A DNA stretch of 33,949 bases, from the NCBI GenBank assembly GCA_024276305.1, contig JAJRXK010000063.1, positions 1-33,949 of the forward strand, in the 5' to 3' direction. Origin of the DNA: Candidatus Krumholzibacteriota bacterium (lineage in GTDB: Bacteria > Krumholzibacteriota > Krumholzibacteriia > JAJRXK01). Both the position numbers and the translations under genes were made by a program. Within the stretch, counting starts at the first letter, position 1. Each line of letters opens with the position of its first letter. Below are positions 1 to 33,949 of this stretch, piece by piece. Below the pieces are notes generated by a model. It searched no databases, was not told the DNA's origin, and was given only the letters and a program-made list of their open reading frames with translations.

Positions 1-1
1 C

Positions 2-619
2 GAGCACAATATCCAGGGCATCGGAGACAAGCACATTCCCTATATTCACAATGTGATGAACACGGACCTGGTGGTCGGGGTCTCGGACCATTCCACCGAT
101 TCGCTCGACCTGCTCTTCAATCATCCTGAGGGTCGTCGCTACCTCGCGGATCGTCGGGGAGTGGACACGGAGACTCTCGATCGATTGCCGCGACTCGGGT
201 TGTCGTCCCTCTGCAATCTCTTGGCCTGTATCAAGACCGCAAAGTATCTGGACCTCGGTCATGAAGACCTACTGTTGACGGTGGCAACGGATCCTTCCTG
301 GCTCTACGGCACGGAACGGGACAAGACCCTCCAGCGGGAATTCGAAGGCAGTTTCGATGCGGTCAATGCCGGAGAGGTGTACGGAGAGCACCTGTGTGGA
401 GTCGGTACGGACTACCTGCTCGAGTGTGGAGTGACCGAGCGACGCCGGATCTTCGACCTGGGGTATTACACCTGGGTCGAGCAGCAGGGAGTTTCCCTGG
501 AGGACTTCACGCGCCGGCGGTCGCAGGAGTTCTGGAAGGGGCTGTGCAGTCTCATTCCGGCGTGGGATTCGATGATCGAGGAATTCAATCGGAGCACCGG
601 CGTAGCCGAAACCCTCTGA
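2..619 (+). CDS. PLP-dependent fold-type-II enzyme (cysteine synthase-like), C-terminal part
   Basis: The 5' end is cut off by the window: the frame is open from base 2 and gives the last 205 residues before the TGA at 617-619. The first residues visible, EHNIQGIGDKHIPYIHNV, followed by NTDLVVGVSD, resemble the C-terminal half of a PALP-family protein of the type annotated 'pyridoxal-phosphate-dependent protein subunit beta'. The catalytic lysine would lie upstream, outside the window. The gene ends 13 bases before a second PLP-enzyme gene on the same strand, so the two are probably cotranscribed. Next to ygeY/ygeW/ygfK homologues, it occupies the place where E. coli and clostridial purine loci carry ygeX (2,3-diaminopropionate ammonia-lyase), but I see no close YgeX-specific motif. 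A beta-elimination or beta-replacement reaction on an amino acid is likely; the substrate is unknown. Confidence 0.75.
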   Translation, partial: EHNIQGIGDKHIPYIHNVMNTDLVVGVSDHSTDSLDLLFNHPEGRRYLADRRGVDTETLDRLPRLGLSSLCNLLACIKTAKYLDLGHEDLLLTVATDPSWLYGTERDKTLQREFEGSFDAVNAGEVYGEHLCGVGTDYLLECGVTERRRIFDLGYYTWVEQQGVSLEDFTRRRSQEFWKGLCSLIPAWDSMIEEFNRSTGVAETL

Positions 620-632
620 GATCGCGGGAACC

Positions 633-2000
633 GTGGGCAGAGACCTTGACAGCTACTTTGCTTGCTCTGGTTGCGGGCATGTTCTGCCCGCCGAGGAACC
701 CCGGCCTTTCTCCTGTCCGCAGCGCGGTGACGGCGGCGATCATGTCTTGGTGAGGCACTTCTTCGATGCGGACCGTCATCGAGAGCTTCTTTCAGCTGCC
801 CTGGAGGACCGAAACCGACTGCCGTTCGTGCGCTTCCGCCGACTCTTCCACTCGTGGCAAGTGGCCCGAAGGGCTGGGATGTCGGATGAGGAGTACGTGG
901 ACCGGGTCGAGAACCTGAATGCCCGGGTGGCTGAGGTCGATGGACATGGCTTCTTCGAAACTCCACTTGTGGTGCCGGATCGATTGGCGGCAGCTCTGCA
1001 TCGGGATCCCGGGTCCATCTGGGTGAAGAACGAGACGGTGAATGTTTCCGGCTCCCACAAGGCTCGGCATCTCTTTCAAGTCGCAATTTGGTTGGAGACG
1101 ATCGAGGCTCTGGGGTGGACTGGGGAGAGGGATTCCGCCCCTCTCGCCATCGCCTCCTGCGGGAATGCTGCGCTGGCGGCGGCGGTGGTGGCCCGGGCGC
1201 TGGAGAGGCGGCTGCTGGTCTTCGTTCCGGTGGATGCGGATGCCGCGGTCCTCCGTCGAATCCGGGAGTTGGGAGCAGAAGTCCAAGTCTGTCCGAGGGA
1301 AGGGCGCCGCGCGGGGGATCCCTGCCTGCATGCCTTTCACGAAGGTTTGCGCCAAGGGGCCCTGCCTTTCGGATGCCAGGGACCGGAGAATGGAGTGACC
1401 ATCGAAGGTGGTCTCTCCTTGGGCTACGAAATCGTGGGTCAGGGCTTCCTCCGTGTCCCCGCTCCGCGCGAGGTGGTCGTGCAGGTCGGGGGCGGCGCCC
1501 TGGCCACCGGAGTGTTTCAAGCGCTTCTCGAGGCGGAGGATCTGGGCTTGCTTCCCGAACCCCTGCCTCGTCTGCACACCGTTCAAACCACGGGGGCGAG
1601 TCCCTTGGAACGGGCGCATCGATTGGTGGAAGATCGGCTCTCTCGTGGAGGCGGTTCGGCCAGCTCTCTCGACGAGGTACTCTCTCACGCGGCGACTCAC
1701 CGCGACCAATTCATGTGGCCCTGGGAAAGTCCGCCGCAGAGCTGCGCCACTGGGATTCTGGATGACGAGACCTACGATTGGCTCGGCCTGTTGCGAGGAA
1801 TGCTCCGGTCGCGAGGCCGATCCGTCGTGGCTTCGGAAGACTGTCTCCAGAGGGCCCATGCCTTAGCGCGGTCCGAGACCGGCATCGACGTCTCTGTCAC
1901 CGGCGCGGCGGGTCTGGCCGGATGGATGACCCTGGTCGAGAGCGGAGGGGCAGACGCGTCCGCCCCCGCCCTCGTGATCTTCAGTGGGATCGAGCGCTGA
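633..2000 (+). CDS. PLP-dependent threonine synthase/cysteate synthase-like enzyme
   Basis: This 455-residue protein is a fold-type-II PLP enzyme. The Schiff-base lysine is K143 in VSGSHKARH, the phosphate-binding asparagine region reads ASCGNAAL, and a glycine-rich QVGGGALATG loop follows near the middle. The N terminus has CSGC and a later CP, a degenerate zinc-ribbon like that of threonine and cysteate synthases; three cysteines (11, 14, 28) are present and the fourth position is not cysteine. The start is GTG at 633, with a weak GCGGGAA upstream, 13 bases after the preceding PLP gene. Its end overlaps the end of the convergent ygeY homologue by 20 bases, so there is no room for a terminator. 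Context suggests an amino-acid lyase or synthase step feeding or following the YgeW/YgeY reactions; the substrate cannot be read from the sequence. Confidence 0.8.
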   Translation: MGRDLDSYFACSGCGHVLPAEEPRPFSCPQRGDGGDHVLVRHFFDADRHRELLSAALEDRNRLPFVRFRRLFHSWQVARRAGMSDEEYVDRVENLNARVAEVDGHGFFETPLVVPDRLAAALHRDPGSIWVKNETVNVSGSHKARHLFQVAIWLETIEALGWTGERDSAPLAIASCGNAALAAAVVARALERRLLVFVPVDADAAVLRRIRELGAEVQVCPREGRRAGDPCLHAFHEGLRQGALPFGCQGPENGVTIEGGLSLGYEIVGQGFLRVPAPREVVVQVGGGALATGVFQALLEAEDLGLLPEPLPRLHTVQTTGASPLERAHRLVEDRLSRGGGSASSLDEVLSHAATHRDQFMWPWESPPQSCATGILDDETYDWLGLLRGMLRSRGRSVVASEDCLQRAHALARSETGIDVSVTGAAGLAGWMTLVESGGADASAPALVIFSGIER

Positions 2001-3519
2001 TTTCCCGGAAGAGAGTGGGGAAGCGCGCCATCACCGCAATCGCCACGTCGAATTCTCGACTGTCCACACACTCGCCGATCTTGTGCGTATTGTGCTCGAT
2101 TCCGGGACCGATGCCGAACATGGGCGGATGGGCGAAACGACCCGATCGTACCCATCGCTTGCGATCGAGGTGTTCGATTCCCGACGAATCCGCTTCGACG
2201 ACCATTCCCACACCATCGGTCGAAAAGATCCAACGGTCCACGCGCGGATCTCGTCGCAAGTTGCCTCCTTCTCCGTCTTCGATCCAGGGGCTTGCGACCC
2301 GACGATAGGACTCGGCGGCGGCCTCGATGGCCACATGATTCTCGGGAGTGACCCAACCCGGATAGATCTGAGTGTTGCTGGGAAGGGTTCCCTTCCAGGT
2401 GGGTTGGGTATAACGCGGAGCGTGGACCTCCACTGTCAGCCCGGCATCTCGAGCCACAGCGACCGAGGGAAGATCCTCGATCGCGGCGATGGCACGAGTC
2501 GGGTCGTCGCCCACGGTGAGCCGGCGATCGAAGCGGAAAGTGAATCGTTCAGGCACTGCGCAATCACTCGGAGTGTCCAACGAGGCCCAGCTCGCGGTGC
2601 GAGTCCCCGATCCCAGGAAGTCGTCGTGAGCGAAACCCTCACCCGATTTGGCTTGCTCCGTGGCCTCGACCAGGATGGAAGCGGCGTACTCGAGAGGATT
2701 GCGTCCTTCGGCAGGCATGGAGCCGTGACAACTCTTGCCGGTGACCGTCACCTCGATCTGCATTCTGCCGCGTTGGCCGCGGTAGATGCCCACCGCACCG
2801 TTGTAGCGATCTCCTGTTCCCTCGGTGAGGATGACCGCATCGGGGATGCGTGCGGCCGGCGCTCCGGGAAGCTCGGTGGCCATGACATGCATGGGGCCGC
2901 CACCGTCGTTGTCCTCTTCGGCCACGCTCGCGTAACTGCGGACGATGACCCCGCGCAGTGCGCCCTCCACTTCCCGGAGGATCTTGGTCGCGATCACCTG
3001 ACTCACGACCCCGCCGAGTTGATCGGCGCTGCCGCGCCCCCATACCAGGTGGGTCCACTCGTCACGGGGTGGCAACCAACCCAGCTCCTGACGAAGGAAG
3101 TCCTCTTGCAGCTTGGTCTCGTCGACGAGACCGTCATAGCAGTCCAGACCTCCGGTGGCCTCGCGCCATCGCTTCCGAAGTGCTGCCACCGTGTCGGAGT
3201 GACCGTCGTACCAGATCACGGTCTTGTCATCGGGGTCGATCCCGTCCGTCGGATCACTGATCTCCCACACCAGGTTGCCGAAGTCGTCGAAAAACACGTC
3301 TTCGGCTTGTGCCACGGCGCCCAACTCGACGATGCGTTGCCGGAGATACTCCAGGCGTGGCCCCTCGTGATTCGAGAGTCCGCAATGGGGATCACCGCCC
3401 TGATCCGCCGGACGGTCCACGTAGTCGGCCGGGATGCGGATCGCTTCCCGAAGGATCTCCACGGCCAGCGGTCGGTACTTCACGGCCAGGGCATGAATCG
3501 TCTTGTCCACGGTGCTCAC
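1981..3519 (-). CDS. ygeY: M20-family metallohydrolase, YgeY-like
   Basis: This is a 512-residue M20 zinc peptidase/deacylase-type hydrolase. Visible ligands are H107 and catalytic D109 (WYDGHSDTV), bridging D166 (GRGSADQLGG), the E201-E202 pair (SVAEEDNDGG), an acidic residue near 233 (LTEGTGDRY) and a C-terminal histidine (GIEHNTHKIGE). The family removes acyl or carbamoyl-type groups from amino acids and peptides; YgeY itself is linked to selenium-dependent purine breakdown, with its exact substrate unsettled. It is about 100 residues longer than E. coli YgeY, partly through an insertion around residues 110-155. The GTG start at 3519 overlaps the ygeW stop as GTGA; a second GTG at 3510 with AGGTGA upstream is an alternative. 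It is the last gene of the seven-gene operon and meets the PLP gene tail to tail. Confidence 0.88.
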   Translation of the reverse strand: MSTVDKTIHALAVKYRPLAVEILREAIRIPADYVDRPADQGGDPHCGLSNHEGPRLEYLRQRIVELGAVAQAEDVFFDDFGNLVWEISDPTDGIDPDDKTVIWYDGHSDTVAALRKRWREATGGLDCYDGLVDETKLQEDFLRQELGWLPPRDEWTHLVWGRGSADQLGGVVSQVIATKILREVEGALRGVIVRSYASVAEEDNDGGGPMHVMATELPGAPAARIPDAVILTEGTGDRYNGAVGIYRGQRGRMQIEVTVTGKSCHGSMPAEGRNPLEYAASILVEATEQAKSGEGFAHDDFLGSGTRTASWASLDTPSDCAVPERFTFRFDRRLTVGDDPTRAIAAIEDLPSVAVARDAGLTVEVHAPRYTQPTWKGTLPSNTQIYPGWVTPENHVAIEAAAESYRRVASPWIEDGEGGNLRRDPRVDRWIFSTDGVGMVVEADSSGIEHLDRKRWVRSGRFAHPPMFGIGPGIEHNTHKIGECVDSREFDVAIAVMARFPTLFREISARSH

Positions 3520-4667
3520 CTTTGATCGAGGAGTGAAAGCAGAACTTCGCGCAGCTGAGGTTGTTTGGCGACGGAGAGCATGCTCATGATGACGTACATC
3601 TTCTTGTTTGCTTCGCGTGCGACGTCGAGTCGTGCGGATTCCATCACCGTCGGAGTGACTTCATCGCCAATGTCGGCCGGGAGGCAGTGCATGTAGAGTG
3701 CGCTCCCATCGGCAGTGGACTTCATTCGCCGTTCGTCACAGATCCAGTCCGTGGCGCTGCGGTTGCGGTCGAGGGCGCGTGCTTCGATCGCGGCGAGCTC
3801 GGCGTGGTCGCCACGTTCATTGGCGGCTACCCGCTCGAGCATCAGATCATGGGGACCCCAGCTCTTGGGGTAGACGATGTCGGCTCCATCAAAGGCCGCA
3901 TCCATGTCGTGACCGACTTCGAAGGAGCCGCCGCTCTCTCGAGTGAAGCGTTCGGCATCGGAGAGGGTTTCGGGCATCAATTCGTAGCCCTCGGGATGAG
4001 CCAGCCGCACGTGCATCCCCATCCGCGTCATGAGAGTGATGATCCCCTGGGCTACCGAAAGCGGCTTGGCATAGGAGGGAGAGTAGGCCCAGCTCATGGT
4101 AATGGTCTTCCCTTTCAGGTCGCCGCCGAATTTCTCCCGCAGCCAGGCCAGATCCGCGAGGGTTTGAGTGGGATGGTCCACGTCACACTGCAGATTGACC
4201 AAAGGCACCACCCGAGAATCTCCAATGGCCCTGAGGTAGTCGGCAATACCGCGGTGCGCGTCGCGCATGAAGCGATTCCCCGCTCCCAGAATGAGATCGT
4301 GCCGCACGCCCAGGGCGTGAGCGTTCATGCCCAGCATCGCTCCGGTCTCCTCGGCGGTTTCCCCGTGAGAGACCTGGGTGCTCTTGCCATCGAGAACCAG
4401 GGGCCTAGCTCCCAATCGGGCGGCCGCACCGGCCCATGCCGATCGAGTTCGAGTGGAAGCGTCGAAGAACAGGGAGAGGAAGAGTTCGTTCTCGAAGAGC
4501 GGAGTTGCGATCTGTGACCGATCCAGCTCGTGGAAACAGTCGGCGACGTCGAGCAAGGTCATCAGCTCCGAGGTGGACCAGTCTCGAGTGAGGAACAGGC
4601 TCCGTCCTTCCAGCTCGCCGAGAACCTGGGCATCGAGGGCTTCGATGCGATCGTGCAACTCAGGCAT
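3516..4667 (-). CDS. ygeW: Knotted carbamoyltransferase YgeW
   Basis: This 383-residue protein follows E. coli YgeW (about 396 residues) along its whole length. The carbamoyl-phosphate loop is STRTRS (71-76), the second motif is CDVDHPTQTLADLAWLRE, and the C-terminal loop is HCLPAD. The diagnostic blocks MTWAYSPSY and DIVYPKSWxP are also matched. The family has a knotted transcarbamylase fold; in purine loci it is thought to act phosphorolytically on a carbamoylated intermediate, releasing carbamoyl phosphate for ATP synthesis, but its true substrate is not established. The ATG at 4667 has AAGGAG six bases upstream, inside the end of ygfK, and the two genes overlap by 8 bases. At its 3' end it overlaps ygeY by 4 bases, so translational coupling is likely. 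A carbamate kinase partner is not in the window. Confidence 0.93.
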   Translation of the reverse strand: MPELHDRIEALDAQVLGELEGRSLFLTRDWSTSELMTLLDVADCFHELDRSQIATPLFENELFLSLFFDASTRTRSAWAGAAARLGARPLVLDGKSTQVSHGETAEETGAMLGMNAHALGVRHDLILGAGNRFMRDAHRGIADYLRAIGDSRVVPLVNLQCDVDHPTQTLADLAWLREKFGGDLKGKTITMSWAYSPSYAKPLSVAQGIITLMTRMGMHVRLAHPEGYELMPETLSDAERFTRESGGSFEVGHDMDAAFDGADIVYPKSWGPHDLMLERVAANERGDHAELAAIEARALDRNRSATDWICDERRMKSTADGSALYMHCLPADIGDEVTPTVMESARLDVAREANKKMYVIMSMLSVAKQPQLREVLLSLLDQR

Positions 4668-6618
4668 GAGGGTCTCCTTGTAGGGTCTGGATGTAATTCG
4701 GCTGCCCCTTGTCGAGGACAGCGTTCGTCAGCCAATCCATGAGAAATGCGGGAGTCAGATCGACCTCCGCGGGCCCGGTACCGGTCGCGGACGCCGGATC
4801 ATCTCGCTTCCACCTCAGATCGAAATCGCAGCCGGAAAAGCGCAACTCGTGGGAGTCGATCTCGAGTCGATAGGATCGACCGTCGATGCGGCCGACCATC
4901 CACGAAGTGCGATCATCACCACCTAGGTGAAAGCCATCGAGGTCGGTGAATTGCTCCCAGTCTTCGACTCGGCCGAAGAACCTGGGTTTGAGAACGAAGG
5001 GTCCTCCGTCCTCCGGACAGAAAATGTCGCAGTTCCCGCACTCGTTGCAAAAGTCCGCAAAATTGGCGATCTGGTGTTTCTGATCGAGTTCGATGACGCC
5101 ATCTTCGATCAAGATCCAGCGGTCCTTCTCACGTTGGAGACGGCTGCGGAGGATGCGTGGCGGCAGGTGAGCCAGTCGAAAGTTGGCATCGTTCGGGCAT
5201 ACCGGAAGGCACTTGTCGCAAGTGATGCAGTCGAAGAGTTCGAGATGGGATCCGATCTTGCGCGGAGGACGTGAATTCCTTCGAGCATGGTAGCGAGGAT
5301 CGCTGGAGAGCCGACCGACGTAGTTTTCGGTATTGGCGAGGATCGCCTCGTCGAGATGGCCACCCTCCGGAAGGGAGAGGTCGTAGGCACGGAGGATGAG
5401 TTCCTCGCGAGTACGCGCTCCTGCTTTTTTCATCCGCCGGGCCAATTCTCGGTAGTAGGACTGGATCCGGCCGTAGCCTCCGGTCTGGAGGAGATCGCTG
5501 CAGACGGTCACGGGCACGATTCCCAATGCGACGGCGTCGGGGAAGTTCGCGGCGTCGATGCCACCGCTGAAGGAAATCGGGAAGCGAAGGCCGAAGTGTC
5601 GACGGAATCGCCGCAGTACATGCATTGCCAATACGTGCAGGGGACGACCCGAGAGATAGACTTCAGCTTCCTCCTCGGGCAGGTAGTTGGTGCGGTTCTC
5701 GACGATGAGGGTATTGGTGAACTTGGCCCCGAGTTCCAATCCCAGGTCATCGGCCACCGCCGCCAGGGACTCCATGATCTCTACTGCGCGATCCCAGGGC
5801 GTATCGCGGAGAAATGCGTCGTCGGGGACGACGATCTCATGGTAGCCGAGCTCTTCGTGGAGCAATGTTCTCAGGTCGTGAGCGCCGAGCAGAGTGGGAT
5901 TGAACTTCACCACGCAGTGGATTCCCCAGCGCCGCATGAGATACTCGACGATGCTGGCGATCTCCTCGGGTGGGCAGCCGTGGAAAGTGGATAGGGTGAG
6001 AGTGTTCGACAGTTGGGTGGGATAGTCGAGCTCCCGCCACGCGGCGAATTCAGCGGGGATCTGTTGTCGGAGCTTGTCCACGATCGGACGGCAGTCGAGC
6101 ATGGCTCCCAAGAAAGTCTCGACTCGCGGGGACTGGATTCCAGCGAGGTCGTACCCGACGCTCATGTCCCAGATGCAGGAAGTCGCACCTGGCTCGAGAT
6201 CGATCTCGCGGCTCTCCTCGAGCATCCGGATGAGCATGGCGGCCTTGACATATTCTTCGAGCGATTCTTCCAGTTTGAGTTCCTGCGACCATTCCGCATT
6301 GTATCCCACGGTTCGCATATCGATGCAGGGGCGAGGAATGGTCAGGTCGTCTTTGACCTGCACGGTCTTGAGCTCGAAGAAGCGAGAACCCGCCAGCCAC
6401 GACAGAACGATGTTCTGAGCCATCTGAGTGTGGGGTCCAGCGGCAGGGCCGAGGGGAGAGGAGAGTCGGTGGCCGGCGAAGGTTGTGCTCAGATCGTAGT
6501 CGCCAGGTCCACTCCAGAACTTCGCGCGGGGCAGCTGAAAGACGCTCTGGTGCGACCGCAATTCGCCGAAGGCCCGGCGAATCAGGGAGGAGAAAGGATA
6601 GGGACGTAACTCGGCCAT
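4660..6618 (-). CDS. ygfK: YgfK-like iron-sulfur oxidoreductase without the FAD/NAD(P) domain
   Basis: The 652-residue protein aligns by eye with both ends of E. coli YgfK (1032 residues, 'putative selenate reductase'). The N terminus (RPYPFSSLIRRAFGE, then GPAAGPHTQMAQNIV and FELKTVQ) is the dihydroorotate-dehydrogenase-like barrel, with an FMN-type SGGID loop near 351. Two four-cysteine ferredoxin motifs follow, at 464-474 (CxxCxxCxxxCP) and 524-534 (CNECGNCDIFCP), then the C-terminal tail domain. What is absent is the central cysteine-rich plus FAD/NAD(P)H-binding module that sits between barrel and ferredoxin motifs in E. coli. The protein therefore cannot take electrons from NAD(P)H by itself; a ferredoxin or another operon product must serve. 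The 70-base gap behind the symporter gene is the largest within the operon. ATG start with a weak GCAGG. Confidence 0.88.
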   Translation of the reverse strand: MAELRPYPFSSLIRRAFGELRSHQSVFQLPRAKFWSGPGDYDLSTTFAGHRLSSPLGPAAGPHTQMAQNIVLSWLAGSRFFELKTVQVKDDLTIPRPCIDMRTVGYNAEWSQELKLEESLEEYVKAAMLIRMLEESREIDLEPGATSCIWDMSVGYDLAGIQSPRVETFLGAMLDCRPIVDKLRQQIPAEFAAWRELDYPTQLSNTLTLSTFHGCPPEEIASIVEYLMRRWGIHCVVKFNPTLLGAHDLRTLLHEELGYHEIVVPDDAFLRDTPWDRAVEIMESLAAVADDLGLELGAKFTNTLIVENRTNYLPEEEAEVYLSGRPLHVLAMHVLRRFRRHFGLRFPISFSGGIDAANFPDAVALGIVPVTVCSDLLQTGGYGRIQSYYRELARRMKKAGARTREELILRAYDLSLPEGGHLDEAILANTENYVGRLSSDPRYHARRNSRPPRKIGSHLELFDCITCDKCLPVCPNDANFRLAHLPPRILRSRLQREKDRWILIEDGVIELDQKHQIANFADFCNECGNCDIFCPEDGGPFVLKPRFFGRVEDWEQFTDLDGFHLGGDDRTSWMVGRIDGRSYRLEIDSHELRFSGCDFDLRWKRDDPASATGTGPAEVDLTPAFLMDWLTNAVLDKGQPNYIQTLQGDPHA

Positions 6619-6688
6619 GGACCTGCGTTCGGATGGAATCTGGTGATCTCGCGGGGACCGTCCAGAGTAGGCTGCATGGCTCCAAGTC

Positions 6689-8119
6689 TCAAGGTTCGAA
6701 GTTGGGATCGACCGCTTCGGGCCGGCGCATGGGCCTTCGGTCCACTGCGGCCACGGTGAAGAAGGTCAGCAGGCTCACGATCCAGGTGAAATAGATCGGA
6801 TGGGGAAGAATACGCCAGGTCGGGGGAGCGAGCTGCCAGGCGACCAGACCAACCATGGTCGTGCCGAGAGTCCAGGTGGCCGAGCTCCGGCGACACATCG
6901 CGGGCCAGAAGAGAGTCATCAGGACCACCAGAGTATAGGCCGTCGACAGGGTGAGACCGATGAGCAACATCTTCAGGATACCCGTGACGCGAGTGGCCAG
7001 GACGAAGGTCAAGAGGCTCAAGCCCGCGATGGTGATGCGCCCCACCGTTCTTTCGCGTTCTTCGTCGAGGTCTGGAGCGATGAATCGTTTGATGATGTCT
7101 CCGCAAACCAGAGTCGCGCTGCCCATGAGCAGAGCCGACGCCGTGCTCACGTCGGCGGCCCAGAGTCCAGCCAGGATCAGTCCGGCGGCCAGAGGGGGGA
7201 GGCCCAAGACCACTCGAGGCAGGGCTTCGGTGGGCACGATATCCGGGTATTGGACCGCCGCCGCCATTCCCAGAATGGCCGAGAGAAAGCCCACCGGCAG
7301 GATCAGCAGTCCACCCCACAGGTAGGCGCGAGATGCGGCCTTGGCGTCCCGAGAGGCAAAGCCGATCTGAATGACGGACTGGGTCGAATGGACCGTGGTG
7401 ATCATGACCAGGAACCAGGCCGCGATGAGTCCCGGCCCGACGGCGAAGGGCTCGAAGCCGGGATGGTCCGCGGGAAGCCGAGCGGCGAGCTCGGCCCAAC
7501 CTCCCACCTGGGAGACGGCCATCGCAGCTCCCAGAGTGATGCCGACGTAGATCACGGTGACGTTGATCACGTTGGTGAGGCCCGCCGCCCAGAATCCACC
7601 GACCAATGCGATCGAGACGAAGACCACTGCGGTGACCAGCATCCCCGTCATCGGAGTGAAGACCTCCGGAAGAAGCGACGAGAGGATTGCTCCTCCGGCC
7701 ACATATTGAAGGGAGGTGATCACGATCTGGATCACCAATTGTCCGATGACCCCAATGATTCGGCCGGAGATGGAATAGTGCCGTTCGAAGAGCTCGGGCA
7801 AGGTGGCGACTTCGAGGTCGCGATAGCGCCGGGCGGCGAAGAGCCCCATGGCGAAGGCTCCGAAGGCCCACGCTGCGTTGTACCATCCGGCGGAGATGCC
7901 CACGACATAGGCACGTTCCGCCACCCCGATGGTCGAGGCGCCTCCCACTGCCAACCCGGCCAGGAGCGCAGCGGCCACACCGGCGGGGAGGTTGCGACCG
8001 GCGAGGAGATAGCCGACCAATCCCGAGGAAGACCGCTGTCCCAATCGCCGAGCCCAGGCGGTGGCCGCGAAGAGCCCCACGAGGTAGAGCGAGACGATCA
8101 GAAGCGGGATCGGGTGCAT
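6689..8119 (-). CDS. Sodium:solute symporter (SSS family)
   Basis: This is a 476-residue inner-membrane protein with about 13 predicted hydrophobic helices, the usual size of the SSS/PutP family. Family-like stretches are GYLLAGRNLPAGVAA in the second helix region, LLAGLAVGGAS, and ADVSTASALLMGSATL in the conserved later helix. It imports a solute with Na+. The specificity cannot be read; organic acids, amino acids or nucleobase-related compounds would fit its neighbours. The start chosen is the ATG at 8119, which has GAGAGG just upstream and lies 10 bases after the acyl-CoA synthetase stop; a longer in-frame extension would run back into that gene. Sitting between the CoA ligase and ygfK in one operon, it probably brings in the compound that the operon degrades. 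Confidence 0.87.
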   Translation of the reverse strand: MHPIPLLIVSLYLVGLFAATAWARRLGQRSSSGLVGYLLAGRNLPAGVAAALLAGLAVGGASTIGVAERAYVVGISAGWYNAAWAFGAFAMGLFAARRYRDLEVATLPELFERHYSISGRIIGVIGQLVIQIVITSLQYVAGGAILSSLLPEVFTPMTGMLVTAVVFVSIALVGGFWAAGLTNVINVTVIYVGITLGAAMAVSQVGGWAELAARLPADHPGFEPFAVGPGLIAAWFLVMITTVHSTQSVIQIGFASRDAKAASRAYLWGGLLILPVGFLSAILGMAAAVQYPDIVPTEALPRVVLGLPPLAAGLILAGLWAADVSTASALLMGSATLVCGDIIKRFIAPDLDEERERTVGRITIAGLSLLTFVLATRVTGILKMLLIGLTLSTAYTLVVLMTLFWPAMCRRSSATWTLGTTMVGLVAWQLAPPTWRILPHPIYFTWIVSLLTFFTVAAVDRRPMRRPEAVDPNFEP

Positions 8120-8129
8120 GAGCCTCTCG

Positions 8130-10202
8130 CTATCGCACGCGGATCCGGACGTCGACCGCGGTGGCTCCGTCCGCGGTGGCAAAGACGGGATTCAGATCCA
8201 TCTCGGCGATGGAGGGATGATCCGCCACGAGTCGAGAGACCCGAAGGAGCAAGGACTCGAGGGCATCGAGATCGACGCTCGCTTCGCCTCGGCTTCCACT
8301 GAGAAGGGAGAAGCCCTGGATCTCGCGCATCATCTCTTGGGCCTCAGGTTTCGACAGAGGAGCCACCGCGAAGGAGACATCCTTCATGATCTCGACGAAG
8401 ATCCCCCCCAGACCGAACATCACGAGTTTTCCGAGTCCCGGCGCATCGAGGGCTCCCAGAATGAGTTCCTTGGCCGCGGGAAGCTGTCGCTGCAGGAAGT
8501 ATTCTGCGTCGACCCGGGCGAACTTCTTCTGAAGATCGCCAAAGGCCGCGGCGAGTTCGTGCTCGTCGGCGATTCCCAGAATCACGCCTCCTTCATCGGA
8601 CTTGTGCACGACATCCGCAGAATCGACTTTCAACACGCAGGGAAAGCCGACCTCCGCCGCTCCCGCCACGAGGTCTTCCATCTCGCGAATCCGGGCCCGT
8701 TTGGGCACGGAGATTCCGTAGAGCTCCAGGAGGGCGAAGGCATCGATCTGGCTGAGATAGCCATCACGACCCGAGTAGCCAGCGAGGAGCTTCGCGGCCT
8801 CGGCCCGGTTGACTTCGAGTTCCGGAGGAGCCTCGGTCTTTCGGGCCCGCAGAGTTGCGTAGCGATGCATCGCGGCGAGAGCTCGGACGCCATCTTCCGG
8901 GAACTCGTAGACCGGGACTCCCGCGGCGCGAATGCGGTCGAGGAGTCCACCCCATTTGGCAATGGTTTCGATCACCACCACCACGGGCTTTGCCGACGAA
9001 GCGGCAGCCTCCTCGATTCTCTCCGCGATGGCGTCGAGATCCACGAATGGAGCAGTGACGAAGAAGACCATGACCATGTCGGTCTCTTCTTCATGGAGGA
9101 GGGTGTCCATGGCTGCGAAGTAGTGGTCGGCTCCCGCGGTGGCGACGACATCCACGGGATTGCCGGTGCTGGCTTCGGCGTAGAGCTCGGACTTCAGTCG
9201 CTCGCGTCCTTGGTCGGACCAGGTCGCGAGCTCCAGGCCCGAGGCGATGGCGGTGTCCACGGCCTGGATGCCGGGTCCTCCGGTATTGGTGACGAGACCG
9301 ATACGATTCCCCGGAGGGGGACTCTGGGTCGAAAAGGCGATCGCGGCCTTGACCATTTCGTCGGAGTCGGTGAATTCCAGAATGCCCGCCTGTTTGTACA
9401 TGGCTTGGGTCATCGCATTCTGATCGATCAGTGATCCGGTGTGCGATGACACCGCCACCGAACCTTCGGCGCTACGGCCACACTTCATGGCCAGGATCGG
9501 CTTGTGAGGGGTGATTTTGGACGCGACCTCCAAGAAGACCGCGGGATTCTTGAAGGACTCGGTCTGCATCATGATCACACGAGTGCCCTCGTCCTGACCG
9601 TAGTACTCCAAGATCTCGGGCATCGTGAGGTCGCACTCGTTTCCGTAGGAGCAGTAGAGGCGGTGACCGAGACCCACCTTGTGAAGATGGAGCTTCAGGA
9701 GTTCTCCCATTCCTCCGCCCTGAGCGATGATCGAGATGTTGCCGGGCTTCATCGGAACGAAGGTGAAGTTGGCGTAGACCGAAACCTCGGGATCGGAGTT
9801 CTGGATGCCTTGACAGTTGGGTCCGTAGATCCGCATGCCATGGCGGTGCGCGATCTCGACCATCTTGCGCTCCCGGGCGAGCCCTTCTTCTCCCACTTCC
9901 TTGAAGCCGGCGCTGTGAACGATGGCGAACTTCACCCCCTTCTGACCACACTCCTCGATGATGTCGGGGATGAACTTGGCGGCCACCGAGATATTCACCA
10001 GATCGACGACGTCAGGGACCTCGAGAATGGACTTGTAGGCCTTGAAGGAACGAACGTGTCCCCCTTTGGGGTTGATCGGGAAGATCGGTCCTTTGTAGCC
10101 ATAGTCGACGAGATTCTTCAGAACGATGTGTCCGATCGAGTAGGGATTCGACGAAGCGCCAATGACGCCGACTCCGCGGGGACGAAAGAGTCCATCAAGC
10201 AT
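8130..10202 (-). CDS. ADP-forming acyl-CoA synthetase (acetate-CoA ligase type)
   Basis: The 690-residue protein has the fused alpha-beta layout of NDP-forming acyl-CoA synthetases. An N-terminal CoA-binding Rossmann domain (GVGVIGASSNPYSIG) is followed by two succinyl-CoA-ligase-like domains with the phosphohistidine loop SSHTGSL (H254), then a C-terminal ATP-grasp domain from about 480, with VVHKSDEGGV and a final EMDLNPV block. The enzyme interconverts acyl-CoA + ADP + Pi with acid + CoA + ATP. In anaerobes it conserves energy from acetyl-CoA or aryl-CoA, or activates an acid cheaply. The start overlaps the upstream ATPase gene by 8 bases and the stop lies 10 bases before the symporter start. 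Because no AMP-forming benzoate-CoA ligase is in the window, it could supply benzoyl-CoA or recover ATP from the acetyl-CoA made by the divergent benzoyl-CoA cluster; both are inferences. Confidence 0.9.
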   Translation of the reverse strand: MLDGLFRPRGVGVIGASSNPYSIGHIVLKNLVDYGYKGPIFPINPKGGHVRSFKAYKSILEVPDVVDLVNISVAAKFIPDIIEECGQKGVKFAIVHSAGFKEVGEEGLARERKMVEIAHRHGMRIYGPNCQGIQNSDPEVSVYANFTFVPMKPGNISIIAQGGGMGELLKLHLHKVGLGHRLYCSYGNECDLTMPEILEYYGQDEGTRVIMMQTESFKNPAVFLEVASKITPHKPILAMKCGRSAEGSVAVSSHTGSLIDQNAMTQAMYKQAGILEFTDSDEMVKAAIAFSTQSPPPGNRIGLVTNTGGPGIQAVDTAIASGLELATWSDQGRERLKSELYAEASTGNPVDVVATAGADHYFAAMDTLLHEEETDMVMVFFVTAPFVDLDAIAERIEEAAASSAKPVVVVIETIAKWGGLLDRIRAAGVPVYEFPEDGVRALAAMHRYATLRARKTEAPPELEVNRAEAAKLLAGYSGRDGYLSQIDAFALLELYGISVPKRARIREMEDLVAGAAEVGFPCVLKVDSADVVHKSDEGGVILGIADEHELAAAFGDLQKKFARVDAEYFLQRQLPAAKELILGALDAPGLGKLVMFGLGGIFVEIMKDVSFAVAPLSKPEAQEMMREIQGFSLLSGSRGEASVDLDALESLLLRVSRLVADHPSIAEMDLNPVFATADGATAVDVRIRVR

Positions 10203-11025
10203 TTTGATCCTCCGTGTGCCGGTGCGCGCGTCGCGCGAGGATGGCGGCGCCCAGTGCGCCCGTGAACTGCGGGTGGTCAGGGACGGTCACCGGTCTCCCG
10301 AGTCGCCGAGAAAGAAGATCCGCGATGGTCGGGTTGTGCGCCGCGACCCCACCGGTCAGAACCACTTCTCCCAGAAAGGTGTCCATCTCGACGATTCGAG
10401 TGACCACCGATTCGAAGGCGCCGCGTACGATCTGTTCCACGGCAACCCCCTGACGAAGGTGCGCCAGGATCTCGGTCTTGGAGAAGACGGTGCAGAACGA
10501 TCCGAGCTGGACCGGAGTGTCGGTGCTTGCCGCGAGGTCATCGAGATCGTCGATGCTGAGGCCCAAGCGGAGGGCGATCTCCTCGACGAAGGCTCCAGTT
10601 CCCGCCGCACACTTGCGATTCATCTTGAAGTCGATCCGCTGTCCCTGTTCATCGATGTGGATGATCTTGTTGTCTTGCCCACCGATGTCGACAATGGTGA
10701 TGGCTCTCGGCACCAGGTGATGGCACCCCACCCCGTGACAGTGAATTTCGGTGTGGCGGTGATTCGAGAAGGCGACGTTTTCGCGGCCGTATCCGGTGGA
10801 TATCGTATAGGCCACCGCATCCTTGGTCCGGCCGCATTCCGTCAGCGCTTCCTTCAGGCACAGCTCGGCCGTAGCGCCATAGTCCACGCCAGAGTGCCGC
10901 ACCGCTCGAGCCGAACACTCCCCGTTCTCATCGACCAACACCACTTTGGTGGCCGATGCTCCGATGTCTACGCCACAGTAGAGCGGACGACCCGCCGGTG
11001 ATGAGAACTGTCGGAGGCTGGCCAT
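10195..11025 (-). CDS. BadF/BcrA/HgdC-type ATPase (activator of the HgdB-like protein)
   Basis: A 276-residue single-domain ASKHA-fold ATPase. Phosphate-binding loop 1 is CGVDIGASATKVV, phosphate loop 2 is VDIGGQDNK, and the adenosine motif is VVLTGGVAAHN. C139 (NRKCAAGTGAFVE) and C178 (GSFCTVFSKTE) are the two cysteines that, in this family, hold one [4Fe-4S] cluster between two subunits. ATP hydrolysis lowers the cluster's potential so that an electron can be pushed into the partner protein. It lacks the long insertion seen in the BcrA-type subunit of this window, so it is of the HgdC/archerase type. The ATG at 11025 overlaps the stop of the HgdB-like gene as TGATG; a TTG one codon earlier is less likely. 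The pairing with one HgdB-like gene is recalled from YjiM/YjiL and double-cubane protein systems. Confidence 0.9.
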   Translation of the reverse strand: MASLRQFSSPAGRPLYCGVDIGASATKVVLVDENGECSARAVRHSGVDYGATAELCLKEALTECGRTKDAVAYTISTGYGRENVAFSNHRHTEIHCHGVGCHHLVPRAITIVDIGGQDNKIIHIDEQGQRIDFKMNRKCAAGTGAFVEEIALRLGLSIDDLDDLAASTDTPVQLGSFCTVFSKTEILAHLRQGVAVEQIVRGAFESVVTRIVEMDTFLGEVVLTGGVAAHNPTIADLLSRRLGRPVTVPDHPQFTGALGAAILARRAHRHTEDQNA

Positions 11026-12269
11026 CAACCCGCCTCGTGAAGTTGCTCGACGAGGGCCTCGAACTGCGTTCGGGTCTGCTCTTCGGAGTACATCCTCAAG
11101 TCGTTCAGGTCACCACTGATGACGACATGGGGAATCTTGAGCTTGGCCGTGACGCGTTTGGAGAGGCCGTAGCGGTTGTTCGAGTTGTTGGGGCAGGTCT
11201 TGGCGTCGTGGAAGACGAAGCCATCGATATGATAGTCGCGAGCCATGCGGGCCAGGTACTGCTCCTTGAAGTCTTCATCCCGAGCGATGAAGATCTCGGC
11301 GTAGGCCCGCGCCATGCCCTCGAAGGGATCGTCTTCGGCAAGGGCTTCGAAGATCCAGCTATTGCAATAGGTCGAGGCCACTACACAGGATCGATGGGCC
11401 GAGAAGGTCTGCGCGTGGTCTCGAATCTTGCCCCATACCGGCATCCCCTCCCAGTAGAATCGGTGGGACTCCTGCGGAACCGCGGCCACGCCCTGCGCGA
11501 CGCGTTCTTCGAGTTCGGTGATGAGCAGCGCATAGTATTCCTCGGCCCGAGGATCGCCGCGCAGGACCACGGCCGGTCCCATGTGAATGGTGCCGTCGAA
11601 GAAGGTGAGCGGGGAGGGCCGGTGCTGAGCGAGCTCCAACACGCGCTTCCACAGCTGGGTGCAGCGGTAGGACGACTGGACGACCTCTCGCAGGCGGTCG
11701 ATGTCGAAGGTGCGGCCGGAGACCTCTTCGAGCGTGGGAATGAGACCTCGATACTGTTGGACCAGAGCATGGATGTGATCGCGGGTGATGTCACCGATGC
11801 CTCGGGGAGTCTCGATGCCCAGGAGGGGAATGTTCCATTCGCGCTCGTAGAATGCGAACCACTCGTGGACGTCACGACACTGATTGGTGTTGTAGACCAG
11901 CACATCGGCGCGAGGAACCCCTTCGAGCCCGAAGGCTGGAGTCAGCGGGGTGCTGCGTCGCAGATAGGATCCGATGTCGCTGGTGAGGTAGGAGCAGATG
12001 TCCGGCGAGTAGCCGATGGCATTGGCGGCGGGGATCAAGTCGGTGGCGGTTCGGGTGGCTCCGAGGAGCGCGCCGTGGTTCTCGGGAAAGTAGACCTGGA
12101 ATCCGAAGGACCGCAGAAGTTCTGCCGGTCCCACACTGGTGCACCATGCAATCTTTGTGGAATCCGAGTCCGCCGCTTCCTTCAGTTCTCCGAAGTATTC
12201 GGCCATGAGTTTCTTCATGGCGCCGGTGGCGCGGATTTTTTGGATGGGGGGGGCGGGGCGATCGTTCAT
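11025..12269 (-). CDS. 2-hydroxyacyl-CoA dehydratase/HgdB-like iron-sulfur protein
   Basis: A 414-residue protein of the HgdB/FldC/BcrB family. It has the opening GPAELLRSFGF block, DICSYLTSDIG, NTNQCRDV and the late KTCPNNSNNRYG block. Seven cysteines (43, 92, 131, 203, 295, 302, 359) are available for a [4Fe-4S] or double-cubane cluster. Proteins of this family accept a low-potential electron from an ATPase partner and reduce a CoA thioester or, in double-cubane proteins, a small molecule. True dehydratases and benzoyl-CoA reductase need two different such subunits; here only one is present, followed by its ATPase with a 1-base overlap. That recalls YjiM/YjiL and DCCP/DCCP-R. It is the first gene of the minus-strand operon, with AGGAG six bases before the ATG. 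Its substrate is unknown; a CoA ester made by the third gene of the operon is one possibility. Confidence 0.88.
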   Translation of the reverse strand: MNDRPAPPIQKIRATGAMKKLMAEYFGELKEAADSDSTKIAWCTSVGPAELLRSFGFQVYFPENHGALLGATRTATDLIPAANAIGYSPDICSYLTSDIGSYLRRSTPLTPAFGLEGVPRADVLVYNTNQCRDVHEWFAFYEREWNIPLLGIETPRGIGDITRDHIHALVQQYRGLIPTLEEVSGRTFDIDRLREVVQSSYRCTQLWKRVLELAQHRPSPLTFFDGTIHMGPAVVLRGDPRAEEYYALLITELEERVAQGVAAVPQESHRFYWEGMPVWGKIRDHAQTFSAHRSCVVASTYCNSWIFEALAEDDPFEGMARAYAEIFIARDEDFKEQYLARMARDYHIDGFVFHDAKTCPNNSNNRYGLSKRVTAKLKIPHVVISGDLNDLRMYSEEQTRTQFEALVEQLHEAG

Positions 12270-12501
12270 CGGTTGCTCCTTGCCTCGTTTGATCTGGGAG
12301 GATCATGCTGCTGCATCGGACCCGCCACCGTCAAGGTTCACGACGACCCGATGGGATTGCCGTTGCGAAACTGTGAGCTGTGGTCGAAGGGTCGACGAAG
12401 AACTCGTATGATGACCCCGAATTCTGGCCGCAGCCCTGCACCTCGCCAAGACAGCACGCGATTCGGACGAGACGAAAACCTTCGCGCGGGAGAGCTACGT
12501 G
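12270..12501. promoter_or_regulatory. Divergent intergenic region between the two catabolic operons
   Basis: These 232 bases hold no gene and must carry the promoters of both the minus-strand HgdB-like operon and the plus-strand fusion-enzyme gene. On the plus strand TATGAT (12407-12412) is the best -10 candidate, with only a weak TCGAAG about 17 bases upstream. On the minus strand TTGACG (12334-12329) resembles a -35, but no good -10 is spaced correctly. Ribosome-binding sites are AGGAG for the minus gene and GGGAGAG for the plus gene. I see no strong operator palindrome. Shared control of both operons is possible but is not shown by the sequence. Confidence 0.45.
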
Positions 12502-14469
12502 ATGAAGATTGGGGTCATTGGGTCGGGGGCGATCGGTCCCGATCTCGCGTATGGTTTTCTGTCGGCGGTGGCCGGCGACGGAGAGAGCTCGGTGGTGTTG
12601 GTCGACATCAAGAAGGAGGCTCTGGACGCGGGAGTGGAGAGGATTCGCGGCTACGTCCAGAAGGGCGTCTCTCGGGGGAAACTCTCCCCCAAGTTGGCGG
12701 CCAAGATCGAGGCGGCCTTGGTTCCGACCCAATCGCTCGACTCGCTGGTGGGTTGCGATTATGTGATGGAGGCCGCGACCGAGGAGCTCTCGATCAAGCG
12801 GACCATCCTACGTGAGGTCGAAGCCGTGGTGGGGCCCGATTGCCTGATCGGATTCTCCACTTCGGGAATTCCCCGGGCGGAGATCGCGGCCGAGGCGACC
12901 CATCCGGGGCGCTGTTTCGTCAATCACCCCTTCTTTCCGGCCTGGCGGTCGCTTCCCATCGAAGTCGTCCTCTCCGAGGACCCGCAGGCCAGCCAGCGCA
13001 TGCTCGCCACCCTTCGTCGCTTGGGCAAGATTCCGGTGGTCACCGACGATGTCCCCTGCTTCGCGGCTGACGACGTGTTCTGCAACTACTGCGCGGAGGC
13101 GACTCGAATCGTGGTGGAAGGCCGGGCCAACGTCGCTCAGGTCGATGCCATCGTGAATGATGCGATCGGAGGCGGTGGTCCGTTTCTGGTCATGGATCTG
13201 ACCCGCGGCAATTTGCTCAACGTCAAGTGTCTCAACTTGATGAAAGAGGCTCCGACCGGCAGCGATTGGTTCACCCCTCCGGAGAAGTTCCGCGAGCAGG
13301 CGAACACTCCCTGGCACGATCGCAAGAACCCGCAGGACGGTTCCTACGACGACGCGCTCAAGAAAGAAGTGTTGGACCGCATTCTCGCAGTTCTGCTCGC
13401 GCGAACCTACTTCGTCGTGGATCGTGGGATTTGTCCGCCCCGTGAGATGAATTGGTTGACCCGAGCCGCGTTGGGATTCTCCAAGGGATTGCTCGACCTC
13501 GCCGAAGACCTCGGCGCCGATCGCGTTCACGAGATCTGCAGTCGCTACGCGGAGACGCACCCCGGTTTCGAGGTGCCCGAAAGCATCGCGAAGAAGCAAT
13601 TGGCGGACTTTTGGCGAAATGTCTCGGTGGATCGCGAGGAGGGTATCGCGGTGGTGAAGGTGGAGCGTCCGGAGGTCATGAACGCTCTCAATCACCAGAC
13701 CATGGAGGAATTGGCGGAGGTCTTCGCCGAGCTCGAAAAGGATCCGAAAGTTCAGGGGATCGTGCTCTCTTCGGCCGGACTCTCGTTGGCGGGAGCCGAC
13801 ATTCACGAACTGGCGGCCCTGAAGACCCCCGAAGAGGCGGTCGGAAAGTGCCGGCACGGCCACGGCATCCTCGATCGGATTGCCGCCATGTCCAAGCCGG
13901 TGGTGGCGGCGGTCGACGGGCCGGTCTTGGGGGGGGGCTCGGAGTTGTCCATGGCCTGCCATGGTCGCGTGGTCGGGAAGCGTCTCATGCTCGGGCAGCC
14001 GGAGGTGAACCTCGGGATCATCCCGGGCTATGGAGGGACCCAACGTTTGCCGCGGCTCATCGGACTCGAGGCGGGGCTTCGCCTGCTGCGCACCGGTGAC
14101 ACGGTGGGGGCGAAGGAGGCGTGCGAGCTGGGTTGGGCCTCGGGAGATCCTGTGGAGGATCCCCTCCAGGGGGCCAAGGACCTCATTGCCCGTCACCTCT
14201 CCGGGACGGTGGAACTCGGTCCTGTCGATTCGTCACCGATGGACTTGCCCGGGGAGCTTCCCACCGTCGACATCGGTCACCACTCGCTGGCCATCGATGC
14301 CATCCTCGTGGATGTCCTTCGAGAGGGGCTCCAGCTTCCCTTGGCCGAGGGCCTGAAGATCGAGGCGGATGGTTTCGGTCGCTGCAAGGGTTGTGTGGAC
14401 TATGACATCGGAATGACGAACTTCATCCAGAATGGTCCCCGGGTTCCGGCGACCTTCTTGCACGAATAG
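12502..14469 (+). CDS. 3-hydroxyacyl-CoA dehydrogenase / enoyl-CoA hydratase fusion
   Basis: The 655-residue protein has dehydrogenase first and crotonase second, the reverse of FadB. Residues 1-370 contain the NAD loop GVIGSGAIG, the HAD dyad H142 and E154 (NHPFFPAWRSLPIE), and a position near 190 where the family asparagine is replaced by aspartate (CFAADD). Residues 375-655 are a crotonase with the GADIHEL oxyanion segment and both hydratase glutamates, E481 (GGGSELSMA) and E501 (GQPEVNLG). It should hydrate an enoyl-CoA and oxidise the 3-hydroxy product with NAD+. The simplest role is beta-oxidation of 3-hydroxypimelyl-CoA, the Oah product. Because it sits where Thauera has dch and had, it may instead act on cyclic intermediates. 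The ATG at 12502 is preferred over the GTG directly before it; GGGAGAG lies upstream. The thiolase gene follows after 12 bases. Confidence 0.9.
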   Translation: MKIGVIGSGAIGPDLAYGFLSAVAGDGESSVVLVDIKKEALDAGVERIRGYVQKGVSRGKLSPKLAAKIEAALVPTQSLDSLVGCDYVMEAATEELSIKRTILREVEAVVGPDCLIGFSTSGIPRAEIAAEATHPGRCFVNHPFFPAWRSLPIEVVLSEDPQASQRMLATLRRLGKIPVVTDDVPCFAADDVFCNYCAEATRIVVEGRANVAQVDAIVNDAIGGGGPFLVMDLTRGNLLNVKCLNLMKEAPTGSDWFTPPEKFREQANTPWHDRKNPQDGSYDDALKKEVLDRILAVLLARTYFVVDRGICPPREMNWLTRAALGFSKGLLDLAEDLGADRVHEICSRYAETHPGFEVPESIAKKQLADFWRNVSVDREEGIAVVKVERPEVMNALNHQTMEELAEVFAELEKDPKVQGIVLSSAGLSLAGADIHELAALKTPEEAVGKCRHGHGILDRIAAMSKPVVAAVDGPVLGGGSELSMACHGRVVGKRLMLGQPEVNLGIIPGYGGTQRLPRLIGLEAGLRLLRTGDTVGAKEACELGWASGDPVEDPLQGAKDLIARHLSGTVELGPVDSSPMDLPGELPTVDIGHHSLAIDAILVDVLREGLQLPLAEGLKIEADGFGRCKGCVDYDIGMTNFIQNGPRVPATFLHE

Positions 14470-14481
14470 GCGGAGGTGGCC

Positions 14482-15762
14482 ATGTCCGACGATCGGTGCA
14501 TCGTGATTCTCGACGGAGCGCGACGACTTCCCCGCGCAGATATCCTGATCAACAATCGTCAGCCGGGATTGTTCTCTCGTTTCTCGACGACTCAACTCGG
14601 TGGAATGGCGATTCGAGCCACCCTCGAGAACACGGAGGTCGAGGAGAAGGAGATCGGGCACGTGGTGATGGGAATGGCTTCCCATGCTCATCGCGATGCC
14701 ATCTACGGGGCCCAGGGAATGCGCTGGCGGGGTGGGCTGGGAGACGATGTGCCGGCTCTCACCGTGGCTCGAATCTGTGGGAGCGGTGCGGAGTCGGTGG
14801 CAGTGGGATCAGAGATCATCCTGGCCGGAGTGAGGCACGATCGCCGGCGCCCCTTCATGGTGGTCGGCGGCGCCGAGAGCATGCAATACCCCTTCTGCCT
14901 CTACAACTACCGTGGTCGCAAAGTCGGAGCTGCGGTCCAGAAATACGGCCCCATCGATGCCAAGGCCTTGCCTCCGGGAACGCATTTGCAGGATTCGCTG
15001 CTCATGAATCTCTACGATCCCGGGGCTCAGCTGGCGATGGCGAATACCGGTGAGGAACTCGGCCGCCGATACGAGATCAGCCGAGCGGAAGCGGATGCCT
15101 TCGGTCATCGGTCGCACATGCTGGCCAAGGCCTCTCGCGACCAGGGGCACTTCGATGAGGAAACCGTTGCGGTGAAGGTCGTGGTGGATCCGGCTCGACC
15201 GGCGGTCGAAGTGCGTCACGACACGCACATCATGGACAATATCAGTCTGGCCAAGATGGCGCGTCTTCCGGCGGCATTCGAGGCCGGCGGAATCATCACC
15301 GCAGGGAACGCGAGCGCGGTGGTGGACGGCGCGGCCGCGATGGTGATTGCCAAACTCTCCGATGCCACCGAGCGCGGAGCCGAGCCCTTGGCCAGAATCG
15401 CGGGAATGGGAGTTGCGGCTTGCGACCCCCGTATCATGGGGTGGGGGCCGGTCCCCGCAGTTCGACTTGCTCTCGAGAATGCGGGGATCGCCGGCGCCGA
15501 GGTCGATCAAGTGGAGCTCAACGAAGCTTTCGCACCCCAGGCTTTGGCCTGCATTCGCGACTTTGCCGAGATGGGAATCGATCCGGAGAAGGTGAACCCC
15601 ATGGGGGGAGCGATTGCCTTGGGGCATCCCCTGGGGGCGACGGGTGCGATCCTCACTTTGAGCTGCGCATATGCGTTGCGGAGAAACAAGAAACGTTATG
15701 GCGTGGTGACCATGTGCATCGGAGGCGGCCAGGGCATCGCCCTGGTCCTCGAGTCCATGTAG
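14482..15762 (+). CDS. Thiolase (acetyl-CoA C-acyltransferase)
   Basis: A 426-residue thiolase with the acyl-accepting C99 (VARICGSGAES), the NEAFA motif, the catalytic histidine near 382 (ALGHPLGATGA) and the second cysteine near 412 (TMCIGGGQG). All catalytic residues are present, so it should be active. In this cluster it most plausibly cleaves 3-oxopimelyl-CoA to glutaryl-CoA and acetyl-CoA after the fusion enzyme has made the 3-oxo compound. The length is slightly above the usual 390-400 residues because of a long segment between the first and second motifs. The ATG at 14482 is chosen because GGAGG (14472-14476) lies five bases before it; the GTG at 14476 would overlap this Shine-Dalgarno. 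It is cotranscribed with the fusion gene, and a possible attenuator directly follows its stop. Confidence 0.92.
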   Translation: MSDDRCIVILDGARRLPRADILINNRQPGLFSRFSTTQLGGMAIRATLENTEVEEKEIGHVVMGMASHAHRDAIYGAQGMRWRGGLGDDVPALTVARICGSGAESVAVGSEIILAGVRHDRRRPFMVVGGAESMQYPFCLYNYRGRKVGAAVQKYGPIDAKALPPGTHLQDSLLMNLYDPGAQLAMANTGEELGRRYEISRAEADAFGHRSHMLAKASRDQGHFDEETVAVKVVVDPARPAVEVRHDTHIMDNISLAKMARLPAAFEAGGIITAGNASAVVDGAAAMVIAKLSDATERGAEPLARIAGMGVAACDPRIMGWGPVPAVRLALENAGIAGAEVDQVELNEAFAPQALACIRDFAEMGIDPEKVNPMGGAIALGHPLGATGAILTLSCAYALRRNKKRYGVVTMCIGGGQGIALVLESM

Positions 15763-15782
15763 GGGGGTTGGCTCCCTTTTTC
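15761..15782 (+). terminator. Possible terminator or attenuator after the thiolase gene
   Basis: The stop codon runs into a G-run (15762-15767), a TTGG loop, CTCCC and then five T (15777-15781). The stem is only about five pairs with one G-T pair, so termination would be partial. Since oah begins 42 bases later with no evident promoter, partial attenuation that lowers oah expression relative to the upstream genes is the most that can be inferred. Confidence 0.35.
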
Positions 15783-15823
15783 GTCCTCTCGAGTTATGTG
15801 GCCTTGGGCCCAGGAGTTGAAGC

Positions 15824-16957
15824 ATGTCTTTGGAATGGATTCCCCGCGACGACAGTCTCAAGAATCACCAACTCTTTGGAGACGCCCACTTCGGATCCGA
15901 AGCTCCATGCACGGTCTATGAGAAGCGCCCCCTCACCGATCCGGAGGGCAAGGTGATCGAGGGCCTCTACACCGCGTGGGTCACCTTGAACAATCCCGAT
16001 CAGTTCAATTCCTACACGACGGAGATGGCCAAGGGAGTCACTGCGGGATTCCAGGCCGCATCGAGTGACCGTAGCGTTGTCGCAGTCGTGTTCACCGCGG
16101 TAGGCACGCGGTCCTTCTGCACTGGGGGCAATACGAAGGAGTACGCAGAGTACTACGCTCGGAGGAACAACGAGTACGGCGAGTACATGGACATCTTCAA
16201 TGGGATGGTCGATGGGATTCTCAATTGCAAGAAACCAACGATCTGTCGCGTGAATGGTATGCGCGTGGCCGGAGGCCAAGAGATCGGGATGGCTTGCGAT
16301 TTCACTCTGGCTTCGGACCTCGCCATTTTCGGTCAGGCCGGTCCCAAGCACGGTTCGGCTCCCGATGGCGGATCCACGGACTTCCTACCGTGGATGCTCA
16401 GCCTCGAGGATGCGATGTGGAACTGTGTGTCCTGTGAGATGTGGAGTGCTCACAAGATGAAGGTCAAAGGTCTGATCACCGCCGTACGCAAAGCTCTGAA
16501 AATCGACGGCGAGTTCGTACCCAATCCCCTGGTGATCACCGATCGCTACGTGGACGACGGAGAAGTCGTGTACGGGGAGTTCAAGACCGGGAACGAGGCG
16601 AAGGAAGCGAAGGCGCGGCTGAAGAGTGGCGAGATCGATCTGTCGCTTCTCGATGAAGAGGTGGATCGAGTCGTTTGGCGGCTCACCAACCTCTTTCCCG
16701 GATGTCTGATGAAGTCCATCGACGGCATTCGCGCCAAGAAGAAGTTCTTCTGGGACATGATGAAGTTGCCCAATCGCCACTGGTTGGCGGCGAATATGGG
16801 CAATGAAGCGTTTCTCGGCTTCACGGCCTTCAATACCCGTAAGCTCACCGGGACCGACACCATCGATTTCGTCCGCTATCGGCAGCTCATTGCAGAGGGG
16901 CGGGCGATGACTGACGAGGTCTTCGCCGAAGTCCTGGGTCGGCCCCAGTCGGACTGA
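15824..16957 (+). CDS. oah: 6-oxocyclohex-1-ene-1-carbonyl-CoA hydrolase (ring opening)
   Basis: The 377-residue protein is the characteristic Oah/BamA ring-opening hydrolase, a long member of the crotonase family. Recognisable blocks are the start LEWIPRDDSLKNHxLFG, WVTLNNPDQFNSYTTEM, SFCTGGNTKEYAEYYA, GMRVAGGQEIGMACDF and GPKHGSAPDGGSTDFLP. It hydrates and hydrolytically opens 6-oxocyclohex-1-ene-1-carbonyl-CoA to 3-hydroxypimelyl-CoA, the committed step out of the ring in both class I and class II benzoyl-CoA pathways, which makes it the best marker gene for anaerobic aromatic degradation. The ATG at 15824 has CAGGAG seven bases upstream. The gene lies between the thiolase and bcrC; the oah-bcrC-bcrB-bcrA-bcrD order equals that described for Thauera. 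A 183-base gap with its own promoter signals separates it from bcrC. Confidence 0.95.
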   Translation: MSLEWIPRDDSLKNHQLFGDAHFGSEAPCTVYEKRPLTDPEGKVIEGLYTAWVTLNNPDQFNSYTTEMAKGVTAGFQAASSDRSVVAVVFTAVGTRSFCTGGNTKEYAEYYARRNNEYGEYMDIFNGMVDGILNCKKPTICRVNGMRVAGGQEIGMACDFTLASDLAIFGQAGPKHGSAPDGGSTDFLPWMLSLEDAMWNCVSCEMWSAHKMKVKGLITAVRKALKIDGEFVPNPLVITDRYVDDGEVVYGEFKTGNEAKEAKARLKSGEIDLSLLDEEVDRVVWRLTNLFPGCLMKSIDGIRAKKKFFWDMMKLPNRHWLAANMGNEAFLGFTAFNTRKLTGTDTIDFVRYRQLIAEGRAMTDEVFAEVLGRPQSD

Positions 16958-17035
16958 ATCCTCGGGCCAGGCTCCAGATTTTCACCTTTTGTACTCAGAA
17001 ATATGTGATCCCCGAAGACAAGGATCGGGTCGTGG

Positions 17036-17063
17036 TTGACCTTTTCCGCGGATTGGCTAGGCT
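17036..17063 (+). promoter_or_regulatory. Predicted promoter of bcrCBAD
   Basis: TTGACC (17036-17041) matches the -35 consensus at five of six positions. It is followed after 16 bases by TAGGCT (17058-17063), a weak -10. The same -10 hexamer appears in front of the NfeD-like gene at 22240. Transcription would start near 17070, just before the palindrome at 17076, and leave a leader of about 70 bases before bcrC. The placement is plausible; usage is inferred. Confidence 0.45.
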
Positions 17064-17075
17064 AGTCTCTGATTC

Positions 17076-17095
17076 TATCGAACGTCCGTTCGATA
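17076..17095. promoter_or_regulatory. 20-bp palindromic operator upstream of bcrC
   Basis: TATCGAACG and CGTTCGATA form a perfect 9-bp inverted repeat around a central TC. The right arm merges with a second perfect palindrome, TCGATATCGA (17090-17099), giving three overlapping TCGAW half-sites. The position is about +6 to +26 relative to the predicted start, typical for repression by roadblock. The CGAACG-CGTTCG core and the length suit a TetR-family dimer. The matching regulator is unknown: the TetR gene of this window has a different palindrome in front of it. Confidence 0.6.
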
Positions 17096-17140
17096 TCGAT
17101 CCACAATCCTCACTGGGTGGGGAGATGACGAGGAGGACCG

Positions 17141-18307
17141 GTGGGGCGCGAAAGCATCATCCGGGCAGCGCGGGAGATCTACGACGATCTGGACTTCCAG
17201 AGGGTCCGCGACTGGTTGTCCCAGAAGCCGGGTACGAAGGCCGTGGGCTATCTTCCCGTCTATGCTCCACGGGAGCTGATCCACGCCTGCGGATTGCTTC
17301 CGGTGGGGATTCATGGGGGCGGCGACCGCGTCGAGATCATCAAGGGTGACGCCTTCTACCAATCCTACATCTGTCATTTGCCGCGATCCGTCGTCGAGCT
17401 CGGCCAGTCCGGCCGTTTGGACATGTTGTCGGGGATGCTCTTCCCCTCGACCTGCGACGTGATTCGTAATCTGTCGGGCATGTGGAAGATGCTCTATCCC
17501 GATCAGTACGTCCGCTACATCGACGTTCCCCAGATCGCAACCCCCGAGATCGCGATTCCCTTCTGGGAGGGTGAATTGCGGCACCTGTTGAACGATCTGG
17601 CCAAGTTGTCCGGTCATCATCCCTCGGAAGACGAACTCAGGGCCTCCCTCGGTCTCTACAACGAAGTGCGTGCCGCACTGAGGGAGCTCTACGAGCTGCG
17701 CCGGACTCGCCCCTGGGATGTACCCACCGAAGAACTCTATCTGTTGATGCGGGCTGGCGAATCGATTCCCCCTGAAGACTTCCTGGCCATGATCCAATCG
17801 TATTTTCGAGCGATCGATGACGAGCCGAATCGCCCCCGAGACAATAGCCGGGTGATCGTCGTGGGATCCTTCTGCGAGCAGCCTCCCCTGGGATTGATCA
17901 AGACCATCGAACGAGCAGGGTGCTACGTGGTCGACGATGATTTCCTCATCGGAAATCGCTTTCTGACCGAGGACGTAGAACTGAGCGGGGATCCCCTGAG
18001 CTGCCTGGCCGAAAGCTTTGTTCGCGACGCGGTGGCGACTTCGGTGATCTACGAAGCAGATCCCCACGGAAAGCGAAGCGAAATCAAGGACAAAGTCGAT
18101 GCGGCGGGTGCCGACGGAGTGATCTTCGCGGCGGCAAGCTTTTGCGACCCCGCGCTTCTCGATCGTCCCATGCTTCGAACGGGGGCGGAGGCCCACGACA
18201 TTCCGTGCATTGCCTTCAAGTTCTCGGAGAACAGCGGCCAGTTCCAACAGTTTCGGGAACAGGCGGGAACCTTCTCCGATTCCATCAAGCTCTGGGGAGG
18301 TGCGTGA
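17141..18307 (+). CDS. bcrC: Benzoyl-CoA reductase subunit C (gamma)
   Basis: The 388-residue product matches BcrC/BadD (386 in Thauera) along its full length: YLPVYAPRELIHACG, PVGIHGGGDRVE, KGDAFYQSYICHLPRS, FPSTCDVIRNLSGMWKM and the late FCEQPPLGLIKTIE. With BcrB it forms the substrate-binding half of class I benzoyl-CoA reductase, where cysteine-held [4Fe-4S] clusters donate single electrons to the aromatic ring. The start is GTG at 17141 with AGGAGG (17131-17136) four bases upstream; an ATG at 17125 is out of frame. A long leader with promoter and palindrome precedes it, so this is the first gene of the bcr transcript. The stop overlaps the bcrB start by one base (TGATG). Oxygen-sensitive cytoplasmic enzyme. 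Confidence 0.95.
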   Translation: MGRESIIRAAREIYDDLDFQRVRDWLSQKPGTKAVGYLPVYAPRELIHACGLLPVGIHGGGDRVEIIKGDAFYQSYICHLPRSVVELGQSGRLDMLSGMLFPSTCDVIRNLSGMWKMLYPDQYVRYIDVPQIATPEIAIPFWEGELRHLLNDLAKLSGHHPSEDELRASLGLYNEVRAALRELYELRRTRPWDVPTEELYLLMRAGESIPPEDFLAMIQSYFRAIDDEPNRPRDNSRVIVVGSFCEQPPLGLIKTIERAGCYVVDDDFLIGNRFLTEDVELSGDPLSCLAESFVRDAVATSVIYEADPHGKRSEIKDKVDAAGADGVIFAAASFCDPALLDRPMLRTGAEAHDIPCIAFKFSENSGQFQQFREQAGTFSDSIKLWGGA

Positions 18308-19587
18308 TGGCGGAGACTTCCGCTGCCAAGGATCGCTCGATGATCCTACAGAAGCAGATGATCGCGAATCACTACCGTCAGCTCGAGAATGCTCCCGAGA
18401 CCGGCGATCCCGTGGTCTACACCTTCGTGCCCGGGAACATGAACGAGTTGGTCCGGTCCTTCGGCGCCCTTCCGGTGCTCCCGGAAATCAATGCTCTCCA
18501 ATCGGGGATGCGGCAGAAGAGCGGAGACTACATTGCCGAGGCAGAGCGTGCCGGTCACTCCGAGGATGTCTGCACCTATGTGAAGTGCGACATCGGCATG
18601 ATCAAAGCCGGGAACATCAGTCCAACGGGCACGCGACTTCCCAAACCGGATCTGCTCCTACTGTCCTACACCGGTTGCTACACCTTCATGAAGTGGTTCG
18701 AGCTCCTTCGGGAAGAATACGACTGTCCCACGGTGTTCTTCCACGTCCCCTACCAGGGGGATGGAACGATCGAGGCGGAGCACCGCGATTACATGATGCG
18801 TCAATTGCGGGAGGAAGTGATTCCCGCCCTCGAGAAGGCGACGGGTCGACGATACGACGAAGATCGACTTCGGGAATACCTCACGCTCAGTGCTCAGGCC
18901 GAGGACGATTTGGTCGCGGTGCTGCAGTCCGCGAAGAACCGTCCCAGCCCTATCGACGCCTACTTCGGCGCGGTGTACTACGTCGGCCCGATTTTCTCTT
19001 CCTTCCGAGGCACTCCAGAGGGGGTGGAATACTATCGAGCACTCCGCGAAGAAGTCGAGGCGCGGGTCGCGGCCGGCCAAGGGCCCATGACTCCCGTCGG
19101 CCAGCTCGATGACGAGAAGTATCGGTTAGTGGTCGAAGGCCCTCCCAATTGGACCAGCTTTCGAGAGTTCTGGTCCATGTTTGCGAGCGAAGGCGCGAAC
19201 GTGGTGGCCTCGACCTATACCAAGGTCGGGGGGACCTATGACTTCGGATTTCGTCATGACCCAGAGGATCCTCTCGGGACTCTGGCCGACTACTGCGGTG
19301 GTTGCTACACGAACATCAATCTTCCCGGCCGGGTCGACATGCTGGTCGACTACATCCGAGAATACGAGGCCGACGGGTTTGTCATCAACTCGGTGAAGTC
19401 CTGCAATTCCTTTTCTGCAGGCCAGCTCATGATGCTGCGCGAAGTCGAGAAGCGCGCGGGGGTGCCGGGTGCGTTCATCGAGTCCGATCTCGTGGACCCC
19501 AGGTATTTCTCGGCCGCGAATATCAAGAATCGTCTGGAAAGTTACCTTCAGATGATCGATGCCCGGCGGATGGGGGCATCGGCATGA
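18307..19587 (+). CDS. bcrB: Benzoyl-CoA reductase subunit B (beta)
   Basis: With the ATG at 18307 the protein has 426 residues, close to BcrB/BadE (about 438). Family blocks are FVPGNMNELVRSFGALPVLPE, DVCTYVKCDIGMIKAGN, LSYTGCYTFMKWFE, EGPPNWTSFREFW and INSVKSCNSFSAGQ; the cysteines in these blocks are the expected iron-sulfur ligands. A longer reading frame begins at 18142 but would lie inside bcrC, and the 1-base TGATG overlap with bcrC supports the chosen start. It pairs with BcrC as the reductase module that carries two electrons stepwise to benzoyl-CoA, forming cyclohexa-1,5-diene-1-carbonyl-CoA. The stop overlaps the bcrA start by four bases (ATGA), implying coupled translation and balanced subunit amounts. 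Confidence 0.95.
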   Translation: MAETSAAKDRSMILQKQMIANHYRQLENAPETGDPVVYTFVPGNMNELVRSFGALPVLPEINALQSGMRQKSGDYIAEAERAGHSEDVCTYVKCDIGMIKAGNISPTGTRLPKPDLLLLSYTGCYTFMKWFELLREEYDCPTVFFHVPYQGDGTIEAEHRDYMMRQLREEVIPALEKATGRRYDEDRLREYLTLSAQAEDDLVAVLQSAKNRPSPIDAYFGAVYYVGPIFSSFRGTPEGVEYYRALREEVEARVAAGQGPMTPVGQLDDEKYRLVVEGPPNWTSFREFWSMFASEGANVVASTYTKVGGTYDFGFRHDPEDPLGTLADYCGGCYTNINLPGRVDMLVDYIREYEADGFVINSVKSCNSFSAGQLMMLREVEKRAGVPGAFIESDLVDPRYFSAANIKNRLESYLQMIDARRMGASA

Positions 19588-20858
19588 GGTGCGTCATCGG
19601 GATCGATCTGGGATCGACGACGACCAAGGCGGTGATCCTCGACGAAGACGGAGCGATCATCGGGCGGGGGATCACGAACTCGCGTTCGAACTATGAGCTC
19701 GCTTCGGCGGTTGCCCGGAGCGAGGCCTTCGCCGATGCTCGCTTCCGGCTGGTGGCTCGTGAAGTCCGGGGAGAGCTGGACCAGGCCCTTCTGGGTCGGC
19801 TGGAGAGAGCGTTCCGACTGGAACAGACGCTCGGACAACTCGGCCGATTGCACGAACTCATCGAAGAGGAGATCGAGCGCCGGCAGTACGGAGAACTCGG
19901 TCCTACGGTCCGCGAGGCGGTGGGTTCCATCGTGAAGGCGATCGAACTCGAAGAGCGAGCGCATTTCGGTTCGGAGAATCCTCCGCTTCGTTCCAGCTTC
20001 TTCCGAGATGCCGTGGGTTCTGCCTACAATCGATATGCCGAAGAAATCTCGGACCCCAAGGGCGTGACCTTTGATCTGCTCCTGGGTCTCTACGACAAGT
20101 GCATCATTCGAGTCGAGAACGAGCCCATGGATCTTGGCTTCCAAGAGCTCATCGACAACGCGCTGGACCGCATCGAGAATCCAACGCTGATGGTCGACGC
20201 GGTGCGTGCGGCGGCGAGTACCGAGCTCGACGAAGCATGCATGGTCGGTACGGGCTATGGGAGAGCCACTCTTCCTTTCCCCAAGGAGGCGATTCGCTCG
20301 GAGATCCTTTGCCATGGATTGGGAGCGCATGCCATGTTTCCTGGGACTCGCACCGTTCTCGACATCGGGGGGCAGGATACGAAGGCCATCCAAGTGGATG
20401 ACTCGGGGATCGTGACCAGCTTTCAGATGAACGATCGCTGCGCCGCGGGATGCGGAAGGTACCTGGGGTATATCGCAGACGAAATGAATATGGGATTGCA
20501 CGAACTCGGTCCGATGGCCGAGAAGAGCACCCGATGCGTGAAGATCAACTCCACCTGCACGGTATTCGCAGGAGCAGAGCTGCGCGAGCGGCTGAGCCTC
20601 GGAGAGAGACGGGAGGACATCCTCGCTGGCCTCCATCGGGCAATCATTCTCCGGGCTATGAGTCTGCTCGCGCGGTCCGGAGGCATCGACGACGAGTTCA
20701 CGTTCACGGGAGGCGTAGCCAACAATGAGGCCGCGGTTCACGCACTCCGAGACTTGGTCGACGAGAACTACGGGCAGAAAACCTTGAACATCTCTCCCGA
20801 CAGCATCTACACGGGTGCTCTCGGAGGAGCCCTCTTTGCTCACAGGTTGGCAAGCTGA
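19584..20858 (+). CDS. bcrA: Benzoyl-CoA reductase subunit A (ATPase, alpha)
   Basis: The 424-residue ATPase matches BcrA/BadF. It has phosphate loop 1 GIDLGSTTTKAVI, phosphate loop 2 LDIGGQDTKAI and the adenosine motif FTGGVANNEA. Between the two loops lies the long insertion typical of the alpha subunit of Thauera-type reductase (roughly residues 45-215). C286 (NDRCAAGCGRYLG) and C325 (NSTCTVFAGAE) should hold the [4Fe-4S] cluster shared with BcrD. ATP hydrolysis drives electrons from reduced ferredoxin to the BcrBC module. The ATG at 19584 is favoured by the 4-base overlap with bcrB; the longer in-frame extension lies inside bcrB. The 1-base overlap with bcrD completes the fourfold coupled array. 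No ferredoxin gene is seen nearby. Confidence 0.95.
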   Translation: MRCVIGIDLGSTTTKAVILDEDGAIIGRGITNSRSNYELASAVARSEAFADARFRLVAREVRGELDQALLGRLERAFRLEQTLGQLGRLHELIEEEIERRQYGELGPTVREAVGSIVKAIELEERAHFGSENPPLRSSFFRDAVGSAYNRYAEEISDPKGVTFDLLLGLYDKCIIRVENEPMDLGFQELIDNALDRIENPTLMVDAVRAAASTELDEACMVGTGYGRATLPFPKEAIRSEILCHGLGAHAMFPGTRTVLDIGGQDTKAIQVDDSGIVTSFQMNDRCAAGCGRYLGYIADEMNMGLHELGPMAEKSTRCVKINSTCTVFAGAELRERLSLGERREDILAGLHRAIILRAMSLLARSGGIDDEFTFTGGVANNEAAVHALRDLVDENYGQKTLNISPDSIYTGALGGALFAHRLAS

Positions 20859-21712
20859 TGTGCATCACGGCAGGAATCGATGTCGGCAGTGGCGCTGTGA
20901 AGTGCGTCGTCATGAAATGTCCCGAGAACGGCGCCCCCGAATTGATGGCCGCCCACTCGAGTCGGATTCGGCGACGAGAGGTCGCGAATGTGGTGGATGA
21001 GGCCTGGACCGCGGCAGTGTCGGCCGCAGGAGTGGATGAAGTCGCCTATGTGGCAACCACAGGAGAGGGAGAGGATATCCCCTTCGCCACCGGACACTTC
21101 TACGGAATGACCACTCATGCCCGTGGCGCCTTGCACCTCGATCCGAGTGCTCGGGCAGTTCTCGATGTGGGGGCGCTGCACTCCCGAGCGGTGGCCATGG
21201 ATGAGCACGGAAAAGTTCTGGGCTACAAGATGACGAGTCAGTGTGCTTCGGGTTCTGGGCAATTCCTCGAGAACATCGCACGCTATCTCGGCGTCTCCCA
21301 GTCCGAGGTTGGATCGCTCTCCTTGGCCGCCACGGACCCCGAGAATGTGTCTTCGATCTGCGCGGTCCTCGCAGAAACAGACGTGATCAACATGGTGTCC
21401 CGAGGAATCAACACTCCGGACATCTTGCGCGGGATCCACGAGAGCATGGCCGGGCGTTTCGCTCGGCTACTGCGTTCGCTGGACGTACGCGGAACCGTAT
21501 TCGTCAGCGGAGGCCTCGCTTCGGATGTTGGATTGATGGCCGCACTCGAGGATTCCCTGGCCAAGTCGGCCAGAGGTGGAGCGGTTCCCACCGTGGCGAC
21601 CCACGATCAGGCGATTCACGCGGGGGCCATTGGCGCCGCAATCTGGGGAGCATTTCGTTACCGCAAGTTGGGGAAGGGAGAAGCGGCATGGAAGTCGACG
21701 ATGGAGGTCTGA
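20858..21712 (+). CDS. bcrD: Benzoyl-CoA reductase subunit D (ATPase, delta)
   Basis: This 284-residue protein is very near the 282 residues of Thauera BcrD/BadG. It carries GIDVGSGAVKCVV in loop 1, VLDVGALHSRAV in loop 2 (the family GGQD is GALH, a divergence from the canonical motif) and FVSGGLASDVG in the adenosine motif. Cluster cysteines are C129 (TSQCASGSGQFLE) and C168 (SSICAVLAETD). With BcrA it forms the heterodimeric electron activator. The start overlaps the bcrA stop as TGATG. The 3' end overlaps the next gene by 25 bases in another frame. Loop 2 is unlike that of BcrA and of the single-gene activator at 10195, so the two sites of the heterodimer may not be equivalent. Confidence 0.93.
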   Translation: MCITAGIDVGSGAVKCVVMKCPENGAPELMAAHSSRIRRREVANVVDEAWTAAVSAAGVDEVAYVATTGEGEDIPFATGHFYGMTTHARGALHLDPSARAVLDVGALHSRAVAMDEHGKVLGYKMTSQCASGSGQFLENIARYLGVSQSEVGSLSLAATDPENVSSICAVLAETDVINMVSRGINTPDILRGIHESMAGRFARLLRSLDVRGTVFVSGGLASDVGLMAALEDSLAKSARGGAVPTVATHDQAIHAGAIGAAIWGAFRYRKLGKGEAAWKSTMEV

Positions 21713-22191
21713 ATCTACGAGCGCTCTGCGAGAAGGATCGCGATCGTCTGGTGGCGATCGATGAAGTCGTCAGCGGTCGTCGGCGTGAGGCCTGGTTCGA
21801 GGGTCGACTTCGGCGGGTTCTCGAGGACTCGGACATCCACATTTCTCTGGGCGCGGAGTCGGACGGAATCCTGGTCGGTGCGATTCTGGGCACCGTACAG
21901 TACGGAGAATTCGGGCAGGCGGAGCCCACGGCGATCCTCGATACCCTACTGGTCGACCGGGCCTTCAGTCGCAGGGGGATCGCCTCCGCTCTTCTGACCC
22001 AATTGCTCCAGAATCTGTCGGCGTTGAGGATTCGTCGACTGCGGACTCAGGTCGCATGGGACGAATTGGAACTGATCGCATTCTTCGGCAAGTCTGGATT
22101 CCAACCCGCGGCGAGGATCGTTCTGGAACTCGACGTCGAAGCGGGTTTGCGAGGTGCCCGTGCTCGCGAAGACGGCGAGGTCCAGGGCTGA
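21688..22191 (+). CDS. GNAT-family N-acetyltransferase
   Basis: With the ATG at 21688 the product has 167 residues. The acetyl-CoA binding segment is the stretch LDTLLVDRAFSRRGIASALLTQLL, where RRGIAS is the R-x-x-G-x-A motif of GNAT enzymes, followed by the FFGKSGFQPAAR beta-strand/helix typical of the family end. The gene starts inside bcrD (25-base overlap), so it belongs to the bcr operon. The acceptor is not visible. A GNAT enzyme, BadL, also lies in the aerobically repressed benzoate cluster of Rhodopseudomonas palustris, where it was reported to acetylate aminobenzoates; a similar side-product or regulatory role is an inference from position only. The reading frame extends farther upstream in the database-style longest form, but that part lies wholly within bcrD. 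Confidence 0.82.
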   Translation: MEVDDGGLNLRALCEKDRDRLVAIDEVVSGRRREAWFEGRLRRVLEDSDIHISLGAESDGILVGAILGTVQYGEFGQAEPTAILDTLLVDRAFSRRGIASALLTQLLQNLSALRIRRLRTQVAWDELELIAFFGKSGFQPAARIVLELDVEAGLRGARAREDGEVQG

Positions 22192-22216
22192 GGGGCATGG
22201 GCCGGAGATTCAGATC

Positions 22217-22245
22217 GTGACGGAACCCGGATTCCGAGATAGGCT
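22217..22245 (+). promoter_or_regulatory. Predicted promoter of the NfeD-slipin pair
   Basis: GTGACG (22217-22222) and TAGGCT (22240-22245) are spaced by exactly 17 bases. TAGGCT is also the -10 candidate before bcrC. An 8-bp perfect inverted repeat, CGGATTCC (22228-22235) and GGAATCCG (22261-22268), brackets the -10 region and could be an operator or a weak terminator of the bcr operon; no T-run follows. Moderate to low confidence. Confidence 0.35.
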
Positions 22246-22299
22246 GAATCCCTACTCTCTGGAATCCGTAGTGCTGGTGTCACTGACAGGAGGGTCACT

Positions 22300-22731
22300 A
22301 TGCCCTGGTGGATCTGGATCATACTCGGTGCCGTGCTCCTGGGCGCGGAAATGATCATTGCAGCGGATTTCTACTTGGTCTTCCTCGGAGTGAGCGGTCT
22401 GATCGTGGGATTGGCCTTGCTCGCTGGTCTTTCGGTGCCGGATTGGGCACAGTGGCTCATCTATGCCTCGATCGCGACCATCTTGTTGGTGACCTACAGA
22501 TCCAGACTCAAGGCCTATCTCTCACGGCCGGACCAGGAACTCGACCGCGAGATCATCGACGAAGTGGGAGTTGTGACCGGAGACATTGCGATCGGGGAGA
22601 GTGGAAGCATCGAACTTCGAGGAACGACGTGGTCGGTCCGGAACGTCGGAGAGACGGAACTCAAGGCCGGAGATCGCGCGAAGGTGGTTGCAAAAGAGGG
22701 TTTGGTGCTGCAAGTCCGCAGCGATCACTGA
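22300..22731 (+). CDS. NfeD-like membrane protein
   Basis: A 143-residue protein of the short NfeD type. It begins MPWWIWIILGAVLLGAEM, followed by two further hydrophobic helices up to about residue 68, then a C-terminal OB-fold domain (GVVTGDIAIGESGSIELRG, ending AKVVAKEGLVLQV). NfeD proteins are membrane partners of stomatin/flotillin-like SPFH proteins and help shape membrane microdomains; long forms carry a serine protease, which is absent here. AGGAGG (22288-22293) lies six bases before the ATG. The slipin gene follows after 25 bases, the classic pairing. There is no evident functional link to the benzoyl-CoA genes upstream, 108 bases away. Confidence 0.88.
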   Translation: MPWWIWIILGAVLLGAEMIIAADFYLVFLGVSGLIVGLALLAGLSVPDWAQWLIYASIATILLVTYRSRLKAYLSRPDQELDREIIDEVGVVTGDIAIGESGSIELRGTTWSVRNVGETELKAGDRAKVVAKEGLVLQVRSDH

Positions 22732-22756
22732 AGAACCCAACGGAACGGGAGCGTCC

Positions 22757-23686
22757 ATGGAAACGTTGATTCCTGTCATTGCCATTGTCGTCGTGGTGGT
22801 CATCACGATCGCGAAAACAGCGATTGTGGTGCCGCAGCAGAAAGCCTATGTCATCGAATATCTGGGGAAGTATCGCAAGACGATCCACGCGGGTTTTCAC
22901 ATTCTGGTGCCCTTTGTGGAGAAGGTGGCCTACAGACACAGTCTCAAAGAGGTGGCCATCGACATCCCTGAACAGATTTGCATCACCAGAGACAATGTTC
23001 AGGTTGGTATCGACGGAGTTCTGTACTTGAAAGTGCTCGACGCGCGTCGCGCCAGTTACGGGATTTCGGACTTCGTATTCGCGATCATCCAACTTGCTCA
23101 GACGACGTTGCGTAGTGAGATCGGCAAGATCGATCTCGACCGCACTTTCGAGGAGCGGACGACGATCAATCAATCTGTGGTGACGGAATTGGACAAAGCC
23201 AGTGATCCGTGGGGGGTCAAGGTTCTCCGTTACGAGATCAAGAACATCAATCCTCCCAATGATGTTCTGACGGCCATGGAGAAGCAGATGCGTGCCGAGC
23301 GCGAGAAGCGTGCGGTGGTGCTCACCTCCGAAGGACAGCGCGACGCGCAGATCAACGAGGCCGAAGGCGAGAAGCAGCGGGTGATCAAGGAATCCGAGGC
23401 GAGCAAGACTCAGCAGATCAACGAAGCCCAGGGGCAGGCGGCGGCGATTCTGGCGGTCGCAACTGCGACCGCTGAAGGATTGAGCAAAGTTGCCGCCGCT
23501 CTGCGAGATCCGGGGGGGCATGAAGCCATGCAGCTGAGGGTCGCCGAGCAGTGGGTAAAGGAGTTCGGGAATCTGGCGAAGACGTCGACCACCATGATTC
23601 TTCCTGCCGACACCGGGAACGTCGCGAGCATGATCGCGACCGCCACCAAGGTCTTCGAACAGGTACGGACTCCGGAAGATCAGTAG
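22757..23686 (+). CDS. SPFH/stomatin-like protein (slipin)
   Basis: The 309-residue product has one N-terminal membrane helix (about 4-22), the SPFH domain (VVPQQKAYVIEYLGKYRKT, GFHILVPFVEKVAYRHSLKE, then DLDRTFEERTTINQSVV) and an alanine/glutamate-rich coiled coil (AEREKRAVVLTSEGQRDAQIN onward) ending in a short tail. This is a typical paraslipin, close to YbbK/QmcA-like proteins, which oligomerise at the cytoplasmic membrane. The ATG at 22757 is chosen over upstream in-frame starts because the helix begins there and GGGAG lies five bases before it. It forms a two-gene unit with the NfeD-like gene. A strong hairpin follows downstream. Confidence 0.93.
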   Translation: METLIPVIAIVVVVVITIAKTAIVVPQQKAYVIEYLGKYRKTIHAGFHILVPFVEKVAYRHSLKEVAIDIPEQICITRDNVQVGIDGVLYLKVLDARRASYGISDFVFAIIQLAQTTLRSEIGKIDLDRTFEERTTINQSVVTELDKASDPWGVKVLRYEIKNINPPNDVLTAMEKQMRAEREKRAVVLTSEGQRDAQINEAEGEKQRVIKESEASKTQQINEAQGQAAAILAVATATAEGLSKVAAALRDPGGHEAMQLRVAEQWVKEFGNLAKTSTTMILPADTGNVASMIATATKVFEQVRTPEDQ

Positions 23687-23754
23687 CGTTCACTTGGAGC
23701 GCAATGAGTGGTGGGGGTTCGCATTCTGGTTGTGCGCATGTTCGTCCGAGCGAT

Positions 23755-23794
23755 GGATGCCGATGACCGGCGTCGCCGCCGAGCATCGGCATCC
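23755..23794. terminator. Bidirectional hairpin between slipin and SDR genes
   Basis: GGATGCCGATG (23755-23765) and CATCGGCATCC (23784-23794) are perfect 11-bp complements, and the loop contains a further GGCG/CGCC stem. It lies between the ends of two convergent genes. No T-run follows on either side, so it may act as a processing or Rho-assisted end rather than a classic intrinsic terminator. Confidence 0.65.
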
Positions 23795-23802
23795 GGACAC
23801 GG

Positions 23803-24552
23803 CTAGGACTCCTGCATCATGGCCGCGATGGTGTGTTCGAGGGTCTTGGCTCCGGCGGCGAAGGGGGTCGAGAATCCCTCGGCCATGGGATCCGGAAAGA
23901 TATCCGTCTTTCCGGCTTCCAATCCATCCATCACCGCATCGGCGACGCTCTTCGGAGTGGCCTTCACCATGTCGATGCCCTTGGCCATGTCCGTGTCGAC
24001 CGGGCCCGGGTAGATACCCACCACACGGGTGCCTTGCTTGGCCAGCAGCAGACGAGTGCCGGTGGTCAGCGAATGTGCCGCTGCCTTGGAGTCGCTGTAG
24101 GTGGGAAAGAACGGAAAGCTGACCAATCCTCCCACGCTGATCACATTCGCGATCGCCCCTCCTCCATTTGCAGAGAGTACCGGAGCGAAGGCCTGAATCA
24201 TGTTGAGGGTTCCGAAGTAGTTGACTTCGAATTCACGGCGAGCTCCATCGAGCACCGCCGCGCCTCCGTGGAAGTCTCGCACCTCCGCATATCCCGCGTT
24301 GTTCACTAACAACTCGGTATCGCTGGCCATTTCGGCGACCGCGCGAGTCTGATCGAAGTCGGTGACATCGAGAGTGACGGTCTCCACTCGATCTCCGTAG
24401 CTCTCGAACAGAGGCAGGAGGGCGGATTCGTCTCTTGCGGTCGCATAGACCTTTGCAACTCCGCGGTCGAGGAGAGACTCGACGAGAGCTCGACCGATCC
24501 CGCGATTGCTTCCGGTGACCAGAGCCACCTTGCCCTTGATTGTGGCAGTCAT
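23803..24552 (-). CDS. Short-chain dehydrogenase/reductase
   Basis: A classical 249-residue SDR. It has the NAD(P) loop VTGSNRGIGRALVE (TGxxxGIG), NNAG (LLVNNAGYAE), the catalytic serine in ISVGGLVSF and the YxxxK pair in PTYSDSKAA. Catalytic asparagine is likely in FEVNYFG. It reduces or oxidises a carbonyl/alcohol substrate that cannot be deduced. The ATG at 24552 is preferred over a start ten codons earlier: AAAGGG lies five bases before it and the protein then begins MTATIKGKVALVTG, as in the family. It follows the TetR gene after 10 bases, so the regulator probably controls it, in the manner of electrophile- or xenobiotic-responsive TetR-SDR pairs. Confidence 0.92.
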   Translation of the reverse strand: MTATIKGKVALVTGSNRGIGRALVESLLDRGVAKVYATARDESALLPLFESYGDRVETVTLDVTDFDQTRAVAEMASDTELLVNNAGYAEVRDFHGGAAVLDGARREFEVNYFGTLNMIQAFAPVLSANGGGAIANVISVGGLVSFPFFPTYSDSKAAAHSLTTGTRLLLAKQGTRVVGIYPGPVDTDMAKGIDMVKATPKSVADAVMDGLEAGKTDIFPDPMAEGFSTPFAAGAKTLEHTIAAMMQES

Positions 24553-24562
24553 GAATACCCTT

Positions 24563-25147
24563 TCAGGATGTGAACATGTCAAGAAGTTGTTTCACCGATT
24601 TCCGAAGTTGCGCTCGAGACGCACCGTTGCGAGCGAGGAGAGTCATCCCGTAGAGCTTACCCATCAGCACCAGGCTGATGGACTCGCAGTCGATCTCCTT
24701 TCGGATCATCCCGTCGACTTGCGCTCGTTTCAGGGCCTTGCGAATGGCCTCCCGCAACGAACGTTGGTTCGTTCGGCAGCATGACGCCACTTCTGGATGA
24801 TCCGCTCCCAACTCCACGATGGCTCCTGCCAAGAGGCAGCCGCCATTGCCGTCACGAGGCGTCAAGAACTCCACGATCTCTTCGAAATAGCGTCGAAGTT
24901 CGGGGAGCGAAGCATCGGGGGCAAAGAGCGGAGCCGCCATCGTCTCGCGTCCGCGTGCGGTGTAGCGATCCAGCGATCGAAGGAACAACTGTTTCTTGTC
25001 GCCGAAAGTGTCGTAGAGGGATTGACGCCCGATTCCCATCGCCTCTTGGAGTTCGTTCATGGATGTTCCCTCGAAACCCTGACGACGGAACAATTCCATC
25101 GCGCGGTCGAGGGCCTCCTCCACATCGAATTCCTTGGGTCGTGCCAA
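24563..25147 (-). CDS. TetR/AcrR-family transcriptional regulator
   Basis: With a TTG start at 25147 the product has 194 residues and begins ARPKEFDVEEALDRAMELF, the normal start of this subfamily. The helix-turn-helix is MNELQEAMGIGRQSLYDTFGDKKQLF, and a ligand-binding C-terminal domain follows with GGCLLAGAIVELG. TTG is chosen because GGAGG (25160-25156) lies eight bases before it; the GTG at 25162 would overlap that site and add a non-family extension. It probably represses itself and the downstream SDR gene through the palindrome at 25216. The cysteine in GGCLLA is the usual position in this YezE/AcrR-like group, where it sometimes senses electrophiles; that is only a family expectation. 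Confidence 0.9.
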   Translation of the reverse strand: MARPKEFDVEEALDRAMELFRRQGFEGTSMNELQEAMGIGRQSLYDTFGDKKQLFLRSLDRYTARGRETMAAPLFAPDASLPELRRYFEEIVEFLTPRDGNGGCLLAGAIVELGADHPEVASCCRTNQRSLREAIRKALKRAQVDGMIRKEIDCESISLVLMGKLYGMTLLARNGASRAQLRKSVKQLLDMFTS

Positions 25148-25464
25148 TCGGAATACCTCCACCTGGACGTTCTGGTCACTCTACTGGTCTCGGCAGGGTC
25201 AAGCTAGGAGTTATGGACCGATCGGTCAAGTTAGGAGAATGTGAACGATGTTGTCGATCGTCCTCGGGAGGTAGGTGCCTCGATCGCCCAAGGCGACCGG
25301 AGATCGGTTGTGGGCCGCCACAGGAAGGATCAAGGAAGCAAGGGATCGAAGTGGGAAGATGGACACCGGAGCAGGCACCCGAATCGGTGAGAAGGTCAGC
25401 GGCATGGTATGCTCTCATGGAGAAGATCGATAGCAATCAAGCCTTTGTCGTACTGGAGAGCACG
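25148..25464. other. Intergenic region between tetR and the propeller gene
   Basis: These 317 bases hold no convincing gene. They contain the tetR promoter and operator (25198-25237) and, on the plus strand, a possible -10 TATGCT (25408-25413) for the downstream secreted protein. No good -35 is seen for the latter. Two 13-base near-direct repeats, GTCAAG-Y-TAGGAG, lie 27 bases apart around the palindrome (25198-25210 and 25225-25237). Between about 25240 and 25400 I see nothing recognisable. Confidence 0.6.
25199..25229 (-). promoter_or_regulatory. tetR promoter with overlapping operator
   Basis: On the minus strand TTGACC and TAGCTT are 17 bases apart. The perfect 12-bp palindrome GACCGATCGGTC (25216-25227) overlaps the -35 and the spacer, so a bound dimer would block RNA polymerase. 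The core is of the kind bound by TetR-family proteins. Autoregulation of the tetR-SDR unit is the natural reading; it would need a binding test. Confidence 0.6.
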
Positions 25465-27621
25465 GTGAATCAGAACATCTCGTTCCGCCTGATCGCATTG
25501 GTGGCAATCATTCTGAGTGGTGTGGTGGGGTCTACGGCTGGTGTGGCGCGGAGCGCGATGTCGTCATGGAGTTGGCAGAATCCTCTTCCGCAGGGGGAAC
25601 ACCTGCGCGGAATCGACTTCATCGATGCGAATGTCGGAACCGCAGTCGGGGACGCGGGAGTGATCCTTCGGACCACGGACGGAGGTGCAAGCTGGGTGGT
25701 CCAACCCAGTGGAACTTCCTTGACTCTCTATGCCGTGTCCTTCGCCGACGCGAATACTGGAATGGCGGTAGGTGGATCCCACACGGAGAGTGTGATTCTG
25801 TACACCATTGACGGTGGCGCAACGTGGTCAGCGCAGAGCAGTGGCACGGCCTTCCGGCTCTATGATGTGCACATGATCAGCGTCACGACTGCGGTCGTGG
25901 TGGGGTGGCAGGGAACCGTGCTGCGGACGACCAATGGGGGAGGGACGTGGACAGTGGTGGCGAGCGGTACGTCTCAGAATCTATGGGCTCTCGATTTCGT
26001 TGATGGAAGTACGGGCGCCGCCGTGGGCGATGATGGAACCATCTTGCGGACCCTCGACGGCGGGATGACCTGGGCTACCCAGACCTTCGGGACCGGAGTC
26101 ATCTACAAAGGAGTATCGCTCGTGGACGCCACCGTGGGGACGGTGGTGGGAGACAATGGGATGATCGTGCGCACGACGGACGGCGGAGTGACTTGGGGGG
26201 TGCAGTCGAACAGTTCTGCAGAGCAATTCGAAGATGTCGCTTTCGTCGACACGAATGTTGGCGTGGTCGTCGGCCAGACCTTCAACTGGATCTTCGGATG
26301 GATGCCGCTCATGAAGCGAACGACGGATGGGGGAGGAACGTGGGTTGTCCAATCCGCGGAGGTGGCCCTTCACGGCATTCGATTCTCGAGCCCCACCGAC
26401 GGAGTCGCGGTTGGAGACAACGGTGCAATCCAACGGAGTAGCGATGCCGGGGCCAGCTGGGTCGCTCGGTCCAGCGGCCCGGTCGAGATTCTCTCGGGGG
26501 TTTCCTTCCTGGATTCGAGTCGGGGCATGGCAGTGGGGAATGCGGGGTCGATTCTGTCCACTACCGACGGTGGAAATACTTGGGTGCCGCAGGTGGGTGC
26601 CGCTTATGCACAACTCTATGGGGTCGATCTGATCACCGCGTCGGTGGCGACCGCGGTTGGAAGCAATGGCACGATTCAACGCACTCTCGACGGGGGAGTG
26701 AGTTGGAACCTGCAGGTCAGCGGGACGACCGAGCGGCTTCATGCGGTGCATTTCGTGGATCCGAACACCGGCACGGCGGTTGGACTCAACGGCACAATCG
26801 TCCATACCAACGACGGAGGTACCACGTGGACAATACAGAACAGCGGTACTCCGGAGGACCTGACGGGAGTCTGCTTCGTGGACTCGAGTACGGGAACCGT
26901 CGTGGGCTGGAACGGAACGATTCTGCGCACGACCGATGGCGGTGCGACGTGGACTCCCCAGATCAGCGGGACGACCTGGTGGCTCTCGGATCTCGCGTTC
27001 ACAGATGCCGACCATGGAGTCGCAGTGGGTCAGGGCGGCATAATCCTCCAAACCACGAATGCCGGCGCGACCTGGACGCTCCGAAGCAGTGGGACGCTTC
27101 AGACCCTATTCGGAGTTTCGTTTGCAGATGCTAGCTCGGGGACGATCGTGGGTCAGATCGGGACCGTGTTGCGCACGACCGATGGAGGTACGAATTGGGT
27201 GCCACAGTCGATCGGGACGACTCGGTCGCTCTACGCGGTGGATTCGGCGGACGGGGTTTCGCAGACCGCTGTGGGCGAGGGGGGAGCGATCCTGCGTACG
27301 GGAGCGGTGATCTCGACCTCTGCCGGAGCCCACATTCCCCTTGCGTCCATCCTCCAATACGCGTATCCGAATCCCTTCAATCCGACGACGACGATCACCT
27401 ATCGCTTGGTCCGGCCCAGTCGAGTCGACCTGCGGATTTACGATGTGGCCGGTCGAGTGATTCGAACGTTGATCGACGGACAGGAGCTCCCCGCGGGTCC
27501 GGGCCAAGTCATCTGGAACGGACGAGACGGTGCGGGGCGATTGGTGGCCTCGGGAGTGTACTTCTACCGGATGAATGCGGGGGGAGTGAGTGAAGCGAAG
27601 CGCTTCACCTTGGCCAAATGA
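25465..27621 (+). CDS. Secreted BNR/Ycf48-like repeat protein with FlgD-like C-terminal domain
   Basis: A 718-residue secreted protein. The GTG start at 25465 has GGAGAG four bases upstream and opens a clean signal peptide (NQNISFRLIALVAIILSG, cleavage near VGSTAG-VARS); an ATG at 25417 would add an unlikely extension and sits too close to the possible -10 at 25408. The body has thirteen repeats of about 42 residues with the motif TTDGGxxW, plus a degenerate fourteenth, each with a GTAVGxxGTIxRT strand. Such BNR/Ycf48-like units form beta-propellers; fourteen would give two seven-bladed propellers. From about residue 628 a FlgD/T9SS-like domain (YPNPFNPTTTITYRL, then VDLRIYDVAGRVIRTL and GVYFYRM) follows, a hallmark of FCB-group and Eisenbacteria exported proteins. 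The function is unknown; binding of surface or polymer targets is likely. Confidence 0.9.
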   Translation: MNQNISFRLIALVAIILSGVVGSTAGVARSAMSSWSWQNPLPQGEHLRGIDFIDANVGTAVGDAGVILRTTDGGASWVVQPSGTSLTLYAVSFADANTGMAVGGSHTESVILYTIDGGATWSAQSSGTAFRLYDVHMISVTTAVVVGWQGTVLRTTNGGGTWTVVASGTSQNLWALDFVDGSTGAAVGDDGTILRTLDGGMTWATQTFGTGVIYKGVSLVDATVGTVVGDNGMIVRTTDGGVTWGVQSNSSAEQFEDVAFVDTNVGVVVGQTFNWIFGWMPLMKRTTDGGGTWVVQSAEVALHGIRFSSPTDGVAVGDNGAIQRSSDAGASWVARSSGPVEILSGVSFLDSSRGMAVGNAGSILSTTDGGNTWVPQVGAAYAQLYGVDLITASVATAVGSNGTIQRTLDGGVSWNLQVSGTTERLHAVHFVDPNTGTAVGLNGTIVHTNDGGTTWTIQNSGTPEDLTGVCFVDSSTGTVVGWNGTILRTTDGGATWTPQISGTTWWLSDLAFTDADHGVAVGQGGIILQTTNAGATWTLRSSGTLQTLFGVSFADASSGTIVGQIGTVLRTTDGGTNWVPQSIGTTRSLYAVDSADGVSQTAVGEGGAILRTGAVISTSAGAHIPLASILQYAYPNPFNPTTTITYRLVRPSRVDLRIYDVAGRVIRTLIDGQELPAGPGQVIWNGRDGAGRLVASGVYFYRMNAGGVSEAKRFTLAK
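25603..27300 (+). repeat. Thirteen-plus tandem repeats encoding propeller blades
   Basis: Within the preceding gene the DNA encodes tandem units of about 126-129 bases. The Asp-box positions read TTDGGASW, TIDGGATW, TTNGGGTW, TLDGGMTW, TTDGGVTW, TTDGGGTW, SSDAGASW, TTDGGNTW, TLDGGVSW, TNDGGTTW, TTDGGATW, TTNAGATW and TTDGGTNW. The nucleotide copies have diverged clearly, so the expansion is old and slippage is unlikely now. Unit six has an insertion (FNWIFGWMPLM). Confidence 0.85.
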
Positions 27622-27637
27622 AGGCAGGGCCAGAGGG

Positions 27638-27666
27638 CCGAACAGAGGGGACATCCGCATGTTCGG
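27638..27666. terminator. Possible hairpin between convergent propeller and desaturase genes
   Basis: CCGAACA (27638-27644) and TGTTCGG (27660-27666) are perfect complements with a 15-base loop, located between the 3' ends of two convergent genes. No T-run follows. It may mark the end of one or both transcripts, with low confidence. Confidence 0.35.
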
Positions 27667-27688
27667 ATCCTCCGCGCTCTGCCGATCG

Positions 27689-28699
27689 TCAGCCACTCAG
27701 CTCCGCGAACGCAATGAGTCGTCTGCGGTCTTCATCCCAAAGATGACACTGAAGGGTCCGAAGGCTCTCGCGAAGGCGAACCGTCTTCACCTGGCAGAGG
27801 CCGGCCAGGGCTTGGTGGCAAGCCTGAAGCCGGTAGTTGGGAATGCGAGGGCTGAGGTGGTGCACGTGGTGGAATCCGATATTGCCGCTGAACCATTGCA
27901 ACAGACGGGGTAACTCGTAGAAGGAGCTCCCTTCGAGAGCACCTCGCAAGTGATTCCACCTGTCATGGACTTCCCAATAGGTATCCGGGAATTGGTGCTG
28001 GACGTAGAAGAGCCAAACCCCGGCGGCGCCGGCGACGATCATGATCGGCAGCTGAATCATCAGGTAGGCTTTGATTCCGATGGTGAGAGCGGCGCCAAGG
28101 ACGATGACCGAGAGAGCTGCGTTGGTCAGTAGCGCACTACGACGACGTCGAACTCCGTCCGATGGAGTCCAGAAGCGATATCGAATGAGGAATACGAAGA
28201 GCGGGCCCACCCCCAGCAGAGTGATGGGGTGCCGGTAGATTCGATACATCAGACGCCGGAACGGTGAGAGCTTCAAGTACTCACGGACGGTGAGCGTGTG
28301 GATGTCCCCTTGGCCTCGGTGATCGAGATCTCCGGCAGTCGCGTGATGCAGAGAGTGCTGATGCGTCCAGTAGTGGTAGGGAAGAAAGAAGAGCAAGCCG
28401 GATAGGAACCCCACGAGTCGATTGGCACTTCGTGAGTGGAAGAAGGATCCATGGCCGCAGTCGTGGAAGATGATGAAAACGCGCACCAAGAATCCAGCTG
28501 CGGGAATGGACAGGCCGAGAGTCAGCCAATAGGAGATGCCGAGCGACCAATACATGGCCACGAGGAAGGCGAAGTAGGGCAATGCGGAATTGGCGATTTG
28601 ACGCAGGCTTCGACTGAGGATGGGGTGTTGGAATTGAGAGGCAACGCGATAAATGGAAGCGCGCTGGCTCGTATCGATTCGGGAATCCGAGGAATGCAT
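27689..28699 (-). CDS. Membrane fatty acid desaturase
   Basis: The 336-residue integral membrane protein carries the three histidine boxes of acyl-lipid desaturases: HDCGH (79-83), HSLHH (115-119) and HHVHH near residue 275 (NIGFHHVHHLSP), which bind the diiron centre. Four or so hydrophobic spans surround them. It introduces a double bond into membrane lipid acyl chains using O2 and electrons from ferredoxin or cytochrome b5-like partners. The oxygen need stands out in a window otherwise dominated by anaerobic enzymes and suggests a facultative host. The ATG at 28699 has AAGGA a few bases upstream. It lies downstream of the RRM gene on the same strand, separated by a strong hairpin; desaturases and RRM proteins are both commonly cold-induced. 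Confidence 0.92.
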   Translation of the reverse strand: MHSSDSRIDTSQRASIYRVASQFQHPILSRSLRQIANSALPYFAFLVAMYWSLGISYWLTLGLSIPAAGFLVRVFIIFHDCGHGSFFHSRSANRLVGFLSGLLFFLPYHYWTHQHSLHHATAGDLDHRGQGDIHTLTVREYLKLSPFRRLMYRIYRHPITLLGVGPLFVFLIRYRFWTPSDGVRRRRSALLTNAALSVIVLGAALTIGIKAYLMIQLPIMIVAGAAGVWLFYVQHQFPDTYWEVHDRWNHLRGALEGSSFYELPRLLQWFSGNIGFHHVHHLSPRIPNYRLQACHQALAGLCQVKTVRLRESLRTLQCHLWDEDRRRLIAFAELSG

Positions 28700-28760
28700 G
28701 TTGTCCTTCGTTCGAGTGGATGGAGTAGGTATCGGGAAGTTGCGGAGGTCTGCTTATGCC

Positions 28761-28792
28761 AAGACCCCGCTTCCATTCGGAGGCGGGGTCTT
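28761..28792. terminator. Strong hairpin after the RRM gene
   Basis: AAGACCCCGC (28761-28770) and GCGGGGTCTT (28783-28792) pair perfectly, and TCC/GGA extends the stem inward to about 14 pairs with one G-T pair around an ATTC loop. It lies 49 bases downstream of the RRM stop. Only the stem's own TT follows, so it is a T-poor terminator that probably separates RRM from desaturase transcripts. Confidence 0.7.
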
Positions 28793-28841
28793 GTGATCTG
28801 ACGAAGCTCCGAAGAACTCCAAATCAGAAGGATGGTTCAGG

Positions 28842-29147
28842 CTACCAGCGGTTGCCGCCACCACCGCCGCCGTATCCGCCACCACCGCCGCCGCCACTGC
28901 GACGAGGGCGATCCTGGGCTTCGTTGACCTTCAACGCACGGCCGCCCATGTCCTGCCCATTGAGAGCAGCAGTCGCGGCCACAGCCGCCTCGTCGTCCAT
29001 CTCCACGAATCCAAATCCGCGGGGGCGTCCGGTCTCACGGTCGTTGATCAACGCGACGGAGTGCACGTTGCCGTGCTTGCTGAACATTTCGTTGACTTCG
29101 GACTCGGTGGCACTGAAGGGCAGATTGCCCACATAAAGCTTCTTCAC
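28842..29147 (-). CDS. RRM RNA-binding protein with glycine-rich tail
   Basis: A 101-residue protein with a single RNA recognition motif. RNP2 is LYVGNL (4-9) and RNP1 is RGFGFVEM (43-50); the tail from residue 84 is a glycine-rich GGGGGYGGGG segment, like the cold-inducible Rbp proteins of cyanobacteria and many FCB bacteria. It binds single-stranded RNA and may act as an RNA chaperone. The start is GTG at 29147; GGAG lies ten bases upstream, a longer than usual spacing, and no in-frame ATG occurs before an upstream stop. The leader carries several perfect hairpins, one of them ending two bases from the GGAG. The coding sequence for the tail is low-complexity (GCC-rich on the plus strand). 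Confidence 0.93.
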   Translation of the reverse strand: MKKLYVGNLPFSATESEVNEMFSKHGNVHSVALINDRETGRPRGFGFVEMDDEAAVAATAALNGQDMGGRALKVNEAQDRPRRSGGGGGGGYGGGGGGNRW

Positions 29148-29487
29148 GTATTTTCTACTCCAAGAATCGGCTGCGCCGATTCATCCAAAGCGCTCAGGGC
29201 CATTCCGCGAATCGGATGGGTCCTTGCGCCCTATGTAGACCCGAAAAACTCCGGATCTTCTCCCTCGACGATCGAGGGAATCTCTGGCTCGGCTTGGCCG
29301 AGTCGAATCGTAGCTGCGTTGTTTCGACTCTGGAAGGATGGCACTCAGTGGAGCTATCGAAGTCGCGCGACGATCTGTTTTGTATGACCTCTCAAGGATA
29401 AGCATGATTGGTTCCAAGCGCGAGAACAGAATTCTCGTTTCGCCTTGGAGGATCCGGAGAAAACCCGATTTCGCCCCCCGCACAGGG
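29148..29487 (-). promoter_or_regulatory. Hairpin-rich leader/intergenic region upstream of the RRM gene
   Basis: These 340 bases between the MFS and RRM genes hold no clear gene. Four perfect short inverted repeats stand out: GAATCGGC/GCCGATTC (29164-29182, 3-base loop), TCCCTCGA/TCGAGGGA (29261-29279, 3-base loop), CTCGGC/GCCGAG (29288-29302, 3-base loop) and CGAGAA/TTCTCG (29421-29437, 5-base loop). The first abuts the ribosome-binding site of the RRM gene (GGAG at 29161-29158). It also overlaps a 9-codon ORF on the minus strand (ATG AAT CGG CGC ...) that ends at TAG just before the GTG start. A promoter could not be fixed. Post-transcriptional autoregulation or a thermosensitive leader is a fair hypothesis. 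Confidence 0.5.
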
Positions 29488-30777
29488 TCAGATCTGCGAT
29501 TCGGACAAAGCCTCGGAGGTGGTCGAAACTCCCGCCATCTGTCCCGGAGGGCGTTCCGACGGCGAAGGTCGGCCTCCTTCGGCCCATCTCATCACCGGCA
29601 GACTGAGGAGGCTCAACAGAGCAAAGCCTCCAACGAGAGGGAGGATCGTTCCGTCGAAACTCTGGCCGATCCATGCACCGAGCCCGGCGGAGATCATGAG
29701 CGAGAGCGATGCCACAAAGGAAGCTCCTACCCCCGCGAGGCGCTCGAGAGGCTCCATTGCGAGGGAATTCATGTTTCCGAAGAGAACTCCGACGCAAAAG
29801 AAGGAGAGGACTAGGTAGACCATGAAAGTCCAGAATTCCGGGGCCCCCGATCGCAGGAAGGCGTAGGCGAAGAAGATCGAGGAGAGGCCGGCCATGGATC
29901 GCAGCGCCCACAGGGAGAGAGAGAACATGCCCCATCTCATCACCAGACGTCCGTTGATCACCCCCGCCAAACCGATGGCGGCGGCAAGGATGCCGAAGTA
30001 GAGCGCGAAGCGGGAGCCGACGCCGTAGACATCCTGAAAGATCTGCTGAGCCGAGTTGAGATAGCCGATGAAGGCCCCAGAGGAGATGCCCGCGGTCAAC
30101 GTGAAGCCCAGAACCGCTCGCTGACGGAGAACGAAGCCATAACTTGCGGCGATGCCCCGGGGCGAGAGTGGTCGACGCCGCTCTGGGGGCAAGGACTCGG
30201 GTTGACGGATCTCGAACCAAAGAAAACTGAGGGCGGCCAAGAGCAAAAAGGCGCCGAAGATCGCGCGCCAGTTGGCGATGGCCAGAATGGCCTGGCCCAG
30301 AGCCGGGGCTGCGATGGGCACCAGGATGAATACCGCCATGATCATCGACATGATTCGAGCCATTTCGCGTCCGGCGTAGAGGTCACGGATGAGAGCGATC
30401 GATACGCTCCTCGGACCGGCCACTCCGAGGCCCTGGAGGAATCTGCCCGCGAGCATGGTTTCGAAGTCGCGGGCCAGGATCGAAAGCAGGCATCCCGCCG
30501 CGAAGAGCCCCAAACCCACGTACACCGGTGGTTTCCTGCCGGTGCTATCGGAGACGGGACCGTAAATGACCTGACCGACGGCCATCCCGATGAGCAGCGC
30601 AGTGACCACCCACTGAGTATGGTTGGCCGACTGGACCCCGAGATCCTGCCCCAACACTCCCAGGGCGGGGAGCATTGCATCGATCGACAGCGCGACCAAC
30701 GAAGTCATCGTGGCCATCAGCGCGACGAATTCTCCGCGACCGAGGGCTCGAGCGCGATCAGATGAGGAAGGATCCAC
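29488..30777 (-). CDS. MFS drug-resistance transporter, Bcr/CflA type
   Basis: With the GTG at 30777 the protein has 429 residues and about 12 membrane helices. Typical of the Bcr/CflA (DHA1) group are the start of helix 1 (SIDAMLPALGVLGQDLG), QWVVTALLIGMAVGQVIYGPVSDSTGRKP in helices 2-3 (motif A) and GRFLQGLGVAGPRSVSIALIRDL in helix 4 (motif B/C region). It exports small toxic compounds by proton antiport; the substrate is unknown. The start at 30777 is preferred to the GTG at 30798 because AGGAG lies eight bases before it. A possible promoter, TGGGCA and TATCTT with 16-base spacing, occurs on the minus strand at 30843-30816. The stop is followed by the leader of the RRM gene. Confidence 0.92.
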   Translation of the reverse strand: MDPSSSDRARALGRGEFVALMATMTSLVALSIDAMLPALGVLGQDLGVQSANHTQWVVTALLIGMAVGQVIYGPVSDSTGRKPPVYVGLGLFAAGCLLSILARDFETMLAGRFLQGLGVAGPRSVSIALIRDLYAGREMARIMSMIMAVFILVPIAAPALGQAILAIANWRAIFGAFLLLAALSFLWFEIRQPESLPPERRRPLSPRGIAASYGFVLRQRAVLGFTLTAGISSGAFIGYLNSAQQIFQDVYGVGSRFALYFGILAAAIGLAGVINGRLVMRWGMFSLSLWALRSMAGLSSIFFAYAFLRSGAPEFWTFMVYLVLSFFCVGVLFGNMNSLAMEPLERLAGVGASFVASLSLMISAGLGAWIGQSFDGTILPLVGGFALLSLLSLPVMRWAEGGRPSPSERPPGQMAGVSTTSEALSESQI

Positions 30778-30815
30778 GGACAGAGCTCCTGGGTGCACGG
30801 GGTGCGGGTCGATGA

Positions 30816-30843
30816 AAGATAGCAGACTTCGATCCCCTGCCCA
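30816..30843 (-). promoter_or_regulatory. Candidate promoter of the MFS gene
   Basis: On the minus strand TGGGCA (30843-30838) and TATCTT (30821-30816) lie 16 bases apart, each matching four of six consensus bases. Transcription would start near 30808, about 30 bases before the chosen GTG at 30777. This is weak evidence from consensus alone. Confidence 0.3.
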
Positions 30844-30912
30844 GGACGGGAGCCGGCGCGGGTATTGCCGACAATCATCTCTGATGTGTTCTCGACTCCA
30901 GCGGGGGAGAGT

Positions 30913-33018
30913 ATGATCGAAGGCGGCGCCGGTTTCCTGGAATCGGCGGAATCCATTCCGTCATCGAATTTCGAGGTCATGGTCGACTCGATCTTGGCAA
31001 TCTGCAGTCTGCTGACCCCGCTGCCTCTCGTCACTTGGGGGTTGGCCCGGGGAGCCGCGGCTCCACTGGGATTCGCCAGGGGTATCGTCTTCTACCTGGC
31101 CATCGATGCGGGATTGGGGACCTTCCTGGGAGCGGTTGGGGGGGCTACGAGGATCGGTTTTCTGGTGGGAAAGAGCTTGGTCCTGGTGGTGGGATCTCTT
31201 CTGATCGTTTGGCACCGCTCCGAAAGTGGAGAGCGGGGCCCCCGCACGTCCCCCGGAAAGTGGGTCTCGGCCGCCTTCGCCCTCTGTGGGGTGCCATTCG
31301 CAGTGGCGGCGTGGTTGGCCCTCTCGACTCCGGTCACCAACTTCGACGCGCTGGCTTACCATCTCCCGACGCTTGCTCACTGGGTCCAGTCGGGGTCCCT
31401 CTCCGCGGTCCCCTATCTGGGGATGCAGCGCTGCTATCCCATGGGGATGCTTTCGATCTCTCTTCCGGTCGCTGGTCTGGGCCACAGCGATGTCTATGCC
31501 GTCTTCCTCAGTCTTCTGGCGGCTCCTCTCTTAGGAGCATCCGTCTTCTTGATCGCCCGGGGGTCGGGGGCGGATCGGGGGATCGCTTTGACGTCGGTAG
31601 CGTGTCTCTTGAGCCTGCCGGTGTTGGTGATGGGCTACGAAAGTGGCCGGCCGGATTTGCTCCTCGCTGCTCTCTTCGTCTACTGCGTTGCCGAGTGGGA
31701 GGCTTATGGTCGGGACCGAGATCGTGGCTCGTTGCTCGCGTTGGGTTTGGGCATTGTCCTGTTGCCGACGCTGAAGTCCAGTGGGTTGGGGTATGCAGCC
31801 CTGATCTCGATTTGGATCGGCTTGTCGCTCCGCGGTCGCCGCAGCGTCCTGGATCGAATGGTTTCGGAGCTGCGCCGTCCCGCAGGGATGGTGGCGGTGC
31901 TCCTGGGTCTTGGATTGGCGCTTTTCTGGTACTTGCGTGCTCAGATTCTCTGCGGCAGTCCCTTCGGAGGCGTTGGGGGCTCCGAGCTGGGGGCGGGCCC
32001 CATAGAAATGGGAAGCCAGTGGACTGCGATGCTGCTCTTTCGAACGACTTTGGTCGGGACGTTGGACCTTGCCAACGCGGTGGACCGTGAGCTCGTGGGG
32101 CAGATCGGGAGCCGGGCCCTCGGTTGGCCCTTTCTGGCGTTCTTGGTCTTCGGGATCGTGAACGGTGCTCTCTCTCGGTCGAAGAGTCACGGGCACCGCG
32201 GCCGGTCTCATCTCCTCTGGCTGAGCGCCATCACTTTGGGTCTCTATCTGATCACTCCATTTTCTGGTGACAATGGAACCCACGGCTATCGGATCAGTCT
32301 CTGGACCGCCTCGGCTGTGCGCTACGCTCTTCCTTTTCTGGCGGTGTTCACGGCCTTCGTTGCATCCAGGATCCGTCCCGGGAATGGGGCCCGAGGGTGC
32401 GCGTTGCTTCTCGCCACGCTCTCGGTTGGGTGGGGCTTGCACCAGGCTCTGGCACTCTTCTGGTTCGACGTCGGGGGCGTTCTGATTCTCAGCGTCGTTG
32501 CCACCTGGGCGATGAGCCGCGTGCCATTCTCTCGGCGATGGTTCCAAACCGCGCTCCCGATCGGAATCGCATTGGGGGGAGGATTGGTCCTGCTCGCACT
32601 GCCTCTCCGTGAGAGTCGTTGGCCACGGGCCTACGGCCCATTCTTCGACAGAGTTCAGAACCAGGTACCTCCCGGCGAGATCATCGCATTTCAGGGAGTG
32701 GATCGTCCCTATCCGATGTATGGAACTCGCATGTCGCGACAGATCGAAGGCCGCCCGAATCCAGGTGCAGACCGGGCTCTGTGGCGACGCGATGCTCAGG
32801 TCTGGGAGCAGAGCAGCCGGAGATGGCTACGGGATCTCGAGGTCCGCGAAGTGCGCTACATGGTGACACGCACTCGGGATCCGCGTCCTGATTTCGACGG
32901 ACGAGCTGCGGACTGGGCTCGATTGCTGCAGAAAGAACCGGGGTGGATACCCGTGATCGAGAGTGGTGATGCCGCGCATTTCGTGCTCTTCGAGCGGCAG
33001 CGCGAGGAAGGACCATGA
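30913..33018 (+). CDS. Multi-pass membrane glycosyltransferase, GT39/ArnT-like
   Basis: With the ATG at 30913 (GGGGGAGA just upstream) the protein has 701 residues. It shows about 12 hydrophobic helices, then a soluble C-terminal domain of about 120 residues. The signature is the loop after the third or so helix, VTNFDALAYHLPTLAHWVQSG, in which aspartate (145) and YH precede the long periplasmic loop; this acidic motif is the catalytic region of GT-C transferases that use polyprenyl-phosphate sugars. It probably attaches a sugar to a lipid, polymer or protein at the outer face of the membrane. The acceptor is not visible. A TTG at 30865 would extend the product by 16 residues. It is transcribed away from the MFS gene. 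Confidence 0.75.
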   Translation: MIEGGAGFLESAESIPSSNFEVMVDSILAICSLLTPLPLVTWGLARGAAAPLGFARGIVFYLAIDAGLGTFLGAVGGATRIGFLVGKSLVLVVGSLLIVWHRSESGERGPRTSPGKWVSAAFALCGVPFAVAAWLALSTPVTNFDALAYHLPTLAHWVQSGSLSAVPYLGMQRCYPMGMLSISLPVAGLGHSDVYAVFLSLLAAPLLGASVFLIARGSGADRGIALTSVACLLSLPVLVMGYESGRPDLLLAALFVYCVAEWEAYGRDRDRGSLLALGLGIVLLPTLKSSGLGYAALISIWIGLSLRGRRSVLDRMVSELRRPAGMVAVLLGLGLALFWYLRAQILCGSPFGGVGGSELGAGPIEMGSQWTAMLLFRTTLVGTLDLANAVDRELVGQIGSRALGWPFLAFLVFGIVNGALSRSKSHGHRGRSHLLWLSAITLGLYLITPFSGDNGTHGYRISLWTASAVRYALPFLAVFTAFVASRIRPGNGARGCALLLATLSVGWGLHQALALFWFDVGGVLILSVVATWAMSRVPFSRRWFQTALPIGIALGGGLVLLALPLRESRWPRAYGPFFDRVQNQVPPGEIIAFQGVDRPYPMYGTRMSRQIEGRPNPGADRALWRRDAQVWEQSSRRWLRDLEVREVRYMVTRTRDPRPDFDGRAADWARLLQKEPGWIPVIESGDAAHFVLFERQREEGP

Positions 33019-33068
33019 TTCGTCATCTGCCATGCAGGCAAGGGACGGAATCTGTAGCGGTGACTGTT

Positions 33069-33097
33069 TTGAATCCGGGGGCCAGATGGTTTAGAAT
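33069..33097 (+). promoter_or_regulatory. Predicted promoter of the S1/P1-like gene
   Basis: TTGAAT (33069-33074) and TAGAAT (33092-33097) are separated by exactly 17 bases; the -10 matches five of six and the -35 four of six consensus positions. The start would fall near 33104, about 36 bases before the ATG. This is the best sigma-70-like promoter in the window. Confidence 0.6.
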
Positions 33098-33139
33098 CAT
33101 GGGCCAAGCTCTTTCCTCTGACCGGTTCTGAGGCTTCCC

Positions 33140-33823
33140 ATGATCCGTCGATTCTTGCGCCTGTCGCTCAGCATTCTCGTTGTGGTCTCGGTCACGATTC
33201 CGGCGTTGGCCCACGCCTACGGTTCGAGTGTGCATCGACTCGTCAATCGAAGTGCTCTCCTGCACCTTCCTCCCAGTTTTGGAGGGTTTGCGCAGTGGGC
33301 GACGGATCTGGAAGATCTGTCCACCGCCGCCGATGAGCGCAAGTGTTGCGTGAGCGGCGAATCGATCAAGCACTACATCGATATCGATGACTATCCGGAG
33401 TTCTTTGCGGGGACTCTACCGCAGACCTATTCCGCGATGGTCTCTCAGTACGGTCAGTCTCGGGTCGACGGCAATGGTACCGTTCCCTGGGCCATCGAAG
33501 CGAGCTACCAGAGCCTCCTCGCCGCTTTCCAGAACCAGGACTGGACTGCTGCCGTCGCGGCTGCCGCCGACATCGGTCACTATGTCGCGGACACTCACAA
33601 TCCGATGCACCTGACGGTGAACTACAATGGCCAGCTCACGGGTCAGAACGGAATCCATTCCCGCTTCGAGAGTCAGATGACGGGACGGCATCTTGCGGAA
33701 CTCGAGCCGGCGCCGGGAATGGCCGCGCTCATCATGGATCCCTTGGCCGCAGTCTACATGTCCAGCGACACCCAGATTCTCGCACCCGTCTTCCATGGAT
33801 CTGACGATTTGACAGGGATTTAG
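33140..33823 (+). CDS. Secreted S1/P1-nuclease or zinc-dependent phospholipase C-like protein
   Basis: The 227-residue product starts with a signal peptide (MIRRFLRLSLSILVVVSV, cleavage after ALAHA). The trinuclear zinc ligands of the S1/P1-phospholipase C fold appear in order: H32 (VHRLVN), D56, H78 (KHYIDID), H147 and D151 (IGHYVADTHNPMH), H157, H173 and E177 (GIHSRFES). The tryptophan that usually leads the mature chain is tyrosine here. The enzyme should cleave nucleic acids or phospholipids in the periplasm or outside. All ligands are present, but only about 50 residues follow E177, less than usual, and the frame stops with TAG at 33821 and TGA at 33827. GAGG lies six bases before the ATG. 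A shortened but possibly still active enzyme. Confidence 0.8.
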   Translation: MIRRFLRLSLSILVVVSVTIPALAHAYGSSVHRLVNRSALLHLPPSFGGFAQWATDLEDLSTAADERKCCVSGESIKHYIDIDDYPEFFAGTLPQTYSAMVSQYGQSRVDGNGTVPWAIEASYQSLLAAFQNQDWTAAVAAAADIGHYVADTHNPMHLTVNYNGQLTGQNGIHSRFESQMTGRHLAELEPAPGMAALIMDPLAAVYMSSDTQILAPVFHGSDDLTGI

Positions 33824-33949
33824 CCCTGATGTGACAATAATCTAGGCCGCATCGAGTCGTTGGAGGATGTTTTCGAAGAGGTGTTTCGTGCTTTGGTTTC
33901 CGGAGAGTCGGAGGGTGCATCTTCCGGCAGGTCTCAGGAGTTGACCGGC
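33824..33949 (+). other. Tail after the S1/P1-like gene, open in the same frame
   Basis: After the two stops the same frame stays open from 33830 to the window end and would encode a charged sequence (RIESLEDVFEEVFRALVSGE, then a serine-rich stretch). A possible but unsupported start is TTG at 33860; no ribosome-binding site precedes it. It may be the start of another gene or a remnant of a mobile element. The bases TGTGACAATAATCTAGG (33829-33845) are unusually AT-rich for the window. Confidence 0.25.

Follow-up and report, generated by a model that had tools for sequence, protein, structure and literature searches.

What does a catalytic protein of the 2-hydroxyacyl-CoA dehydratase/benzoyl-CoA reductase family do when it has no partner subunit? 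The question is raised by the window, a 33,949-nucleotide contig of a Candidatus Krumholzibacteriota bacterium, in which one such protein (HGD) is encoded with one ATPase (ACT), a CoA ligase (ACD) and a symporter (SSS).

The HGD operon and its divergent neighbours

The four genes lie on the minus strand, divergent to genes of the benzoyl-CoA pathway:

HGD (HGD1), 11025..12269, minus strand: alpha-type (HadB/BcrB-like) catalytic subunit of the 2-hydroxyacyl-CoA dehydratase/benzoyl-CoA reductase family, 414 aa, without a beta-type partner (PF06050, NF052455, tree, fold)
ACT (ACT1), 10195..11028, minus strand: acyl-CoA dehydratase activase, BadF/BadG ATPase, 277 aa (TIGR00241, 214 bits against a cut-off of 125; PF01869)
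ACD, 8130..10202, minus strand: single-chain ADP-forming acyl-CoA ligase, third gene of the conserved module (CoA_binding, Succ_CoA_lig and ATP-grasp_5 profiles)
SSS, 6689..8119, minus strand: sodium:solute symporter, fourth gene of the conserved module; the ORF opens at 8182 with the ATG likely at 8119 (PF00474, 82 bits; TIGR00813, 117 bits, under its cut-off)
Fusion of 3-hydroxyacyl-CoA dehydrogenase and enoyl-CoA hydratase, 12499..14469, plus strand: divergent neighbour, conserved beside HGD1 in several genomes (PF02737, PF00378)
Thiolase (acetyl-CoA C-acyltransferase), 14476..15762, plus strand: conserved neighbour (TIGR01930, 327 bits against a cut-off of 241)
Oah, 6-oxocyclohex-1-ene-1-carbonyl-CoA hydratase (ring cleavage), 15824..16957, plus strand (TIGR03200, 581 bits against a cut-off of 464)
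bcrC-bcrB-bcrA-bcrD, class I benzoyl-CoA reductase, a separate system, 17141..21712, plus strand (TIGR02263, TIGR02260, TIGR02259, TIGR02261)

HGD starts with ATG and is followed by ACT and ACD; the ORFs overlap by 4 bp at the HGD-ACT junction and by 8 bp at the ACT-ACD junction. The order HGD-ACT-ACD-SSS is kept in 14 genomes. Profile searches bore out the initial annotation of one HgdB-family subunit with seven cysteines beside one activator (for HGD, PF06050 gave 226 bits against a cut-off of 28), and likewise its reading of the pair as a system distinct from a true, divergently encoded bcrCBAD cluster, for which TIGR02263, TIGR02260 and TIGR02261 were above cut-off and TIGR02259 reached 567 bits against 578. 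Its suggestion that the ADP-forming ligase hints at a CoA-ester substrate was upheld as well. The closest solved relative of ACD is the 4-hydroxybutyrate-CoA ligase 8wzu (388 bits), and the closest solved relatives of ACD and SSS are too distant to decide the substrate.

The closest solved relatives of ACT are MbdQ, HadI and HgdC. Its C140 (CAAGTG) and C179 (SFC) fall in conserved columns and correspond to the two cysteines per subunit that bind the cluster in homodimeric activators. Like HadI, to whose family it belongs, ACT is encoded by one gene, and it would form a homodimer.

Family placement and cluster ligands of HGD

HGD scored highest against the HadB profile (NF052455, 223 bits), followed by those for BcrB (TIGR02260, 151 bits), BzdO (TIGR03191, 92 bits) and double-cubane proteins (NF040772, 56 bits), each below its curated cut-off (750, 487, 449 and 350 bits, respectively). 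A tree of 88 family members, which contained no named FldB or FldC, split into two halves (support 100/97), and the clade of HGD1 and its paralogue HGD2 (100/99) fell inside the alpha half, that of the catalytic subunits HadB, BcrB, MbdO and BzdO. In the best tree this clade was sister to BcrB/MbdO rather than to HadB, with weak support (84/74); HadB as its sister was not rejected (p-AU 0.30). YjiM and DCCP fell in the other half, and a common clade of HGD with them was rejected (p-AU 6.8e-6). The predicted fold (pLDDT 92.7) had HadB as its best Foldseek match (TM 0.91/0.94, rmsd 1.8 A); against DCCP the values were TM 0.77/0.76 and about 4 A. HGD is an alpha-type member of this radical enzyme family. 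Membership of the DCCP/YjiM group, which the initial annotation had proposed, was rejected on tree, fold and ligand positions.

HGD contains exactly seven cysteines (C43, C92, C131, C203, C295, C302 and C359), all kept across 19 aligned HGD1 sequences with the exception of C295 (18/19). Five of them can be aligned with informative positions:

C92 codon, 11994..11996, minus strand: predicted [4Fe-4S] ligand, equivalent to BzdO C95; invariant in the 19 HGD1 sequences and in all other aligned cluster-bearing members of the family (alignment; PMC11971306)
C131 codon, 11877..11879, minus strand: predicted [4Fe-4S] ligand, equivalent to BzdO C128 (alignment; PMC11971306)
C359 codon, 11193..11195, minus strand: predicted [4Fe-4S] ligand, equivalent to BzdO C380 (alignment; PMC11971306)
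C302 codon, 11364..11366, minus strand: extra invariant cysteine that aligns with BzdN C263, one of the double-cubane ligands (alignment; PMC11971306)
C43 codon, 12141..12143, minus strand: extra invariant cysteine, one residue ahead of the BzdN C36 position; Ser in HadB (alignment)

C92, C131 and C359 also align with HadB. In BzdO the equivalent residues C95, C128 and C380 bind the [4Fe-4S] cluster, and the double-cubane ligands of BzdN include C36, C263 and C293 (PMC11971306). Of the six cysteines that serve the double cubane in BzdN, HGD has the three that are common to every cluster-bearing member and C263; in the alignment it has no cysteine at C36 or C293. Model and alignment give a HadB-like fold with three predicted [4Fe-4S] ligands and cysteines at four of six double-cubane positions, which speaks against the [8Fe-9S] site that had been considered for this protein. 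The four conserved cysteines beyond the predicted ligands are left unexplained by a plain HadB model.

The pocket residues S45, V46, N64, V134 and W305 are those of HadB, unlike those of BcrB and MbdO. Two positions are changed: G47 stands where HadB has Phe and BzdO has Trp, and N362 stands where HadB has Met. With N364, N362 places two polar residues after the cluster cysteine C359. G47 and N362 alter the HadB-like pocket and are a point against a dehydratase reading, as are the weakly supported position next to BcrB/MbdO, the unexplained cysteines and a link to PanE that fails in genomes with HGD1 only (see below).

Partner subunits and genomic context

The source genome (97.9% complete) encodes four PF06050 proteins, namely HGD, BcrC, BcrB and, on another contig, HGD2, and four PF01869 ATPases (BcrA, BcrD, ACT and ACT2). 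Whole-genome PF06050 searches of four related genomes (G074, G075, G079 and G013, three of which are single-contig assemblies) found no family member besides the HGD orthologue, and G074 encodes just one protein of PF06050 and just one of PF01869. Because the orthologue is the sole PF06050 protein in these four genomes, a beta partner encoded elsewhere was rejected, and no double-cubane partner subunit was found in them or in the HGD operon. In a partial Chloroflexota MAG (G081), the HGD orthologue was likewise the only PF06050 protein found. The initial annotation had allowed for an HgdB- or FldC-like protein with its partner encoded elsewhere; the alpha-type character agrees with this, and the distant partner does not.

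Dehydratases are described as alpha-beta heterodimers whose homologous beta subunit carries its own cluster. Published accounts of HadBC have the electron travel via this beta cluster, which also stores it (PMC11574389, PMC8473912); an enzyme made of alpha subunits alone would have to use a different path. The HGD operon has one ATPase gene; dehydratases have one and benzoyl-CoA reductases two (PMC8473912; PMC11971306). A literature search found no paper on single-subunit dehydratases. Gmet_0544 of Geobacter metallireducens, an activator that lacks a catalytic subunit (PMC1924859), is a different case from HGD/ACT.

HGD2 is fused to a PanE-type (2-oxoacid-reductase-type) domain and sits in an aromatic side-chain beta-oxidation operon. 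It lacks the cluster cysteines, one of which is left in 1/11 copies. HGD1 and HGD2 occur together in about ten genomes, in tandem in L007. PanE was not upheld as a constant partner of HGD1: the link fails at the level of orthologues, since HGD1-only genomes have none but remote PanE proteins (23-26% identity).

Across genomes, oah was present in 12/14 with the HGD module against 2/64 (p 1.8e-10, a statistic that, like the BcrB co-occurrence test, ignores genome kinship); G079 and G074 had no Oah over cut-off. The module lies beside bcr in the window and three further loci (L009, L055, L061), beside a bzdNOPQ-like cluster in L010, beside a class II bam-like cluster in L052, and beside 4-hydroxybenzoyl-CoA-reductase-like genes in L053 and L073. 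In L012 a GlcD-type oxidase immediately follows HGD-ACT. The five HGD1 genomes without bcr (G079, G044, G013, G075 and G074) all have AFOR genes, with a bam-like gene order in G079 and G044 and identified as AFOR only in the other three. HGD1 would therefore not be needed as their benzoyl-CoA reductase, and a stand-in role is disfavoured.

Proposed reaction and its alternatives

These data are best explained if HGD/ACT belongs to a peripheral module of four genes that serves the anaerobic breakdown of aromatic compounds. Within it, HGD/ACT may well be a one-subunit, HadB-like radical dehydratase, probably homodimeric, through which an imported, CoA-activated 2-hydroxy acid, probably of the aryl-lactate type, is led to benzoyl-CoA. 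We infer the homodimer, dehydration rather than reduction, the substrate and every catalytic step, the substrate from the neighbouring genes. SSS would import the organic acid and ACD would form its CoA thioester. ACT, as a homodimer whose two subunits share a [4Fe-4S] cluster at their interface, would spend ATP to drive one ferredoxin electron into HGD, where C92, C131 and C359, with E63, Y94 and Y301, would form a [4Fe-4S]-water site. A ketyl radical at this site would expel the alpha-hydroxyl, giving a 2-enoyl-CoA and retaining the electron, and beta-oxidation would take the aryl part to benzoyl-CoA. The cluster of the twin subunit would probably serve as the electron store, the role of the beta subunit in HadBC.

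The closest model is the (R)-2-hydroxyisocaproyl-CoA dehydratase HadBC with HadI (PDB 3o3m, 4eht), in which HadB resembles HGD in fold, cluster cysteines and pocket residues. However, HGD has no counterpart of HadC and has four extra conserved cysteines, and its operon has an ADP-forming ligase and a symporter, whereas clostridial HadBC-type systems use a CoA transferase. Judged from the neighbours, aromatic (R)-2-hydroxy acids, for example (4-hydroxy)phenyllactate, are the likeliest substrate class. The PanE-type fusion of HGD2 and the GlcD-type oxidase in L012 are hints of 2-hydroxy acids. By analogy, the route would follow the phenyllactyl-CoA dehydratase FldABC of Clostridium sporogenes, from aryl-lactyl-CoA to cinnamoyl-CoA and through beta-oxidation to benzoyl-CoA, although FldBC has two subunits and HGD one. 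An analogous step has been proposed for the anaerobic benzene degrader BzS1 (PMC13416013).

It is unlikely, though worth considering, that HGD/ACT is instead a minimal benzoyl-CoA-reductase-like enzyme that uses ATP to act on an aroyl-CoA or a similar CoA ester, reducing its ring or reductively removing a ring substituent. The alpha-type [4Fe-4S] catalytic subunits of BcrCBAD, MbdONPQ and BzdNOPQ belong to the same family, BcrB/MbdO being the weak sister (84/74); the genomic link with aromatic degradation and 4-hydroxybenzoyl-CoA-reductase-like genes is strong, and the extra conserved cysteines, including C302, could hold more redox equivalents. However, class I enzymes have a double-cubane subunit (BcrC, MbdN or BzdN) and two ATPase genes; HGD/ACT has no such subunit to store a second electron and only one ATPase gene, its pocket is that of HadB rather than of BcrB or MbdO, and HGD1 genomes without bcr have AFOR genes, bam-like in G079 and G044.

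A rather slim chance falls to the dehydration of a small non-aromatic 2-hydroxy acid, such as lactate or 2-hydroxyglutarate, with the aromatic link as metabolic background. This would suit the HadB-like pocket, the polar N362 and N364 after C359 and the GlcD-type oxidase in L012, and glutaconyl-CoA also occurs in the lower part of the benzoyl-CoA pathway. It is opposed by the co-occurrence with Oah (kinship ignored), the position of HGD1 beside three different dearomatising systems, the aromatic side-chain operon of HGD2, and G47, which gives more space than the Phe of HadB.

That HGD is not single at all, but pairs with HGD2 or a borrowed BcrC, is improbable: HGD1 and HGD2 are sister paralogues that often share a genome, but in four genomes HGD1 is the only PF06050 protein, and HGD2, which lacks cluster cysteines, could not take on the electron-storing role of HadC. 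A double-cubane reductase of small molecules, like DCCP/DCCP-R (6eno, 7yyl) or E. coli YjiM/YjiL, would match the one HGD-family protein with one ATPase, the seven conserved cysteines and the alignment of C302, but is highly improbable given the rejected clade, the 56/350 bits, the fold closer to HadB and the two ligand positions without cysteine.

More tentatively than the dehydratase function itself, we suggest a new class within the family: a homodimer of alpha subunits that has two catalytic [4Fe-4S] sites but lacks a beta cluster, in which the electron would be held otherwise, via the extra conserved active-site cysteines, and which would dehydrate an aromatic 2-hydroxyacyl-CoA as an oxidative entry to the benzoyl-CoA pathway. 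Its sister HGD2 would have become a domain that binds CoA esters without a cluster of its own and is joined to a 2-oxoacid-reductase-type domain, with the FeS ATPase kept.

In several whole genomes, the apparent catalytic half of a radical dehydratase occurs without its partner half, which breaks the two-subunit rule of the family. If the proposal is true, an alpha-type enzyme can work without a beta subunit and the beta-cluster electron relay is dispensable, providing a simpler system for the study of ATP-driven ketyl chemistry. The module would then be a peripheral route into benzoyl-CoA that accompanies both benzoyl-CoA reductase classes in uncultured bacteria.

Gene order around the candidate pair

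HGD, the 414-aa HGD-D family (PF06050) protein under study, and ACT, its activator ATPase, are intact ORFs with a 4-bp overlap, confirming the initial annotation of one HgdB-family protein with seven cysteines and one activator. Two further genes follow:

11025-12269, minus strand: HGD, intact HGD-D (PF06050) ORF
10195-11028, minus strand: ACT, activator ATPase ORF
8130-10202, minus strand: ACD, ADP-forming CoA ligase, overlapping the end of ACT
6689-8119, minus strand: SSS, sodium:solute symporter, after ACD

The bcrCBAD cluster was likewise found by profile matches where it had been placed, on the opposite strand, which also carries a 3-hydroxyacyl-CoA dehydrogenase/hydratase fusion, a thiolase and Oah (6-oxocyclohex-1-ene-1-carbonyl-CoA hydratase; TIGR03200, 581 bits against a cut-off of 464 in a profile search). 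Earlier work has described bcr genes in Krumholzibacteriota (PMC10936416), in passages that do not mention the HGD-ACT-ACD-SSS module.

Elsewhere in the window, positions 24781-27621 encode a 946-aa YCF48/BNR-repeat protein with a C-terminal type IX secretion sorting domain, and positions 633-6618 hold a cluster resembling the ygfK-ygeW-ygeY set:

4660-6618: YgfK-like N-terminal part with a 4Fe-4S domain, below equivalog cut-off
3516-4667: YgeW-like knotted carbamoyltransferase, below equivalog cut-off
1981-3519: M20/YgeY-like hydrolase, below equivalog cut-off
633-2000: PLP enzyme

Family placement and active site of HGD

HGD scored highest against the HadB profile (223 bits), followed by BcrB (151), BzdO (92) and double-cubane (56), and exceeded the equivalog cut-off of none. 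A maximum likelihood tree of 88 sequences split the family (100/97) into an alpha half, with HadB, BcrB, MbdO and BzdO, and a second half with HadC, BcrC, MbdN, BzdN, DCCP (double-cubane cluster protein) and YjiM. HGD and its paralogue HGD2 formed a single clade (100/99) within the alpha half that weakly adjoined BcrB/MbdO (84/74). Constraining this clade with HadB cost 5.9 log-likelihood units (p-AU 0.30), whereas constraining it with DCCP/YjiM cost 185 (p-AU 6.8e-6). The closest fold to the AlphaFold2 model (mean pLDDT 92.7, pTM 0.91) was HadB, the alpha subunit of HadBC (TM 0.91/0.94, 1.8 A); MbdO and BzdO reached query-normalised values of 0.84-0.87, and DCCP reached 0.75-0.77. The YjiM- or double-cubane-like identity initially suggested for HGD is refuted by its position in the opposite half of the tree, the rejected common clade and a fold nearer HadB.

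C92, C131 and C359 of HGD align with C95, C128 and C380 of BzdO, which ligate the catalytic [4Fe-4S]-water cluster (PMC11971306), and are by this alignment the predicted ligands of the same cluster in HGD. At the variable positions of the BzdO substrate pocket, S45, V46, N64, V134 and W305 are the HadB residues, none of which is shared by BcrB or MbdO, and G47 and N362 are peculiar to HGD. N-terminal pocket positions were taken from pairwise HMMER alignments because the BzdO row of the multiple alignment was shifted near BzdO 44-46 and 65. The four other cysteines, kept in 18-19 of 19 HGD sequences, may line the substrate cavity; C302 aligns with the double-cubane ligand C263 of BzdN (PMC11971306), and C43 lies one residue ahead of the BzdN C36 position.

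Partner subunits and the paralogue HGD2

The PF06050 proteins of the organism's own genome (97.9% complete) are HGD, BcrB, BcrC and HGD2. Relatives were drawn from 80 genomes of its own group and ten loci from a GTDB scan that included Acidobacteriota, Myxococcota, Latescibacterota and Chloroflexota MAGs. No PF06050 protein besides the HGD orthologue was found in G074 or G013 (each one contig, 91% complete), G075 (one contig, 80%), G079 (96%) or G081 (a partial Dehalococcoidia MAG of 1.3 Mb), and G074 has exactly one PF01869 ATPase. Allowing for a little missing sequence, these genomes therefore hold no gene for a beta partner at another site. Each genome of the order to which G080 belongs has 2 to 14 genes of the HGD-D family, many of which form adjacent alpha-beta pairs or stand as DCCP-type singles. 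Among the records of a plasmid collection, NZ_OL790811 (4.1 Mb, Proteus mirabilis) and NZ_CP084075 (2.1 Mb, Fusobacterium vincentii) are labelled plasmids and are chromosome-like in size.

HGD2 makes up the C-terminal portion of a ~780-aa protein whose N-terminal portion is an ApbA/PanE domain (2-oxoacid reductase type), and the same fusion recurs in about ten further genomes:

L015:10881-13226 (own genome, contig C114), minus strand: PanE/ApbA-HGD-D fusion, with all three cluster cysteines missing from its HGD-D domain

In 11 copies of HGD2, C131 is always Gly, C92 is Asn, Ser or His, and C359 is retained once; its own ATPase retains both cluster cysteines. The operon, which is conserved in about ten genomes and also encodes a fused 4-hydroxybenzoyl-CoA-reductase-like protein, a TetR/FadR regulator, an SDR, a BbsB-like thiolase, an OB-fold (ChsH2-type) protein, a dienoyl-CoA-hydratase-like crotonase and Had (over its cut-off), reads as side-chain beta-oxidation and ring degradation of (hydroxy)aryl-propanoids.

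Conserved module and possible reaction

The HGD-ACT-ACD-SSS order is kept in fourteen genomes (the organism's own, G006, G013, G037, G038, G039, G040, G044, G053, G065, G074, G075, G079 and G083), with the ACD frame broken in G006. Oah occurs in 12 of 14 genomes with HGD versus 2 of 64 others (p 1.8e-10, uncorrected for relatedness of the genomes). HGD lies beside bcr in the window, L009, L055 and L061, and beside a bzdNOPQ-like cluster in L010. In G079 (L052:11888-19557), a divergent run of AFOR, a 181-aa protein, a CCG/4Fe-4S protein, an HdrA-like flavoprotein and an FlpD protein matches the order expected of class II bamBCDEF, from which we infer that the AFOR is BamB; G044 (L160:2868-9691) has a similar bam-like run by ORF sizes, plus an AFOR gene. 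AFOR genes are present in every HGD genome without class I bcr, and none was found in the three class I bcr genomes tested. Because the module stands beside bcr, bzd-like and bam-like systems, it accompanies benzoyl-CoA metabolism regardless of reductase type, which argues for a peripheral step. In two Dehalococcoidia loci (L012:9004-13446 and L013:6923-9759), metallo-beta-lactamase-fold genes precede HGD.

The HadB-like pocket, the PanE fusion of HGD2 and, in L012, a GlcD-type FAD oxidase that replaces ligase and symporter after HGD and ACT suggest a 2-hydroxy acid; the Oah, benzoyl-CoA reductase and 4-hydroxybenzoyl-CoA-reductase-like neighbours (the last adjoining the module in G006 and G013) suggest an aromatic one. 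Together they point to an aromatic 2-hydroxy acid as the substrate, as its CoA ester. Import of the acid and an ADP-forming ligase imply that this ester would be made inside the cell. For a benzene degrader, a pathway from phenylpyruvate through cinnamoyl-CoA to benzoyl-CoA that includes a phenyllactyl-CoA dehydratase has been put forward (PMC13416013). In known dehydratases, the activator sends one electron to the beta-type cluster and then to the alpha-type cluster, where a ketyl radical is made and the 2-hydroxyl expelled, and the electron is retained over many turnovers (PMC8473912, PMC11574389). HGD combines the alpha machinery with one activator gene but lacks a beta subunit. Most simply, it would form a homodimer, with the cluster of the twin subunit substituting for the beta-type cluster. 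The analysis leaves HGD as an alpha-type catalytic subunit without a beta partner.
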